DNA from: Chitinophaga lutea | GTDB lineage: Bacteria > Bacteroidota > Bacteroidia > Chitinophagales > Chitinophagaceae | Direction of reading: 5' to 3' | Length of the DNA stretch: 64,000 bases | NCBI RefSeq assembly: GCF_003813775.1 | Contig: NZ_RPDH01000001.1 | Span: 2,418,001-2,482,000 of the forward strand | Part shown: positions 1 to 64,000 of the stretch, in pieces | Layout of the letters: the number at the start of each line of letters is the position of its first letter | Position numbering within the stretch: the first letter of the stretch is position 1 | The notes under the pieces: model-generated | Databases searched by the model: none | The model's input: the letters and a program-made list of their open reading frames with translations, nothing else | What the model was told of the DNA's origin: nothing | Translations under genes and position numbers: made by a program

Positions 1-1250
1 TTAAAGCTGGTGCTGTCGATGGCTTTTACGGCATCGAGATAACAGCGGTGGGCAAACACCATGGCTTCGAGCAGCGAGTTGGACGCGAGGCGGTTAGCGC
101 CATGCAGCCCGGTGCTGGCACATTCCCCGGCCGCATACAGGTTACCGATGGAGGTGCGGCCGTGCTCGTCCGTTTTTATGCCGCCGCAGCTGTAGTGGGC
201 GGCGGGCGCAACGGGGATCATATCTTTTGAAATGTCGATCCCGAGGGAACGGCATTTTTCATAAATGTTCGGGAAGTGATGGATGAACTTCTCCAGGTCC
301 ATGTGCCGGCAGTCGAGGTACACATGCTCCGTACCGGTGATCTTCATCTCGCTGTCGATGGCCCTGGCCACGATGTCGCGCGGGGCGAGCGAGAGCCGTT
401 CGTCGTACCGGTGCATAAAGTCCTCGCCGTTTTTGTTGCGGAGGATGCCGCCATCGCCGCGCACCGCTTCGGTGATCAGGAAAGCGGGGCTTTCGCCGGG
501 CTGGTACAGGGCGGTGGGGTGGAACTGGATGAACTCCATGTTCTCGATCCGCCCTTTGGCGCGGTACACCATGGCCACCCCGTCGCCTGTGGCAATCACA
601 GGATTGGTGGTGGTGCGGTACACCTGCCCGTTGCCGCCGGTGGCCAGCAGCGTTACACGCGAAAGGATTTTTTCGATTTTATTGGTCTGCAGGTTGAGCA
701 CATAAATGCCGTAACATTCTATGTCCTGCGTGGATTTTGTCACCAGGTAACCAAGATGGTGCTGGGTGATGAGCTCTACCACAAAACAGTGGGTGATAAG
801 CTCTATATTGCTTTTGCGTCGAACGGCGTCGAGCAGTGCGCGTTCGATTTCGCGGCCGGTTACGTCTTTATGGTGGATCACCCTGAATTCGGAGTGGCCG
901 CCTTCTTTCCCGAGCGAGAGTTCGCCATCGGGCGCTTTGTCAAAGCGGGCGCCCCATTCGATGAGCTCGTTCACCCGTTCCGGCCCTTCCTTCACCACGA
1001 TCTCGACGATCTTTTCGTTGCAGAGGCCATCGCCGGCGATGAGGGTGTCTTCTATATGTTTTTCAAAGCTGTCGTTCTCCAGATCATTCACTACGGCCAC
1101 GCCGCCCTGCGCGTACTTCGTATTCGTCTCGTCTTCGCGCGTCTTCGTGAGGATGGTCACTTTTTTATCCGGACATTGCTCCGCCACTTTCAGTGCATAA
1201 GTGAGCCCTGCAATCCCGGAGCCTACTACCAGGAAATCTGTTTGATGCAT
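1..1250 (-). CDS. nadB: L-aspartate oxidase, C-terminus cut by window edge
   Basis: FAD enzyme that oxidises L-aspartate to iminoaspartate, the first step of de novo NAD synthesis in the cytoplasm. The 416 residues visible start with an FAD dinucleotide-binding motif (GSGIAG, G10-G15). They also include HPTALYQPG, a TEAVRGDGG block, RDIVARAI and, near the cut end, [18 protein letters not shown], all typical of the L-aspartate oxidase/succinate dehydrogenase flavoprotein family; the context and length favour NadB. The start is an ATG at 1250; the family is about 520-540 residues, so roughly the last fifth lies outside. It is 27 bp downstream of the serine hydrolase gene on the same strand. nadC, which acts later in the pathway, is in this window at 44.1 kb and not linked. 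Confidence 0.93.
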
Positions 1251-1277
1251 AAGGCATCAAAAATACGCAATTATGGG

Positions 1278-2903
1278 TTATTTCACCTTCGTAAAACTGA
1301 CGTTCCGGGCGCGGGAAATGGAAATTTTGAAGCCGGAGATTTTATTCTGTTCGTTCCGCTCGAAATACAGCGGGCCGTACGGCGTTTCAAACCCGTCTTT
1401 ATACTGCGGGTTGAGCGTCAGTTTTGAGTTGGCTTTCTGCACCAGCCACACGGTGGTGCCTTCTGCCTCAATAGTTACCCGGGCATCGGCCTCCTCGGAA
1501 TAATATTCCCCGGTGTAACGGGCTGCGGCACCGTCGTTATTGATGTTTGCAAAGTCGACTGCCTTGTACTGGAGGGTATCTTTTTCGGGGGTGATTTCCG
1601 AAAAGCTGCCTTCAGCAAATTCGTACACGCCGCCGCGTTCGTTTTTAAAACGGTTTTTCCCGAGGGGGTACAGCGCCGTGTTGTTGCCGGCGTAAAGCTG
1701 CCCGTTTTTGATGGATAATTTCAGTCCCCGCCCGTCGCGTGAAAACTGGTACCAGCCGGTGTAATTCCGGAGGGTTTCTTCGGGCACGGCCAGTGGCGGA
1801 ACGGCCGTCTGCGGTTTTTTCGGTTTCGGCTCGGGGATAAAAATATTGCGGGCAAGGATAAACGGAACGGTTGAGTCCCGATCGAACGCCGAGGTATTGC
1901 TCAGAAAGGCGAAGGTGAGCCCCAGTTCGGGAAAATACTCGAGGTTGGCGCGGTAGCTGGCGGTAGCGCCGCTGTGCATGATCACTTCTTTTCCGTTGAG
2001 TTTGGTGACCACCAGGCCCGCGGCATAATTGTGCGGGTTGCCGTTGTTCAGCGGCCGGGTGGTAACCTGTTTCGGGAAAAGCGAAGGGTTGCCCAGTTTC
2101 CCGGTGGTATAAAACTGCGTCCACCGCAGCAGTTCTTCGGCCGTGGTAAGCAGCCCGCCATGGCCGTACACGCTTTCATTGGGCATGTCGTTCAGGTATT
2201 TGGGGCCGATGGTGGAATAGGCCATCGCCCTGCCCGGCACCATCAGCTTGTAGCTGGAGCGCCAGATGGATTGCTGCATGCCGGCGGGATCGAAAATGGC
2301 CGGCCGTGAAAAGTCTTTCATTTCTTTGCCGGACACGCGCTGCACGATGATGGTCATCAGGGTATAGCCGGTGTTGCTGTAAATGTATTCGGCGCCGGGC
2401 ACATTGTTCAGCGTTTTCTGCCTGCAGATGATAGCCAGGGCGTCGAGATTGTCGTACGCCTTGGTACCCCGCGGCCAGCCGGCGATGGCGGCAATGCTGC
2501 CCCAGTCTTTCAACCCGCTCGTATGCTGCATCAAATGGCGGATCGTAATGAGCGTACCGTAGTCCGGCAGCTCGGGAATATACTTGTGCACTTCGTCGTC
2601 GAGCGACAGTTTTCCTTCCTGCTCCAGCAGCAGGATGGCCGCGGCGGTGAATTGTTTGCTGACGGAGCCGGCTTCGATGAGCGAGGCGGTGCTCAGCTTC
2701 ACGTTATGTTCCAGGTCCGCCAACCCCCAGGCTTTTGAAAAGATCACCTGCCCGTTGCGGCTGATAGCCATCTGCGCCCCGGGCCCGTCGGGTTTATATC
2801 TGCTGAAAGCGGCTTCTATCCTGGCTACCGTATCCTGCCAGGTCTGCGCCTGCGCACTGGTATACAGGCAGGCGGAAAATAAAAGGAGCGATAATTTTTT
2901 CAT
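1278..2903 (-). CDS. Serine hydrolase of the beta-lactamase/class C family, exported
   Basis: A 541-residue protein with an N-terminal signal peptide (residues 1-20, ending SAQAQ), so probably periplasmic or outer-membrane facing. The catalytic domain shows the SxxK motif as SVSK (S80-K83), the tyrosine motif Y175-S-N177 and a late HSG motif, as in class C beta-lactamases, D-aminopeptidases and esterases. A C-terminal extension of about 150 beta-rich residues follows, as in many Bacteroidota members. The substrate cannot be told from sequence; a peptidase or esterase role is as likely as beta-lactam hydrolysis. The ATG at 2903 overlaps the stop of the upstream membrane-protein gene by 4 bp (ATGA), which suggests translational coupling. 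In-frame sequence continues upstream to 3068, but the signal peptide fixes the start at 2903. Confidence 0.85.
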   Translation of the reverse strand: MKKLSLLLFSACLYTSAQAQTWQDTVARIEAAFSRYKPDGPGAQMAISRNGQVIFSKAWGLADLEHNVKLSTASLIEAGSVSKQFTAAAILLLEQEGKLSLDDEVHKYIPELPDYGTLITIRHLMQHTSGLKDWGSIAAIAGWPRGTKAYDNLDALAIICRQKTLNNVPGAEYIYSNTGYTLMTIIVQRVSGKEMKDFSRPAIFDPAGMQQSIWRSSYKLMVPGRAMAYSTIGPKYLNDMPNESVYGHGGLLTTAEELLRWTQFYTTGKLGNPSLFPKQVTTRPLNNGNPHNYAAGLVVTKLNGKEVIMHSGATASYRANLEYFPELGLTFAFLSNTSAFDRDSTVPFILARNIFIPEPKPKKPQTAVPPLAVPEETLRNYTGWYQFSRDGRGLKLSIKNGQLYAGNNTALYPLGKNRFKNERGGVYEFAEGSFSEITPEKDTLQYKAVDFANINNDGAAARYTGEYYSEEADARVTIEAEGTTVWLVQKANSKLTLNPQYKDGFETPYGPLYFERNEQNKISGFKISISRARNVSFTKVK

Positions 2904-3568
2904 GATGGTACGGTTTTCAGGTGTTTGATGCTGCCTTCCACAATCATCCATTGCGCAACGCCGTATGTCAGCATGACTAAAATACTGCTTGCAGGGAAGG
3001 CGGTGTAAAATTTTTCTATGGCCAGTATGGAATCCGATATCACAAACAGGAGGGCGCCCGCTACGCACAGCAGGCCGGCTTTTCCGCTCCGCCAGCCGAA
3101 CGTGCGCAGGGCCGTCAGCAGCATCAGCGAAATAACCACCGTGTACACCATCACGGCCGGTTTCAGCTCACCGAGGTAAGGGGCCAGCAGACTCACTAAT
3201 CCTACGGCATATACGATCACGCCGGCTGCGGTGGCCGCTTCGCGCCAGCTCATCCGGGCCTTTGGCCGCACCTGCAGGAAAAAAATCATGTACAGGATGT
3301 GCGCCGTCAGGAAGCTGATCAGCCCCGCCACAAAATGTTGCGGGAACAGCAGCAGTACATCGCCGCCCCACGAAAAAATGATGGCGGCAAAAATGAAGTT
3401 CCTGGCACGAAGGTGTAAGTGAGCGGCATGTGCCCAGCAAAGGAAACCCAGCACGATCATGATCAATGGTTTGGTGGCGAAGCGGGCATGGGGAATGTCG
3501 AAGGCTATCACGCAAAGGTCTGCCAGCAGCACCAGGAAGTACAGTACTGCCCAGTTTTTCGGTTGCAT
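2900..3568 (-). CDS. YhhN/TMEM86-family integral membrane protein
   Basis: A 222-residue protein made almost entirely of hydrophobic segments (about seven to eight predicted membrane helices), with the SWGGDVLLLFP and FVISDSILAI motifs characteristic of the YhhN family. Animal TMEM86 relatives are lysoplasmalogenases; the bacterial substrate is usually unknown, so the enzymatic role here is inference. I chose the ATG at 3568. A TTG at 3592 in the same frame would add eight residues and cannot be excluded. It lies 36 bp downstream of the histidine kinase and overlaps the serine hydrolase start by 4 bp, so it probably belongs to the same transcript. Confidence 0.82.
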   Translation of the reverse strand: MQPKNWAVLYFLVLLADLCVIAFDIPHARFATKPLIMIVLGFLCWAHAAHLHLRARNFIFAAIIFSWGGDVLLLFPQHFVAGLISFLTAHILYMIFFLQVRPKARMSWREAATAAGVIVYAVGLVSLLAPYLGELKPAVMVYTVVISLMLLTALRTFGWRSGKAGLLCVAGALLFVISDSILAIEKFYTAFPASSILVMLTYGVAQWMIVEGSIKHLKTVPS

Positions 3569-3604
3569 AAGATCGCGGAATTGTAGCTGCAACTTAACTC
3601 CATT

Positions 3605-4939
3605 TTAATTAGTGAGCAATACGTAAAAAGTTGTACCCTTTTCCGGGGGACTGGCCACTTTCAGCTGGCCGCCGTGCATTTGTATGATTTGCTGGGAAAG
3701 GCTGAGCCCGATGCCGGAGCCTTTCTTTTTGGTGGTAAAGAAGGGGATGAAGATCCGTTCCTGGGCTTCCGGCTCGATGCCGGGCCCGTTGTCGGTCACC
3801 TCGATGATGATCTGCTGCGCGTTGCCCATGGAGCCTTTTACCTGTATGCGCGGTTTTTCCGTATGCTCCAGCGCGTCCATGGCGTTTTTTACGAGGTTGA
3901 TGAGCACCATCTGCAATTGCGTTTCATCTGCATGAATCTCAATGTTATCTGGCGACACGTGCGCCGTATAGGTAATGCCCGCTGCCCGGATATCGGACTG
4001 CAGCAGGTTGCTCACGGAGTTGATGAGTTGTTTGAGGTTGACGTTGGTGAACTGCGGTTTGGGCAGGGTGGTGTAATCGCGGTAGGCGTTCACGAAGTTC
4101 ATGATGCCCTTGCTGCGGCTTTCGATGGTTTCGAGGGCTTCCTTGAGGTCTTCCACCGCTTCCGTCTGTTCCGGGGTGGGCCCCATGTCGTGCTCCACGA
4201 TTTCGCGCATGGTGCCGATGAGGCTCACGATGGGGGTTACGGAGTTCATGATTTCGTGGCGCAGGATCTTGGTGAGGTTCTGCCAGGCCTCGAGCTCTTT
4301 CTGCTGCAGCTCCGCATGGATGTTCTGCAGGGAAATGAGCTTTACCAGCCGCCCCTGCAAGCGCACGGTGGTGGCCTGGATGGTGAGCTGCTGCCCGTTT
4401 TGCGTGGCGTACAGCGCTTTGCTGCCCGCCGGTAGCTGCAGCAGTGTTTCCGCCAGGTCAGGGTGGGGGTGTTTCAGTTCGTCGAGGTAACGGAGGCGGT
4501 AGATGCCCATCAGCCGGAAGGCGGCGGGGTTGATGAGCTCAATTTTGCCGTCCGAGTCGAAAGACAGTACGCCGATGCTGATATGCTGGATGATGGTATC
4601 GATGTATTTGAGATTGGCCTCCCTTTCCGCCCGCGTCTGGCGGAAGGCTTCAAGCACTTCGTTGAACTGGTGGTTCAGGGCACTGAAACTCTTGCCCAGC
4701 TTATTGTCTGCGCTGAAACGGATCGAAAAGTCCTCGTACCGGATAGCCTCCAGGAACAGGGTTAATTTGCGGTTCACCCGGTTGAGGTAATAATACAAAC
4801 CGAACACCTGCACGATGATAAACGGTACGATCAGCAGGATCACCAGCTGGTAGCCGTTCCACCACAGCCAGCAGCCGGCCATGATGGTGGCGATGAGCAC
4901 CACTATCCGCAATAAAATGTTAAGGCTGAATCGGTTCAT
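3605..4939 (-). CDS. NtrB-like membrane sensor histidine kinase
   Basis: A 444-residue kinase partner of the sigma-54 regulator encoded 44 bp upstream. Two membrane helices lie within residues 8-52 with almost no periplasmic loop. They are followed by a HAMP-like linker and a PAS-like domain (about 112-205), so the signal is probably sensed in the membrane or cytoplasm. The phosphoacceptor helix reads LRHEIMNS with H228. The ATPase domain has an N box (LINLVKNAMDAL), a G1 box (VTDNGPGI) and TTKKKGSGIGLSLS. The domain set and the pairing with a sigma-54 activator fit the NtrY/NtrB type. Its control of the divergent export locus is inferred from gene position. Confidence 0.92.
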   Translation of the reverse strand: MNRFSLNILLRIVVLIATIMAGCWLWWNGYQLVILLIVPFIIVQVFGLYYYLNRVNRKLTLFLEAIRYEDFSIRFSADNKLGKSFSALNHQFNEVLEAFRQTRAEREANLKYIDTIIQHISIGVLSFDSDGKIELINPAAFRLMGIYRLRYLDELKHPHPDLAETLLQLPAGSKALYATQNGQQLTIQATTVRLQGRLVKLISLQNIHAELQQKELEAWQNLTKILRHEIMNSVTPIVSLIGTMREIVEHDMGPTPEQTEAVEDLKEALETIESRSKGIMNFVNAYRDYTTLPKPQFTNVNLKQLINSVSNLLQSDIRAAGITYTAHVSPDNIEIHADETQLQMVLINLVKNAMDALEHTEKPRIQVKGSMGNAQQIIIEVTDNGPGIEPEAQERIFIPFFTTKKKGSGIGLSLSQQIIQMHGGQLKVASPPEKGTTFYVLLTN

Positions 4940-4983
4940 GTCGTCTGGGAATATTCGTTCTTCATATCAGCGGGCACCGGGTA

Positions 4984-6330
4984 TCAGAGATTGTATTTTT
5001 CCATGCGGCGGTACAGCGCAGCCCGGCTCAGGCCCAGTTCCTTGGCGGCATCGGTGATGTTGCCGTTGCACTTTTTCAGGGCCTGCGAGATCATGTTCCG
5101 TTCCATATCTTCGAGGTTAAACCCGGTGTCGAACTGCTCGGCGGCAGCGTTCGTTTTCACGAATACGTCTTTCGGCATGAGGGTTTTGCCCTGGCAAAGA
5201 ATGACCGCTCGTTCGATGGCGTGCTGCAGCTCACGGATGTTGCCCGGCCAGTCGTATTTCTCGAGCTGGGCGATGAGCGTTTCGTGCAGGAAGGCCACGG
5301 GGCGGTTGTATTTTTTGCGGTACATGCCGAGGAAATATTCTGCCAGCGGCACGATATCTTCCACGCGGTTGCGCAGGGGCGGCAGCTGTATTTCGATGGT
5401 GTTGACGCGGTATAAAAGGTCCTGGCGGAACAGGTGCTGGGCCGCCATTTGCTGGATGTTGCGGTTGGTGGCGCAGATGAGTCGCACATCCACGGCGGCG
5501 GCTTTGTTGGAGCCCACACGCGTCACCGAACGGTTCTGCAGCACGGTGAGGAGTTTGGCCTGGAAGGGAATGGAAATATTGCCGATCTCGTCCAGGAAAA
5601 TGCTGCCGCCGTTAGCCTCTTCAAACCGCCCGCTGCGATCGTCGCGGGCATCGGTAAACGCGCCTTTCACATGGCCGAACAGCTCGCTTTCAAACAGTGA
5701 TTCGCTGAGGGCGCCAAGGTCTACGCTCACGAAAGGTTTTTCTTTCCGCTGGCTGAGGGTGTGAATGTGCCGCGCCAGCAGGTCTTTGCCCGTACCGTTT
5801 TCGCCGAGGATGAGGATGTTGGCGTCGGTACCCGCTACGCGGGATACGGTTTCCATTACTTCCTGCATGGCGGGACTGTCGCCGATCAGTACATTATCGG
5901 TATGAAGGGTGGCGCCGCCTGCCTTTTTCTCCTGTTTGGCCTGGTGGGTCAGCACCGCCGTTTGCATGGTAGCCAGCAGTTTATCGTTTTCCCAGGGTTT
6001 CAGCACAAAATCCACTGCGCCTGCTTTGATGGCGCGAACGGCCATTTCCACGTCGCCGTAGGCGGTAAACAGCACCACGGTGGCTTTGGGATTGATGTCC
6101 AGAATACGGTCCAGCCATTCAAATCCTTCTTTGCCGCTGCTGAGGTCGCGGGTGAAATTCATGTCGAGCAGAATCACATCGTACTCGAAATTGCTTACCA
6201 GGTAGGGGATCTTCTGCGGGTTCTTTTCGAAGTCCACCTGGGCGAAATGCCTTTTTAACAACAGGCGTGCTGCTCTTAATACATCCACATCATCATCAAC
6301 GATCAGGATTTTTCCTTGCTGTGTACTCAT
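4984..6330 (-). CDS. Sigma-54-dependent response regulator, NtrC type
   Basis: A 448-residue activator with three domains. The receiver has acidic residues D12-D14, phosphoacceptor D56 and K111. The AAA+ domain has Walker A GENGTGKD (176-183) and Walker B SIFLDEIG (243-250). A Fis-type helix-turn-helix ends the protein (NITDAAKELGLSRAALYRRM). The sigma-54 contact loop reads GAFTDA (223-228) rather than the textbook GAFTGA. It is the first gene of a minus-strand unit with the kinase and is divergent from the export genes. Three inverted repeats and a -24/-12-like promoter lie in the shared 311-bp region, so its likely target is the export operon, and perhaps its own gene. Confidence 0.94.
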   Translation of the reverse strand: MSTQQGKILIVDDDVDVLRAARLLLKRHFAQVDFEKNPQKIPYLVSNFEYDVILLDMNFTRDLSSGKEGFEWLDRILDINPKATVVLFTAYGDVEMAVRAIKAGAVDFVLKPWENDKLLATMQTAVLTHQAKQEKKAGGATLHTDNVLIGDSPAMQEVMETVSRVAGTDANILILGENGTGKDLLARHIHTLSQRKEKPFVSVDLGALSESLFESELFGHVKGAFTDARDDRSGRFEEANGGSIFLDEIGNISIPFQAKLLTVLQNRSVTRVGSNKAAAVDVRLICATNRNIQQMAAQHLFRQDLLYRVNTIEIQLPPLRNRVEDIVPLAEYFLGMYRKKYNRPVAFLHETLIAQLEKYDWPGNIRELQHAIERAVILCQGKTLMPKDVFVKTNAAAEQFDTGFNLEDMERNMISQALKKCNGNITDAAKELGLSRAALYRRMEKYNL

Positions 6331-6500
6331 CGGTATTTTGTTTCCTTGGTTAGCAAATACTGCAAATCATATTCCGTTCCGGCGGGTTATGCCGGAAAGC
6401 CGGGGTGGTTGAACGGCCCAAAACGGCCCCGGAAGCAATATTAAACAAAGATTTTTTTGATTCGGGGGTTATTTTGAGGCGGGGCGGGAGGGCTGTTTTG

Positions 6501-6569
6501 TGTCCGGAAACGGACACCGCCTGTCCGCTTTGGAACAGGCCGCCCATTGGGCGTTTCCGCCAAATGGGC
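6501..6569. promoter_or_regulatory. Three abutting inverted repeats, candidate enhancer for the NtrC-type regulator
   Basis: Site 1 (6501-6516) is a perfect palindrome, TGTCCG-GAAA-CGGACA. Site 2 (6519-6540) is GCCTGTCC-N6-GAACAGGC, 8-bp arms with one mismatch. Site 3 (6542-6569) has 12-bp arms with one mismatch around TTTC (GCCCATTGGGCG / CGCCAAATGGGC). Centres are at 6508.5, 6529.5 and 6555.5, that is 21 and 26 bp apart. They lie about 70-120 bp upstream of the predicted transcription start, the usual range for sigma-54 enhancer sites. Binding by the divergent regulator is inference. Confidence 0.7.
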
Positions 6570-6601
6570 CATGGTGCGTAATCTGGCTCTTTGGCATGGC
6601 T

Positions 6602-6616
6602 TGGCACATGGATTGG
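6602..6616 (+). promoter_or_regulatory. Candidate sigma-54 (-24/-12) promoter of the export operon
   Basis: TGGCAC-N5-TTGG matches the sigma-54 consensus TGGCAC-N5-TTGC except for the last base of the -12 element. Transcription would start near 6628, leaving a leader of about 14 nt before the ATG at 6642. An overlapping alternative just upstream (TGGCAT with a GC one base too close) fits less well. The GC to GG change at -12 is a real weakness of the call. Confidence 0.55.
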
Positions 6617-6641
6617 GTATTTGTCCGCAGCAATTACAATC

Positions 6642-7889
6642 ATGGATAGACAACTCAAAAAGAAATACTGGAACAAACAACGCATTTTTCTCGTTGGCGG
6701 AGGTGGCGTGCTGGTACTGCTCGTTTTATGGAGCTTCATTTTTGCCGACAAAAGAAGCAAGCTGAATGTTGAAAAAGACAAGATCACGATCTCTACCGTA
6801 ACGCAGGGGTCGTTCGACGAATATATCGTGGTGACGGCAGTGGTGCATCCGCTCAAAACCATCCGCCTCGACGCCATCGAGGGCGGGTATGTGGCCCGCA
6901 AGTTCCTCGAAGGGGGCAGCATGGTAAAACAGGGCGATTCCATCCTCCGCCTCGAAAACCAGCGGCTGATGATGGAGTTTGTAAACAGGGAAACGGAAAT
7001 GTACCGCCTGCTGAACGAATTGCAGAACACCCGCCTGCGTTTGCGCCAGGACCGTTTTGCCCTCGAAAAGACGCTCAGCGACCTCGATTACCAGGTAGAC
7101 CAGGCCAAAGACCTGTTCGACCGGAACCACAAACTGTTCAAAGACAAGGTGATCGCCGAGCAGGAGTATCTGAGATCCAAGCGTGATTATGAAAAACTGA
7201 CGCGCCAGCGAGAAATCGAAGTGAAATCGCAGGCTTACCAGATCGACAACTCTCAAACGCAGATCTCCCAGCTGGAAGGGACCATTGCCAGAACGCAGCG
7301 GAACCTGTCGCTGATGAAGGAGAACCTCAATAACCTGGTGGTGCGTGCCCCGGTAGACGGCCAGCTGTCGTCTATCAACGTGGAAGTGGGCACCAGCATT
7401 TCCGCCGGCCAGAACATCGGCCAGATCGACGATCTCAACGGTTTCAAGATGCGCGCGGAAGTGGACGAACATTACATTTCACGTGTATTTGCCGGCCTGA
7501 AGGCCAATTTCGAGTTCAACGGCAAAAACAACGACATGGTGATATCCAAAGTATATCCCGAAGTGAAAAACGGGCGGTTTGAAGTAGATATGAATTTTTC
7601 TTCCGGAGCACCTGAAGGGATCCGTCGCGGCCAATCCTCTCCTATCCGCCTCGAATTAGGGAAGTCGTCTTCAGCTCTCTTACTGCCGGTGGGCGGGTTC
7701 TTTTCAGATACCGGGGGAAACTGGGTGTACGTAGTGGAAAAAGGCGGAAAGCGTGCGGTGAAGCGCAACATTTCGCTGGGCCGCAAAAACCCGGTATATT
7801 TCGAAGTGCTCGAAGGGCTGAACCCCGGCGAGCAGGTGATCACATCGCCCTATGAGAATTTCGGCAACAAGGAAGTGCTGGAGTTTTAA
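6642..7889 (+). CDS. HlyD/MacA-type periplasmic adaptor of an ABC exporter
   Basis: A 415-residue membrane-fusion protein: short cytoplasmic tail, one membrane anchor (about 15-35), a lipoyl/barrel-sandwich half (GGYVARKFLEGGSMVKQGD), a long alpha-helical hairpin (about 115-225, Q- and R-rich coiled coil), the second lipoyl half (VVRAPVDGQLSS) and a beta-barrel/membrane-proximal region. It should bridge an inner-membrane transporter and an outer-membrane TolC-type channel. The ATG at 6642 is preferred over upstream in-frame starts because it gives a normal MDRQLKKK tail before the anchor. It is the first gene after the candidate sigma-54 promoter and 34 bp before the ATPase gene. Confidence 0.9.
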   Translation: MDRQLKKKYWNKQRIFLVGGGGVLVLLVLWSFIFADKRSKLNVEKDKITISTVTQGSFDEYIVVTAVVHPLKTIRLDAIEGGYVARKFLEGGSMVKQGDSILRLENQRLMMEFVNRETEMYRLLNELQNTRLRLRQDRFALEKTLSDLDYQVDQAKDLFDRNHKLFKDKVIAEQEYLRSKRDYEKLTRQREIEVKSQAYQIDNSQTQISQLEGTIARTQRNLSLMKENLNNLVVRAPVDGQLSSINVEVGTSISAGQNIGQIDDLNGFKMRAEVDEHYISRVFAGLKANFEFNGKNNDMVISKVYPEVKNGRFEVDMNFSSGAPEGIRRGQSSPIRLELGKSSSALLLPVGGFFSDTGGNWVYVVEKGGKRAVKRNISLGRKNPVYFEVLEGLNPGEQVITSPYENFGNKEVLEF

Positions 7890-7923
7890 CCTTAACCAAT
7901 CCAATCACAAACAAACAACAACA

Positions 7924-8613
7924 ATGATCAGAACAGTCAATTTACAGAAGCTCTTTACGACCGAAGAAGTGGAAACTACGGCGCTGAACGGTATTTATAT
8001 GGAAGTGCAGGACGGCGAGTTTGTAGCCATCATGGGTCCCTCCGGTTGCGGTAAATCCACCCTGCTTAATATCCTGGGGTTGCTCGACAACCCGTCAGAC
8101 GGCGAATATCATTTCTGGGGCCAGGAAGTGGCGCGCATGAGCGAACGTCAGCGTGCCCAGCTGCGGAAAGGCGCCATCGGGTTCGTGTTCCAGAGCTTTA
8201 ACCTCATCGACGAGCTGACTGTTTTTGAAAATGTGGAGCTGCCGCTGCTGTACCTGAAAGTACCTGCCAGCGAAAGGAAAAAAAGGGTGGAGGAAGTGCT
8301 CGAAAGAATGAACATCATGCACCGCCGCAATCACTTCCCCCAGCAACTGTCTGGCGGCCAGCAGCAGCGTGTGGCCATCGCCCGCGCCGTAGTGGCCAAA
8401 CCGAAACTGATCCTCGCGGACGAACCGACGGGTAACCTCGACTCCACTAACGGGGAAGAAGTGATGAAACTGCTGCAGGAGCTCAACGATGCCGGTACCA
8501 CCCTGATCATGGTAACCCACTCCCCCTACGACGCCGGTTTCGCCCACCGCATCGTCAACCTCTTCGACGGTAAAGTCGTTACGGAAAACATCAAAGAACA
8601 ATTTCACGTATAA
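7924..8613 (+). CDS. ABC transporter ATPase, MacB/LolD type
   Basis: A 229-residue stand-alone nucleotide-binding subunit. Walker A is GPSGCGKST (38-46), the Q loop FQSF, the signature [14 protein letters not shown] (from 142), Walker B LILADE (162-167), the D-loop region GNLDS and the switch histidine is in VTHS. All catalytic motifs are intact. It should power the FtsX-type permeases encoded immediately downstream, which lack ATPase domains of their own. The first permease gene begins 11 bp after its stop. Confidence 0.94.
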
Positions 8614-8624
8614 CCCGCTGCCCT

Positions 8625-10988
8625 ATGTTTCATAACGTCAAAATTGCCTGGAGAACGCTCAGTAAACAAAAGTTGTATGCCGCCATCAACATCGGCGGCC
8701 TGGCTATTGGCCTAGCGGTGACCACCCTGCTGCTGATGTGGCGGCAGGATGAGTTGAGTTATGATGCATTTCATCCGGGGAAGGAAAATATATACGAAGT
8801 ACACAGCACTTTCGAGTCAGGAGGCTCGATGGTGCACTGGATAAATACACAGGCAGCCGTGGCCGCCCATTCGCTGCGGTCTGTGCCGGGCGTGAAAGAA
8901 GCCGTGCGCGTGTCGTACAACCAGGACATGAGCCGGTTCCAGTACCGCGACCGGGTCTTTTTTGAAAAACAGACAGGGTATGTGGACGAGCGCTTTTTCT
9001 CCCTGTTCAACTTTCCGTTGCTGAAAGGAGATCGTAACAAACCCTTCAGGGACAATAACTCCGTAGTGGTATCTTCATCCATTGCAAAAAAATATTTCGA
9101 AGACGAGGAGCCGATCGGGAAAGTGATCACCATCGACGGCAAACACCAGTTTACCGTAACGGGGGTAATGGAAGACATGCCGTTAAACTCCAGCATCCGG
9201 TACGATATGCTGTTCCCCTTCGACCGCGTTGTCAAATCATATGCTCCCAATGGTTACTGGAAAACAGCGGACGAAGACTGGGGCAATTTCTATGTACGTA
9301 CTTATCTGCAGCTGCAGCCGGAGACTAACCTGGACACGACAGCTGCGCGGCTGGGCAGGTTGTGGGTGACGCAAAGCCCCAACGAGGGTATCGAAAGACG
9401 GGGTTACCTGCTGCAGTCCCTGACCGACGTTCATTTTTACGAAGTGAACGGTAAAGAAGGGCTGATCAGGGTTATCCGCGTCTTTTTCCTGATAGCGATC
9501 GTTATCCTGCTTATTGCCTGCATCAATTACATTAACCTGTCCACCGCCAGGGCCAGCCAACGCGCGGTAGAGGTGGGCGTGCGCAAGGCCATCGGCGCCA
9601 ACCGCGTGCAGCTCTTCCGGCAGTTCATCAGCGAATCGGTGCTGGTGTTTGGTATTGCCGTGGTGTTGGCAGTGGCGCTCCTGTATTTCCTGCTGCCGTT
9701 CTGCAACGACCTCACGGGTAAAAATATGACGTTGAGCCTGCTCGACGGCCGGATTCTCGGCATTCTGGGCTTCGGCATTTTATTCATGCTGCTGCTGGCC
9801 GGCGTATATCCGGCGCTGCTGCTGACTTCTTTCGATCCATTGAACGCACTGAAAGGAAAAATCACCGCTGCCGGCCGGTCAGGTTTCTTCCGCAAAGGAC
9901 TGGTGGTGACGCAGTTTGTTATTTCCGTGGTATTGATCGGCAGCACACTGGTGATCGGTTTGCAGCTGCGCTATATTCACAATAAGCCGCTCGGGTTCGA
10001 CAAAGAGAATGTATTTATCTTCCCCGTACGGAACATGCAGGAACATGCCGCCGCCGTTAAACAGCAGCTGGCAGCCATTCCCGGAGTAACTGCGGTAACC
10101 TACGGGCATACCAATATCATGAATGTGGGCAGCTCCACGAGCGATACGGATTGGGAGGGCAAGGCACCCGGCCAGAGCCTCAATGTGACCGTGATCGGGG
10201 CGGATGCCGACTTCGTTCCCTCCATGAAATTAACGATCAAAGAGGGCCGTGCTTTCCGGCCGGGCCCCGCGGATTCCGCGTCATACGTCCTCAACGAAGA
10301 AACAGTGAGGCTGACCGGCCTCAAAGATCCTGTCGGCAAGCGGTTCAGGCTGTATGATACCGAGGGTACCGTGATCGGTGTAGTGAAAGATTTTCACAGC
10401 GGCGATATGCATTATAAAATCAGGCCGCTGGTGATGTTTTACAAGCCGGAAGGATGGCAGCTCTATGTAAAAACGGATGGCCAGCGCACGGCCGCCGTGG
10501 TGGATTCCATCGGGAAGATCTGGAGCCGCTATAACCCGGATTATCCGTTTGAGCCGTCGTTCCTGGATATGAGCTATTCCGCCATGTACGCCGGCGAGGC
10601 CCGTACCGGTAAACTGTTCCTGACATTCGCCGGTGTGGCCGTGTTCCTGTCGTGCCTCGGGCTTTTCGGCCTGGCCACCTTCTCCATATCGCAGCGCACC
10701 AAAGAAATCGGCATCCGCAAGGTGCTGGGTGCTTCGGTGCCGAATATCATACAATTGATCTCGAAAGATTTTCTAAAGCTGGTGCTGATTGCCATCGTGA
10801 TCGCTACGCCGATTGCCTGGTACGCCATGCAGCAGTGGTTGAGCAGTTTCGCTTACAGTATACCGGTGCCCGTGTGGGCCTTTGCCGCGGCAGGTGTAGT
10901 AGCGGTGCTGATAGCGCTGTTCACCGTCAGCTTCCAGTCTATAAAAGCCGCACTGGTGAACCCGGTGCACTCCTTAAAATCAGAGTAA
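8625..10988 (+). CDS. FtsX/MacB-type ABC permease 1 of 5
   Basis: A 787-residue permease with duplicated topology. It has one N-terminal helix (about 20-40), a periplasmic MacB-type domain, three helices in the middle with the motif RAVEVGVRKAIGA, a fifth helix preceded by FFRKGLVVTQF, a second periplasmic domain, and three C-terminal helices with QRTKEIGIRKVLGAS. This eight-helix form, without a fused ATPase, is common in Bacteroidota antimicrobial-peptide and lipoprotein-type exporters. The substrate is unknown. It ends 1 bp before the start of the 67-residue membrane protein gene. Confidence 0.9.
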   Translation: MFHNVKIAWRTLSKQKLYAAINIGGLAIGLAVTTLLLMWRQDELSYDAFHPGKENIYEVHSTFESGGSMVHWINTQAAVAAHSLRSVPGVKEAVRVSYNQDMSRFQYRDRVFFEKQTGYVDERFFSLFNFPLLKGDRNKPFRDNNSVVVSSSIAKKYFEDEEPIGKVITIDGKHQFTVTGVMEDMPLNSSIRYDMLFPFDRVVKSYAPNGYWKTADEDWGNFYVRTYLQLQPETNLDTTAARLGRLWVTQSPNEGIERRGYLLQSLTDVHFYEVNGKEGLIRVIRVFFLIAIVILLIACINYINLSTARASQRAVEVGVRKAIGANRVQLFRQFISESVLVFGIAVVLAVALLYFLLPFCNDLTGKNMTLSLLDGRILGILGFGILFMLLLAGVYPALLLTSFDPLNALKGKITAAGRSGFFRKGLVVTQFVISVVLIGSTLVIGLQLRYIHNKPLGFDKENVFIFPVRNMQEHAAAVKQQLAAIPGVTAVTYGHTNIMNVGSSTSDTDWEGKAPGQSLNVTVIGADADFVPSMKLTIKEGRAFRPGPADSASYVLNEETVRLTGLKDPVGKRFRLYDTEGTVIGVVKDFHSGDMHYKIRPLVMFYKPEGWQLYVKTDGQRTAAVVDSIGKIWSRYNPDYPFEPSFLDMSYSAMYAGEARTGKLFLTFAGVAVFLSCLGLFGLATFSISQRTKEIGIRKVLGASVPNIIQLISKDFLKLVLIAIVIATPIAWYAMQQWLSSFAYSIPVPVWAFAAAGVVAVLIALFTVSFQSIKAALVNPVHSLKSE

Positions 10989-10989
10989 C

Positions 10990-11193
10990 ATGGAAAAGTC
11001 ATTATCGTGCTTCATGAACCAACTGATGAATGCCCAGCTCAACCCCGGTTATACGGCAGACGGCAACGGCTATTCGCCCACGGCGAACGAGCTGTTCAAC
11101 ATGCTTCCCTATATGGCCATTCCCGTGCTGCTGGTGTTGATCGGAGGCCTTTACTTCATCAATCTTTACAGGAAAAGAGAACTGAAACACTGA
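10990..11193 (+). CDS. Small single-span membrane protein inside the permease operon
   Basis: A 67-residue ORF whose ATG lies one base after the stop of permease 1. The first half is polar; residues about 38-58 form one hydrophobic helix (MLPYMAIPVLLVLIGGLYFI), followed by a basic tail (YRKRELKH), so the C-terminus should face the cytoplasm. I do not recognise the family. The tight spacing, the sensible topology and the 60-bp gap to the next permease argue that it is translated. It could be a small accessory subunit of the exporter or a leftover of a deleted gene. Confidence 0.55.
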   Translation: MEKSLSCFMNQLMNAQLNPGYTADGNGYSPTANELFNMLPYMAIPVLLVLIGGLYFINLYRKRELKH

Positions 11194-11253
11194 TCGATAC
11201 GGCCGGATGGTTCTCTGAAGTCCAGCTGAACAAACAATATGATATAACTGCTT

Positions 11254-13662
11254 ATGCTCAGAAATTACTTCAAAGTGGCCCTGCGCCATTTACTGCGCAA
11301 TAAAGGCATCACCTTTATCAATGTGGCGGGGCTGGCCATCGGGATGGCCTGTTGTATTCTGATTGTGCTGTTCATCCGGCACGAGCTGGGCTACAATAAT
11401 TTTCATGCCAGAGGAAAGGAGATTTACCGCCTCGTATATGACATGAAACACTCGGATGGGCTGGTGGAGTACGGCACCAGTACCCAGTTCGCCGCGGCAC
11501 CGGCGCTGAAGCGCGAGCTGGCGGGCATCAAAGAAAGCGTGCGGGTGTTCAACGCGCGGGAAGTGGTGATTGCGGCGGCGGGAGAAGCGTACCGCCAACA
11601 GAATGTACTGTTCGTGGATCAGGACTTTTTCAACGTCTTCAGCTTTCCGCTGACAGCAGGCAATCCGGCCACTGCGCTCAAAGATCCCTACTCCGTGGTG
11701 CTCACGGAATCGACCGCTAAAAAATATTTCGGTACCGTCAACCCCGTAGGCAAAGCGTTGCGGGTACAGGATGACTATGATTGCATCGTGACCGGCGTCG
11801 TAAAAGATGTGCCTTCCAACTCCGACATTGATTTCGATATTTTATTTTCTTTCAAAACCATTTTGCAGAATGCCGCCAAAACAGGCAGCAATCCAGAAAG
11901 CAGCTGGTATGCTTTTTCCAACAACCAGACTTTCGTGACGCTGACACCCGGCACAACGCCCAATTCAATCCGCGGCGAACTGAACGGCCTGGTGGAACGG
12001 TATATAACCCCCATCGCCAAAACGTTGGGCGAGCAATTCAGCTATCAATTGCAGCCGCTGGCCAACATGCATCTCAAACCCGAGGGCGATCTCGCGCCGG
12101 ATGAGGCCAGCACCAAATTATATCTCTACGGTGTGATCGGGCTGTTCATCATCCTCATCGGGTGCATCAACTTCATGAACCTCGTAACGGCCAGGGGCCA
12201 TGAACGGGCGATGGAAGTGGGCCTGCGGAAGGTGATGGGTGCTGAGAGAAAGGCGCTCATTGTACAGTTTCTGGTGGAATCCGTGGTGATCTGCATCCTG
12301 GCTTTTATGCTGGCCGTATTGCTCGCGCAATTGCTGTTGCCGGGCTTTAACTACGTAACGGACAAAACGCTGACGATTTTTGAGCCGGGCAACGTACCGC
12401 TGCTGTCGTTATTGCTGCTGCTGGCCGTGGTGGTGGGCTTGATGGCAGGTAGTTATCCTGCGCTGTATCTTTCCGGTTTCATACCCGTGCGTATCCTGAA
12501 GGGAGGCGCCAAAAGCGCCGGAGGCAGGTCGCTGTTCCGGAAAGTGCTGGTGGTGTCGCAGTTCAGTATTGCTATTGCATTGATCATCGCCACGGTGGTG
12601 ATTTATTCCCAATTGCGTTACATGCAACGGAAAGACCTCGGCTTCAACAAAGCCGGGCTGGTGAACTTCAACCTGAACAATCCCAAACAGGCCGGTCTGC
12701 GCCCCGCATTCAAAGCAGAACTGGAACGGCTTCCGTTCGTGCAAAGCGCCGCCTATACCAGCATGCCGCCCGGCGTTGGTTTTACCAGCGTGAACCCGGT
12801 AGGGCTGGAGGGATCCAAAAGTGAAGACAGCAAACTCTCCGTAATCGTGAACGCCGATTTCTCGTACTTCACCAATATGGGCGTAAAAATAGCCGCCGGC
12901 CGCGATTTCGACGCCCGCTTTCCCACGGACTCCATCGACGCTTTTGTGATCAACAAAAAGGCCGCTGCCATCCTGGGGCTTAAAAATCCCGTGGGCAGCC
13001 GCATCGAATGGCGTGGAGGCCCCGTACCCCGCAAGGGCACGGTGATAGGCGTGGTGGAAGATTTTAACATGCAAAGCCTCCGGTTACCGATAGAGCCCAT
13101 GGTGGCCATGATACGGCCCGCGCAGGCCCGCATGCTGATGGTGCGCCTGGCGCCTGGTGATAAGCAGCAGCAGGTGGCCCGCATCGGGGAGATCTGGCAG
13201 CGGATGATGCCGGCATTTCCTTTCAACTACCGTTTCGTGGAATCTGAAATAGGCAATGAATATGAGCAGGAAAAACGGACGGGCAGCCTCTTCGGCGCCT
13301 ACGCCTGCCTGGCGGTCTTTATCGCCAGCATGGGGTTGTTCGGCCTGGCCATGCTTGTAGCACGCCAGCGCACCAAAGAAATCGGCATCCGCAAGGTGCT
13401 GGGCGCCTCAGTGAGCAGTATCATGACCTTGCTGTCGAAAGACTTCCTGCAGCTTGTGTTTATCGCTATTTTTATTGCGGCCCCCATTGCCTGGTATGCT
13501 GCCAGCAGGTGGCTCGAGAATTTTGCCTTTCCGATCAGCATGCCCTGGTGGGCCTTTATTGCAGCGGGCGGCGGGGCTCTGCTCATCGCCTTCGTTACCA
13601 TCAGTTTCCAGGCCATCAAGGCCGCTTTATTGAATCCCGTGCGCTCACTGCGTTCGGAATAA
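11254..13662 (+). CDS. FtsX/MacB-type ABC permease 2 of 5
   Basis: An 802-residue permease with the same eight-helix, two-periplasmic-domain plan as its neighbours. It has an N-terminal helix (GITFINVAGLAIGMACCILI), a middle motif RAMEVGLRKVMGA, a fifth helix after LFRKVLVVSQF and a C-terminal motif QRTKEIGIRKVLGAS. It ends with the family's NPVRSLRSE-type tail. It clearly arose by tandem duplication with the flanking permeases but has diverged in the periplasmic domains, which suggests different partners or substrates (inference). The next permease starts 19 bp downstream. Confidence 0.9.
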   Translation: MLRNYFKVALRHLLRNKGITFINVAGLAIGMACCILIVLFIRHELGYNNFHARGKEIYRLVYDMKHSDGLVEYGTSTQFAAAPALKRELAGIKESVRVFNAREVVIAAAGEAYRQQNVLFVDQDFFNVFSFPLTAGNPATALKDPYSVVLTESTAKKYFGTVNPVGKALRVQDDYDCIVTGVVKDVPSNSDIDFDILFSFKTILQNAAKTGSNPESSWYAFSNNQTFVTLTPGTTPNSIRGELNGLVERYITPIAKTLGEQFSYQLQPLANMHLKPEGDLAPDEASTKLYLYGVIGLFIILIGCINFMNLVTARGHERAMEVGLRKVMGAERKALIVQFLVESVVICILAFMLAVLLAQLLLPGFNYVTDKTLTIFEPGNVPLLSLLLLLAVVVGLMAGSYPALYLSGFIPVRILKGGAKSAGGRSLFRKVLVVSQFSIAIALIIATVVIYSQLRYMQRKDLGFNKAGLVNFNLNNPKQAGLRPAFKAELERLPFVQSAAYTSMPPGVGFTSVNPVGLEGSKSEDSKLSVIVNADFSYFTNMGVKIAAGRDFDARFPTDSIDAFVINKKAAAILGLKNPVGSRIEWRGGPVPRKGTVIGVVEDFNMQSLRLPIEPMVAMIRPAQARMLMVRLAPGDKQQQVARIGEIWQRMMPAFPFNYRFVESEIGNEYEQEKRTGSLFGAYACLAVFIASMGLFGLAMLVARQRTKEIGIRKVLGASVSSIMTLLSKDFLQLVFIAIFIAAPIAWYAASRWLENFAFPISMPWWAFIAAGGGALLIAFVTISFQAIKAALLNPVRSLRSE

Positions 13663-13681
13663 CCGCTAAAACAACGTCAAC

Positions 13682-16042
13682 ATGTGGAGAAACTATATTA
13701 AAATAGCATGGAGGAACCTCTGGAACAATAAAATGTTCGGGGTGATCAACATTGCGGGGCTCACGATGGGCCTCACCTGTTGTATGTTCATCCTGCTGTG
13801 GGTGGCCAACGAATGGAACTACAACCGCAACCACCAGCAACTGCCCAACATCTACCAGGTATATGAGCATCAGTACTACGCCAACCGCGATGTATTTACG
13901 GTGACAGCTACGCCGGGCCCGCTGGCCGACCAGCTGAAAGCCGAAACGCCGGGTATCCTGAAAGCGGGCGTGTTATCGTGGATCTCTGACAAGCTGTTGA
14001 ATGTACGGGAGAAAAACGTGAAAATGGCCGGGCAATATGCGAACAACGACCTGCTGCATGTATTTTCTTTTCCCTTCCTGGAAGGTGACCCCGCCAAAGC
14101 ACTGAAAAGCCCGAACGAAATCGTGATCACCGAAAAACTGGCGCACAGCCTTTTTGGTGAAGCCCGCGCAGTGGGGCAGATCGTGCGGCTCGACAATAAA
14201 ATGGATTACGAAGTCAGCGGCGTGATCAAAGACCATCCCCTGAACTCGATGTTCAAATTCGAATGGCTGCTGCCCATGGAGCGGCTGGTGGACGAAAATG
14301 AATGGCTGAAACAGTGGGACGCGAATGCGCCGCGCACCTATGTGCTGGCCGACCCGAAAGCCGACATCGACAAACTGAATGCGAAAGTAAAAGGCATCAT
14401 ACAACGCAACCTCAAAGATTCCAAAACAGAAGTGTTTCTCTACCCCTTCCAGGACACTTACCTGAAAGGACGTTTTGAAGACGGGCACGAAACCGGCGGC
14501 CGCGTCGAATATGTTCGCCTCTTCATTGTGGTGGCCATTTTTGTGTTGCTCATCGCCTGCATCAACTTTATGAACCTCTCTACCGCCCGCGCCATCCAGC
14601 GTAGTAAGGAAGTGGGGGTGCGCAAAAGCATCGGTGCAGACAAAAGCTCGCTGATCGGGCAGTTCATGGGTGAGTCTTTTGCGCTGGTGTTTGCCGCCAC
14701 CGCCCTCGCATTGCTGCTGGTATGGGTGCTCACGCCCGCGTTCGAGCGCATGGTGAATGTCAAATTATCGGTGGAACTGTTCACCTGGTACAATATGGCC
14801 GGCTTGTTCTTCCTCGGCTTGTTTACCGGCTTTGTGGCCGGCAGCTACCCCGCTTTTTATCTTTCTTCGCTCGACCCAGTGGCCACCCTCAAGGGCGGCA
14901 TGCTTCGCCTGCGCACCAGCGCCATCTGGCTGCGGAAGAGCCTCGTGATATTCCAGTTCGTGGTGTCCACCACGCTGATCGTAGGCGCGTTCCTGGTGTA
15001 CCTGCAGATCAGTTTCATCAAAAACAGGAACCTGGGCCTGAATAAAGACCAGGTGGTGTATTTCCGGAACGAGGGCAGCATCGCCAATAACAACGCTGCT
15101 TTCAAAAGCGCGCTGTTGGGGATGCCCGGCATCGTGGCGGCTACGGAGTCAGACCAGTTGCCCATCCGTGTGGGCAACAACGGTCAGGGCGTGTCGTGGC
15201 CGGGTAAAGCGGAGAACGAAGAAGTGCTGATCGATTTTCTCTGGGTGGGTAACGATTTCGACAAAACCATGCAGCTGGAAATGATTGAAGGCAGGACGTT
15301 CTCGGCAGCATTTCCTAACGATGGAAAAGGTGTGGTGATCAACGAAACGGCCGCCAAACTGATGAAGCTGCAAAAGCCTTATGTGGGGCGCATCATCACA
15401 GTGGCTGGTGAGCAACGCCCCATCCTTGGCGTAACGGAAGATTTCAGCAGCAACCATGCCCAGATCAAAACAGGGCCCCTGCTTATCCGTTACCAGCCTT
15501 CGGGCAACTGGTACGTGCTGGTGCGCATACAGCCGGGCCAGATGGAGAAAGCAGTGGCCAGCATCGAAAAAGCATATAAACAATTTAATCCTGAATACCC
15601 TTTCACACTGGAGTATATGGACGAAACCTTCGCCCAGATGTATACCAGCGAACAGGTGATCGGCAGGCTGGCGGCCGCTTTTACGGCTCTCGCCATTTTT
15701 ATCGCCTGCCTCGGTTTGTTCGGGCTTGCCACCTTTACGGCACAGCAGCGTACCAAGGAAATCGGCATCCGCAAAGTGCTGGGCGCCACGGTGCTCCAGA
15801 TACTGGCCCTGCTCAGCAAAGAATTCCTGCGGCTGGTGCTCATCGCCGTTGCCATTGCCATGCCACTGGCGGCTTACCTGATGAACGACTGGCTGAACAA
15901 ATTCGCCTATCATATCGAAGTGAGCTGGTGGGTGTTTGTGGTTACCGGCATATTGGCCCTGGTGCTGGCTTTGCTGACAGTTAGCTACCAGTCTGTGAAA
16001 ACCGCGAGAATGAATCCCATTAAATCTTTAAGATCTGAATAA
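13682..16042 (+). CDS. FtsX/MacB-type ABC permease 3 of 5
   Basis: A 786-residue permease. N-terminal WRNYIKIAWRNLWNNK leads into the first helix. The middle motif is RSKEVGVRKSIGA, the fifth helix follows LRKSLVIFQF, and the C-terminal cluster begins after QRTKEIGIRKVLGAT. The stop TAA overlaps the ATG of permease 4 by one base (TAATG), so translation of the two is probably coupled and they may be needed in equal amounts. No fused ATPase domain is present. Confidence 0.9.
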   Translation: MWRNYIKIAWRNLWNNKMFGVINIAGLTMGLTCCMFILLWVANEWNYNRNHQQLPNIYQVYEHQYYANRDVFTVTATPGPLADQLKAETPGILKAGVLSWISDKLLNVREKNVKMAGQYANNDLLHVFSFPFLEGDPAKALKSPNEIVITEKLAHSLFGEARAVGQIVRLDNKMDYEVSGVIKDHPLNSMFKFEWLLPMERLVDENEWLKQWDANAPRTYVLADPKADIDKLNAKVKGIIQRNLKDSKTEVFLYPFQDTYLKGRFEDGHETGGRVEYVRLFIVVAIFVLLIACINFMNLSTARAIQRSKEVGVRKSIGADKSSLIGQFMGESFALVFAATALALLLVWVLTPAFERMVNVKLSVELFTWYNMAGLFFLGLFTGFVAGSYPAFYLSSLDPVATLKGGMLRLRTSAIWLRKSLVIFQFVVSTTLIVGAFLVYLQISFIKNRNLGLNKDQVVYFRNEGSIANNNAAFKSALLGMPGIVAATESDQLPIRVGNNGQGVSWPGKAENEEVLIDFLWVGNDFDKTMQLEMIEGRTFSAAFPNDGKGVVINETAAKLMKLQKPYVGRIITVAGEQRPILGVTEDFSSNHAQIKTGPLLIRYQPSGNWYVLVRIQPGQMEKAVASIEKAYKQFNPEYPFTLEYMDETFAQMYTSEQVIGRLAAAFTALAIFIACLGLFGLATFTAQQRTKEIGIRKVLGATVLQILALLSKEFLRLVLIAVAIAMPLAAYLMNDWLNKFAYHIEVSWWVFVVTGILALVLALLTVSYQSVKTARMNPIKSLRSE

Positions 16043-18429
16043 TGCTTAGCAACTACCTCCGCATCGCGTTCCGCCAGCTCTGGAAGCATAAAGCGCTTTC
16101 AGCCATCAATGTGCTCGGGCTCAGCATCGGCTTCAGCGCCGCGCTGGTGATATGGATGATGGTTTATTTCGATCTGTCGTTCGACAAGTTCCATCCTGCC
16201 GGTGACCGGATTTACCGGGTGGTGAGCGAGTCGCCGGACTGGGGTATGAGCTCCGCGGTTCCTTTGCCGGTGGCGGATGTGCTGAACAAGGAAGTGAGCG
16301 GTCTCGAAAGGTCTGCGCTGGTATACGAATTCGTTCCCAACGTCAGCATCAAGGGCGGCAAGGAACAATATCATTTTATGCAGAAACGCATCGCGTTTGC
16401 CGATGCGTCCTACTTCGATATCATCCGGTACGAATGGTTGTACGGCTCTCCGGCCGTGCTGCGGGCGCCCGACCAGGTGGTGCTGACCGAAGAGCGGGCT
16501 GCGCAATATTTTCCGGGCGTTCCAGCCGGGGAAGTGATCGGCCGTGAAGTGATTTATGACGATTCGCTGCACCTCACCGTGGCAGGGCTGATCGCGGCAT
16601 TGCCCGGCCGCACCGATTTTCACTTTGCTGAATTTGTGTCGATGCCCACCGCGCACACGCACAAGGGCGTCAGAGACTATATCGGCATCGGCCGTTGGAA
16701 CATGGTCAACACGTCGGCGAATCTCTTTGTGATGCTGCGGCCCGGAACAACGGTGGAAAAAGTGAACCGTCAGCTGGCCGGCATTCCCGCCCGCTATAAC
16801 GAAGGTGATAAAGACATTTATTTCCTGCAGCCGCTGTCGGAGTTTCACTTCGACAGCCGGTTCGAACTATTCGAGAGGCGCCATGCGAACATGACGACTC
16901 TTTACAGCCTCTCCGCGCTGGTGGTGTTTTTACTCCTGCTCGGCTGCATTAATTTTATCAACCTGCAAACCGCACAGGCCGCCGGCCGCGCCCGGGAAAT
17001 AGGGGTGCGTAAAACCATGGGCAGCAGCAAATGGAAGCTCATTATGCAGTTTCTGGGAGAAAGTGCGCTGCTCACCATTTTCGCCGCCGGCCTTGCCATT
17101 GTTTTCGTGCCTTTCATTTTGCATACGTTCAGCGATTTTATCCCGGAGGGCGTGAACATGACCCTGATGAAAGACTGGCGGGTGTTCATTTTCATTCCGC
17201 TGCTGATTGTGATCGTAAGCCTGATGGCGGGTTTATATCCCGCTTTTGTAATGGCGCGCTTCCAGCCCGTGCTGGCGTTAAAGAACAGCCTGCACGGCGT
17301 GAAAGGAAAAACAAGGCTGCGCCAGATACTGACCGTATCGCAGTTTGCCGCTGCGCTGGTATTGATCATGGCCACCATCATCGTCAGCAAACAGACGCGC
17401 TACGCGCTGCATAAAGAGCTCGGTTTTGCAAAAGACAACCGCATTGCCATGTATAAACCGCGCGGCAGCGCCACGATGGACGTGCTGCGCCGCCAGCTGC
17501 TGGCGATGCCGGAGGTAACCGCTACCACGTACGGTTTCGGTGCGCCGCTTTCGCTAGGCACCACGGCTACGAGAGCCGCATTGGGACACGATGCGCTCAA
17601 AGATGAGTCCGCCATCGAGGTGAAATATGTGGATACGGCGTACCTGAATTTTTACCGCCTCCGTTTGCTGGCCGGCCGCAATCTCGCGCCGTCCGATACC
17701 ATGCGGGAAGTGGTGATCAATGAAACGTTCGCCCGCAAGGCCGGGTACAAAAAACCGGAAGACGCGCTGGGGCAGTCGTTGACCAGCAGCGGCATCCGCT
17801 ATCCCGTGATCGGGGTGGTGGCGGACTTTCATGCCAAGTCCCTGCGGGAGCCCATCAAGCCGCTGATGTTAACCACCGGCCGTTCTTACGTCAACATGCT
17901 GCATGTGGCCTTTGAGAAGGGGACCGACATGCGGGCGGCCCTCGGTAAAATTGAAAAAGAATGGGCCGGCCTGTATCCCGGTGTGCCTTTTAAATACAAT
18001 TTCGTAGACGAAGCTTTAAAGCATTTTTACAGGGAAGAGACAAGGCTGATCAAACTATTAGCCTGGGCCACCGGCGTGGCCATTTTAATCAGCTGCCTCG
18101 GTTTGCTGGGGCTGGCCATTTATGCCACCCGCCAGCGCACCCGTGAGATCGGTATCCGGAAAGTATTAGGCGCCAGCGTGCTCAGCATCGTGTCGCTGTT
18201 TTCCGGCAACATCCTCAAACTCGTATTGATCGCCCTTGTGATTGCATCACCGCCGGCGTGGTGGCTCATGCAGCAATGGCTCAATAAATTTGCTTACGCC
18301 ATAGCGGTGCCATGGTGGATATTCCCCGCAGCGGGAGCGGCAGCAGCCCTGCTGGCCTTGCTGACGGTAGGTGTGCAGTCCCTGAAAGCCGCATTGATTA
18401 ACCCCGCGCAGGTATTAAAAAACGATTGA
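16042..18429 (+). CDS. FtsX/MacB-type ABC permease 4 of 5
   Basis: A 795-residue permease. The first helix lies at about 20-42 (SAINVLGLSIGFSAALVIWM). The middle motif is RAREIGVRKTMGS, the fifth helix follows LRQILTVSQF, and the C-terminal motif is QRTREIGIRKVLGAS. It shares the TAATG overlap with permease 3 upstream. Permease 5 begins two bases after its TGA. The pairing of 3, 4 and 5 by overlap or near-overlap suggests a co-translated block. Confidence 0.9.
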   Translation: MLSNYLRIAFRQLWKHKALSAINVLGLSIGFSAALVIWMMVYFDLSFDKFHPAGDRIYRVVSESPDWGMSSAVPLPVADVLNKEVSGLERSALVYEFVPNVSIKGGKEQYHFMQKRIAFADASYFDIIRYEWLYGSPAVLRAPDQVVLTEERAAQYFPGVPAGEVIGREVIYDDSLHLTVAGLIAALPGRTDFHFAEFVSMPTAHTHKGVRDYIGIGRWNMVNTSANLFVMLRPGTTVEKVNRQLAGIPARYNEGDKDIYFLQPLSEFHFDSRFELFERRHANMTTLYSLSALVVFLLLLGCINFINLQTAQAAGRAREIGVRKTMGSSKWKLIMQFLGESALLTIFAAGLAIVFVPFILHTFSDFIPEGVNMTLMKDWRVFIFIPLLIVIVSLMAGLYPAFVMARFQPVLALKNSLHGVKGKTRLRQILTVSQFAAALVLIMATIIVSKQTRYALHKELGFAKDNRIAMYKPRGSATMDVLRRQLLAMPEVTATTYGFGAPLSLGTTATRAALGHDALKDESAIEVKYVDTAYLNFYRLRLLAGRNLAPSDTMREVVINETFARKAGYKKPEDALGQSLTSSGIRYPVIGVVADFHAKSLREPIKPLMLTTGRSYVNMLHVAFEKGTDMRAALGKIEKEWAGLYPGVPFKYNFVDEALKHFYREETRLIKLLAWATGVAILISCLGLLGLAIYATRQRTREIGIRKVLGASVLSIVSLFSGNILKLVLIALVIASPPAWWLMQQWLNKFAYAIAVPWWIFPAAGAAAALLALLTVGVQSLKAALINPAQVLKND

Positions 18430-18431
18430 CC

Positions 18432-20846
18432 ATGATCAGGAACTATCTCAAAATCGCCTGGAGGAGCATCTGGAAATCGAAACAGGTGTCCGCCATCAAT
18501 ATTGTCGGCCTCAGCGTGGCCATAGCCGTGTCGTTGCTGCTCTGCCTGACGGTGTACCGTGAATTTACGTTCGATAAATTCCATGTGAACCGGGCGGATA
18601 TATACCAGCTTTGCATTGAAGAAAATTATCCAGATAAACCCCGTGGTCATGCGAATATGTCGACGCCCATGGCGCCGGCACTGATGACGGAGATTCCGGG
18701 CATTAAGGCGGTGGCGCGGGCGGCGAACGACCCCGCGAGCATGCGTACCGAAGGCGGTTTGCCGGAAGGCGTGGGGCTCCTCAGCGTGGACAGTTCTTTC
18801 CTCAACATGTTCACATTTCCCGCTATCAGCGGCAGTACCCGGCTCGAACAGAACGATGTGGTGATTACGGAAAAAACGGCGGAGCGGTATTTTAATTCGG
18901 ACAATCCCGTTGGCAAAACCGTTTTACTGCGCCTCGGGCAAAACTGGAAGAGCTTTAAAGTGGCCGCTGTGCTGAAAAACCCTCCCGATGAAAGCAGTAT
19001 CCGCTTTGATGTGCTGACGCGTATCGAAAATAACCCGGGATATGCGGAGAATCGCGACGAATGGGAGAACTTCTGGCACAACACCTTTGTACAGCTGCAA
19101 CCCGGCACTACGGCCGCGACTATCGGGAAGTATACGCCGGCCTTTATGAACACGCATTTTGAAGAGAAAGTGAAAGAGATGCAAAAGCAGGGCGCGAAGC
19201 CCGGCCGTTATGGGAGCGTAGTAGGGCTGGGGCTCATACCGATGGAAGACGTGCATACCGATCCGCGTTCTACCCTCAGTAAAGTAAGAACGTCCGTGCT
19301 GTACATGCTGCTGTTCATTTCCGCTTTCCTCCTGTTCATCGCCAGCATCAATTTTATGAACCTCACCATGGCGAGGGCCTTCACCCGCGCCAAGGAAGTG
19401 GGGATGCGCAAAATGCTGGGGGCGGCCAAATTGCAGCTGATGATGCAGCTGTGCGGCGAGGCGATGATATTGTTCTTTATCTCGCTGGTGATCGGCCTGG
19501 GCATCGCTTTCACCCTGATGCCGTCTTTCACCTCCTTCCTCAACAACAAACTGTCTTTTGCGCTGTTGCTGAAGCCCGAAATCATCACTGGCATTGCACT
19601 CAGTTTTATTTTGATCTCGCTGCTGGCCGGTGGTTACCCGGCCATGGTGCTGGCTAGCTCCAAAACACTGCAGGTGCTGAAAGGGAAAATAAGCACCGGC
19701 AGAAAACACTACCTCCGCAATTCGCTCATCGTGGCCCAGTTCGTGATCTCATGCATCATGATCTGTTGCACCATCGTGGCCTGGCAGCAAATGAACTACC
19801 TGGGAAATAAACCCCTCGGCATCAATACGCATGAGGTGGTGAGCATTCCCGTGGGGCCCGAGAACAACGGCCACCAGGTACTGCAACGCATGCGTGCGGC
19901 GCTGAAACAATACAGCGACATACAGGCTGTTTCCGCGTCGGGCTCCAACCTGGGCCGCGGCCGGGACGGGAGCCAGTCTACCTCCCTCGTCACCTTCAAC
20001 CTGAAGGAAAAGGAGATGATGACCCACATACAGAGCGTGGATTACGACTACGTAAAAACCGTCGGCCTGCAGCTGATCGCGGGCAGAGACCTGAGCCCCG
20101 CATTTGCCGGGGACTCCACGGCCATCGTGATCAACGAAAACATGGCCCGCCAGCTGGGTGAAAAAGACATCATCGGTTACCAGTTCAGGTTCAACGCAGA
20201 CGACAAGCTGCCTTATACCGTGGTGGGAGTGGTGAAGAATTACCACTTCAAATCGCTGCACGAAGAAATAGCGCCCATCTCGCTGTTTCTGAACCAGGCC
20301 AACGAGCCGCCGTCTTATGTTTTTGTGAAAGTGGCGCCCGGCAACCTGAATGGGGCCATGCAGAAAATAGAGGCCGCCTGGAAGAGCGCCGCGCCAGGCA
20401 CGCTATTCAACGGTTCGTTCCTCGATGAAAACACCAACCGGCTTTATAATGAAGAAAAGAGACTGTCGAAGATATTCGTGAGCGGCGCCATTCTCACCAT
20501 TCTCATTTCCTGCATGGGGCTGTTTGCCATTGCCATGATGGCGATTGGCCAGCGCACCAAGGAAATCGGCGTGCGGAAGGTGCTGGGGGCGAGCGTAGGG
20601 AGCATTACCACCCTGGTGTCGAGAGATTTTCTTAAACTCGTATTGCTGTCGATCGTCATTGCCATCCCCATCGCCTGGCTGCTGATGAGCCAATGGCTGA
20701 AAGGATACGCCTATAGCATCCAGCTGAATATTTGGGTATTTTTGGTAGCCGGCATCATCGCCCTGCTGGTAGCGGCTTTCACGATCAGCTTCCAGACGGT
20801 GAAAGCGGCCCTGATGAACCCTGTGAAATCATTACGAACGGAATAA
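18432..20846 (+). CDS. FtsX/MacB-type ABC permease 5 of 5
   Basis: An 804-residue permease. The ATG at 18432 (MIRNYLKIAWRSIWKSK) is preferred over a TTG six bases upstream that overlaps the previous stop. The middle motif is RAKEVGMRKMLGA, the fifth helix follows LRNSLIVAQF, and the C-terminal motif is QRTKEIGVRKVLGAS. It is followed after 26 bp by a second ATPase gene, so the array is bracketed by ATPases on both sides. Confidence 0.9.
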   Translation: MIRNYLKIAWRSIWKSKQVSAINIVGLSVAIAVSLLLCLTVYREFTFDKFHVNRADIYQLCIEENYPDKPRGHANMSTPMAPALMTEIPGIKAVARAANDPASMRTEGGLPEGVGLLSVDSSFLNMFTFPAISGSTRLEQNDVVITEKTAERYFNSDNPVGKTVLLRLGQNWKSFKVAAVLKNPPDESSIRFDVLTRIENNPGYAENRDEWENFWHNTFVQLQPGTTAATIGKYTPAFMNTHFEEKVKEMQKQGAKPGRYGSVVGLGLIPMEDVHTDPRSTLSKVRTSVLYMLLFISAFLLFIASINFMNLTMARAFTRAKEVGMRKMLGAAKLQLMMQLCGEAMILFFISLVIGLGIAFTLMPSFTSFLNNKLSFALLLKPEIITGIALSFILISLLAGGYPAMVLASSKTLQVLKGKISTGRKHYLRNSLIVAQFVISCIMICCTIVAWQQMNYLGNKPLGINTHEVVSIPVGPENNGHQVLQRMRAALKQYSDIQAVSASGSNLGRGRDGSQSTSLVTFNLKEKEMMTHIQSVDYDYVKTVGLQLIAGRDLSPAFAGDSTAIVINENMARQLGEKDIIGYQFRFNADDKLPYTVVGVVKNYHFKSLHEEIAPISLFLNQANEPPSYVFVKVAPGNLNGAMQKIEAAWKSAAPGTLFNGSFLDENTNRLYNEEKRLSKIFVSGAILTILISCMGLFAIAMMAIGQRTKEIGVRKVLGASVGSITTLVSRDFLKLVLLSIVIAIPIAWLLMSQWLKGYAYSIQLNIWVFLVAGIIALLVAAFTISFQTVKAALMNPVKSLRTE

Positions 20847-20872
20847 ACTTATCAACATACTTAATTACCACC

Positions 20873-21535
20873 ATGATTCAATTACGCAACATCACGAAGC
20901 ATTACCCGGTAGGGTTTGGGAAACAGGAAATTCTGAAAGACGTGAACCTGCACATCCATGAAGGGGAGTTTGTGTCTATCATGGGCCCGTCCGGCTCGGG
21001 GAAGTCTACCTTGTTGCATATACTCGGTTTGCTGGAAGAGCCTTCCGAAGGCGACTATTATTTCCAGGGAGAACTGGTGCAGAAGATGAACGATAAAAAA
21101 CGCACCCAGCTGCACCGGGGCGCCATCGGCTTCGTGTTCCAGGCTTACCACCTGATCGACGAGCTGACGGTGTATGAAAACATCGAAACGCCCCTGTTGT
21201 ATAAAAACATGCCCGGTTCCGAACGGAAAAGCCGGGTGGCCGATATACTCGACAGGTTTAACATCGTTGCCAAAAAAGACCTGTTCCCCAACCAGTTGTC
21301 CGGCGGCCAGCAGCAGCTGGTGGGCATTGCGCGGGCCATCGTGGCCGAGCCGGCCGTCATTTTCGCCGATGAGCCGACCGGGAACCTGCATTCCGACCAG
21401 GCCAAATCCATTATGGAGCTGTTCGCCGAACTGAACAGGAACGAACGCATTACCATTGTACAGGTAACCCACTCGGACGTCAATGCCGCATACGGGAACC
21501 GGATCATCCAGATAAAAGACGGGAAAGTGCAGTAA
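20873..21535 (+). CDS. Second ABC ATPase of the export locus, with substituted motif positions
   Basis: A 220-residue ATPase that aligns without gaps to the one at 7.9 kb over the motifs. Walker A is GPSGSGKST (38-46), the Q loop FQAY, Walker B VIFADE and the switch VTHS. It differs where the first copy is canonical: the signature continues LSGGQQQLVGIARA (R149 to L, A151 to G) and the D-loop region reads GNLHS (D173 to H). Both sites touch the partner subunit in an ABC dimer, so it may have altered activity or act as one half of a heterodimer; this is inference. The ATG at 20873 is set by homology with the first copy. Confidence 0.92.
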   Translation: MIQLRNITKHYPVGFGKQEILKDVNLHIHEGEFVSIMGPSGSGKSTLLHILGLLEEPSEGDYYFQGELVQKMNDKKRTQLHRGAIGFVFQAYHLIDELTVYENIETPLLYKNMPGSERKSRVADILDRFNIVAKKDLFPNQLSGGQQQLVGIARAIVAEPAVIFADEPTGNLHSDQAKSIMELFAELNRNERITIVQVTHSDVNAAYGNRIIQIKDGKVQ

Positions 21536-21594
21536 ACACTTTTTGTAAAATCCGTAAGTTAAAAACTCATCATATGATGTTTTGCCTTAAATTC

Positions 21595-21613
21595 GTGTGG
21601 CCCCGCGCCACAC
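21595..21613. promoter_or_regulatory. Hairpin between the second ATPase and tolC-like genes
   Basis: Perfect 7-bp arms GTGTGGC / GCCACAC around CCCGC, 60 bp after the ATPase stop. No T-run follows, so it is a poor intrinsic terminator. It may reduce read-through or be an operator. A separate perfect 12-bp palindrome, CATCATATGATG, lies at 21568-21579. The following A+T-rich stretch contains TATTTTTG (21670-21677), which fits the Bacteroidota -7 box TAnnTTTG, but no clear -33 element was found. Confidence 0.4.
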
Positions 21614-21684
21614 CTAATAACAATTTGCCATTTATCAAGAAAGCGCGAAAGGTGTTATTTCAATTAATATATTTTTGTCAGGAT

Positions 21685-23133
21685 ATGAAATTAAAGTCCG
21701 CTGCAATTGCATCCATCTCAGTAATGCTGCTTTTTGCGAACCCACGCCCCCTGGCTGCCCAGGATGCCTGGAGTTACCAGCGTTGTGTGGACTATGCGCT
21801 CGCCCATAACCTGACCTTGCAGCAGAGCGTGCTGCAGAAGCGGCTGGCCGAGCTTACGCTGAAACAGAACCGGCTGTCGCAGTTGCCCACGCTGAACGCC
21901 GCTATGAACGGCGGTTATCGCTTCGGCCGTTCCATCGACCCCACGCAGAATACCTTCGTGACCCAGTCGCTCTTCAACTCCGGTTTCTCCATCGATATGT
22001 CGGCCGACATCTTTGGATGGTTCACCAAACAGAACGCCATCGCCGCGTCCAAATACCAGCTGTATGCCCAGAACTTCCTGCTTGACAAAGCGCGGAATGA
22101 TATGGGGATGAACATTGCCAATGCCTTTTTGCAGATCCTGCTGGCCAACGAGCAGGTGAAAATCGGCAAGTCGCAGGTAGCCCTCAGCCAGGCGCAGCTT
22201 GAAAACACAAAGAAATTGGTGGCCGCCGGCTCCGTGCCCGAAAGCAACCAGGCCGATATGGAAGCACAGCTGGCCCGCGACAGCTCCACGCTCATTACCG
22301 CGAAGAACAGCGCCATTACCACGGTGTTGCAGATGAAGGCCCTGTTGAACCTCGAGTTTACCGTGCCTTTTGAAACGGAACTGCCTGAAGCAGCGTTGAG
22401 CGCACCGGTGCTGAACCTTGCCGAAACATCTCCGGAAATGGTGTTCAGCGCGGCCCTGGCAAACCAGCCGCAGTATAAATCGGACGAAATGATGGTGAAA
22501 GCCGCCGACCGCTCCCTTGCTTCCGCCAAAGGCGCATTGTATCCCAGCCTGCGTTTCGGTGCAGGCGCCGGTACCAGTTATGCGAATACGAACAATGAAC
22601 CTTTCGGGGTACCCCGGCCAAAAGTAGATACGGTAGGTGTTGTGGATATCAACGGCACCAGCTATAAAGTGGTGAAGCCCGGTTTTGAAAGGCCCGGCAC
22701 CCGGCTGATTCCCTTTCCAGACCAGATCAGCAACAACTTCGGCCAGAACGTGGGACTCACCCTCAGCATCCCCATCCTCAACGGATGGCGCCAGCGCGGG
22801 GAAGTGGAAAGAGCCAGGATCGAGGTGGAGAACCGCAAGCTCACCATGGATGTAAACCGCCTCAAACTACGTCAGGACGTGTATACCGCACATGCCGACG
22901 CCGTGGGCGCCCTGCAGAAATACAATGCGGCCATCACCACCGAAAGAGCGTCGCAGAAAGCGTACGACTTTGCCACCAAACGTTTCGAGGTGGGCCTGAT
23001 GAATTCCGTAGAGTACATTACAACACAGACAAACCTTTTTAAAGCGCAGATCGATCGTGTATCTGCCCAATACGATTACATATTTAAAGTAAAACTGCTG
23101 GAATTCTACCGCGACCAGAAAATATCGCTGTAG
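21685..23133 (+). CDS. TolC-family outer membrane efflux protein
   Basis: A 482-residue protein with a signal peptide (1-26, ending PLAAQ) and two repeats of the outer-membrane efflux fold: long helices rich in A, Q, L and K, and beta segments such as FRLxxNF-like loops. It would form the outer-membrane and periplasmic tunnel for the exporters encoded here. In-frame sequence upstream of the ATG at 21685 lacks signal-peptide character, so this start is chosen. It is 149 bp after the second ATPase and 31 bp before the second adaptor gene, with which it probably forms an operon. Confidence 0.93.
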   Translation: MKLKSAAIASISVMLLFANPRPLAAQDAWSYQRCVDYALAHNLTLQQSVLQKRLAELTLKQNRLSQLPTLNAAMNGGYRFGRSIDPTQNTFVTQSLFNSGFSIDMSADIFGWFTKQNAIAASKYQLYAQNFLLDKARNDMGMNIANAFLQILLANEQVKIGKSQVALSQAQLENTKKLVAAGSVPESNQADMEAQLARDSSTLITAKNSAITTVLQMKALLNLEFTVPFETELPEAALSAPVLNLAETSPEMVFSAALANQPQYKSDEMMVKAADRSLASAKGALYPSLRFGAGAGTSYANTNNEPFGVPRPKVDTVGVVDINGTSYKVVKPGFERPGTRLIPFPDQISNNFGQNVGLTLSIPILNGWRQRGEVERARIEVENRKLTMDVNRLKLRQDVYTAHADAVGALQKYNAAITTERASQKAYDFATKRFEVGLMNSVEYITTQTNLFKAQIDRVSAQYDYIFKVKLLEFYRDQKISL

Positions 23134-23164
23134 CGATTGCCGGACACAGAAATACCTAGCGTAT

Positions 23165-24550
23165 ATGAAGAAGAAGAAACTGCTTTACTGGACCATCGGA
23201 GGCGTAGCACTTATCATAGTGCTGTTCTTGTTAGCCAAAGGCTCCGGGAAAGACGATGGCACCAAAGTAGCGGTAGACAAGGCTGCCAAAAAAGATATTA
23301 TCGAAGTGGTTTCCGCCAGCGGCAAGATCTTCCCTGAAATCGAAGTGAAAGTGAGCTCCGACGTTTCGGGAGAGATCACCGACCTCACCGTGGAAGAAGG
23401 CGACTCCGTGAAGAAAGGTCAGGTAGTGGCGAAAATATACGCGGATATTTACGGGTCCATGCGCGATCGTGCGGCCGCCTCCGTTAGTCAGCAGCAGGCG
23501 GAGCTCGCCAACAGCAGCGCCACCCTCAATGCATTCAAAGCCAAGCTCGACCAGGCCAAAGCCGCCTTCGACCGGAATAACGAGCTGCTGAAACAGAAAG
23601 TGATTTCCCGCCAGGATTTTGAAACCGCCGAAGCCACCTACAAGGCGGCCCAGGCTGATTACAATGCCGCCGTGCAGCGCATCAACAGCAGCCGCTATGG
23701 CGTGGCCAGTGCGCAAGCCAACCTGACGGAAGCCAATAAAAACCTCGGCCGTACCACCATCACGGCGCCGATGAGCGGCACCGTTTCCCTGCTCTCCGTT
23801 AAAAAAGGCGAACGCGTGGTAGGTACCGCGCAGATGACCGGTACGGAAATGTTGCGCATTGCAGACATGAATACCATGGAAGTACAGGTAGACGTAGGCG
23901 AGAACGATATTCCCAAAGTGAAATACGGCGATTCCGCCATCATAGAAGTGGATGCCTATAATAACCGCAAGTTCAAAGGCGTGGTAACGCAGATCGCCAG
24001 TTCCAGCAAAGGAGCGGCTTCTTCCGCCGCCACTTCTTCCGCCGAGCAGGTAACAAACTATGTGGTGCACATCCGCATCGTTCCCGAATCTTATAAAGAC
24101 CTGGTAGACCCCGTCAACGGGCGCCGGTTCCCCTTCCGCCCGGGCATGAGCGCCAATGTGGACATTCAAACCCGCACTGAAAAACAGGTGCTGACCATCC
24201 CCATCAACGCTGTAACTACCCGCAACCCGGCAGACACTGCCAAGGGCGGCAAGGATAAAAAAGATAAAAACGAAGCCAAACCCGACAACCAGAACACCGC
24301 AGGCGGCGATACCGGTAATGAAAAGAAAGACTTCACCGAAGTGGTGTTCGTGCTGCAGAAAGACAATACCGTTAAAATGGTGGAAGTAAGCACCGGCATC
24401 CAGGACGATAACAACATCCAGATCACCAAAGGCCTGAAAGAAGGGGAGGAAGTGGTGAGTGGCCCGTACACGGCCATTTCCAGGACGCTGGAGAACGGCA
24501 AGAAGGTAAAGGTGGTGCCCAAATCCCAGCTCTTCGAAGGCGGTAAATAA
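23165..24550 (+). CDS. Second HlyD/MacA-type periplasmic adaptor
   Basis: A 461-residue membrane-fusion protein. It has an N-terminal anchor (about 7-24), the first lipoyl half (SGEITDLTVEEGDSVKKGQ), a helical hairpin (about 95-190), the second lipoyl half (TTITAPMSGTVSLL) and a beta-barrel. A lysine- and aspartate-rich linker at about 355-395 (GGKDKKDKNEAKPDN) interrupts the membrane-proximal domain and looks disordered; it is unusual in the family. It follows the TolC-family gene, and a strong terminator follows its stop. It may serve a different subset of permeases than the adaptor at 6.6 kb (inference). Confidence 0.92.
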   Translation: MKKKKLLYWTIGGVALIIVLFLLAKGSGKDDGTKVAVDKAAKKDIIEVVSASGKIFPEIEVKVSSDVSGEITDLTVEEGDSVKKGQVVAKIYADIYGSMRDRAAASVSQQQAELANSSATLNAFKAKLDQAKAAFDRNNELLKQKVISRQDFETAEATYKAAQADYNAAVQRINSSRYGVASAQANLTEANKNLGRTTITAPMSGTVSLLSVKKGERVVGTAQMTGTEMLRIADMNTMEVQVDVGENDIPKVKYGDSAIIEVDAYNNRKFKGVVTQIASSSKGAASSAATSSAEQVTNYVVHIRIVPESYKDLVDPVNGRRFPFRPGMSANVDIQTRTEKQVLTIPINAVTTRNPADTAKGGKDKKDKNEAKPDNQNTAGGDTGNEKKDFTEVVFVLQKDNTVKMVEVSTGIQDDNNIQITKGLKEGEEVVSGPYTAISRTLENGKKVKVVPKSQLFEGGK

Positions 24551-24570
24551 CCGCCGCTATATAAGTGATC

Positions 24571-24606
24571 GCAAAAGCCGGGAGTTTCCCCGGCTTTTGC
24601 TTTTTT
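24571..24606 (+). terminator. Intrinsic terminator closing the export locus
   Basis: Perfect 12-bp stem GCAAAAGCCGGG / CCCGGCTTTTGC with a 6-nt loop, followed by six T residues. It lies 20 bp after the second adaptor's stop and before gpsA. Confidence 0.92.
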
Positions 24607-24639
24607 GTTACATTGCATGAAATTTAGGACACGTTGAGC

Positions 24640-25659
24640 ATGGGAAATCATATCGGTATTATTGGAAGCGGCAGCTGGGCAACGGCGCTGGCGAAGATAC
24701 TCACAGACAACAACCAGCACATTCACTGGTGGATACGCAATGAAGAAACCATCCGCCACATGCAGCTGCGGCATCACAACAAACATTACCTCACCTCCGT
24801 CTATTTCGATACCGGCCTTTTACAACTGAACCACCGGGTGGAAGAAGTAGTGAAAGCCAGCGATACGATCATTCTGGCGGTCCCTTCCGCTTTCCTGCGT
24901 ACTGTGCTGGAAACGCTGCCCCCCAATGCATTTGAAGGGAAAAAAGTGGTGTCGGCCATCAAAGGCCTTGTAGCCGGTACTAACCAGCTGATCAACGATT
25001 ACCTGGCAGACGCATTCAATCTGCCACTCGAACAATACTTCACGATTACGGGCCCCTGCCATGCGGAAGAAGTGGCCAACGAAAAATTGTCTTACCTCAC
25101 CTTTTCGGGTGTAAATGCCGCGGAAACGGAAACCCTGGCCGCGCGCTTCAATAACAGCTACCTGCAAACCATCGTCAATAAAGACGTGATGGGCGTGCAG
25201 TTCGCCTCCGTACTCAAAAACATCTATGCCATGGGTGCCGGTATTGCGCACGGCCTCGAGTACGGCGACAATTTCCTGAGCGTGTTCATTACCAACTGCT
25301 TCCGCGAAATGCAGGAGTTCCTGGAAAAATACGAACAGAACCAGGCGGGGTCGGGCAAAGAGCCGATGGTGCACAACTACAACGCCAGCGCCTATCTCGG
25401 TGACCTGTTAGTGACCTGCTATTCACTGCACAGCCGCAACCGCACTTTCGGTAACATGATCGGCAAGGGGTATAGTGTGAAAGCCACGCAGCTCGAACTG
25501 AACATGATCGCGGAAGGTTATTACGCCAGCAAGTGCATCTACGAAATCAATGCGCAAATAGGCGCGTATATGCCCATCGCGCAAAAAGTATATGCGATCC
25601 TGTGGGAGCACCTGCATATGGAGGAAGCGTTCCTGGAACTGGAGAAGGGGCTGATTTAA
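24640..25659 (+). CDS. gpsA: NAD(P)H-dependent glycerol-3-phosphate dehydrogenase
   Basis: A 339-residue cytoplasmic enzyme that reduces dihydroxyacetone phosphate to sn-glycerol 3-phosphate for phospholipid synthesis. The Rossmann motif GSGSWATALA starts at residue 9. TGPCHAEEVA and a K (in FASVLKNIYAMGAGI) match the substrate site. The motif near the C-terminus is atypically long, as in other Bacteroidota. The ATG at 24640 is used; a TTG at 24634 would add two residues. It lies 33 bp after the export-locus terminator and is convergent with hemW. Confidence 0.96.
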   Translation: MGNHIGIIGSGSWATALAKILTDNNQHIHWWIRNEETIRHMQLRHHNKHYLTSVYFDTGLLQLNHRVEEVVKASDTIILAVPSAFLRTVLETLPPNAFEGKKVVSAIKGLVAGTNQLINDYLADAFNLPLEQYFTITGPCHAEEVANEKLSYLTFSGVNAAETETLAARFNNSYLQTIVNKDVMGVQFASVLKNIYAMGAGIAHGLEYGDNFLSVFITNCFREMQEFLEKYEQNQAGSGKEPMVHNYNASAYLGDLLVTCYSLHSRNRTFGNMIGKGYSVKATQLELNMIAEGYYASKCIYEINAQIGAYMPIAQKVYAILWEHLHMEEAFLELEKGLI

Positions 25660-25733
25660 AGGTATGGTGCGTTGGAACATCGTGTCGGGATGCCAACCAC
25701 GGCCGCTTCGGAAAATCATTGGCTGCAGGGAAT

Positions 25734-26858
25734 CTAAAAGAACATCGCAGCCGCGATGCCGTCTGCAAAGAACTTGCCTTCGCGGGTGAGGCGCAGCGCG
25801 GCACCTTCTTCACGCATCCAGCCTTTTTCGATAAACTCTTTGCCCGCTGCATGCAGCTGGCGCTGCTTTTCGACGCCGAAGCGCTCGGCCACCGTATCAA
25901 GGTTGCAGCCTGCTTCCGTGCGCAGCGAGATCATGATATACTCGTTCAGCGCCATCTGCGGACTGAGGATTTCTTTTTCGAAAGCCGGGCTGCCTTTGCG
26001 GATGCCCTGTATGTAGAGGGCGTTGTTGGCCACATTCCACTGCCGCGACGTGCCATTGAACGAATGGGCGGAAGGGCCGAGGCCGAGATAGGGCTTACCC
26101 TGCCAGTAGCTGCTGTTGTGCCGGGAACGCTTGCCGGGCAGCGCAAAGTTCGAGATCTCGTAGTGCTCGTAACCCGCTGCTTCCAGCCAGCGCATCAGCA
26201 TTTCAAAATGCTGCGCGGCCCGGTCGGGGTCGATGGCCGGCATTTTATGATGCTGGATAAAATGGTCGAGTGCCGTGCCGGGCTCCACCGTCAATGCATA
26301 GCAGGAGAGGTGTGGTACACCCAGCTCCACGGCCCTGGCCACGTTTTGCTGCCAGTGTGCGTCGCTGAGGGTAGGCCCGCCGTAAATCAGGTCGATGCTG
26401 AAATTGTCGAAGCCCGCCGCACGTGCCTGCCGCACGCATTCCTCCGCCTGTTGGGCATTGTGAGCGCGGTTCATCCAGCGGAGGTCTTCTTCAAAAAACG
26501 ATTGTATGCCGATGCTCAGGCGGTTGATGCCCGCCGTACGCAGGCCTTCAAGGGTGGCTGGCGTCAGATCGTCCGGATTGGCTTCAAGGGTGATCTCCGC
26601 ATCGGGGGATACCGCGTAATGCGCTTTTAGGGTATTCAGCAGGCCGCTGATCGCGGCCGGCGCCAGGATGCTGGGCGTGCCGCCCCCAAAATAGATGGTT
26701 TCCACCGGCCGGCCTTCCAGATAACCCTTTTGCATGGCCGCCTCCATGTGCAGGCATTCCACCATTTCGTTGCGGTGCTGCAGCGAAGTGGAAAAATGGA
26801 AATTGCAATAGTGGCACGCTTTTTTGCAGAAAGGAATATGTAGATAAATACCGGCCAT
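25734..26858 (-). CDS. hemW: Radical SAM heme chaperone HemW (coproporphyrinogen oxidase-like)
   Basis: A 374-residue radical SAM protein with the cluster motif C11-x3-C15-x2-C18 directly at the N-terminus (YLHIPFCKKACHYC), GGGTPS, and the C-terminal HemN/HemW-like domain. The CxxxCxxC without an extra N-terminal extension, plus the length, points to HemW (heme trafficking) rather than true HemN; without biochemistry the two are easily confused. The ATG at 26858 is chosen because homology starts there; in-frame sequence upstream has no family similarity. It is divergent from the DUF4271 gene and hemD, another heme-linked gene. Confidence 0.92.
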   Translation of the reverse strand: MAGIYLHIPFCKKACHYCNFHFSTSLQHRNEMVECLHMEAAMQKGYLEGRPVETIYFGGGTPSILAPAAISGLLNTLKAHYAVSPDAEITLEANPDDLTPATLEGLRTAGINRLSIGIQSFFEEDLRWMNRAHNAQQAEECVRQARAAGFDNFSIDLIYGGPTLSDAHWQQNVARAVELGVPHLSCYALTVEPGTALDHFIQHHKMPAIDPDRAAQHFEMLMRWLEAAGYEHYEISNFALPGKRSRHNSSYWQGKPYLGLGPSAHSFNGTSRQWNVANNALYIQGIRKGSPAFEKEILSPQMALNEYIMISLRTEAGCNLDTVAERFGVEKQRQLHAAGKEFIEKGWMREEGAALRLTREGKFFADGIAAAMFF

Positions 26859-26968
26859 GATCTGTTTTAAGAAAGAATTATCGCGATAATTTGCAAACCT
26901 CGAAAATACATGTGAGTTTTGTTGATATTTTTGGAACAAGAATAGTTAACAGCATAAAAACTGAATCG

Positions 26969-27919
26969 TTGCGTACCTGGTTGTTGTTCATGTTGATGAT
27001 ATGTAGCGCGCTGCCGGCATGGTGCCAGGCAGACAGCGCCCGGCGCCCCCGTACCGCCACGGTCCGGCAACAGGCGCCCAAAGTTACGGCGGATTCTTTG
27101 CATAAAGCCGATTCACTGCGGGTGGCCGACTCGCTGAAAGCCGCGGCCCTGCCGAAAGTGCACGCGTACGACACCATTCTTCAACGCCTCGCCAGAACCA
27201 ACCGTTTCCTCAATACCGAAGGTAAAACCCTGCAATACGACATCAATCCGGTAAGGCCGGACCCCGGCCAGGACTGGCTCGTATACCTCGTGGGAGGCGT
27301 GCTGCTGTTGCTGGGCGTTATCCGTACGTCGTACCTGAAATATTTCTCTGACCTCTTCAGGGCCTTCTTCAATCCCACGCTCAGCCAGCGGCAGCTCAAG
27401 GATCAGCTGTCCCAGTCGCCCTTCCCCAACTTCCTGCTGAACTTCTTTTTTGCGATCAGCATGGGGCTGTATCTCTACCTGCTCATGTACCGGCTCAATT
27501 ACCCGACCGACGCCATTGCATGGATGCTGATTCCCGGCCTGATGGTGCTGGTGGGGGTGATCTACCTGGTGAAGTACATGGTGCTGCGTTTCTGCGGATG
27601 GCTGTTCGGCAACGAAGAACTGATCGATGCCTATGTGTTCATCCTGTACCTGATCAATAAAGTGCTGGGGATAATGCTGGCGCCGTTTTTAGTGGTACTG
27701 GCCTTCTGTAAGCCCGAAATAGCCGGTACCTGCCTCTATATTTCAATATTTTTTATAGTGTTACTGGTTGTGTACCGGTATGTAAGATCTTATTCGCTGA
27801 TCCGTCAATATCTCTCTTTCAGCAAATTGCATTTTTTTCTTTACCTTTGCGCATTCGAAGTAGTGCCGGTTTTAATAATTACAAAGGTACTTTTACTTTG
27901 GTTAACTGGTAATCCGTAA
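26969..27919 (+). CDS. DUF4271 integral membrane protein
   Basis: About 316 residues. An N-terminal hydrophobic signal segment (WLLFMLMICSALPAWCQA) is followed by an A-, D- and S-rich low-complexity stretch with repeats of ADSL, then about seven membrane helices (residues about 110-316). The family is Bacteroidota-specific and of unknown function. I place the start at the TTG at 26969 because it gives a complete signal peptide; the first ATG, at 26990, would truncate it. A -7-like TATTTTTG lies at 26926-26933. Its 36-bp spacing to hemD fits a conserved pair and hints at a membrane role near heme metabolism (inference). Confidence 0.75.
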   Translation: MRTWLLFMLMICSALPAWCQADSARRPRTATVRQQAPKVTADSLHKADSLRVADSLKAAALPKVHAYDTILQRLARTNRFLNTEGKTLQYDINPVRPDPGQDWLVYLVGGVLLLLGVIRTSYLKYFSDLFRAFFNPTLSQRQLKDQLSQSPFPNFLLNFFFAISMGLYLYLLMYRLNYPTDAIAWMLIPGLMVLVGVIYLVKYMVLRFCGWLFGNEELIDAYVFILYLINKVLGIMLAPFLVVLAFCKPEIAGTCLYISIFFIVLLVVYRYVRSYSLIRQYLSFSKLHFFLYLCAFEVVPVLIITKVLLLWLTGNP

Positions 27920-27955
27920 GATTACTGCTATTGTTAAAACAAGAGCAAATTACGT

Positions 27956-28741
27956 ATGATAAAAGGCGGGCCAAAAAAAGATTTGCAGGAGAAACAACTA
28001 ACGATCCTAATTTCCCAACCTAAGCCAGAGACAGAGAAATCACCTTATTTTGACTTAGCGAAGAAATTCAACGTTCGGTTGGATTTTCATCCCTTTATCC
28101 GTGTAGAGGGGGTTCCAGGTAAGGATTTCCGGAAGCAGAAAGTGGACATCATTACCTATACTGCGGTAATCTTTACCAGCAGGAATGCAGTGGACCACTT
28201 CTTCCGTATTTGTGAAGAGCTGAAAGTGAAGGTGTCTCAGGATTGTAAGTACTTCTGTATTACAGAAGCCGTTGCGTTATACCTGCAAAAATTCATCCTC
28301 TATCGGAAGCGCAAGGTATTTTATGGGGCAGATGGCACCACCAAAAGTCTGCTGGAAGTGATGAACAAACACCGGGAAAACGAGAAGTTCCTCTTCCCCA
28401 GTTCAGACAGCCAGAAAAAAGACATTGAAGAGTGGATGAAAGCCAACAAGTGCGAGTATGCCACCGCCTCATTGTACAAAACCGTTTCAAACGACGTGAA
28501 AGAAGTGCTGACGAAAACGGAATATGATATGATCGTGTTCTTCAGTCCTTCCGGCGTAAAATCCCTGTTTGAAAACGTACCCAAATTCAAACAGAACGGA
28601 ACCTGCATCGGGGCTTTCGGTCCCACTACTTCCGCTGCAGTGGAAGAAGCCGGCCTCCGGCTTGATGTAAAAGCCCCTGCACCCCAGGCGCCTTCCATGG
28701 TAGCCGCACTGGAGCAGTTCCTGCAGAATCTGAAAAAGTAA
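27956..28741 (+). CDS. hemD: Uroporphyrinogen-III synthase family protein
   Basis: A 261-residue cytoplasmic protein of the HemD fold, which cyclises and inverts ring D of hydroxymethylbilane to form uroporphyrinogen III. The visible family features are ILISQPKP at the N-terminus, TSRNAVDHFF, and FFSPSGVKSLFE with a following FGPTTSAAVEEAG block. HemD proteins are very divergent, so the call depends on the order of these blocks and on the neighbouring DUF4271 gene, a common pair in this phylum. A terminator follows 19 bp after the stop. Confidence 0.88.
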   Translation: MIKGGPKKDLQEKQLTILISQPKPETEKSPYFDLAKKFNVRLDFHPFIRVEGVPGKDFRKQKVDIITYTAVIFTSRNAVDHFFRICEELKVKVSQDCKYFCITEAVALYLQKFILYRKRKVFYGADGTTKSLLEVMNKHRENEKFLFPSSDSQKKDIEEWMKANKCEYATASLYKTVSNDVKEVLTKTEYDMIVFFSPSGVKSLFENVPKFKQNGTCIGAFGPTTSAAVEEAGLRLDVKAPAPQAPSMVAALEQFLQNLKK

Positions 28742-28760
28742 TAACATCACATAATTTTAA

Positions 28761-28788
28761 GGGAGCATTGTACGATGCTCCCTTTTTT
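28761..28788 (+). terminator. Intrinsic terminator after hemD
   Basis: 8-bp perfect stem GGGAGCAT / ATGCTCCC with a 6-nt loop, followed by six T residues. Confidence 0.9.
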
Positions 28789-28874
28789 CGTTTTACATTT
28801 GAAACGAAATGCCCGTTGCTGCTGAAACAGCAGTAATGCGCGGTGCATATTTCCTCATACAAATTCCCGAAGAC

Positions 28875-30917
28875 ATGAATCACCTGGCCAAGGAAACCAG
28901 TCCTTACCTGTTACAGCACGCCCACAACCCCGTTGACTGGTACCCCTGGGGCGAAGAAGCCCTGCAGCGCGCCGAGCGGGAAGACAGGCCCATCCTCGTC
29001 AGTATCGGATACGCTGCCTGCCACTGGTGCCACGTCATGGAGCGGGAGAGCTTCGAAGATGCCGGTGTGGCCGCCATCATGAACGAGCACTTCATCAATA
29101 TCAAAATAGACCGCGAAGAGCGGCCCGACATCGATCATATTTACATGGACGCGCTGCAGGCCATGGCCGGTTCCGGCGGATGGCCGCTGAACGTGTTCCT
29201 GCTGCCCAACCGCCAGCCTTTCTATGGTGGCACGTACTTCCCTCCGAAAAAAGCCTTCAACCGCCCTTCGTGGAAAGAAGTGCTGATGGCCGTGGCCGAC
29301 GCATTCAAAACCAAACGCGACGAGCTCGAAAGCCAGGCCTCCAATCTCACGCAGCACCTGCACCAGAGCAACCAGTTCGGTATGGAGGCGGTGAACATGC
29401 AGCTGCCCAAGGACGAACTGTTCACGCCCGCGCAATGCAAATCCATCACGCTGGCCATCATGGGGCAGGCGGACAAGGAGTGGGGCGGATTCGGCCGTGC
29501 GCCCAAGTTTCCGGCGTCGTTCACCATCCAGTACCTGCTGCGTTATTACCGCACCGAAAAAGACGAAACCGCGTTGCAGCAGGCTTTGCTCTCGCTCGAC
29601 AAAATGGTGTACGGCGGCATTTACGACCAGCTGGGCGGCGGCTTTGCACGGTATTCCACCGATGAAAAATGGCTGGCCCCGCATTTCGAAAAGATGCTGT
29701 ACGACAATGCCCTGCTCACCGATACGCTCTGTGAAGCCTGGCAGCTTACCGGCAAACCCGTATATGCGCGCACGGTAGCCCAAACGCTCGAATTCATACA
29801 GCGCGAAATGACCTCGCCTGAAGGCGGGTTCTACGCTGCGCTCGACGCCGATTCGGAAGGGGTGGAAGGCAAGTTTTACGTATGGACGCTCGACGAGGTG
29901 GAAAGCCTGCTGGGCGAAGATGCGCCCGCGTTTTGCGCTTATTACGACGTGAGCCGCCACGGCAACTGGGAAGACGTGAATATTCTCTGGGTGCCCCGCG
30001 CACCGGAGCTGGTGGCCGCGGAACTGGGCATGCAGCCGGAGGAGCTGGAAGCGCACATGGAAAAATGCAGGCAGGTGCTGATGGAAGCCCGCAGCAAACG
30101 TATCCGCCCGGGCCTCGACGATAAAATCCTGCTCGGCTGGAATGCGCTGATGATCCATGCCTGTTGCAAGGCATACGCGGCTTTCGGGGAAAAACGCTGG
30201 CTAGCGATGGCTGAAAAGGCCATGATCTGCATCTGGGAAAAAATGAAGCAGCCCGGGGCAGCCTCTGCATTCTGGCATACGTATAAAAAGGGAGACGCCC
30301 GTTACCCGGCGTTTTTGGACGACTATGCCTATCTCATCCGTGCGCTGATTGCGTTACAGGAAGTTACGGGCGATCTGGGCTGGCTGCAAAAAGCCGCCGG
30401 CATCACAGAATTTGTGACCGAACAATTTGGAGACGAAACTGCGCGTTATTTCTATTACACCGCCACCGGGCAGGCCGATGTGATCGTGCGGAAAAAGGAA
30501 GTGTACGACGGGGCGGTGCCCAGTGGCAACGCCGTGATGGCGCATAACCTTTGGCATCTGTCCGTTGTGTATGACAGGAAAGACTGGGCCGAAAGGGCAT
30601 TGGGCATGACCGCCAGCCTCTCCGGGTCGGTGGTGCGTTACCCCACTTCGTTCGGTGTGTGGGCCGCCATGATGCTGCGGCTGGTGCAGGGAACCCCGGA
30701 ACTTGCGGTGGCCGGCCCTGCCTACAGGGAAATGATGGATGAACTGAACAAGCTGTATGTGCCCGGCAAGGTGTTGCTCGGGTCCGATGAAAACCAGGAG
30801 AGCATCCCGCTGTTGCAAAACCGGCTGCAGGCGGGGAAAACACTGATCTATCTATGCAAAGATTATCATTGTATGAAGCCTGCGGAATACATATCAGAAA
30901 TTGTTAATTTAATCTGA
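28875..30917 (+). CDS. Thioredoxin-domain (DUF255/YyaL, SSP411-like) protein
   Basis: A 680-residue cytoplasmic protein. The N-terminal thioredoxin-like DUF255 domain (1-165) carries the C49-H-W-C52 motif in [14 protein letters not shown] and the start signature [21 protein letters not shown]. The rest is an (alpha/alpha)6-barrel glycosidase-like domain with [16 protein letters not shown] and [10 protein letters not shown]. The family is widespread, the biological role is not settled, and the barrel resembles N-acylglucosamine epimerases. The ATG at 28875 is chosen by this signature; an earlier in-frame ATG at 28809 would add 22 unrelated residues. Confidence 0.92.
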
Positions 30918-31311
30918 TATTTGTTGTAATTTGCGCTCCCTTTGATATATTTGAATTTCGAGCCCAAAATTAACATTGAATATTTCGAAATAAATATTAT
31001 ATTTATATTCAATGCGACTATATCCTTGACAGGCAAGCCTTTAGAGACAGACCCCCAGGGCATGCCGCCATGGTTGAATAAAAAAAGCGACGGCCGGGTA
31101 CATAATAAAATGTTAAAAGCCGCGTTTAAATGTGTTACGTGGGTCTGCAGAGCGGGAATTGAAAAAGTTGTGGGAAAACTAACTACGGATTAAAATTATT
31201 TATTACATTTGCTATCTTTCTGATAAACAACCAGGTGAAAAGTGTGACTAAAAAGATATATTGCGCGTGGGCCAATGCATCTGGCAAGGTTAAAAGAAAA
31301 TTCGTATTCTA
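30918..31311 (+). promoter_or_regulatory. Long A+T-rich region upstream of gldK with promoter-like elements
   Basis: This 394-bp gap is much richer in A+T than its flanks. TTG (30924-30926), a 19-bp spacer and TATATTTG (30946-30953) match the Bacteroidota promoter TTTG-N19-TAnnTTTG well, and would give a gldK leader of about 350 nt. A second -7-like box, TACATTTG, is at 31204-31211. Arms TTGAATAT / ATATTCAA at 30976-30983 and 31005-31012 form an inverted repeat. A 43-codon ORF (31062-31193) has no recognisable family, and I do not call it. Confidence 0.5.
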
Positions 31312-32607
31312 ATGAAAGTCACCCTTATGAAGCTTAATTATTGCAGTGGGCTGATGGTTATGCTGCTGCCGGTACTGCTGGCCAGTTGCGGTGGTGGTAA
31401 AACCCCGAAAAATGCGCAGGGACAGCTGATTGGTGTTAGTCCCCGCCCGAAATACTCCCCTCCCGTACCTTATGGAATGGTGTATGTACCTTCCGGCACA
31501 TTTCACATGGGTCCCAGTGATGAGGACGTGAACTATGCCTATACCGCCAGGAACAAAGCCATCTCTATCTCAGGGTTTTACATGGATGCTACGGAGATCA
31601 CCAACAATGAATACCGCCAGTTCGTATACTGGGTAACGGATTCCATTGCACACGTGCTCATGGGCCATGTGAAAAACGAAGACGGGCAGGATTATGTGGA
31701 CTGGAAACAGAAAGTGAACTGGAAAGACAAGGCGACCTACGAAAAGGTGGACGCCATGATCTATTCGGCGGAAGACCGTTTGTACGGCCGCAAGGAAGTG
31801 GATGTGCGCAAGCTCCTCTACCACCAGGAAACTTTTAACTGGGAGAAAGCCAAGCTCCGTGAGAATAAAGACAAACCCCGTTCTTCCTTCATCGAAAAGA
31901 AAGACGTGGCCATTTACCCGGACACGCTCTGCTGGATTCGCGACTTCTCTTATGCATATAACGAGCCCATGACCCGTATGTACTTCTGGCATCCGGCGTT
32001 CGACAACTACCCGGTAGTTGGCGTAACCTGGCACCAGGCAAGTTCATTCTGCGAATGGCGCAGTAAATTCTGGGAAGACTACCGTGCTTCCAAGAAGCAG
32101 TTTACGGAAGACAAGTTCCAGCTGCCTTCCGAAGCACAGTGGGAATATGCAGCCCGCGGCGGCCGCGAACAGGCGCCGTATCCCTGGGGTGGTTATTACA
32201 TCCGCAACAAAAAAGGCTGTCTGCTCGCCAACTTCAAACCCGGCCGCGGTAACTATCCGGAAGACGGCGGTTTTTACACCGTGCGCGCCGATGCTTACTG
32301 GCCCAACGATTACGGCCTGTACAACATGGCCGGCAACGTAGCGGAGTGGACGCAGGACATCTTCTACCAGAATGCCTATTCTTTCACTTCCGATATGAAC
32401 CCTTATCTGAGAATGGATATTGCCGACAATGCGCCCCCGCGCATGAAACGCAAGACCGTAAGGGGCGGCAGCTGGAAAGATATCGGGCACTTCCTGCAGA
32501 ACGGTACGCGCTCTTACGAGTACCAGGACAGCGCAAAATCCTACATCGGGTTTCGCTGCACCATCGCGTTCCTGAGCAGGTCTAAAAATGACTTTAACCG
32601 TAAATAA
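31312..32607 (+). CDS. gldK: Gliding motility/T9SS lipoprotein GldK
   Basis: A 431-residue lipoprotein with signal peptide and lipobox LLASC (Cys about 26), then an FGE-sulfatase/SUMF1-type domain (PSGTFHMG, YMDATEITNNEYRQF, FQLPSEAQWEYAARGG, NMAGNVAEWTQD, VRGGSWKD). GldK/PorK forms the periplasmic ring of the type IX secretion system with GldN, below the outer membrane. The domain is structural here rather than formylglycine-generating. An ATG at 31327 is an alternative start that also leaves a good signal peptide. It is first of the gldKLMN operon and 93 bp before gldL. Confidence 0.95.
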   Translation: MKVTLMKLNYCSGLMVMLLPVLLASCGGGKTPKNAQGQLIGVSPRPKYSPPVPYGMVYVPSGTFHMGPSDEDVNYAYTARNKAISISGFYMDATEITNNEYRQFVYWVTDSIAHVLMGHVKNEDGQDYVDWKQKVNWKDKATYEKVDAMIYSAEDRLYGRKEVDVRKLLYHQETFNWEKAKLRENKDKPRSSFIEKKDVAIYPDTLCWIRDFSYAYNEPMTRMYFWHPAFDNYPVVGVTWHQASSFCEWRSKFWEDYRASKKQFTEDKFQLPSEAQWEYAARGGREQAPYPWGGYYIRNKKGCLLANFKPGRGNYPEDGGFYTVRADAYWPNDYGLYNMAGNVAEWTQDIFYQNAYSFTSDMNPYLRMDIADNAPPRMKRKTVRGGSWKDIGHFLQNGTRSYEYQDSAKSYIGFRCTIAFLSRSKNDFNRK

Positions 32608-32700
32608 CCATTATAGGAATTAATAGCTGAAAATCACACTACTATGGCAAACCTGAAACGAGCTTTTTACCTTTTAATCACCCATAAACAATTTTAACCT

Positions 32701-33438
32701 ATGGCTATGAATCCTAACACAGCGAAATGGCTCAACTTCTTCGTATGTATCGGCGCATCTGTCGTGATCGTCGGAGCCCTGTTCAAATTGCAACACTGGC
32801 CTGGTGCTGACGTAGCACTGATCCTGGGTCTGAGTGTGGAAGCACTGATCTTCTTCGTGTACGCTTTTGTACCGGATACAAGCGCGCCGGCAGCCCCTGT
32901 AGCAGGTGTGGCAGGTACGCCCGCACTGGCGAACATGGACAAGATGCTCCAGGAAGCAGACATCACGCCGACCAGCCTTACCCGCCTGAGCGACAATTTC
33001 TCCAAACTGGGTCAGACCGTGGACAAAATGCGCGACATCAGCGACGTGGTAGCCGCCACCGGCGATTATACACAGAAAACACGCGAAGCAGCCAGCGCCA
33101 TCGGCTCTGTAACGCAGGCCTACACCAGCGCAGCAGCTGCGGTGTCTTCTTTCAACAACGCATCCGAATCTACCCGCCACTTCCACGATCAGGTGCAGTC
33201 AATGACCAAAAACCTGGCCTCATTGAATGCCATCTATGAACTGGAATTGCAGGATACCAATAACCACCTGAAGGCGATGAACACCTTCTACAGCAACCTC
33301 CTCTCCGCATCTCAGGCTATGAGCGGCAGCGTGGACGATGCTAAGAAAACACAGGAGCAAATCAGTCTTCTCGCACGCAACCTTGGTAACCTGAATACCG
33401 TTTACGGTAACATGCTCACCGCAATGCAGGGCAGATAG
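32701..33438 (+). CDS. gldL: T9SS/gliding motor protein GldL
   Basis: A 245-residue inner-membrane protein. Two membrane helices lie at about 10-30 and 38-56 (WLNFFVCIGASVVIVGALFK and ALILGLSVEALIFFVYAF), followed by a long cytoplasmic helical tail. Residues K29, H32 and E47 sit in or near the helices where the GldL family has conserved charged residues used by the proton-driven motor. With GldM it forms the rotary motor of the type IX secretion and gliding machinery. An ATG two codons in (32707) is equally possible. Confidence 0.94.
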   Translation: MAMNPNTAKWLNFFVCIGASVVIVGALFKLQHWPGADVALILGLSVEALIFFVYAFVPDTSAPAAPVAGVAGTPALANMDKMLQEADITPTSLTRLSDNFSKLGQTVDKMRDISDVVAATGDYTQKTREAASAIGSVTQAYTSAAAAVSSFNNASESTRHFHDQVQSMTKNLASLNAIYELELQDTNNHLKAMNTFYSNLLSASQAMSGSVDDAKKTQEQISLLARNLGNLNTVYGNMLTAMQGR

Positions 33439-33490
33439 GTAACGCAATAGTAACCAAACAAGAGACATTCATTAAAACTTGTAATTAACT

Positions 33491-35032
33491 ATGGCTTTAC
33501 CAAAAGACCCCAGGCAGAAGATGATCAACTTCATGTACCTGGTACTAACGGCCATGTTGGCATTGAACGTGTCCGCAGAAATTTTGAACGCATTTGATAT
33601 CGTAAATAATTCTATCAATACCTCCAACACCTCCATCGACAACAAAAATGAGGTGACCTATAAACAATTTGCCAAACTGATGACTACAGACGCGGCGAAA
33701 GTAGGTCCCCTCAATGAAAAGGCCAACAAGGTGAAAGCCCTGTCTGCGGCCGCCCATACCTATATAGAAAATCTTAAAAAAGAAATTATCACCGCGAGCG
33801 GCGGGTTGGACGAAAAAGGAGAAATTAAAGGAAAAGACAACCTGGATGCTGCTACGCGCATCATGGAAAATCAGAAGAAAGGCCCCGCCCTGCAAAAGGA
33901 ACTGGCCGATCTGCGTCAGCAGCTGCTGGCAGTGATCAATCCGAAAGACAAAGCGGCTTTTGAAGCCAACCTGCCTTTGAGGGTGAACGATCCGGAACTG
34001 AAAGGACCCGTGAAAAAAAGCTGGACGACGTACCACTTTAACATGGTGCCCTCCATTGCTGCCGTAACCATCCTGGGTAAATTCCAGAACGATATCAAGA
34101 ACTCCGAAGCGATGATCATTGACAAATTGTTGAAGGAAGTATCCGAAGACGATTTTGTGTTCGACAAGCTGGAGGCGTTCGTATCATTGAACTCTAAAAA
34201 CTTTACCACCGGCCAGGAGCTGGAAGCCAAAGTGGTGATGGGCGCTTACAGCAGCACTGTAAACCCTACCATCGTCATCAACGGCCAGCGCGTGGAAGCA
34301 GAAGCAGGTAAGGCTACATACCGCATCCCCGTAGGCGCCATCGGCGACCATACCATTTCCGGCGTGGTGGAACTGATGAAGCCCAACGGCGAAAAAGTAA
34401 CGAGCCCCTTCTCTGAAACCTACAAAGTAGGCGCTTCTGCGACTTCCATCTCCGCCGATAAAATGAACGTATTATACGTAGCGCTGCAAAACCCGATCTC
34501 CATCACGGCGGCGGGCGTACCGGCGGAAAAAATACAGGCTTCCATCAGCGGCGTTCCGGGCGCTTCCATCTCGAAAAGAGGTGCGGGCGAATTCATCGTA
34601 ACTGTTGGCGGCACCGGCAAAGCGGTGATTTCCGTATCAGCCGAAGTGGACGGGAAAGTGAAAACACTCGACTCCAAAGAGTTCCGTGTGAAAAGCATTC
34701 CCGACCCGGCCATGAAAGTTGGGTTTGCGAAAGGCCCGACTATTAAGGCTGCGGACTTTAAGGCACAGGGCGGTTTGCGCGCTGACCTGGAAGACTTCCT
34801 CTTCGACGGTGTAAGGTATGCCGTAGTAGGTTACCGTATGGGTATCGAGCCGAAGGGCCGGGAATACGTGGAAGGTGAAGCCAATTCTGAATACTGGCCG
34901 AAAGACGCCGGTATCCAAAATGCTATACGAGGCCTGAAACCGGGCGACCAGGTTTACTTTGACAACATCAAGGTAAAAGGCCCCGATGGCAGGGTTCGTG
35001 CGATGCAGAACATTAATTTCAAGATCAATTAA
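33491..35032 (+). CDS. gldM: T9SS/gliding motor protein GldM
   Basis: A 513-residue protein with one N-terminal membrane helix (MINFMYLVLTAMLALNVSAEIL, about 11-32) and a large periplasmic part of a helical domain and three to four Ig-like beta domains (about 215-513). It starts ALPKDPRQKMINFMYLVLTAML, the strongly conserved GldM/PorM start. GldM spans the periplasm and links the GldL motor to the GldK-GldN ring. It is 52 bp after gldL and 20 bp before gldN. Confidence 0.95.
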   Translation: MALPKDPRQKMINFMYLVLTAMLALNVSAEILNAFDIVNNSINTSNTSIDNKNEVTYKQFAKLMTTDAAKVGPLNEKANKVKALSAAAHTYIENLKKEIITASGGLDEKGEIKGKDNLDAATRIMENQKKGPALQKELADLRQQLLAVINPKDKAAFEANLPLRVNDPELKGPVKKSWTTYHFNMVPSIAAVTILGKFQNDIKNSEAMIIDKLLKEVSEDDFVFDKLEAFVSLNSKNFTTGQELEAKVVMGAYSSTVNPTIVINGQRVEAEAGKATYRIPVGAIGDHTISGVVELMKPNGEKVTSPFSETYKVGASATSISADKMNVLYVALQNPISITAAGVPAEKIQASISGVPGASISKRGAGEFIVTVGGTGKAVISVSAEVDGKVKTLDSKEFRVKSIPDPAMKVGFAKGPTIKAADFKAQGGLRADLEDFLFDGVRYAVVGYRMGIEPKGREYVEGEANSEYWPKDAGIQNAIRGLKPGDQVYFDNIKVKGPDGRVRAMQNINFKIN

Positions 35033-35052
35033 AGAAAAAAAATTACTGGGCT

Positions 35053-36102
35053 ATGCGAGCAGTAATATTGAAAAGAATCAGCTGGGGTGCATTTTTAATG
35101 CTGGTATTGGCAGCTTCGGCCGACGCACAATCGCGCCGCAGGGGTGCAACTAACCCGCCTGCCAGCAATCCGCCTGCGCAACAGCAGCAGCAACCCGTTA
35201 CCAATCCCGCTACCGGTAATACGGTAACGCCTCCCGCCGCGCCTCCCCAACAGGCGGCCCCGGCCGGCGTACCGCCTTCCCTCCGGCAGGATGGTATAGG
35301 GACCCCGGTGGATACCCCGCGCAAATCGCTCCGTATAGATGGTGTTTCCGAAAGAGCCCCGAACCGCGACCGTGTGCCCATTGCATACGACCACATCCGC
35401 GAAGACGACAAGTTCTGGGAGAAACAGATCTGGCAGGTAATCGACGTGCGCGAAAAAATGAACCTCCCCTTCCAGTACAACGTGGAAGATGAGAGCGGGG
35501 TAAACCAGCTGCTGATCAATATTCTGCTCAATGCAGTCAAAAACAAGGAAGTGGAAGCCTTCAGTGCTGTGGACGACCGCTTCAGCACCCTGATCTCTTA
35601 CGACGAAATCATGACCCGCCTTTCCGGTGAAGTGAGGTCCGTAAGAAGCGTAGACCCCGTAACAGGAGAAGAAAAAATGGTGGAAACCAGGGACGAATTC
35701 AACCCCGAAGCCATCAAACAATACAAGATCAAGGAAGTATGGGTATTCGACCAGGAAGCCTCCGCGTTGAAAGTACGGATACTGGGCATCGCGCCCATGG
35801 TATCCCGTATGAACGACGACGGCACCTTCAGAGGCGCGCTGCCTTTGTTCTGGTTATACTACCCCGACCTGCGCCCTGTTCTGGCCAAATACGACGTATA
35901 CAACCAGAATAACGACGCAGCTACCATGACCTGGGAAGACCTGTTTGAAATGCGCTTTTTCTCCAGCTTCGTAGTGAAAGAAAAGAACGCCTTCAACCGC
36001 GAAATCAGCAACTATATTAAAGACGGCGTGATGCGCCTCCTCGAAGGGCAGGCCATCAAAGACAAGATCTTTAATAAAGAACAGGACCTCTGGGAATATT
36101 GA
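35053..36102 (+). CDS. gldN: T9SS/gliding protein GldN
   Basis: A 349-residue periplasmic protein with a signal peptide (1-25, ending ASADAQ), a proline- and glutamine-rich linker (about 30-75) and the conserved GldN/PorN domain (RKSLRIDGVSERAPNRDRVPIAYDHIREDDKFWEKQIWQVIDVREKMN). It partners GldK in the ring complex. It is the last gene of the operon; a strong terminator begins 37 bp after its stop. Confidence 0.95.
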   Translation: MRAVILKRISWGAFLMLVLAASADAQSRRRGATNPPASNPPAQQQQQPVTNPATGNTVTPPAAPPQQAAPAGVPPSLRQDGIGTPVDTPRKSLRIDGVSERAPNRDRVPIAYDHIREDDKFWEKQIWQVIDVREKMNLPFQYNVEDESGVNQLLINILLNAVKNKEVEAFSAVDDRFSTLISYDEIMTRLSGEVRSVRSVDPVTGEEKMVETRDEFNPEAIKQYKIKEVWVFDQEASALKVRILGIAPMVSRMNDDGTFRGALPLFWLYYPDLRPVLAKYDVYNQNNDAATMTWEDLFEMRFFSSFVVKEKNAFNREISNYIKDGVMRLLEGQAIKDKIFNKEQDLWEY

Positions 36103-36139
36103 TCTTATATCATCGTCAAATCCTGTCAACAATAATGAA

Positions 36140-36168
36140 GCTGCCTCCGCACGGAGGCAGCTTTTTTT
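36140..36168 (+). terminator. Intrinsic terminator of the gldKLMN operon
   Basis: 10-bp arms GCTGCCTCCG / CGGAGGCAGC (the innermost pairs would open to form the loop), followed by seven T residues. Confidence 0.92.
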
Positions 36169-36186
36169 ATGATATATTGCAACTGT

Positions 36187-36759
36187 ATGCAAGCCCTCCG
36201 TTCGGCCATCAACGCAGTATTACCGCTCCCGGAAGAGGAATGGGAAGCCCTGGCGCCCTGCTGGCAGCCCGTGAGCCACAAACGCAAAACCGTGCTCACC
36301 GCCGCCGGTGAAACGGAGCGGTACGTGTATTTTGTGCTCGATGGCGTGCAGCGGGCGTTCTGCATCGCGGAAAACCAGCGCGAAGCCACGCTCGTATTTT
36401 CCTACACCGGCTCTTTCTCCGGCATCATCGATTCCTTTTTCCTGCAGCAGCCTTCGCGGTATTACCTCGAAACCCTCACCCAAAGTTCTCTGCTCCGCAT
36501 CGGGTATAACGACATGCACCGGCTGATGCAGCAATACCCGCAAATCATGGCCTGGGTACAGCGCAGCACCATGCTGGCGCTGGCGGGCGTGATGGAACGG
36601 CACATCGAAATGCTCACACTGAACGCGGAAGAGAAATTCCGCAGCCTGCTGGCCCGCAGCCCCCATGTGCTGCAGCTCATCCCGCATAAATACCTCGCTT
36701 CGTACCTTGGCCTCGACCCGGCCACTTTCAGCCGCCTGCTCGGCGGCATACGGCTGTAA
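36187..36759 (+). CDS. Crp/Fnr-family transcriptional regulator
   Basis: A 190-residue regulator with a cyclic-nucleotide-binding-like beta-roll (about 15-130; AGETERYVYFVLDGVQR) and a short C-terminal helix-turn-helix (HKYLASYLGLDPATFSRLLGGI). The effector-binding residues of true CRP are not obvious, as in many Bacteroidota members. The ATG at 36187 is chosen; an in-frame ATG at 36169 would start inside the gldN terminator tail. A perfect 12-bp inverted repeat lies 31 bp after its stop, ahead of the DinB-like gene. Confidence 0.88.
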   Translation: MQALRSAINAVLPLPEEEWEALAPCWQPVSHKRKTVLTAAGETERYVYFVLDGVQRAFCIAENQREATLVFSYTGSFSGIIDSFFLQQPSRYYLETLTQSSLLRIGYNDMHRLMQQYPQIMAWVQRSTMLALAGVMERHIEMLTLNAEEKFRSLLARSPHVLQLIPHKYLASYLGLDPATFSRLLGGIRL

Positions 36760-36790
36760 ACATGCCTGCAATGTAGGCGCTCTGAATCCC

Positions 36791-36818
36791 ATAAATCTTT
36801 GCGCAGGCAAAGATTTAT
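36791..36818. promoter_or_regulatory. Perfect 12-bp inverted repeat before the DinB-like gene
   Basis: ATAAATCTTTGC-GCAG-GCAAAGATTTAT. It has no T-run, lies 46 bp before the ATG at 36864, and is symmetric enough to bind a dimer such as the Crp/Fnr protein encoded just upstream. A transcript hairpin is the alternative. Confidence 0.6.
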
Positions 36819-36863
36819 CGCCGCCGGCCACTGTACTTTTGTACCGTATTTAAAAACAAACAT

Positions 36864-37481
36864 ATGCCCGCCTTCAATAGCAAAACATTATTGCAGGAGC
36901 TTCACAACGACGTCAGCAGCCTCCTCAATGTGCTCAACTCCCGCATTATGCCCCAGCCCCGCGCCGCGCTGCTGCAACCGCCCGCACCCGGCAGCTGGAG
37001 CGTTATCCAGTGCCTCGACCATCTGAACAGCTATGGCCTGTATTACCTGCCGCAACTGAAAGCGGCGCTCGACAGGGGAGAGCACCGCGGCTTTCCCGCA
37101 GCCGCAACATTCAAAAGCGGCTGGCTCGGTAACTATTTCACCAACCTCATGCAACCGAAGCCCGATGGCGCACTGAAATCAAAGATGCAGGCGCCCAAAG
37201 ACCACCGCCCCACCCCGCAACCGGATGCGGAGAAGGTACTCGCCGAATTCACCGCACAACAGGAACAGCTGCTGCGCCTGCTGGAACGTGCGCAACGGAC
37301 AAACATCGGGCGGGTGCGTGTGCCGATTTCACTGACGAAGCTGATCAAATTGTCTGCGGGAGATACATTCAGGTTCCTGATCGCGCACGAACAAAGGCAT
37401 ATATTGCAGGCATTGCGCGCACTGCTGGTGGCAACAGGCAACAACAATACTGCAGTATCGATGCAGTATCTCGCCGGTTGA
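36864..37481 (+). CDS. DinB-like four-helix protein
   Basis: A 205-residue protein with the DinB/YfiT-like fold: PGSWSVIQCLDHLNSY supplies the first metal-site histidine, and the C-terminal helix carries HEQRH, the two others. Such proteins form metal-dependent bundles; some are thiol transferases, and most have no known substrate. The ATG at 36864 follows a 104-bp gap containing the inverted repeat. A terminator follows. Confidence 0.8.
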   Translation: MPAFNSKTLLQELHNDVSSLLNVLNSRIMPQPRAALLQPPAPGSWSVIQCLDHLNSYGLYYLPQLKAALDRGEHRGFPAAATFKSGWLGNYFTNLMQPKPDGALKSKMQAPKDHRPTPQPDAEKVLAEFTAQQEQLLRLLERAQRTNIGRVRVPISLTKLIKLSAGDTFRFLIAHEQRHILQALRALLVATGNNNTAVSMQYLAG

Positions 37482-37571
37482 TTGACCAATGAGTTTGCGT
37501 GTTTTCATTTATTACTGCGATGTTAATGCAGTGTTGTAAAACAGCAGTTTTAAAATTATAGTTGATTCTCT

Positions 37572-37613
37572 AAAATGCCCGGTGGTAAAGGCTTTCAGCC
37601 CACCGGGCATTTT
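37572..37613 (+). terminator. Intrinsic terminator after the DinB-like gene
   Basis: 14-bp perfect arms at 37572-37585 and 37600-37613 (AAAATGCCCGGTGG / CCACCGGGCATTTT) with a 14-nt loop. The A-run before and T-run after make it able to work in both directions. It lies 90 bp after the stop. Confidence 0.85.
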
Positions 37614-37746
37614 ATTGTCGATAACAAACACTTAACAATAGTAATACGTGTTGAATACTACTTTAGTATTAACAATTAGTGAAAGAATATGCCGCTCACG
37701 GCATTTCAAAAATAAATCTGTGTCTTTTAATGGTTAACTTGGGGAA

Positions 37747-37772
37747 AGAGCCTGGTTCTCAAACCGGGCTCT
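37747..37772 (-). terminator. Hairpin, probable uvrC terminator
   Basis: 11-bp arms AGAGCCTGGTT / AACCGGGCTCT with one mismatch and loop CTCA, 23 bp beyond the uvrC stop. The T-run is short on both strands. The rest of 37614-37746 holds one short hairpin (37689-37704) and no gene. Confidence 0.5.
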
Positions 37773-37795
37773 CTTTATTTCAGTACGGTTGTTTT

Positions 37796-39631
37796 TTATG
37801 ATGCCGTTTCCTCGTTGCCGTTCATTTCTTCGCCATGGAAATGCCGCCAGATCAGTTGCGCTTTGCTTTGGCCCACTTCTTTCACAAGCTCTTCCATACT
37901 CAGCTGTTTTACTTTATTGACGGACCGGAACTGCTGTAATAGCTGTGTGGCGGTGTTTTCGCCGATGCCTTTGATCGCTTCCAGTTCGTTTTTAAAGGTG
38001 CCCTTGCTGCGCTTCTGCCGGTGAAAGGTGATGCCGAAACGGTGCACTTCATCGCGGATGCGGCGAATGAGCTTCAGGCTTTCGCTGTTGAAGGGGAGTT
38101 TGATACTTTCCTTATCGCCGGGAAAGAATATTTCTTCCTCGTTTTTCGCCAGGCCAACCACCGTCATGCTGCCGGTGAGCCCCAGTTTGTAAATGCTGTC
38201 CATGGCAGCGCCCAGCTGTCCCTTGCCGCCGTCGATGATCACCAGCTGCGGCAGCGGCTGCTGTTCGGCCAGTAACCGATTGTACCGGCGGTATACCACT
38301 TCGCTCATGGACGCGAAGTCGTTGATGCCTTCCACTGTTTTGATATTGAAGTGGCGGTAATCTTTTTTGGACGCCACGCCGTCCCTGAACACCACGCAGG
38401 CGGACACGGGATAGCTGCCCTGGAAGTTGGAGTTATCGAAACACTCGATGTGCACGGGAAGCTCCTGTAGTTCAAGGTCGGCCTGCAACTGGTACAGTAC
38501 CTTTTTCTTTTCCATGTCGCTCTTGCCTTCGAGTAGCAGCATTTTTTTCTTGCGCAGCTCTTCACGGAAGTACTCCACGTTTTTGGTGGAAAGATCGACC
38601 AGTTTCTTTTTATCACCGCCTTTGGGCACCGTCAGCGTAACGCCCTCCGCCGGAAACTCAATCCCGAACGGCACCACAATCTCACGGGCGTTGCTCTGGA
38701 AGGCGTCGCGGAGATAGGCGATGGCATAGCTCATTACTTCTTCGTCGCTTTCTTCGAGCTGTTTTTCGAGGGTGACGGTTTTGGTGTCGGCGATGGTGCC
38801 GTTGAGCACGCGCAGGTAGTTGACGTAAGCAAAGTTGCCGTCGGTGATGATGGAGAACACATCCACATTGCCCACGCGCGAGCTCACGATGGTAGAGCGG
38901 GCCTGGTAGGCCTGCAGGCTCTCTATTTTTTTACGCTGTATTTCGGCTTTCTCGAATTCCATATTGGCGGCATGCTCCTGCATGCGCGCTTTAAAAATAT
39001 TGAGCACGGGCGAGAGGTTGCCGCGCAGGATCTCTTTTACCTGCTGCAGCCCTTCGCGGTAATCTTCCTCTGTTTGCAGGTCTTCGCAGGGGCCTTTGCA
39101 GTTGCCGAGATGGTATTCGAGGCAGACCTTGAATTTCCCCTTTTTGATGTTCTGCGGGCTGAGGTTGAGGTTGCAGGTGCGCAGCGGGATGTTGTAGCGG
39201 ATAACGTCGAGCACCTCCCGCACGCGGCCTACGGACGTGAAGGGGCCCAGGTATTCGGAGCCGTCGCGGATAAGGCGGCGGGTGAGGAATACGCGCGGAA
39301 AAGGTTCGTGTTTGATGACGATGTAAGGGTAACTTTTATCGTCTTTCAGCTCGATGTTGTACCGCGGCCGGAACTGTTTGATGAGCGAGTTTTCGAGCAA
39401 AAATGCGTCCTGCTCGGAATCCACGATGGTAAACTCGATATGGTGGATGGTGTCCACCAGTTTGCGGGTTTTATAGTTGTCGTGATTTTTGACGAAATAG
39501 GAACTGACCCGTTTGCGCAGGCTTTTGGCTTTGCCGATGTACAGCAGTTCGCCGTCGGCCCCGAAGTATTTGTAAATACCCGCTTGTGTGGGAATGGTAT
39601 GAGAAATCTGTTGAAACTCCGCTGCTGTCAT
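37796..39631 (-). CDS. uvrC: Excinuclease ABC subunit C
   Basis: A 611-residue nucleotide-excision-repair nuclease that cuts on both sides of a lesion held by UvrB. The N-terminal GIY-YIG domain (AGIYKYFGADGELLYIGKAKSLRKRVSSYF, about 17-95) makes the 3' cut. A UVR motif (about 205-240) binds UvrB. An RNase H-like domain (about 370-530; IECFDNSNFQG, LVIIDGGKGQL) makes the 5' cut, and tandem HhH motifs close the protein. It is full-length and has a 2-bp gap to the upstream lipoprotein gene, so the two are probably cotranscribed. Confidence 0.97.
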   Translation of the reverse strand: MTAAEFQQISHTIPTQAGIYKYFGADGELLYIGKAKSLRKRVSSYFVKNHDNYKTRKLVDTIHHIEFTIVDSEQDAFLLENSLIKQFRPRYNIELKDDKSYPYIVIKHEPFPRVFLTRRLIRDGSEYLGPFTSVGRVREVLDVIRYNIPLRTCNLNLSPQNIKKGKFKVCLEYHLGNCKGPCEDLQTEEDYREGLQQVKEILRGNLSPVLNIFKARMQEHAANMEFEKAEIQRKKIESLQAYQARSTIVSSRVGNVDVFSIITDGNFAYVNYLRVLNGTIADTKTVTLEKQLEESDEEVMSYAIAYLRDAFQSNAREIVVPFGIEFPAEGVTLTVPKGGDKKKLVDLSTKNVEYFREELRKKKMLLLEGKSDMEKKKVLYQLQADLELQELPVHIECFDNSNFQGSYPVSACVVFRDGVASKKDYRHFNIKTVEGINDFASMSEVVYRRYNRLLAEQQPLPQLVIIDGGKGQLGAAMDSIYKLGLTGSMTVVGLAKNEEEIFFPGDKESIKLPFNSESLKLIRRIRDEVHRFGITFHRQKRSKGTFKNELEAIKGIGENTATQLLQQFRSVNKVKQLSMEELVKEVGQSKAQLIWRHFHGEEMNGNEETAS

Positions 39632-39633
39632 GT

Positions 39634-40203
39634 TTACGCTTTTGCCGGGAGAAACCAGGCCTGCACTTCGAGGTGCTCCGGTTTCATAAAAATGATTTTC
39701 TGAAAGGTGCTGACCCGCAGCTGCCGGCTGCGCTCATACAATATCTCCTGCCGGTATTCATACACCAGGTTGCTGGTGTAGGCGGTTACTCTCGCCGTTT
39801 TGATGCGGCCGTCGCGGTCCACATCGAGGATCAGCTGGTAGGGATTGGTTTGTTTTCCTTTGGATTGCAGGATGAAAGTGGTGTCACCCGCCACCAGCTG
39901 GTTCACGATGGTATCGGCATCGTAAGCATCGGCCAGGGACGGTTTGCTGATGTCCGCATCCATGAGTGGGCGGAAGAGCGCTTCCAGCGAGGCGCTGTCG
40001 CGCACGAGCGCGGAGTCTGCCTGGCCATTGATGCGCACCACCTTGCTAACGTTCAGCTGCTGGTTTTTCAGCCGGGCGATTTCATCCCAGTAATAATTGC
40101 CCAGTGCCCGGTAGCTGGTATCCTTTCGGGTGATTGTCATTTCTTCTTTTGGCAAGCCGCAACCGGCTGCCGTCAGCAGGCATAAGTACGCAATCCACTT
40201 CAT
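39634..40203 (-). CDS. Predicted lipoprotein of unknown function
   Basis: A 189-residue protein with a short lipoprotein signal (LLTAAGC, Cys at about 15). The rest is a mixed alpha/beta domain ending in beta strands (LVYEYRQEILYERSR). I do not recognise the family. It precedes uvrC by 2 bp, which is unlikely to reflect a shared function. Its own promoter probably lies in 40204-40312, after the LVIVD gene terminator. Confidence 0.75.
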   Translation of the reverse strand: MKWIAYLCLLTAAGCGLPKEEMTITRKDTSYRALGNYYWDEIARLKNQQLNVSKVVRINGQADSALVRDSASLEALFRPLMDADISKPSLADAYDADTIVNQLVAGDTTFILQSKGKQTNPYQLILDVDRDGRIKTARVTAYTSNLVYEYRQEILYERSRQLRVSTFQKIIFMKPEHLEVQAWFLPAKA

Positions 40204-40312
40204 TTATTAGTCTTTTTATCGGTCTGACGGAACTTTGTTTTCATCAGAACAATATTAGTCAATTGATGGGGCAATCCCCGGCGCCGCAACGCCTTACCCG
40301 CAAATTTACCCC

Positions 40313-40343
40313 AAAAAAATAATGCGCCGTGAAAACGGCGCAT
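40313..40343 (-). terminator. Intrinsic terminator of the LVIVD-repeat gene
   Basis: Perfect 9-bp stem ATGCGCCGT / ACGGCGCAT with a GAAA loop on the plus strand. On the minus strand it is followed by A and then seven T residues at 40319-40313. Confidence 0.9.
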
Positions 40344-40431
40344 CTGATGCATGAGCAAATCTGTCGAGAGCACTAAAATTCTTGGCCTGAGAGCCAATTC
40401 AGTCGGAATAAGTTATGACGGCGCTGAAAGA

Positions 40432-41718
40432 TCAGCGTGTTTTGTTCGTTATCTGGATCCTGCTCACCATGACAGGCTTGTTCATGGTGTAGTAGCTGTA
40501 CTGGTAAATCCCGTCGGCGGCGCTCACCAGCAGGCGGCTGCCGCTGTCGAACGGAATGACGTCGTAAGCGTTCAGGCCTTCCTCCAGTTTGGTGGTTTCG
40601 ATCCGGTTGGGCCTGGAGGCGTCCATAAACCGGAGCCCGTGCGTTCCTTCGCACACGAAAAGTTTCCCGTTATCAATGGCCAGCCCATGCGGGTTTTTGA
40701 GATTGTATGTGGCCAGTTTTACGGGTTTGGTCACATCCTTCACATCATACACCAGTAACTGGTTCAGGGTGCCCTGGCAGGCATTGCCGGAGCGGATGGT
40801 CACATACGCCGTGGTGCCTTCCACCACCACCGGGTCGCAGGCCCTGAAGTGCGTCACCACCGATTTGCGTTCGGGTTTCGACGGGTCGGCCAGGCCGTAG
40901 ATGTACATGGCGGTCCGGCTGCCGATGAACAGGTTGTCGCCATAAGGGAAAATCGTTTCCACGAATCCCCAGCCTATCGGTGTAACGGGGCCCGCTACAG
41001 GCTCAACCGGGTTCTGCAGGCTGAAAGAGCGCAGCGTACTGGCATCCACCGTATACAGGTAATCTTTCGCAATGGTGAAACGGGCCATGGAACCGCCTTT
41101 GCCTGGTCCGCCGCTACCGGCCTTCGCGCCGGCCATCGAACTGGCTTCGGCGTTGGAAAACATGACTTCACGCCCTGGCGTTACACATGCAACATCGTAA
41201 ACGGTATCTCTCACTGTATAACTCACCACAATGGAATCGGGCTTGCCGTAATGTGAGTAACCGATGATATAACCCTCCCGGTCACTGGCGTAACCCAATG
41301 AGTTTTCCAATGTCTTGATCTTCCGCACATGGGCCGGGTCGCTGATATCGAACAGCAAAAGATCCATGAAGCTATCGGCATACAGGATGTTGCCTTTCAC
41401 GGACATATCCTGGTTGCCTTTTATACTGATAAACGACACCTTGACCGGCGCTGAAGGGTTGCTGTTGTTGATGATATGAATGCCTTCTCCCGGTTCGCTG
41501 ACCAGGATGTATTGCCCTGTGATGTAAATTTTGCCGGTGCTGCCGATTTCACGCGGGGCCTGCGCCACGCCGGCGGCCGCCCTTACATCGGCCAGGGCCA
41601 TCATAACAGGGGTATACAGTTTGGTGGTGATTTTCCTGTTGCACTTATCTTTCGCACATCCACCGAGCATCAGCGCAGCCAATGCCAATAACGGGAAGAT
41701 ACAAAGCAGCTTACGCAT
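40432..41718 (-). CDS. LVIVD-repeat beta-propeller lipoprotein
   Basis: A 428-residue lipoprotein (lipobox LMLGGC, Cys about 21) with repeats of the LVIVD type, seen as LLLFDISDPAHVRKIKTL, LLVYDVKDVTKPVKLATY and MYIYGLADPSKPERKS. These form a beta-propeller at the cell surface or in the periplasm. A low-complexity glycine-rich loop (GAKAGSGGPGKGGS) interrupts it. The role is unknown, and it has no obvious functional link to the neighbours. Its own terminator follows 88 bp downstream. Confidence 0.85.
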   Translation of the reverse strand: MRKLLCIFPLLALAALMLGGCAKDKCNRKITTKLYTPVMMALADVRAAAGVAQAPREIGSTGKIYITGQYILVSEPGEGIHIINNSNPSAPVKVSFISIKGNQDMSVKGNILYADSFMDLLLFDISDPAHVRKIKTLENSLGYASDREGYIIGYSHYGKPDSIVVSYTVRDTVYDVACVTPGREVMFSNAEASSMAGAKAGSGGPGKGGSMARFTIAKDYLYTVDASTLRSFSLQNPVEPVAGPVTPIGWGFVETIFPYGDNLFIGSRTAMYIYGLADPSKPERKSVVTHFRACDPVVVEGTTAYVTIRSGNACQGTLNQLLVYDVKDVTKPVKLATYNLKNPHGLAIDNGKLFVCEGTHGLRFMDASRPNRIETTKLEEGLNAYDVIPFDSGSRLLVSAADGIYQYSYYTMNKPVMVSRIQITNKTR

Positions 41719-41780
41719 AGGGGGACGGATTTGAAGGTTAAACGGGAGGGGTGCGGGAAAAGTTACAGCGGGGGGAAAAT

Positions 41781-41812
41781 AATGTAAAAGGGGATGCGCG
41801 CGGCATCCCCTT
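41781..41812 (-). terminator. Intrinsic terminator of gpmI
   Basis: 10-bp stem AAGGGGATGC / GCATCCCCTT with a 5-nt loop. On the minus strand it is followed by TTTTACATT, 28 bp after the gpmI stop. Confidence 0.8.
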
Positions 41813-41839
41813 CACTATGAATCAATTGTACGTAGGCTG

Positions 41840-43363
41840 TTACACCAGCAGGTTGCCGGTCATCTCCTTCGGCACGGGCAGGCCCATGAAATGAAGGATG
41901 GTGGGGGCGATGTCGCCCAGCTTGCCGTTTTTCACGGCGCCTTTGAAGTCCTGGCTGATAATGAAGAAGGGCACTGGGTTCAGCGTATGCGCCGTATTGG
42001 GCGTACCGTCTTCGTTGATCATATAATCGGAGTTGCCGTGGTCGGCCGTGAGGAAGATCACGTAGTCGTTCAGCAGGGCGGTGGTGACTACCCTGGCCAC
42101 GCAGGCGTCTACGGTTTCCACGGCTTTGATGGCCGCGGGCCAGATACCGGTATGGCCCACCATGTCTGCATTCGCAAAGTTCAGCACGATGAAGTCGGCC
42201 GTTTTTTGCTCCAGTTCGGGAACGATGGCGTCGGTGAGCTCGTAGGCGCTCATCTCGGGCTGCAGGTCGTAGGTCGCTACTTTGGGGGAGGGCACCAGCA
42301 GGCGCTTTTCTCCGTTGAAAGGCGTTTCGCGGCCACCGGAGAAGAAGAAAGATACGTGCGGGTATTTTTCCGTTTCGGCGATGCGGATCTGCGTTTTGCC
42401 GTTTTGCTCCAGCACTTCGCCGAGCGTCATCACCAGGTTGTCGTTGTCGAAAATAACGTGCACGCCGTGGAACGACTTGTCGTATTCGGTCATGGTAGTA
42501 TAATTCAGCGCCAGCGGCTGCATGCCGAACTCGGGGAATGCCTGTTGGGTCAGCACTTCGGTGATTTCGCGGCAGCGGTCTGTTCTGAAGTTGAAGCACA
42601 GCACCGCGTCGCCGGCCTGGATGGTGGCGATGGGCTGCTGCGCCGCGTCTGTAACGATGATCGGTTTGATGAACTCATCAGTCACGCCTTCCGCGTAGGA
42701 AGCTTTGACCGCCGTCAGCAGGCTTTGGGTGGGATTGCCGATGCCATGCACGAGGGCGTCATAGGCCAGTTTTACCCTTTCCCAGCGTTTGTCGCGGTCC
42801 ATCGCGTAATAGCGCCCGGTCACGGAAGCGATCTGCCCGGTGGTCTGCGCCAGGTGGTTCTCCAGGTCTTCCAGGTAGGCCAGCCCGCCCTTGGGGTCGG
42901 TATCGCGGCCGTCTGTAAAGGCGTGGATGAATACTTTTTTCAGCCCGCGCTGCTGCGCGATGGCGGTGAGGGCTTTCACATGGTTGATGTGTGAGTGAAC
43001 ACCGCCGTCGCTCACGAGGCCGATGAGATGCAGGGGTTTGTCGTTGGCGAGGGCATAGTCGATCGCCGCGTTCAGGGCTTTGCTGGCAGCCAGTTCGCCG
43101 GTGCGAACGGCGACGTTGATGCGCTGGAGCTCCTGGTACACGATGCGGCCGGCCCCGATGTTGAGGTGCCCCACTTCCGAATTGCCCATCTGGCCCTCCG
43201 GCAGCCCCACGTCTTCACCACAGGTGATCAGGGAGCTGTGAGGATATTGCTCGTATAAACTATCTACAAAAGGGGTGTTGGCGTGCTCTATGGCGTCGGC
43301 GGCAGGAACTTTGCCCTGGCCCCAGCCATCCATGATGATCAGGATCGCTCTTTTATTTTCCAT
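41840..43363 (-). CDS. gpmI: 2,3-bisphosphoglycerate-independent phosphoglycerate mutase
   Basis: A 507-residue manganese enzyme of glycolysis that converts 3- to 2-phosphoglycerate. The alkaline-phosphatase-like domain has D12 (IIMDGWG), the nucleophile S62 in GNSEVGHLNIGAGR, and the C-terminal metal ligands in LTADHGNSD. The inserted phosphotransferase domain includes HAFTDGRDTDP. Length and motifs are standard, and the start is the ATG at 43363. It forms its own transcription unit with a terminator at 41.8 kb. Confidence 0.97.
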   Translation of the reverse strand: MENKRAILIIMDGWGQGKVPAADAIEHANTPFVDSLYEQYPHSSLITCGEDVGLPEGQMGNSEVGHLNIGAGRIVYQELQRINVAVRTGELAASKALNAAIDYALANDKPLHLIGLVSDGGVHSHINHVKALTAIAQQRGLKKVFIHAFTDGRDTDPKGGLAYLEDLENHLAQTTGQIASVTGRYYAMDRDKRWERVKLAYDALVHGIGNPTQSLLTAVKASYAEGVTDEFIKPIIVTDAAQQPIATIQAGDAVLCFNFRTDRCREITEVLTQQAFPEFGMQPLALNYTTMTEYDKSFHGVHVIFDNDNLVMTLGEVLEQNGKTQIRIAETEKYPHVSFFFSGGRETPFNGEKRLLVPSPKVATYDLQPEMSAYELTDAIVPELEQKTADFIVLNFANADMVGHTGIWPAAIKAVETVDACVARVVTTALLNDYVIFLTADHGNSDYMINEDGTPNTAHTLNPVPFFIISQDFKGAVKNGKLGDIAPTILHFMGLPVPKEMTGNLLV

Positions 43364-43606
43364 ACAATAATCCGTTGTGCGTTTTGAGTGAATCGGGTCG
43401 TGAAATTAATAATAACATCCCTTTCCGCATTTAAAATTTTCATTTTACGGTAATCCTGCACTTATTTTTACATGTTATTCATTTATAATAGATTTGCCGC
43501 TGCATGATAGCACAATGATGGGATATTAACTGATCACCAGCAAATTGGCACAGTTTTAGCACCTTTTATTGTTGATAAAAGTATAATACGACTTAAAAAA
43601 CGGATA
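43364..43606. other. 243-bp divergent intergenic region
   Basis: It separates gpmI from the DUF4783 gene and is A+T-rich. The only clear element I find is the -24/-12-like promoter at 43546-43560, given as its own entry. Confidence 0.6.
43546..43560 (+). promoter_or_regulatory. Candidate sigma-54 (-24/-12) promoter of the DUF4783 gene
   Basis: TGGCAC-N5-TAGC keeps the near-invariant GG and GC at the correct spacing, with one mismatch to TTGC. Transcription would start near 43572, about 35 nt before the ATG at 43607. Confidence 0.6.
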
Positions 43607-44002
43607 ATGAAAAAACTAATCTTTTTGCTGGGGGTACTGGCAGCTTGTGGTATGTTCACAGCTTTTACCCTGATGGCGGGACCGTTTGAAGACGTGATCA
43701 GCGCCATTAAGCAGGGGGATGCCGGTAATCTGGGAAAACACCTCGACAATACGGTGGAGATCAATATGATGGGCAAGTCCAATTCCTACAGCAAGGCACA
43801 GGCAGAAATCATACTGAAGGACTTTTTCGGCAAAAACAGCGTAAAATCTTTCGAACTGATCCATAAAGGCGGCCCCGAGGGCGGCTCCCAGTTTGGCGTA
43901 GGGAACCTGGTGACTTCCGGGGGAAACTACCGTACCTCTTTCTTCCTGCAGAAAAAAGGAAGCACATTTGTACTGAACGAATTACGATTCGAGAATAAAT
44001 AA
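43607..44002 (+). CDS. DUF4783 exported protein
   Basis: A 131-residue protein with a signal peptide (1-24) and a compact NTF2-like domain: two helices (PFEDVISAIKQGDAGNLGKHLDN), then YSKAQAEIILKDFFGKN and beta strands (GGNYRTSFFLQKKG). The family occurs in Bacteroidota and has no known function. It stands alone between a candidate sigma-54 promoter and a terminator, so it is probably made as a single-gene transcript under sigma-54 control (inference). Confidence 0.85.
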   Translation: MKKLIFLLGVLAACGMFTAFTLMAGPFEDVISAIKQGDAGNLGKHLDNTVEINMMGKSNSYSKAQAEIILKDFFGKNSVKSFELIHKGGPEGGSQFGVGNLVTSGGNYRTSFFLQKKGSTFVLNELRFENK

Positions 44003-44033
44003 CGGAAATTCAGCTTAAGAACAAGGAAATTGT

Positions 44034-44066
44034 AAAAGGCTTTCGCAATGGCGGAAGCCTTTTTTG
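44034..44066 (+). terminator. Intrinsic terminator after the DUF4783 gene
   Basis: Stem AAAAGGCTTTCGC pairing with GCGGAAGCCTTTT (one G-T pair), followed by further T residues. nadC begins 34 bp later. Confidence 0.85.
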
Positions 44067-44099
44067 TTTGTAACTTGCCATTCAACTTTTCAGATTTAC

Positions 44100-44960
44100 A
44101 TGTTAGAGAAAGCAATACTGACGGATTTTATCAGCAAGGCACTGGCGGAAGACATCGGAAACGGCGACCATAGCACCCTTGCCTCCATTCCCCCCACCGC
44201 CCGTGGCTCCGCCCGGCTGAAGATCAAGGAAAACGGCGTGCTGGCCGGAATGGAAGTAGCAGAAGCGGTGTTCCGGTACCTGGACATGTTCACCGAATTC
44301 CGCCCCTTCAAACAGGACGGCGACGATATGAAAGTCGGCGAACTGGCTTTCGAGGTGGATGCGGCCGTGCATACCCTGCTGATGGCCGAGCGCCTTGTGC
44401 TGAACTGCATGCAGCGGATGAGCGGCATCGCCACCCTTACCCGCCAATACACCGAAAAACTGAAAGGTTACCATACCAGGGTGCTCGATACCCGTAAAAC
44501 CACCCCCAACTTCCGCCTGCTCGAAAAGGAAGCCGTGCGCATCGGCGGCGGGGTGAACCACCGGATGGGGCTCTATGATATGATCATGCTGAAAGATAAC
44601 CACATCGATTTCTGCGGCGGCATTACCCCCGCGGTGAATAATGTGGTGGCCTATCTCCGGCAGAAAAACCTCTCCCTGCAGATCGAAGTGGAAGCCCGTA
44701 ATCTCGACGATGTGAAGGAAATTCTCGCGGTGGGCCAGGTGCACCGCATCATGCTCGACAATTTCACGCCGGAACAGATACCCGCCGCGCTGGCGCTCAT
44801 CAACGGCCGTTACGAAACCGAAGCATCGGGCGGCATAACCCTGGCTAACGTGGAAGACTATGCGAAAACCGGCGTGGACTTCGTATCTGTCGGCGCCATC
44901 ATCCACCATGCCGTGAGCCTCGACCTGAGCCTGAAAGCCGTTATCAACCCCCACAAATAG
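44100..44960 (+). CDS. nadC: Nicotinate-nucleotide diphosphorylase (carboxylating)
   Basis: A 286-residue enzyme that joins quinolinate and PRPP to give nicotinate mononucleotide in NAD synthesis. The family motifs DTRKTTPNFRLLEKEAVRIGG, HRMGLYDMIMLKDNH and EASGGITLANV are present in order. The ATG at 44100 is chosen since upstream in-frame sequence overlaps the previous terminator. The lipid kinase gene starts 5 bp after its stop, so they share a transcript. Confidence 0.96.
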   Translation: MLEKAILTDFISKALAEDIGNGDHSTLASIPPTARGSARLKIKENGVLAGMEVAEAVFRYLDMFTEFRPFKQDGDDMKVGELAFEVDAAVHTLLMAERLVLNCMQRMSGIATLTRQYTEKLKGYHTRVLDTRKTTPNFRLLEKEAVRIGGGVNHRMGLYDMIMLKDNHIDFCGGITPAVNNVVAYLRQKNLSLQIEVEARNLDDVKEILAVGQVHRIMLDNFTPEQIPAALALINGRYETEASGGITLANVEDYAKTGVDFVSVGAIIHHAVSLDLSLKAVINPHK

Positions 44961-44965
44961 TTGTT

Positions 44966-45850
44966 TTGAGGAAGATACTCATCATCATTAACCGCAAGGC
45001 TGGCACTGACCGTGAGAAACGGCTGGGCGAGGCCATCCGCCGGCACTTACCGGCCGGGGAGTTTGCGGTGGAAACCACCTACCTGCAATACCTCGGCCAT
45101 GGGGCGGACCTTGCGCGCGACGCCGTGCGGCGGGGCGTGGATACGGTGGTGGCCGTGGGCGGCGATGGTTCGATCAACGAAATCGCACAGGGGCTGCTGG
45201 GCTCCAGAACGGCATTGGCTATTGTGCCCCTGGGGAGTGGCAACGGCCTGGCCCGTGCCCTCAAAATACCGCTGGATGCTGGTTTGGCGCTCGAAGTGGT
45301 AGCCAATGGAGAGAAGCGGCCCATGGATGCCGGCTTCGCCAATGAGCACCTTTTCCTGAGCAATGCCGGTGTGGGCTTCGATGCCCTCATCGCCGACCGT
45401 TTCCGGCACAGCAAAAAACGCGGCCTCATCAATTATGCCCGCCTCGTCATCGGCGGGTTTTACAGCTACCGCCCCGCGGCCTACAGCATCCGTGTAGACG
45501 GGCAGGAGCAGGGCCGGAAAGCTTTCCTGATGACGGTGGCCAATGGCAACCAGTTCGGCTACGAGTTCAAGCTGGCCCCGCAGGCCAGCGTGTTCGACGG
45601 TTTGCTGGATGTTTGCCTCGTGCCGCCCCTGAGGTTCTGGGACCTGCTGCCCCTGAGCATCCGCTCGCTGCGCGGCAGCATTCAACAGAGCCGTTACATG
45701 GAACACTTCACCGGTAAGGAAATCGAAGTGAGCAGCGACGACCTCAACTGTCTGCAGGTTGATGGCGACGCCGTGCCGCTCACCAACGGAAAAACGGTGT
45801 ATTTTCGCATTGCGCAGGGCGCCCTGCAGGTGATGGTGCCCGCGCAGTAA
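44966..45850 (+). CDS. Diacylglycerol kinase-like lipid kinase (YegS/DagK family)
   Basis: A 294-residue kinase with the catalytic motif GGDGS (65-69) in VVAVGGDGSINEIAQGL, the PLGSGNGLARAL loop, and the C-terminal beta domain common to diacylglycerol, ceramide and YegS-type kinases. Substrate specificity cannot be told. The only upstream start in frame is a TTG at 44966 (MRKILIIINRKAGT), 5 bp after nadC. The start is consistent with the conserved N-terminus, so a TTG start is likely. It is 11 bp before the YciH gene. Confidence 0.9.
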   Translation: MRKILIIINRKAGTDREKRLGEAIRRHLPAGEFAVETTYLQYLGHGADLARDAVRRGVDTVVAVGGDGSINEIAQGLLGSRTALAIVPLGSGNGLARALKIPLDAGLALEVVANGEKRPMDAGFANEHLFLSNAGVGFDALIADRFRHSKKRGLINYARLVIGGFYSYRPAAYSIRVDGQEQGRKAFLMTVANGNQFGYEFKLAPQASVFDGLLDVCLVPPLRFWDLLPLSIRSLRGSIQQSRYMEHFTGKEIEVSSDDLNCLQVDGDAVPLTNGKTVYFRIAQGALQVMVPAQ

Positions 45851-45861
45851 AAACCAGCATT

Positions 45862-46191
45862 ATGAGCAAGAAAAAAACAGGCGGCGGTATCGTATACTCC
45901 ACCGACCCGAATTTCTCCTACCAGGACGATATCCCCGAAGAACAAAATACCTTGCCGCCCGCGCAGCAACAGCTGAAAGTGAAACTCGACACCAAACAGC
46001 GCGCAGGTAAAACCGTTACCATGGTGGATGGTTTTATCGGAACGAATGAAGACCTTGAGAAACTGGGCAAAGACCTGAAAACAAAATGCGGCACCGGCGG
46101 CAGCGCCAAAGACGGCCTCATCCTTATCCAGGGCGATTACCGGGAAAAAGTGGTGAAGTGGCTGCAGGACTGGGGCTATAAAGCAAAATAA
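45862..46191 (+). CDS. SUI1/eIF1-like translation factor, YciH family
   Basis: A 109-residue protein whose C-terminal half (about 40-109) is a SUI1 domain: RAGKTVTMVDGFIG, LEKLGKDLKTKCGTGGSAKDG and LILIQGDYREKVVKWLQDWG are the family hallmarks. The N-terminal part is polar and probably flexible. Bacterial YciH proteins affect start-codon fidelity and translation under stress, but their role is not fully settled. It is last in the nadC-kinase-yciH group. Confidence 0.93.
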   Translation: MSKKKTGGGIVYSTDPNFSYQDDIPEEQNTLPPAQQQLKVKLDTKQRAGKTVTMVDGFIGTNEDLEKLGKDLKTKCGTGGSAKDGLILIQGDYREKVVKWLQDWGYKAK

Positions 46192-46228
46192 AAAACCGCG
46201 AACGGCGGGGTTTCCCGGCCATTCGCGG
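46188..46228 (-). terminator. Intrinsic terminator of the aldo/keto reductase gene
   Basis: Outer arms ACCGCGAA / TTCGCGGT (46195-46202, 46221-46228) with a G+C-rich inner part. On the minus strand it is followed by six T residues. It overlaps the 3' end of the YciH gene and may serve both strands. Confidence 0.75.
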
Positions 46229-46246
46229 TCTGTTGTTCGCTTTCCG

Positions 46247-47230
46247 CTACCGGTTCACCAGTTTCAGCGCGCCTTCGGAGTAGCGTTCCCCGCTGATGGA
46301 ATACCCGCTCATCAGCTGGTTGATTTCTTTCACATCTTTTTCAGAGAGCTGCACATCCACTGCCGCGGCGTTTTCCTGCAGGTATTTCCGGCGTTTGGTG
46401 CCGGGGATGGGGATAATGTCGTTCCCCTGCGCCAGCAGCCAGGCCAGGGCCAGCTGTGAGGTGGTGCAGTGTTTGCCTGCGGCTACGGCTTCGAGCGCTT
46501 CCACGATTTTCAGGTTGTGCGCGAACGCATCTTCCTGGAAACGCGGCAGGCTGCGGCGGAAGTCGTTCTCGTCGAGCGTTTTCACGTCTTTCATGGCGCT
46601 GGTCAGCGCGCCGCGGCCGAGCGGGCTGTAAGGCACCACGGCGATGTTGAGCTCGCGGCAGGTGCCGAGGATCTCTTTTTCGATGTCGCGCACAAACAGG
46701 GAGTATTCGCTTTGCAGTGCGGCGATGGGATGCACCGCATCGGCTTTGCGGATGGAAGCGGCGGAAGCTTCGGAGAGCCCGAGGTAACGCACTTTCCCTT
46801 CTTTCACCAGTTCAGCCATGGCGCCGACGGTTTCTTCGATGGGCACTTCCGCATCTACGCGGTGTGCGTAATAAAGATCGATGACGTCCGTGCCAAGCCG
46901 CTTCAGGCTTGCCTCACAGGCTTTTTTCAAATATGCGGGCGAGCCGTCGAAATAGGTGCTGTTGTCGTCGCGGACGCGGAAGCCGAACTTGGTGGCGAGA
47001 AAAACATCCTTGCGGCGGGTGGCCAGTACTTTGGAGAGCTGCTCCTCGTTGAGGCCTTTGCCGTACATGTCTGCCGTGTCCCAGAAATTGATGCCCAGGT
47101 CGAGCGCCATCTGCAGCGTGGCCTGTGATTCTTCATCGTCGCGTTGCCCGTATGCAAACGCCATTCCCATACATCCCAGGCCGATGGCTGAGACTTTTTC
47201 GCCGGATTTTCCCAGTGTTCTGTATTGCAT
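46247..47230 (-). CDS. Aldo/keto reductase
   Basis: A 327-residue NADPH-dependent oxidoreductase with the TIM-barrel tetrad: D and Y in [10 protein letters not shown] in FLATKFGF and H in YYAHRVD. The cofactor segment [14 protein letters not shown] is present near the C-terminus. It belongs to the AKR group often annotated as YajO/YghZ-like or general stress reductases; the substrate is unknown. The ATG at 47230 is chosen because homology ([22 protein letters not shown]) starts there. It stands alone on the minus strand. Confidence 0.93.
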
Positions 47231-47356
47231 AATAAAACAGGATTTTATGGTTACAAATGTACGCGGCGCCGGAATGTGCGGTGTTGCGCGATTCAAACAA
47301 GAAATTGCAAAAATCAATGTGTCAGTGCCCGCGTGGGTTTGGGAGGAAATGCAACG

Positions 47357-47386
47357 TTTGTTGCACTTTTTAATTTGGATAGTTTG
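47357..47386 (+). promoter_or_regulatory. Bacteroidota-type promoter for a candidate small RNA
   Basis: TTTG (47357-47360), a 19-bp spacer and TAGTTTG (47380-47386), one base short of TAnnTTTG. A perfect inverted repeat TGCAAC-GTTT-GTTGCA (47350-47365) overlaps the -33 element and could be an operator. Confidence 0.5.
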
Positions 47387-47391
47387 AAAAG

Positions 47392-47532
47392 AAATTCCAT
47401 CTTGTACACCTCCATTTATTGACCAAAATCAGGGACACGTTTCCTATGACTGGCGTTTTTGGAGAAGCCGGTTGTCTTTACAAGTTCCACTTCTCCAAAA
47501 GCCAGTTGCTAATTAACTGGCTTTTTGTTTTT
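47392..47532 (+). ncRNA. Candidate small RNA or leader with competing hairpins
   Basis: The stretch runs from the promoter above to a terminator at 47499-47532 and has no convincing ORF. ACTGGC (47449-47454) and TTTTGGAGAAG (47457-47467) can pair with CTTCTCCAAAA (47490-47500) and GCCAGT (47501-47506), making a 17-bp stem with a 2-nt bulge. The same GCCAGT is needed for the terminator stem GCCAGTT / AACTGGC (47501-47507, 47515-47521). The two forms exclude each other, as in attenuators. No gene follows on this strand for hundreds of bases. No Rfam family was recognised by eye. Confidence 0.55.
47499..47532 (+). terminator. Intrinsic terminator of the candidate small RNA
   Basis: AAGCCAGTT-GCTAATT-AACTGGCTT, a perfect 9-bp stem, followed by TTTGTTTTT. 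Confidence 0.85.
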
Positions 47533-47901
47533 CCTTTTTTCTTCCTGCTGATCCCGTTGCCGTTTTTAAAGATCACGCAAACTATCGTGCCTCTTTACCG
47601 TTGCCTCTGCCCACCATCAGCCTTGATTGTTTTGCGCACTTCCGCGGGGAATATTCCTGATGTTTAAAGCGTGCGGGCGAATGCCGGTTACGGGGGAATC
47701 GCTTTTTATCAGGCAGCGTTTTACCTCCATACATCAGAATCGCTGGATGGTGCTCCGTTCGCAGGCGGCACGTTCGCAAACGGCCGCATCTTCCTTTACG
47801 GCGTAAAGGTCCCACATTTTTACCGGTTACATCGTGCATGAACGGAGAAATAACGTTGCCGGACAGGAGAAACGGGCCCTATGGAGCCCGGAAAAACGGT
47901 T
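47533..47901. other. 369-bp stretch without a recognised gene
   Basis: Short ORFs on both strands cross it, but none has a start signal, a family signature or a plausible promoter. I see no terminator or clear repeat in this part. Confidence 0.5.
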
Positions 47902-47995
47902 TTCAACGAAGGATGAACGAACCTACACTGGGGGAATAACGAAGGATGAGCGAAAAAACGGAGGTTCGTTGAAGGTTCGTTCGTCCTTCGTTGAA
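47902..47995. repeat. Cluster of inverted and direct repeats
   Basis: The 23-bp arm 47902-47924 (starts TTCAACGAAGGA, ends CGAACCT) is the reverse complement of 47973-47995 with one mismatch. The 17-bp unit AACGAAGGATGARCGAA occurs at 47905-47921 and 47938-47954. TTCGTTGAA recurs three times within 47964-48006. The layout resembles a dispersed intergenic palindromic repeat, but copies elsewhere cannot be seen from this window. Confidence 0.7.
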
Positions 47996-48026
47996 GCTTC
48001 GTTGAACACGGAGGTGAGCCCGCTGT

Positions 48027-48051
48027 AACCCCCGGAAATAGGGGGTTTTTT
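48027..48051 (+). terminator. Intrinsic terminator reading out of the repeat cluster
   Basis: AACCCCC-GGAAATA-GGGGGTT followed by T residues on the plus strand only, although the next gene (birA) is on the minus strand. It implies a plus-strand transcript through the repeat cluster. Confidence 0.75.
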
Positions 48052-48097
48052 CAGATTGCCCCCTTGAAACACTGGATGGCACCCGGTTTGCTGATGT

Positions 48098-48883
48098 TTA
48101 CCGTGCAAAAATGAATTCCACCTCCCCGAAGCCCAGTTCCAGCATGTCGCGTCCCTTTTCGAGGCAGAGGCGGCCGTCGGGCAGTACATCGCGGATGACG
48201 CCCTGGAAGATTTCGCCGTTTTTTTTGTAGAGCGCCGGCTCGTTGAAGCGGATGAGCGCGGCTTTGTATTCCCCGAGCAGGGTTTCGAACCGGCCGGGCT
48301 CCAGTTGGTTGCGGCGGCGGTCGAGGCAGGCACAGAGCTCATGCGCCAGGTCAACGCTGTTCCAGGTTTTCCCGGTGATCTGCCGGAGCGATACCGGGTT
48401 GGTGAGGCTTTCCGGGAAATGAGGGGTGTTGATGTTAAGGCCGATGCCGGCTATGGCATATTGCCAGATATTGCCGCGTAACACGTTCTCTATCAGGATG
48501 CCCCCTGCCTTTCTGTCACGCCAGTAAATATCGTTGCTCCACTTGATCCGGGCCTCGTCGCCGGCATATGCAGAAAAGAAGTCATGTGCGCCCAGGGCCA
48601 CGGCCACGCTCAGCATGAATTGCTCAGACAGGGCCAGGGCGGGCTGCAGCACGGTTGTTAACATGATATTCTCGCCGGGGGTGGAATGCCATTGTTTGCC
48701 CCGCTGCCCTTTTCCGGCCGTCTGCTCCATCGCAAACCAGGTGGCGCCGTCTGCCACCATGCCCTCGTTCACCCGGGCCATGGCATAGTTATTGGTGCTG
48801 TCTACAGTGTCCAGCACGTGAAATGGGTTACCGATCACTCCGCCAGTTTTATCGTTGAGGAACAAAGTAAAGCATTTTAACAA
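48098..48883 (-). CDS. birA: Biotin--[acetyl-CoA-carboxylase] ligase
   Basis: A 261-residue enzyme that attaches biotin to carrier proteins of carboxylases. The catalytic motifs are GKGQRGKQWHS (biotinyl-AMP loop) and KWSNDIYW. STNNYA lies near the N-terminus, and a short SH3-like C-terminal domain is present (EIFQGVIRDVLPDGRLCLE). It lacks the N-terminal winged-helix repressor domain, so it is a simple ligase and not a transcriptional regulator. The start is the ATG at 48883. It is divergent from rsfS. Confidence 0.94.
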   Translation of the reverse strand: MLKCFTLFLNDKTGGVIGNPFHVLDTVDSTNNYAMARVNEGMVADGATWFAMEQTAGKGQRGKQWHSTPGENIMLTTVLQPALALSEQFMLSVAVALGAHDFFSAYAGDEARIKWSNDIYWRDRKAGGILIENVLRGNIWQYAIAGIGLNINTPHFPESLTNPVSLRQITGKTWNSVDLAHELCACLDRRRNQLEPGRFETLLGEYKAALIRFNEPALYKKNGEIFQGVIRDVLPDGRLCLEKGRDMLELGFGEVEFIFAR

Positions 48884-48946
48884 TTTTTTACCGCTTCATT
48901 CGTCCTCTCATATATAAGCGTATATGATATTTTGGCGCTGGTTTAG

Positions 48947-48954
48947 TAATTTTG
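48947..48954 (+). promoter_or_regulatory. -7-like element upstream of rsfS
   Basis: TAATTTTG fits TAnnTTTG exactly. A TTTG lies upstream, but only 12 bp away, so the -33 element is not convincing. Transcription would start near 48961, about 30 nt before the TTG start. Confidence 0.4.
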
Positions 48955-48990
48955 GAGATTAAAGATTATTTTTAACAAAAACAGCATTTA

Positions 48991-49395
48991 TTGGCACCCT
49001 TGACCATTCTTAATAGCAGGAAAAAAGCGGCGGCACGCATCACCCGGAACAGCAAGATATTTACTACCATCATAAAGGCCATACAGGACAAAAAAGGGGA
49101 GAATATCGTTTCCCTTGATCTGCGCAAGATCCCTGAAGCGGTTGCAGACTTCTTTATCATTTGTGAGGCCAATTCCAATACGCAGGTAAAAGCCATAGCG
49201 GACTTTGTGGAAGAAGAAGTGAGAATGCATACAGGGGAAACCCCGTATAAGCATGAGGGATTTACTGCGCAGCAATGGATTCTGGTTGATTATGTGAACA
49301 TTGTAGTACATATTTTTATCCCTGAAACCCGTAAGTTTTACAAACTGGAGGAGATGTGGAGTGACGCGGAGCAGGTGGAACACCTTGAAAACTGA
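48991..49395 (+). CDS. rsfS: Ribosome silencing factor
   Basis: A 134-residue protein that binds ribosomal protein L14 and keeps the subunits apart when nutrients are scarce. The RsfS core IIKAIQDKKGENIVSLDLRKI, DFFIICEANSNTQVKAIADFVEEEV and WILVDYVNIVVHIF is present. No ATG exists near the N-terminus: in-frame candidates are TTG at 48991 and 49000, after an in-frame stop. The TTG at 48991 is used. It leads a group with ftsH and a LUD protein, an arrangement common in Bacteroidota. Confidence 0.92.
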   Translation: MAPLTILNSRKKAAARITRNSKIFTTIIKAIQDKKGENIVSLDLRKIPEAVADFFIICEANSNTQVKAIADFVEEEVRMHTGETPYKHEGFTAQQWILVDYVNIVVHIFIPETRKFYKLEEMWSDAEQVEHLEN

Positions 49396-49468
49396 ACAAA
49401 ACCCCCGGTTTTGTATTAATTATTTGTATAAACAGACAACAACACTCACGTAAAGGAGCGAAACGATC

Positions 49469-51502
49469 ATGGAAAAAGGAGGCAACAACTATAGTAAGGG
49501 ATCAGAAAAATCTCCGAAAAAAGGGCCAAAGTTTAATATATACTGGGTTTATGCCTTCATTGGCATTGCCTTGCTGGCAATGAACTTTGTTGATCTCGGC
49601 AACAAACCCAAGGAACTGACCGGTTTTAAACAATTCCAGCAGGAATACCTGCGCACAGGCGACGTTGACAAGCTGGTGGTAGTGAATAAAAGACTGGTGG
49701 AGGTTTACATCAAAAAAGACCGGTTGAACGATCCCAAGTACGAAACCGTTTCAAAAAGCCGTTTCGGACAAGCGAACCCCGGTCCGCATTTCCAGTTCAC
49801 CATCGGCAGCGTGGAAAGCTTCCAGAAAGAACTGGACAAGGCACAGGCGGATATGCCGCTGGCAGACCAGATGAACGTGTCTTACCAGGACCGTCAGAAC
49901 TGGTTCGATCCCCTGATGCAGATTTTACTGCCCATTCTGCTTTTGATAGGCATGTGGATATTGCTGATGCGTAAAATGGGCGGCCCTTCCGGCGGAAGCG
50001 GCGGACCCGGCGGCATCTTCAATATCGGCAAATCCAAAGCCACCCTGTTCGACAAAGGCACCCGTGTGAACATCACGTTCAACGATGTGGCCGGTCTCGA
50101 CGAAGCAAAAGTGGAAGTGATGGAAATCGTGGATTTCCTCAAAAACCCGAAAAAATACACCGCACTCGGTGGTAAAATACCTAAAGGCGCATTGCTGGTG
50201 GGCCCTCCGGGCACCGGTAAAACGCTGCTGGCCAAAGCGATGGCAGGCGAAGCACAAGTGCCCTTCTTCTCCATGAGCGGTTCCGATTTCGTGGAACTCT
50301 TCGTGGGCGTGGGCGCCAGCCGTGTGCGCGACCTGTTCAAACAGGCCCGTGAAAAAGCGCCCTGTATCATCTTCATCGATGAGATCGACGCTATCGGCCG
50401 TGCACGTGGTAAAAACGTGATGATGAGCAACGACGAGCGCGAGAACACCCTCAACCAGCTGCTGGTGGAAATGGACGGTTTCGGTACCGACAGCGGTATC
50501 ATCATCCTCGCCGCCACCAACCGCCCGGATGTGCTCGACAGTGCGCTGCTGCGCCCCGGCCGTTTCGACCGCCAGATCTCCATCGACAAACCGGACCTGG
50601 CCGGCCGTGAGCACATCTTCGACGTGCACCTGAAACCCATCAAAACTTCCCCCAACCTCGATATCAAAAAGCTGGCTTCCATGACGCCCGGTTTCGCCGG
50701 CGCGGACATCGCCAACGTTTGTAACGAAGCGGCCCTCATCGCCGCCCGTAAAGGCAAAACGGAAGTGGAAATGGAAGACTTCAACGATGCGATCGACCGT
50801 GTGATCGGTGGTCTCGAGAAAAAGAACAAGATCATTTCTCCCGAAGAAAAAGAAGTGATCGCCTACCACGAAGCAGGTCACGCTATATGCGGCTGGTACC
50901 TCGAGCATGCCAACCCGCTGGTGAAAGTAACCATCGTGCCGCGTGGCGTAGCCGCCCTCGGATACGCGCAGTACCTGCCCAAAGAGCAGTACCTGTACAA
51001 CACCGAACAGCTGATGGACGATATCTGCATGACGCTCGGCGGCCGTGCGGTGGAAGACCTCGTGTTCGGCAAAGTATCCACCGGTGCGCAGAACGACCTG
51101 CAGGTGATCACGCGGATGGCTTACGCCATGGTAACCGTATACGGTATGAACGACAAGATCGGTAACGTGTCTTTCTACGACCCGAACAGCGACCAGGCGT
51201 TCACCAAACCGTATTCGGAAGAAACGTCCAAAATGATCGACCATGAGGTACGCCTGCTGATCGAAAAAGCCTACGAGCGCACCAAAGCCCTCCTGGCCGA
51301 TAAAATGGACAACGTGAAACTGCTTGCGCAGGAACTGCTGAAGAAAGAAGTGCTGTATAAAGATGACCTGGAGCGCCTCATCGGCAAACGTCCTTACGAT
51401 ACGCACAAGGAGCATCATCTGAATAAAGAAGGCATGACCACCGACGGTGTGCATCCTTCCGACATCATCAACCCTTCACCGGCTAATGTAATTTCAGAAT
51501 AA
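49469..51502 (+). CDS. ftsH: ATP-dependent zinc metalloprotease FtsH
   Basis: A 677-residue membrane-bound protease that removes misfolded and regulatory membrane proteins. The N-terminal part has two membrane helices (about 24-40 and 150-167). The AAA+ domain has Walker A GPPGTGKT (245-252), Walker B IIFIDEID and the SRH arginines in RPGRFDRQ. The zinc site is HEAGH (467-471). The N-terminal tail is lysine- and glycine-rich. A good Shine-Dalgarno, AAAGGAG (49452-49458), precedes the ATG at 49469, which is rare in this window. The LUD gene starts 2 bp after its stop. Confidence 0.97.
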
Positions 51503-51504
51503 GG

Positions 51505-52140
51505 ATGAAAGTATCTCCTGCCAAAGAAAATATCCTGAAAAGAGTCAGGAATGCGCTCAGCCAGCCGGTGCAACTGCCGTTTCCCAACGCGGAAGGCAAC
51601 AACCCGGTGTTCGAGACCAAACACGACGGACTGGAAATGAAATTTGCCGAAGAGTTTTCGAAACTGCAGGGTAAATTCATCTTCTGCTCCAGCCGCGACG
51701 AACTGGCGGAAAACCTCCAGGCGCTTGTGGAAAACAAAGAGTGGACGCATGTGCACTGCAAAACGCCTTCGCTCGAAAAAATACTGGAACCTTACAAACC
51801 GGCGTACCTGAACGTCGGCGATATGTACACGCTCGATGCGGCCATCACGGATTGTGAATGCCTCGTGGCCCGTACCGGTACCCTCGTATTATCGGCCGCA
51901 CAGCCCTCCGGGCGCGCCCTGCCGGTATTCGCGCCGGTGCACATCGTGATCGCCTACACCCATCAGCTGGTGTTTGACCTGAAAGACGGCATCGCCAAAG
52001 TAAAGGACAAATACCAGGGCCAGCTGCCTTCCATGATCTCCTTCGCCACCGGCCCGAGCCGTACGGCGGATATCGAGAAAACACTGGTGGTAGGGGTGCA
52101 CGGGCCGAAGGAAGTGTACGTTTTCCTGCTCGATGAATAG
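51505..52140 (+). CDS. LUD-domain protein (LutC/YkgG family)
   Basis: A 211-residue cytoplasmic protein of the LUD family, known from LutC of the lactate-utilisation LutABC system. The VARTGTLVLSAAQPSGRALPVFAPVHIVIA block, followed by TGPSRTADIEKTLVVGVHGP, is diagnostic. LutA and LutB are not beside it here, so a lactate role is not supported; in Bacteroidota it often sits alone after ftsH. It starts 2 bp after the ftsH stop and is surely cotranscribed. Confidence 0.9.
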   Translation: MKVSPAKENILKRVRNALSQPVQLPFPNAEGNNPVFETKHDGLEMKFAEEFSKLQGKFIFCSSRDELAENLQALVENKEWTHVHCKTPSLEKILEPYKPAYLNVGDMYTLDAAITDCECLVARTGTLVLSAAQPSGRALPVFAPVHIVIAYTHQLVFDLKDGIAKVKDKYQGQLPSMISFATGPSRTADIEKTLVVGVHGPKEVYVFLLDE

Positions 52141-52163
52141 CGAATGATTATTGAATACAATAC

Positions 52164-52205
52164 ATGTAAAATGCAAAAGGAAATCATCACTTTTGCATTT
52201 TACAT
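52164..52205. promoter_or_regulatory. Perfect 16-bp inverted repeat before lpxH
   Basis: ATGTAAAATGCAAAAG (52164-52179) and its exact reverse complement (52190-52205) with a 10-nt loop, 13 bp before the lpxH ATG. It is A+T-rich and has no T-run after it. It could be a terminator of the rsfS-ftsH-LUD group or a binding site. Confidence 0.6.
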
Positions 52206-52218
52206 TTAAGCAAGTACC

Positions 52219-52983
52219 ATGGAACTGTTATTACCGGAAGGCAAACGCATCTACTTCGCATCAGACTTTCACCTCGGCGCTCCCGACATGGAAAAGAGCC
52301 GCGAGCGGGAAAGGCTGGTGGTGCGCTGGCTCGATGAGGCCGCCCGGGACGCGCAGCACATCTTCCTGGTAGGCGACCTGTTCGATTTCTGGTTCGAATA
52401 CAAACACACCATCCCCAAAGGCTATACCCGCCTGCTCGGCAAACTCGCCGAACTGCGCGATAAAGGCATCGGCATTTCCGTTTTCATCGGCAACCACGAC
52501 ATGTGGATGGACGGCTATTTTGAAGAAGAGCTGGACATTCCCGTGTATTACGAGCCGCAGACCTATACCATCGCCGGCAAACGTTTCTACATCGGGCATG
52601 GCGACGGCCTCGGGCCCGGCGACCACGGCTACAAGTTCCTGAAAAAGGTGTTCCGCAACCCGCTATGCCGCTCTCTCTTTTCCCTCATTCACCCCAGCTG
52701 GGGCATTGCCATGGCCAATTACTGGAGCCGTAAAAGCCGCGCCTCCACCGGCTCGCAGCTCGAAGAATTCCTGGGCGAGGAGGATGAATGGCTGGCCATC
52801 TACAGCAAGGAAATCCTGCAGAAAGAACATTTCGACTACTTCATTTTCGGGCACCGCCACCTGCCGCTCGATTTGAAAGTGGGCGAAAACAGTCGCTACA
52901 TCAACCTCGGCGACTGGCTGAACTACCATTCCTACGCCGACTTCGACGGCCAAACGACTACATTGAAATACTACGGGAAATAA
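52219..52983 (+). CDS. lpxH: UDP-2,3-diacylglucosamine diphosphatase
   Basis: A 254-residue calcineurin-like phosphoesterase that makes lipid X in lipid A synthesis. The metal-site motifs are in order: D16-F-H18 in SDFHLG, GDLFDFWFE, FIGNHD, YIGHGDGLGPGD and GHRHLP. GDLFDFWFEY plus the following GNHDMWM is the LpxH signature rather than LpxI. The ATG at 52219 is directly after the inverted repeat. It is convergent with recO. Confidence 0.93.
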   Translation: MELLLPEGKRIYFASDFHLGAPDMEKSRERERLVVRWLDEAARDAQHIFLVGDLFDFWFEYKHTIPKGYTRLLGKLAELRDKGIGISVFIGNHDMWMDGYFEEELDIPVYYEPQTYTIAGKRFYIGHGDGLGPGDHGYKFLKKVFRNPLCRSLFSLIHPSWGIAMANYWSRKSRASTGSQLEEFLGEEDEWLAIYSKEILQKEHFDYFIFGHRHLPLDLKVGENSRYINLGDWLNYHSYADFDGQTTTLKYYGK

Positions 52984-53135
52984 GACGCGGGCAGTTCAGC
53001 CGCTAAAGCGGGAAATCATCCCGGCCGCCATTTGCTGTCAACGGCGATAAGCCGGAAAGCCGGGCACAGCATTGCTTCCAAATCCATTTTTCAGAAAGCT
53101 GCCATGCGCGTGAAGAAGAGGGGTGTATTTCCCCA

Positions 53136-53870
53136 TTAGCTCAGTATCTCATTCAATATCGGCGGCGAATGCAGCTCCGTGAAATCGGGGATGTGCAACT
53201 GGTAAAAATCGAGGTAGGCGTACAAAAGATTCCTTCTCCTGTCTTTATTCAATTCAATTTTCCCGAGATCGGCGGGATGGCGGATTTGCTGCAGCTGGTC
53301 GGTGATCTGGCTCGACACTTCGTCGAGGTACTGGGTATGGTGCGGCGGCAGGTCGGTGAAAATGCCCTGCTGCAGATCGAGGTAGGGAGTGTAGGAAGAA
53401 TAGCGCCCCCCGAAGTGGAAGCCCAGGTGGGCGGCCAGTCTGAGCGTAAAATACAGCGGCAGGTTGGCCGCCGCGGCGGAAGTGGCCGCGTCGAGCGCTT
53501 TAAAACTGTCGGCCGCGAAGTGATACAGTTCCGGCTGTGCTTCCGGCTGTTTGAGGGTTTTCTGCAGCAGTTCGATGAGATAGAGGGCCACCGTGTTTTT
53601 CACGATGTTCACGTGCATGGAAGTATATACATGTCCCAGTTTGAATTCCGAAATGCGCTGGAGGTTTTTCTGTTCGTGGTGGTACACCACCAGGTCGAGG
53701 ATGTTGCCGGGTTGCAGCAGGTTTCCCTTTGCCGCCTTCGGTTTGGAGGAACGCACCCCGTTCACGATATACGATTGTATACCGAACAGCTCTGTGAATA
53801 TGCTCAGGATAAGGCTGGTGTCGCCGTATTTGACGGTGCGCAGCACTATTCCGGGTGTTTTATGCAGCAT
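53136..53870 (-). CDS. recO: DNA repair protein RecO
   Basis: A 244-residue protein of recombinational repair (RecFOR) that helps load RecA onto gapped DNA. The N-terminal OB fold (MLHKTPGIVLRTVKYGDTSLILSIFTELFGIQSYIVNGVR) is clear, followed by the helical domain. The zinc-finger cysteines of some RecO proteins are not seen. The ATG at 53870 is chosen, since the 44 residues upstream in the same frame resemble nothing and overlap the porZ-like gene. It starts 17 bp after that gene's stop. Confidence 0.93.
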   Translation of the reverse strand: MLHKTPGIVLRTVKYGDTSLILSIFTELFGIQSYIVNGVRSSKPKAAKGNLLQPGNILDLVVYHHEQKNLQRISEFKLGHVYTSMHVNIVKNTVALYLIELLQKTLKQPEAQPELYHFAADSFKALDAATSAAAANLPLYFTLRLAAHLGFHFGGRYSSYTPYLDLQQGIFTDLPPHHTQYLDEVSSQITDQLQQIRHPADLGKIELNKDRRRNLLYAYLDFYQLHIPDFTELHSPPILNEILS

Positions 53871-53887
53871 GCTGCAAAAGTCGGTTA

Positions 53888-56050
53888 TCAGTGAATAAAT
53901 ACCAGTTTTGTGACGATTTTTTCCCTGCCGGTATCGTCTGAAGCAAAAACGAGATACACGCCGCTCTGCGGGCGGCGCCCGGTGTAATCCCTGCCATTCC
54001 ATACCGCCTGCCCGCCGTGGGCACGGGTTTGATATACGAGGCGGCCGGCAGCGTCGGTGATTTTCACCACCGCGTTCTGCACGAGGCCGCGGATGGCGAT
54101 GGTGCCTTCGTAACGGGGCGGTACCGGGTTGGGGAATACCAGCACCTCGCCGCCCTGCACGTTTTCTCCTTCGGTAGCGGTGCCCCGCCAGGATAGCAGG
54201 CCAGCGGCCGTGGCAAAAAACACCTCGCCGGTGGCGGGGTGGACGACGATGCGGTGGATGATATCTGAAGGCAGGGGGCTGTTGGCGGCGTTAAAATGTT
54301 CGAGGATCTTTTCCCCGGCGGGCGATACCAGCCAGGCGCCGTTCTGCGTGCCCACCCACTTGCGGTTGGCGCCGTCCACCGCGATGGCATTGACCTGCTC
54401 GTTCTGGAACAGGTAACCAGCGAAATTATCCTCCCGCAGCACGGGCCAGTAGGCCTCGCACATGGTGGCGGGGCATTGCACCACGGCCACTCCCCTGGCG
54501 GTGCCTATCCAGATATAACCGTCTTTATCCTTTGCGATGCAGCGCACGTCGGCCGACGGCAGGTTGCCCTGGCCGGCGCCGGGTTTGTAGAGTTTCCAGC
54601 GGTCGTCCGCGACATTGTCCGGCCCTGTGCCGTGGTTGAAAACAAATACGCCATTACCCCGTGGGGATACGATCCATTTCTGGTCCGCATCGTCTACCAG
54701 CACCTGGCTAACGGCATTGCCCGTATGAAATATGGGGATCGAAAAATCCAGCCAGGTATTGTCGGGGCGGCGCATATGCAGGTTATATGCAGCCCCGAAG
54801 GTGCTGACCCACAGCCGGCCTTCGCGGTCGGTGGCGAGACCGCTGAGGAGGGAGTCTCCACCGGGTTTGACGGTGGTATTGGCGCCCACGGCGAGCAGTC
54901 CCCCGCCGAAAGAGCCGGCGAACATTTCGTTACCGGCGGCGCTGAGGGTGATCAGGTCGCGGAGGGCGTCCGGGTAGGGGAGATGCCGCCATTCTTCCTG
55001 TTCGAATTTATACAGCCCCGAAGTATTGCGGGTGCCCTGCCAGTTGGCGGTCACCGTGCCGGATGCGGCCCAGAGCACGCCGTTGTGCACCTGCATCTCG
55101 CCGGTGACGATGCCGTAAGGCGCATTGGGTGTGAAGTTGGCGGAACTGCCATTGCTGAACCTTATCAGCCCGTTTTGTGCGTCGGCCACCCAGGTAACCT
55201 GCCCGGCGACGGCGGCCGCTACCGGGGCGGGTGTCGGAAATGTGGCCGTGGGTGCGCCGGTGGCCGAGAGCTGCAGCAGGCCGCCGGGCTGGGACACGAA
55301 TACCGCGCCGCCCGATACGCCGATATGTGAAATGGGGGAGCCGTTGGTGAACCAGCGCTGCCGTGCGCCGCTTTGCAGCAGGAATATCGTGTCGCGGTGG
55401 AGCGCCAGCAGTTGATTGTTGACGGTGGCAAGGCCGGTGGCGCCTCCCCAGGCGCTCATGGTTTCCCAGCTGGCGGGGTCGGCGAGGTTGCTGCCCTGTT
55501 GGGGCGCCCGCCGGATGCCGGCGGCGGTGGCGGCGTAAAAGTATTGTGCGTCCTGCGCCAGGGCCGTAACGGCGCCGATGCGGTAGCTGTCCGCGATCTC
55601 GAGCCGGCTGAGGTTGATGGCCACAATGCCCGCCCCGGTGGCCAGGTAGGCATTATTACCGGTAAAGATGATCTGCCGGGTGCGTTTGTCGCCTGTTACA
55701 GGTGACAGTTTGAATTCAGGGATGTTGATGACGGACTCGTTCCGCAGGATGTCGAGATTGCCGTTGGCATAAGCGATGACCAGTGCGGCGCTGGCTTCGT
55801 GCAGGCCGATGGCCGCGATGTTTCCGTCGTGCAGGCCATTGACCTTGGTGTAACGGACGATGCTGTTGTCTGAAAAATTCACGGCAAACACGCCCTGGGA
55901 AGCAGCGCAGTACACGCGGTCCGGCGCGGCGGCAATGCCCGTTGCCTGCCGCCAGGGCAGGTGCTCCCGCCAGTGCCCGATGGGGATGGGCTGGCAGCGG
56001 GCCTTCCATGGCAACAACAGTAAAAAACAAAGGAACAGGCGCATGAACAT
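53888..56050 (-). CDS. porZ: PorZ-like T9SS protein with beta-propellers and a sorting domain
   Basis: A 720-residue exported protein. A signal peptide (1-20, ending KARCQ) is followed by the PorZ-like start GHWREHLPWRQATGIAAAPDRVYCAASQGVF. Two beta-propeller regions with two-component-regulator-type blades follow (ADRKWVGTQNGAWLV, GYIWIGTARGVAVV). The end is a T9SS sorting domain (VLVFPNPVPP, SGVYLVFA). PorZ is part of the surface attachment complex that delivers A-LPS or its equivalent to type IX cargo. Starts at 56050 or 56044 (both ATG) are possible. recO is downstream; a -7-like TACATTTG is at 56065-56058. Confidence 0.78.
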   Translation of the reverse strand: MFMRLFLCFLLLLPWKARCQPIPIGHWREHLPWRQATGIAAAPDRVYCAASQGVFAVNFSDNSIVRYTKVNGLHDGNIAAIGLHEASAALVIAYANGNLDILRNESVINIPEFKLSPVTGDKRTRQIIFTGNNAYLATGAGIVAINLSRLEIADSYRIGAVTALAQDAQYFYAATAAGIRRAPQQGSNLADPASWETMSAWGGATGLATVNNQLLALHRDTIFLLQSGARQRWFTNGSPISHIGVSGGAVFVSQPGGLLQLSATGAPTATFPTPAPVAAAVAGQVTWVADAQNGLIRFSNGSSANFTPNAPYGIVTGEMQVHNGVLWAASGTVTANWQGTRNTSGLYKFEQEEWRHLPYPDALRDLITLSAAGNEMFAGSFGGGLLAVGANTTVKPGGDSLLSGLATDREGRLWVSTFGAAYNLHMRRPDNTWLDFSIPIFHTGNAVSQVLVDDADQKWIVSPRGNGVFVFNHGTGPDNVADDRWKLYKPGAGQGNLPSADVRCIAKDKDGYIWIGTARGVAVVQCPATMCEAYWPVLREDNFAGYLFQNEQVNAIAVDGANRKWVGTQNGAWLVSPAGEKILEHFNAANSPLPSDIIHRIVVHPATGEVFFATAAGLLSWRGTATEGENVQGGEVLVFPNPVPPRYEGTIAIRGLVQNAVVKITDAAGRLVYQTRAHGGQAVWNGRDYTGRRPQSGVYLVFASDDTGREKIVTKLVFIH

Positions 56051-56142
56051 ACTTCCCCAAATGTAATAATTACGATTATCTAATATGCATAAATCATAAT
56101 GAATGGTTACCTTTATGGCCTTTACCAAATCATGTATTATAT

Positions 56143-58551
56143 ATGTGGCAACGCCTGGCAGGTTTTGTTCTGAAATTCCGTTTATGGCTTCTGGCTTTGT
56201 TGATGATAGGCACCGCCATTATGGCCTGGTACGCCAGCAAGGTGGAACTGTCTTATGAATTTACGGGAGCCATCCCCAGGGACAATCCCAAATGGCAGGA
56301 GTACCAGCAGTTCAAACAGAAGTTCGGCGAAGACGGTAATATGATGGTGATCGGGATCGAAACCGACAGCGTTTTCAACCTGGAATTTTTTAAGGATTAT
56401 GTGAAGCTGAACGACGACCTGCGCAAGATCCCCGCTGTGGAGAATACCCTCAGCGTGCCCGTGGCCATTAACCTGGTAAAAGACGACAGCACCCGTAAAC
56501 TGAAGGCCGTACAGCTTTTCAGTCCTATGCCGCAAACGCAGGCGGAACTGGACAGCCTTTCCCGGATATTTTATTCTCTTCCCTTTTACCGCGGGCTTCT
56601 CTACAGCACCAACAGTTCTTCTTTCCTGATGGCTGTGCATATCAATAAAGGTGTGCTCAATTCCAAGGGAAGGATCAAGGTGGTGCAGGCCATCACCCAA
56701 ACCGCCGAGGCATTCGGCAAGCGGCACAACCTCGATGTGAAGCTGAGCGGCCTGCCCATGATACGCACCATCATGGCTACCAAGGTGGCCGACGAGCTGA
56801 AGATGTTCCTGGGGATCTCTTTTCTGCTCACGGCCTTCATCCTGCTGGTGTTTTTCCGATCGTTCGGCGCCGTGCTGATGAGTATGATCGTGGTGGCCAT
56901 CGGCGTGATATGGTCGGTGGGAACGATCGTGCTTTGCGGTTATAAGATCACCCTGCTCACCGGCCTCATTCCGCCGCTGATCGTGGTGATCGGGATTCCT
57001 AACTGTGTGTATTTCCTCAACAAGTACCATACGGAGTACGCCATCCACGGCAAAAAAATGGAAGCGCTCGTGCGGATGGTACAGCGCATGGGCATCGTAA
57101 CGCTGTTCACCAACCTGACGGCGGCCATCGGGTTCGGGGTGTTTTATTTCACGGAAAGCGAAATCCTCAAACACTTCGGGGTGGTGGCCGGCGTGAACAT
57201 CATGCTCATCTTCCTGATCTCGTTCATTTTCCTGCCCTCCGTACTGAGTTACCTGCCGCCGCCGAAAACTAAGCACACCAGCTACCTCGACAATAAAATG
57301 TTCCGTTCCATCCTGGACATGCTGAACAACCTGGTGTTCAAATACCGCCCCATGGTGTACCTGTTTACCGTGCTGATGGTGGCTGCCGCCATCATCGGGA
57401 TGCTGCGGCTGAAACCGGTGGGGTATATCGTAGACGACATTCCTAAAAAGGATAAATTATACACTGACCTGAAGTTTTTTGAGCGGCATTTCAAAGGTGT
57501 GATGCCGCTTGAGATCGCCATCGACACCAAAAAGAAAAACGGGGTGGTGAACCTGCAGACGCTCACCAAGCTGGACGAACTGAGCGGTATCATTGCCAGC
57601 CGTCCCGCCTTTGCCCGTCCGCTCTCCGTGGCCGAGGGCATCAAGTTCGCCAAGCAGGCCTATTACGGCGGCGACAGTTCGAACTATGCCATACCCAACC
57701 AGTTCGACATCGGCTTCCTGGCGCCTTACCTGCGCATGAAAGGCGCCGCCGGCGATAATGCTTCCACCTTCACCAAACTTGTGTCGTCGTTCATGGACAG
57801 TACGCGGCAGATCGCCCGTATGAGCGTGAACATGGCCGACGTGGGGTCTGTGGAACTGCCGAGGCTGATCGATTCCCTGCGCCCGCACGTCAATGAAATA
57901 TTCGACACCGCCCAGTATAAAGTCAGCTTTACCGGCACCAGCATCATTTTCCTGGAGGGCAGCCGCTTCATCATCAACGGCCTGCTGGAAAGCATCCTGC
58001 TGGCGTTTGTGCTGATCGTATTCTGTATGCTGTACCTGTTCCGCTCATGGCGGATGCTGATCATTTCGCTGGTGCCCAACATCATCCCGCTGCTGGTAAC
58101 GGCCGGTGTGATGGGCTGGCTCGACATCGCCATCAAACCTTCCACCGTACTTGTTTTCAGTATTGCGCTGGGGATTGCGATAGACGTGACCATCCGTTTC
58201 CTCGTCAACTTCAAGCAGGAGCTGCCGCTCAATAATTATGACATATCCGCCACCGTGCGGCAAACGATCAACGAAACGGGGCTGAGCATCATTTATACCT
58301 CGCTTATCCTGTTTGCCGGGTTTATGATTTTCGCCTTCTCCGAGTTCCAGGGCACCAAGGCATTGGGCTGGCTCACGTCGCTGACGCTGGTGATGGCCAT
58401 GGTGACCAACCTCACCATTCTGCCGGCCATGCTGTTGTGGATGGAAAAGGCCCTGCAGAAAAAAGCGCGGAAGAAGGAACTGTGGAAAACGCTCGACGAC
58501 GAACCCGATATGAAGCTGGATCAGATAGGGCTCGACGAAAAAGAAGACTGA
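56143..58551 (+). CDS. RND/MMPL-family membrane exporter
   Basis: An 802-residue integral membrane protein with the 12-helix RND plan: one helix, a periplasmic domain, five helices, and the pattern repeated. The sterol-sensing-like blocks are in FLGISFLLTAFILLVFFRSFGAV and, in the second half, SIALGIAIDVTIRFL. The length and domain order match the MMPL or patched-like group rather than the AcrB type. Substrates in the family are lipids, hopanoids or unknown. No adaptor or channel gene is adjacent. It is divergent from the porZ-like gene (92-bp gap) and ends before a terminator. Confidence 0.88.
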   Translation: MWQRLAGFVLKFRLWLLALLMIGTAIMAWYASKVELSYEFTGAIPRDNPKWQEYQQFKQKFGEDGNMMVIGIETDSVFNLEFFKDYVKLNDDLRKIPAVENTLSVPVAINLVKDDSTRKLKAVQLFSPMPQTQAELDSLSRIFYSLPFYRGLLYSTNSSSFLMAVHINKGVLNSKGRIKVVQAITQTAEAFGKRHNLDVKLSGLPMIRTIMATKVADELKMFLGISFLLTAFILLVFFRSFGAVLMSMIVVAIGVIWSVGTIVLCGYKITLLTGLIPPLIVVIGIPNCVYFLNKYHTEYAIHGKKMEALVRMVQRMGIVTLFTNLTAAIGFGVFYFTESEILKHFGVVAGVNIMLIFLISFIFLPSVLSYLPPPKTKHTSYLDNKMFRSILDMLNNLVFKYRPMVYLFTVLMVAAAIIGMLRLKPVGYIVDDIPKKDKLYTDLKFFERHFKGVMPLEIAIDTKKKNGVVNLQTLTKLDELSGIIASRPAFARPLSVAEGIKFAKQAYYGGDSSNYAIPNQFDIGFLAPYLRMKGAAGDNASTFTKLVSSFMDSTRQIARMSVNMADVGSVELPRLIDSLRPHVNEIFDTAQYKVSFTGTSIIFLEGSRFIINGLLESILLAFVLIVFCMLYLFRSWRMLIISLVPNIIPLLVTAGVMGWLDIAIKPSTVLVFSIALGIAIDVTIRFLVNFKQELPLNNYDISATVRQTINETGLSIIYTSLILFAGFMIFAFSEFQGTKALGWLTSLTLVMAMVTNLTILPAMLLWMEKALQKKARKKELWKTLDDEPDMKLDQIGLDEKED

Positions 58552-58639
58552 TTCGCTCATCCCTGAATTTTACCGCTTAAACAATTTAATATAACTGGAG
58601 CATGATAACTTTTTAGGCTATGCTCCACCCAAAAACCTT

Positions 58640-58670
58640 AATCCGTGGCGTTTTGCCACGGATTTTTTTT
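58640..58670 (+). terminator. Intrinsic terminator after the RND/MMPL gene
   Basis: Perfect 10-bp stem AATCCGTGGC / GCCACGGATT with a 5-nt loop, followed by at least six T residues. Confidence 0.92.
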
Positions 58671-58759
58671 AAATGCCGCCGTAAAATAATCTAGTGGGGC
58701 ACGTTCATCATATGCATCCTGCCGCTTATAATAAAGCATTATATATAGCCGAGAAAAAG

Positions 58760-58791
58760 TAAGAGGTTTAACATGCCATTCTAACCTCTTA
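58760..58791. promoter_or_regulatory. Inverted repeat directly upstream of the transposase-like gene
   Basis: Perfect 9-bp arms TAAGAGGTT / AACCTCTTA separated by 14 bp, ending 4 bp before the ATG. It could be an autoregulatory operator for the helix-turn-helix protein it precedes, or block translation as an RNA hairpin. Confidence 0.55.
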
Positions 58792-58795
58792 GTCC

Positions 58796-59500
58796 ATGAA
58801 AAATAAGTTCCTAAAAGGCGCTCATTTGTCCGAGCGCAAGTTTAAGGAGATACTAAAGCTGTTCTCCGAAGATCTGACAGCCACGCAGATAGCGAATATC
58901 AGTGGTGTCAGCAGGGTAACCATCAACAGTTACCTGAAAAAGATAAGGATGCAGATTGTCAGGTACTGTGAGTCCCTGCAGCCTGAATCTACAGCCAATG
59001 CTGCATCCTGGGTGAGCCGTGGGTACGACCATGGGCATCACGATCACGATACGGCCGTTGCGGTTAAAACTGATGTTGACCGTATTGTGCGGCCTGTGAT
59101 TTTCGGTATCTACAAGCTGGAGCAAAAAGTTTTCACAGAAATCCTTCCTGACGTCAGCCGTTCCATGATCCAGGCTATTGCCCGCGGGCGTTCCGTACTG
59201 GAAACCGTCGGTAATGCCGAAAGGATCCGCCGTTTCAACGGGGTGGTGGACCTGGGCCAGTACCGCCTGTACCACATCGGTAACGGTCATCACGATGCCG
59301 ACGCCGGCAAGGCGATGCTCGACGATGTGGATGGTTTCTGGGGCCTTACCAAGCACCGCCTCGCCAAATTCAAGGGACTGAACAGGAACACCGCTTACCT
59401 GCATCTGAAGGAATGCGAGTTCCGGTACAATTACAGGAACGAAGACCTGTATGCCACGTTGATCAATCTCTTGAAAACATTCCCATTAAACTTATCTTGA
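58796..59500 (+). CDS. IS1595 (ISXO2)-like transposase with substituted catalytic residues
   Basis: A 234-residue intact ORF. The N-terminal helix-turn-helix (26-50, DLTATQIANISGVSRVTINSYLKKI) and the ISXO2-type core (VIFGIYKLEQKVFTEILPD, RRFNGVVDLG, DGFWGLTKHRLAKFKGL, CEFRYNYR) match IS1595 transposases. The position that normally carries the second catalytic Asp (SDGWRGYNG in relatives I recall) holds E142 here. The Glu of IESFW is D179. Residue D78 may stand for the first Asp, in a histidine-rich segment DHGHHDHD. No terminal inverted repeats or target duplication were found. This fits a domesticated or inactive copy better than a mobile one, but the alignment is by eye. Confidence 0.72.
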   Translation: MKNKFLKGAHLSERKFKEILKLFSEDLTATQIANISGVSRVTINSYLKKIRMQIVRYCESLQPESTANAASWVSRGYDHGHHDHDTAVAVKTDVDRIVRPVIFGIYKLEQKVFTEILPDVSRSMIQAIARGRSVLETVGNAERIRRFNGVVDLGQYRLYHIGNGHHDADAGKAMLDDVDGFWGLTKHRLAKFKGLNRNTAYLHLKECEFRYNYRNEDLYATLINLLKTFPLNLS

Positions 59501-59527
59501 CCGGCTTCTGACAGCAATAAGTAACAG

Positions 59528-59557
59528 TTGTAATTCGATGCCGGTAAGGTAGATTGG
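59528..59557 (+). promoter_or_regulatory. Bacteroidota-type promoter of a 58-codon ORF
   Basis: TTG (59528-59530), a 19-bp spacer and TAGATTGG (59550-59557), one mismatch to TAnnTTTG. The start would be near 59563, about 15 nt before the ATG. Confidence 0.45.
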
Positions 59558-59577
59558 GTTACCAAAATCTGTTGCTT

Positions 59578-59754
59578 ATGAAAAAGACATTAACAAATGC
59601 TATGATATGGTATGCATACGCCATGTCATCAAAAGAAACGATACAGCACTTAATCTCATTGCCTGACGGCGTTTCAGCACATAAAACATATTCAGTTGAA
59701 GGCAACTTCAACGACCAAAATATTCTAAAGAGTCTCGATTTAGATTTTGGTTGA
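59578..59754 (+). CDS. Small protein of unknown family, 58 residues
   Basis: An ATG-initiated 58-codon ORF between a promoter-like element and a terminator that begins 4 bp after its stop. The product begins MKKTLTNAMIWYAYAMSSKE and ends DLDFG. It has one mildly hydrophobic stretch at 9-16 but no signal peptide or clear membrane helix. I do not recognise a family. The three-part layout is the main reason to take it as a gene; a short RNA with a chance ORF is the alternative. Confidence 0.4.
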   Translation: MKKTLTNAMIWYAYAMSSKETIQHLISLPDGVSAHKTYSVEGNFNDQNILKSLDLDFG

Positions 59755-59758
59755 TGAT

Positions 59759-59795
59759 AAGCGGGTGATAATCTTGTCGCCTGCTTTTTCTTTTT
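59759..59795 (+). terminator. Intrinsic terminator after the 58-codon ORF
   Basis: 11-bp stem AAGCGGGTGAT / GTCGCCTGCTT with three G-T pairs and a 6-nt loop, followed by five T, C and five T residues. Confidence 0.8.
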
Positions 59796-59942
59796 GTAAC
59801 CCTCCCAATCCGCTGTGGTAGCAAATTGCAGGCGCATATCCATATACGTAAACCAGTCTTCATTTATTCATTTTTAAAATAAAATCTATGGCACCTCCAA
59901 AAAAAATTTGCGCGCATTGCGTTAAGAAATCATTAAGTGAAC

Positions 59943-59950
59943 TATATTTG
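59943..59950 (+). promoter_or_regulatory. -7 element of the susC promoter
   Basis: TATATTTG is an exact match to TAnnTTTG, 30 bp before the susC ATG. TTG at 59917-59919 could be the -33 element with a 23-bp spacer. Confidence 0.5.
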
Positions 59951-59980
59951 ACTGTTAAAATTTCGTTAAACTACTAAATC

Positions 59981-62900
59981 ATGCTTATGAGGAAAGGTCT
60001 AACCGCACTTTTCCTGCTCCTGATTTGCCTCTCAGGACAGGTAATGGCGCAAAGTCGAACCGTTAAAGGAAAGGTTACGGCGGCTGAAGACGGAACGCCT
60101 ATTATTGGCGCCACCGTTATCGCAAAAGGTACCAATGTCGGTACCGTTACCAATGCAGAAGGTGTTTATTCCCTGAATGTTCCTGACGGCGTAGATGTGC
60201 TCGTTGTGAAGTTCATTGGTATGAAAGATACAGAAGCCAAAATCAACGGCGCCACAGTGAACGTTGTATTGGGCGCTGATGTAACCACCCTTACAGAAAC
60301 AGTCGTAACCGCCAACGCCATCCGCAGGGACAAGCGCTCGCTGGGTTACGCTTCCCCCACCGTGAAAAACGACGAGCTGACCAAAGGTCAGAGCTCCAGC
60401 GCATTGAACGCGCTGGCCGGTAAAGTGGCCGGTGTGAACATCACCAGTACCGCATCCGCTCCGGGTAGTTCTTCCCGTATCGTACTGCGCGGTGGTTCTT
60501 CCATCACCGGTAACAACCAGGCCCTGATCGTTGTGGATGGTGTGCCCATCGACAACTCCAGCATCATCGGCGGCGGAGACAGCCGTTCTTCCATCGACTT
60601 CGGTAACCGCGGCAACGATATCAACCCTGACGATATTGAGTCCATGACGATCCTGAAAGGCCCCGCTGCAGCTGCGCTGTACGGTTCCCGCGCATCCAAC
60701 GGCGCCGTGATCATCACTACCAAATCAGGCAAAAAAGGCGATAACAAGAAGAACGAGGTTACGTTCAACAGTTCCGTTACCATGTCCAACATCCTGAAAC
60801 TGCCTACGTTCCAGAATGAATACGGACAGGGCGGCCACGGTACGCCCGACCCCCGTGAAAACTTCAGCTGGGGGCCCAAACTCGACGGGTCCATGCAGGA
60901 GTGGGGCCAGTCCATCAACGGCGTGCGCCTCAAAAAACCGTATGTTGCCCAGCCCGACAACGTGAAGAAATTCTTCGACCTCGGCGTGGCTACCAACAAC
61001 AACCTCTCCCTGTCCGGCGCCACCGACAAAACCACTTATTACCTTTCACTGAACGCGCTTAACTCCGACGGAGTAATGCCCGGCAGCACCGACCGGTATA
61101 ATAAATACAGCCTGCGTTTCAACGGTAGCACCGAGCTGACCAACAAGATCACGACCAGCATCGGCGTGAACTACAGCCGTGTCAACAGCAGCATGATCCA
61201 GGGCGGTCAGGGCGACGGTTCCGTATACGACAACGTACTGCAGACCGCGCGTGATATTCCCCTGGATAAAATGGGCGACCTGAACAATCCTTACTACAGC
61301 TTCGGCGGTTTCTTCGACGAAGAAGGTAATGAGCTCTATGGTTTCTATGGTTCTTACACCACCAACCCGTATTACATCCTGAAAAATTTCAGGAACGAAA
61401 ATATCGTTGACCGTGTGACCGGTAACTTCACCATCAACTACAAACCGCTTGACTGGTTGACGTTTACCGAAAGACTGGGCGGCGACATCTATTCCGACCA
61501 GCGTAAAACCAAGGTGCCGAAATACAACTACATTTCCTGGGGCACCAACAACGGTTACCGTCAGAACGACCAGACCAACGGTGGTGCTTACGGCGAAAGC
61601 CAGTTCAACGTGAGCGACATTACGCACGACTTCATGGTGAACATGAAAAAAGATTTCAGCAAAGACTTCACTGCGAGCCTGTTGCTCGGCAACAACGTGC
61701 GCCAGCGTGTATTTAACCAGCTGGAGGCCGTGACCAACTCCGCCGGCGGCCTGATTGTACCGAACTGGTATAACCTCGGCAACAGCAATGGTCCCGTTGA
61801 AAGCCTGAACTTCTACAGCAAACGCCGCCTGGTAGGCCTGTATGCTGAGCTGAGCCTGGCTTACAGGAACATGCTCTTCCTGGGTGCTACCGCGCGTAAC
61901 GACTGGTCGTCCACACTGCCCAAAGGAAGAAACTCCTTCTTCTATCCGAGCGTGAACGGTGCGTTCGTGTTTACCGAACTGATGAAGGATTCCAGAATCT
62001 CCGAATTCCTGAACTATGGTAAAATCCGCGCCAGCTGGGCTTCTGTAGGTAACGATGCAGATCCTTACCTGCTGAAATCCTACTACTCCAAAGCAGTAGT
62101 GGCCGGTGGTTTCAGCTCCACCATTTTCCCGCTGAACGGCATTCCCGGCCTGAGCCTGGATAACGTGATCGGTAACCCCAACCTGAAACCGGAGATCACC
62201 ACCGCGTTCGAGGTAGGTACCGAACTGGCCTTCTGGGACAACAGGGCGTCTATCGACTTCTCTTATTACCAGAACAAATCCAAAGACCAGATCCTCGCTA
62301 TTCCCACACCAGCTTCCATCGGTTTCACTTCCAAAGTGACCAATACCGGCGTGGTGGAAAACAAGGGTATTGAACTGGCTGCACGTGTAACGCCCATCAG
62401 AACTGCTTCCGGCTTTACCTGGGAACTGTTCGGTACTTACACCCGCAACAAAAACACCGTGGTATCCCTGGATAACGGTGTTGAACAGATCGTGATCGGC
62501 GGTTTCGGCGGCATGAGCATCGTAGCGGCAGTAGGCAAACCTTACGGTACCTTCTATGCTGAAGACGTGCTGAGAGACGAGCAGGGCCGCATCGTGATCA
62601 ACAACGACGGTGGCACCAACCTGCCGTTGCTGACCGATCAGGCGCAATACCTGGGTTCTTACAATCCCAAGTACCAGGCATCATGGGGCACCAACCTGTC
62701 TTACAAAGGCATCAGCTTCAGCGTGCTGTTCGATACCAAACAGGGTGGTAAATTCTTCTCCCGCACCAAAGACATCCTTGGTTTTGTGGGCGCCACTCCC
62801 GAAACTTCAGAATTCGGCCGCCAGCCTTATGTACTGCCCAACAGCGTGTACCTGGAGAACGGCAAATATGTTCCCAACACCAGTGTGAAAACCGACATGG

Positions 62901-63199
62901 AATCCTGGTACACCAACCAGCTCGATCCTTCCGGTACGAAAGTAATCGACGCTTCTTACGTGAAACTGCGTGAGATCAGCCTCAGCTACCGTCTGCCGAA
63001 ATCGCTGCTGTCACGCACTGCCCTCGGCGATGCTACCGTTGGCGTATTCGGTAACAACCTGTTCCTGTGGACACCGAAACAGAATTCCTTCGCAGACCCG
63101 GAAATCAACTCCGGCGGCGCAGGAAACGAGCAGGGCTTTGACTTTACCGCACAGCCTTCACTGAGGAACTTTGGCGTTAACCTGAAAGTGTCCTTTTAA
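59981..63199 (+). CDS. susC: SusC/RagA-type TonB-linked outer membrane transporter
   Basis: A 1072-residue TonB-dependent channel that imports glycans or peptides. In order it has a signal peptide (1-24, ending QVMAQ), a CarboxypepD_reg-like domain (about 27-100; VKGKVTAAEDGTPIIGATVIAKGTN), a plug (about 115-245; GGSSITGNNQALIVVDGVPIDN, ILKGPAAAALYGSRASNGAV) and a beta-barrel ending in F. No N-terminal anti-sigma-binding (STN) domain is present. The substrate is unknown, since no degrading enzyme lies in the window. susD follows after 26 bp. Confidence 0.96.
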   Translation: MLMRKGLTALFLLLICLSGQVMAQSRTVKGKVTAAEDGTPIIGATVIAKGTNVGTVTNAEGVYSLNVPDGVDVLVVKFIGMKDTEAKINGATVNVVLGADVTTLTETVVTANAIRRDKRSLGYASPTVKNDELTKGQSSSALNALAGKVAGVNITSTASAPGSSSRIVLRGGSSITGNNQALIVVDGVPIDNSSIIGGGDSRSSIDFGNRGNDINPDDIESMTILKGPAAAALYGSRASNGAVIITTKSGKKGDNKKNEVTFNSSVTMSNILKLPTFQNEYGQGGHGTPDPRENFSWGPKLDGSMQEWGQSINGVRLKKPYVAQPDNVKKFFDLGVATNNNLSLSGATDKTTYYLSLNALNSDGVMPGSTDRYNKYSLRFNGSTELTNKITTSIGVNYSRVNSSMIQGGQGDGSVYDNVLQTARDIPLDKMGDLNNPYYSFGGFFDEEGNELYGFYGSYTTNPYYILKNFRNENIVDRVTGNFTINYKPLDWLTFTERLGGDIYSDQRKTKVPKYNYISWGTNNGYRQNDQTNGGAYGESQFNVSDITHDFMVNMKKDFSKDFTASLLLGNNVRQRVFNQLEAVTNSAGGLIVPNWYNLGNSNGPVESLNFYSKRRLVGLYAELSLAYRNMLFLGATARNDWSSTLPKGRNSFFYPSVNGAFVFTELMKDSRISEFLNYGKIRASWASVGNDADPYLLKSYYSKAVVAGGFSSTIFPLNGIPGLSLDNVIGNPNLKPEITTAFEVGTELAFWDNRASIDFSYYQNKSKDQILAIPTPASIGFTSKVTNTGVVENKGIELAARVTPIRTASGFTWELFGTYTRNKNTVVSLDNGVEQIVIGGFGGMSIVAAVGKPYGTFYAEDVLRDEQGRIVINNDGGTNLPLLTDQAQYLGSYNPKYQASWGTNLSYKGISFSVLFDTKQGGKFFSRTKDILGFVGATPETSEFGRQPYVLPNSVYLENGKYVPNTSVKTDMESWYTNQLDPSGTKVIDASYVKLREISLSYRLPKSLLSRTALGDATVGVFGNNLFLWTPKQNSFADPEINSGGAGNEQGFDFTAQPSLRNFGVNLKVSF

Positions 63200-63225
63200 C
63201 ATTGAGCAGTAAAAAAGAACAAACC

Positions 63226-64000
63226 ATGAAAAGAACCATAAAATATTATCTCGCAGGATTGGCCATTGCCGCGCTGGTACTGCCTGGATGTAAAAAGTTC
63301 CTGGACGTAAACGAAAATCCGAACGCTACTGAAAAAGCCGGTGAAGCACAGATTCTTCCCGCTGTTCAGGCGAGCGCGGCCTACGTAACGGGGCAGTATT
63401 ACCAGGTTTTCGGCGGTATGTGGGCCCAGTACTGGACGCAGGCGCAAACCTCCAACCAGTATAAAACCATCGACTCTTACGCTTCTACCGCCAGCGATTT
63501 CAACACCATGTGGTCGCTGATGTATGCGGGCGGACTTTCCGATACGGATTCCCTGATCTCCAAAAGGTTCATAAAAAAGACGGAAAACTACGCCGCCATC
63601 GGTTATGCGATGCGCGCCTACATTTTCCAGCTGCTCACGGACGCGTTTGGAGATATTCCGCTGAAAGAAGCGCTGAAAGGCGACAAGAACCTGAGCCCGA
63701 AATATGATACGCAGAAAGAAGTGTACGACAGTATTTTCGTATGGCTTGACCGGAGCATCAGCTTGTCTGACCCTGATTCCGACTTTACTCCCGGCTCCGA
63801 CGACCTGATAGGCGAAGGGGATATGGAATTCTGGATCCAGTTTGCCAACACGCTGAAGCTGCGCGCTTACATGCGCCTCTCCGAAGTGGACGCGCCCCGT
63901 GCGCAGGCCGGCATTTCAGCCATGTACACCGCAGGTGCCGAATTCCTGTCGACCGATGCGAAAGTAAGCTACAGCACCGCTGGTGGCAACCAGAACCCGC
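63226..64000 (+). CDS. susD: SusD/RagB-type nutrient-binding lipoprotein, C-terminus cut by window edge
   Basis: The first 258 residues of a surface lipoprotein that closes over SusC to capture substrate. The signal peptide ends in a lipobox, LPGC (Cys about 22), followed by KKFLDVNENPNA, the start typical of the SusD-like group 2 family. Helical segments (YAAIGYAMRAYIFQLLTDAFGDIPLKEAL, FWIQFANTLKLRAYMRLSEVD) fit its TPR-like fold. The gene continues beyond base 64000. Confidence 0.93.
   Translation, partial: MKRTIKYYLAGLAIAALVLPGCKKFLDVNENPNATEKAGEAQILPAVQASAAYVTGQYYQVFGGMWAQYWTQAQTSNQYKTIDSYASTASDFNTMWSLMYAGGLSDTDSLISKRFIKKTENYAAIGYAMRAYIFQLLTDAFGDIPLKEALKGDKNLSPKYDTQKEVYDSIFVWLDRSISLSDPDSDFTPGSDDLIGEGDMEFWIQFANTLKLRAYMRLSEVDAPRAQAGISAMYTAGAEFLSTDAKVSYSTAGGNQNP

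Follow-up and report, generated by a model that had tools for sequence, protein, structure and literature searches.

The promoters controlled by NtrC, ZraR and AtoC combine a receiver-AAA+-HTH activator, a divergently encoded target, a -24/-12 element of the sigma-54 type and paired dyads located approximately 100-120 bp before the expected start. Phosphorylated dimers of NtrC-type activators, when bound to adjacent sites, assemble into an AAA+ ring, which acts through a DNA loop to remodel the sigma-54 polymerase, and binding sites some 80-100 bp before the promoter box are usual for this class, such a distance being far for repression. The known targets of these systems are nitrogen or metal genes. 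Among exporters, MacAB uses TolC, and both MacAB-TolC and the darobactin exporter DarBCD include an adaptor, an ATPase and a permease of the MacB fold; the proteins of the ADOP family (TIGR03434), which we take to stand for 'acidobacterial duplicated orphan permease', are about 800 amino acids long and occur in many copies without an adjoining ATPase gene. In Vibrio, 61 LuxO-driven qrr enhancers have been annotated with a tandem of activator sites, and their loops, some 80 to 120 bp long, fall into length clusters about 11 bp apart, according to the passages of the paper used here (PMC4740811). In Bacteroidia, sigma-54 promoters have been computed at FtsX-like permeases (COG0577), the permease family that is also the subject of the present analysis, and have been called the first evidence of this kind (PMC12316311, in the passages used here), that is, a sigma-54 link at such permeases is already in print as a prediction. 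Those passages of PMC12316311 name neither an activator nor an activator site for the COG0577 permeases, and words beginning with chitinophag, macb or hlyd are absent from its main text. In the literature that we searched, which mostly excludes subscription journals, we found no paper on the regulator, the site pair, the regulon of scattered permeases or the clustered spacing described below.

When examining the window, that is, the whole 64-kb stretch of Chitinophaga lutea DNA analysed here, we observed a locus in which sequence comparison supports a promoter with paired candidate sites between a divergent NtrC-family regulator, hereinafter R, and an export operon. The histidine kinase gene and the gene for R are on the minus strand, and the exporter genes are on the plus strand from position 6642, with the following features:

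3605 to 4939, minus strand: histidine kinase (Pfam HATPase_c; phosphoacceptor motif HEIMN; two closely spaced N-terminal hydrophobic segments)
4984 to 6330, minus strand: regulator R of the NtrC family, receiver, sigma-54 AAA+ (GAFTDA) and HTH_8 (Pfam)
6436 to 6454, minus strand: AT-rich conserved element CAATATTAAACAAAGATTT (CAATAWWA in 36 of 38 loci), which may belong to the promoter of R
6501 to 6516, no strand: candidate activator site 1, TGTCCGGAAACGGACA (38 of 38 loci; 39 of 39 with L073)
6522 to 6537, no strand: candidate activator site 2, TGTCCGCTTTGGAACA, 21 bp from site 1
6542 to 6569, no strand: third inverted repeat, only in this window among the loci compared
6591 to 6600, plus strand: extra upstream -24-like copy, TTGGCATGGC (11 of 38 loci)
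6601 to 6616, plus strand: -24/-12-type element TTGGCACATGGATTGG (TTGGCA-N6-TTG in 38 of 38 loci)
6642 to 7889, plus strand: HlyD/MacA-type adaptor 1 (Pfam HlyD_3, HlyD_D23)
7924 to 8613, plus strand: ABC ATPase 1 (Pfam ABC_tran)
8625 to 10988, plus strand: ADOP-like MacB/FtsX permease P1 (Pfam; TIGR03434 319.8 bits, cut-off 622.3)
11254 to 13662, plus strand: ADOP-like permease P2 (TIGR03434 323.2 bits)
13682 to 16042, plus strand: ADOP-like permease P3 (TIGR03434 298.8 bits)
16042 to 18429, plus strand: ADOP-like permease P4 (TIGR03434 306.9 bits)
18426 to 20846, plus strand: ADOP-like permease P5, with a mechanically assigned TTG start (TIGR03434 296.5 bits)
20888 to 21535, plus strand: ABC ATPase 2, 53% identical to ATPase 1
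21574 to 23133, plus strand: outer membrane efflux protein of the TolC type (Pfam OEP)
23165 to 24550, plus strand: HlyD-type adaptor 2 (Pfam HlyD_D23, HlyD_3)

The closest named loci are those of C. alhagiae, C. barathri and others, with 90-96% identity of the regulator. The first-pass annotation had placed the repeats next to a divergent NtrC-type regulator, and R indeed has the domain composition of that type, namely, a receiver, a Sigma54_activat AAA+ domain and an HTH_8/Fis domain, with PDB relatives that bear the names NtrC family and ZraR. The likeness to the NtrC, ZraR and AtoC systems extends to the divergent target, the paired dyads and, in outline, the element of the -24/-12 type; the targets here are export permeases instead of nitrogen or metal genes. 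The operon shares with MacAB-TolC and DarBCD the adaptor, the ATPase and the MacB-fold permease. Unlike in those systems, the ATPase and the permease, which in MacB are fused, are separate genes, with five tandem permeases here and more elsewhere; the locus also falls below the NCBIfam cut-offs for MacB and MacA and for DarB, DarC and DarD. The permeases P1-P5, each of about 800 amino acids, match TIGR03434 over nearly its full length, at 296.5-323.2 bits compared with the curated cut-off of 622.3, so they are denoted "ADOP-like" only; in neither of the genome sets used below (147 from the family and 148 from the phylum) did any genome yield a TIGR03434 match over the cut-off. Beyond the kinase gene, positions 1278-3592 of the window (minus strand) encode a beta-lactamase family protein (PF00144) and a YhhN-family protein.

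From the sites, their spacing, the promoter element, the genes that carry them and their co-occurrence, as they emerge from sequence comparison, we infer that R is the binder, that it activates rather than represses and that the intervening DNA loops. Under this main reading, to which we assign a probability of about 0.82, the paired sites are the upstream activating sites of R, and R together with sigma-54 drives the operon and most of the ADOP-like permeases outside it; these control sites, which adjoin a sensor-regulator pair, would most likely switch on a tripartite export pump. Specifically, the adjacent kinase (3605-4939) would be the partner of R (4984-6330), two R dimers would occupy 6501-6537 two helical turns apart, and the phosphorylated dimers would assemble an AAA+ ring that contacts the sigma-54 polymerase at 6601-6616 via a short DNA loop, with a length held near whole turns of DNA. 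The MacAB-TolC-like exporter operon (adaptor-ATPase-permease-TolC) would thereby be switched on, presumably as one transcript that would start near 6628, and the same sites elsewhere would switch on most of the ADOP-like permease genes outside the operon. Relative to the expected start, the sites are centred near -119 and -98.

Both sites have the form TGTCC-N6-GGACA, with 0 to 3 mismatches per site across loci; TGTCCGGAAACGGACA (6501-6516) has perfect 6-bp arms, and TGTCCGCTTTGGAACA (6522-6537) sits within the repeat delimited at 6519-6540 in the first-pass annotation. The comparison covered 38 loci, namely, the window, two genomes of the same genus and 35 named contigs, all labelled Chitinophaga except for one labelled [Flexibacter]; the other Chitinophaga matches were L072, which comes without upstream DNA, and the fragment L073, which was added later and brings the number of loci to 39. 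Both sites and one TTGGCA-N6-TTG element are present in each of the 38 loci, or in 39 of 39 when L073 is included. The 21-bp distance between the centres of the first two palindromes, which had been pointed out at the outset and is present as written, was imposed in the first comparison of 38 loci; in the repeat, which covered 39, the spacing was left free (16 to 40 bp), and 21 bp was the single best in every locus. The paired upstream dyads of an NtrC-type activator were found in all loci under either procedure. In both sites, G and T at positions 2-3 and A and C at positions 14-15 are invariant whereas the centre is free, and the distance from the start of R to site 1 ranges from 73 to 245 nt across the loci.

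Individually, such palindromes are unremarkable: the 64-kb window contains 24 with 6-bp arms and a 4-nt loop, and exact TGTCC-N6-GGACA occurs in 5 places in the genome versus 9 in the reversed control, that is, without enrichment by count. The signal resides in the pairs and in where the pairs fall. On a flexible site score that, like the box score, was set by hand after the sites had been inspected, the pair reaches 32.2; elsewhere in the window, one place exceeds 24 (24.2), and in the reversed window, none does. A stricter matrix, applied to 200,147 bases of DNA from the same genome, a sample itself picked around export and regulator genes, yielded 9 pairs, of which 8 are at export genes and one is at C2:959732, compared with 2 pairs in the reversed control.

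Downstream of the repeats, the element of the -24/-12 type that had been predicted there is found as TTGGCACATGGATTGG. A canonical sigma-54 element has GG at -24 and GC at -12, with ten bases from one to the other. The GG at -24 and the TTG at -12 are invariant in 38 of 38 loci, and within the genus ten bases separate the -24 GG from the -12 G. In seven family loci (L004, L005, L007, L010, L015, L022 and L026), nine bases instead of ten lie between GG and GC/GT, which is unusual for sigma-54. The -12 element had been described as imperfect, and the canonical C is indeed absent; this is a feature of the lineage rather than of this locus, given that the C after TTG is missing in all 38 loci, with TTGA in 21, TTGG in 14, TTGT in 3 and TTGC in none. 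In this respect, the TTG[AGT] element differs from its counterparts in the NtrC, ZraR and AtoC systems. One gene for RpoN was found in the genome, and its product carries the RpoN-box sequence.

In the window, the -24 element is doubled at a distance of ten bases, with TTGGCATGGC followed by TTGGCAC at 6591-6610 (clade form, TTGGCAYGGC TTGGCAC); the extra copy is present in 11 of the 38 loci, which make up the window's clade, and gives two overlapping promoter candidates. Measured to the first T of TTGGCA, site 1 is 89 bases from the promoter in 18 loci, 90 in 9, 99 in one and 100 in 10, and the 11 loci with the long distances (99 and 100) are exactly those with the additional TTGGCA about ten bases upstream. 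The extra copy stands at the distance from site 1 that is used by the remaining loci, and either of the two copies could be the working -24 element.

Related species have a common ancestry, so the counts given above are not independent, and the conserved sites and spacing might merely reflect genome kinship and have no function. We find this hardly credible: across the 38 loci, the linker between site 2 and the promoter has diverged in sequence (median identity 54%, minimum 26%, in 234 pairs of the same length) and yet is nearly fixed in length. Moreover, unlinked paralogous promoters in one genome have the same arrangement, and on two Zixibacteriota contigs (L065 and L066), inspection by eye showed pairs spaced 21 bp apart together with a GG-N10-GC element.

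Three inverted repeats had been proposed in the first-pass annotation. The first two recur beside orthologous regulators in 39 of 39 loci; the third was seen in none of the other loci compared. In the window, this third repeat is a strong one, with 12-nt arms that are 92% complementary (6542-6553/6558-6569), and has CGGAAACG/CGTTTCCG in common with site 1, which could speak for three functional sites sharing a GAAA core. When the interval from site 2 to the box was searched with loops of 3-8 and no more than one mismatch, no counterpart emerged in the other 37 loci: the longest arm was 12 in the window and at most 10 elsewhere, and 29 of the 38 loci had no arm of 8 or more. In addition, 26 bp separate the centre of the third repeat from the centre of site 2, a distance that is out of phase. 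The third repeat was thus rejected as a functional site for want of a counterpart, and probably is not part of the predicted switch; the proposed CG-GAAA-CG core was given up as well because the site centres vary among loci. Altogether, an arrangement of three sites with a GAAA core appears very improbable.

A conserved module of two putative activator sites recurs before permease genes across the Chitinophaga genome. Twelve further permease genes of this kind are not part of the operon, and most of them have site pairs together with a TGGYA box in their upstream DNA. With the hand-set score, which admits 17-mers as well, pairs above 24 were detected at 10 of the 12 non-operon permeases here, 10 of 12 in G106 and 12 of 17 in G006 (both Chitinophaga genomes), compared with 0 of 37 control permeases (control maximum, 20.3). 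The controls comprised a subset of 4 among the shorter permeases encoded in this genome, 3 shorter ones of G106 and 30 of the 31 MacB-domain matches in seven genomes that lack R, in which all the matching frames are 406-474 amino acids long. Scores above 24 were also found for 12 of 20 promoters from five other genera, which were taken from the listed best matches of five genomes and so are not a random sample. A matrix derived exclusively from the R loci of other species gave values above 6.6 (the control maximum, n = 37) upstream of 26 of 35 non-operon permeases, with the best pair within 280 nt: 10 of the 12 scored here, 8 of the 11 scored in G106 and 8 of the 12 scored in G006, out of totals of 12, 12 and 17 such genes, respectively. 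The last G106 gene (L244) scored 28.6 later and is outside the 47 distances analysed below; the remaining five G006 genes were scored later with the hand-set score, using estimated starts and 390-nt stretches.

Several observations go against the main reading. No pair was found at one non-operon permease here (L125) and one in G106 (L171), the score is below 20.3 at three of the 17 in G006 and at 8 of the 20 promoters from other genera, and a strong pair with a spacing of 20 lies between convergent frames at C2:959732 (L118, approximately 5733-5768), without an adjoining permease. The presence of like pairs before scattered genes for pump channels suggests that one signal may switch on the whole set together. 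If the main reading holds, a large group of permeases, most of which have no ATPase gene alongside, gains a predicted activator together with a binding site and a regulon. In this genome, none of the 12 non-operon permeases has a match to the operon ATPase closer than about 30 kb; ATPases were counted only at E <= 1e-30, so a distant ATPase could be nearer. Conceivably, one regulon joins a single exporter core (adaptors, ATPases and TolC) with a dozen or more orphan permeases, which would be exchangeable modules powered in trans by the ATPase of the core, a tentative proposal to which we give somewhat less than even odds. If it is correct, the common sites tell which ATPase the orphan permeases use, and the question of what powers these permeases becomes addressable by deletion.

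The distance between the sites and the box was analysed for 47 promoters with a pair above 20.3, 35 of the genus and 12 of other genera, with the box picked by its own score no more than 100 nt from the start codon, blind to the site distance; promoters of related genomes and paralogues, including orthologues in three genomes, are not independent. Twelve of the distances are 79-82 and 31 are 88-93, with single cases at 70, 106, 112 and 162 and none at 71-78 or 83-87; for L138, the automatically chosen box at 106 was kept in the counts, a more canonical one being at 91. In 100,000 swaps of boxes among promoters, the largest 10.5-bp periodicity was 0.52 compared with 0.77 observed, and the fit is about as good for any period from 10 to 12. 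The existence of two distance clusters about ten bases, or about one DNA turn, apart is robust. Under the tentative proposal made above for the orphan permeases, the distance between sites and promoter would evolve only by whole turns of DNA. The clusters would amount to a set of naturally occurring enhancer-loop variants, in a phylum for which the literature searched says little about sigma-54 activators. The distances of the LuxO-driven qrr enhancers cluster in the same manner; those enhancers serve small-RNA genes in Vibrio, whereas the genes here are protein-coding export genes of Bacteroidota, many of them unlinked within a genome (PMC4740811, in the passages used here).

The clusters also bear on the direction of control. 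Palindromes alone do not show activation, and the lack of the canonical C of the -12 element in 38 of 38 loci would be compatible with TTGGCA not being used by sigma-54 and with the sites being repressor operators, either for a negatively acting R or for another binder. We consider this improbable given the clustering of the distances by about one helical turn, the invariant GG at -24, the sigma-54 AAA+ domain in R and the location of the sites about 80-100 bp upstream of the box, where activators usually bind and which is far for repression.

The same genome encodes a second export system (L119; G000 C3:850000-868000) with its own regulator, denoted R2, an ATPase and MacB-domain permeases (frames of 416 and 581 amino acids). 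R2 (C3:854701-856050) is 44% identical to R, the recognition helices of R2 and R are near-identical (LGLTRSALYRRLEKYN versus LGLSRAALYRRMEKYN), and both have GAFTDA at the loop that in NtrC-type activators contacts sigma-54 as GAFTGA; two other activators encoded in this genome have GAFTGA. TGTCCGGAACCGGACA and TTGGCACCCCGATTG precede the export system of R2, its operon having a TGTCCGGAACCGGACA site and a TTGGCA-N6-TTG box upstream. Given this paralogue, its near-identical helix and the similar site ahead of its exporter, either regulator, or the two of them, could be the binder. R2 might even be the main binder of the regulon, or the sites might be common to the two regulators, with R by itself controlling little apart from its operon. 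We deem this unlikely because G006, which has R, has no R2-grade match among the 11 candidates scored per genome and still has pairs above 20.3 at 14 of its 17 non-operon permeases; furthermore, it is the orthologues of R, commoner than R2-grade matches among the candidates scored, that track the permeases.

This tracking was apparent in 147 genomes of the family, in which R orthologues (E <= 1e-117) and strong ADOP-like permeases (E <= 1e-80) occurred together in 71, R alone in one (a genome that is 83% complete), the permeases alone in none and neither in 75, with five weak ADOP matches (1e-42 to 1e-48) scored as absent. All 7 family genera that hold both kinds of genome are concordant. The co-occurrence is partly trivial because the permeases adjoin R in many genomes. 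Among 148 genomes of the phylum, 33 had both, 8 had R only, one had the permease only and 106 had neither, with matches between 1e-70 and 1e-80 scored as absent; the absence of strong ADOP-like permeases from 8 of the 41 R-bearing genomes goes against the main reading. At the laxer threshold of 1e-70, the respective numbers are 36, 5, 8 and 99.

As for the signal, the hydropathy peaks of the kinase start around residues 1-12 and 19-35, and Pfam detects no sensor domain on the outside; a PAS_8 match of 21.7 bits, just below the cut-off of 21.8, lies after the hydrophobic part. Intramembrane-sensing (Bce/Lia-like) kinases have two transmembrane helices with a very short external loop, lack an outer sensor domain and work with FtsX-type permeases. 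Judging by hydropathy and Pfam, a likeness of the present kinase to these proteins is a lead to follow, and because the kinase has little outside the membrane, envelope or peptide stress is suggested as the signal.

Similar arrangements are found in more distant relatives. The 30 R loci of the family include three of the genus, and in the other 27, where the R relatives are 50-54% identical, pairs scoring above 24 were detected in 23, usually as 17-mers of the form TGTATC-N5-CGRACA located 22 bp apart, and in 19 the best box and site 1 are 90-92 bp apart. When these 27 loci were scanned with a strict 16-mer, no pair at 20-22 bp came up because the family sites are mostly 17-mers. No convincing pair was seen at L006, L012, L023 and L025, of which L012 has little upstream DNA. 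The phylum search provided a further 27 R loci: pairs above 24 were found in 24 and the best box was at 88-92 in 19, the eight others being L270, L275, L278, L279, L282, L285, L286 and L290. Among the loci that agree, several are closely related to one another. The same order of kinase, regulator, adaptor and ATPase genes is present in L064, L065 and L066 (Melioribacteraceae, Zixibacteriota), the regulators of which are 53-58% identical, which makes them as close as regulators from other genera in the family of the window.
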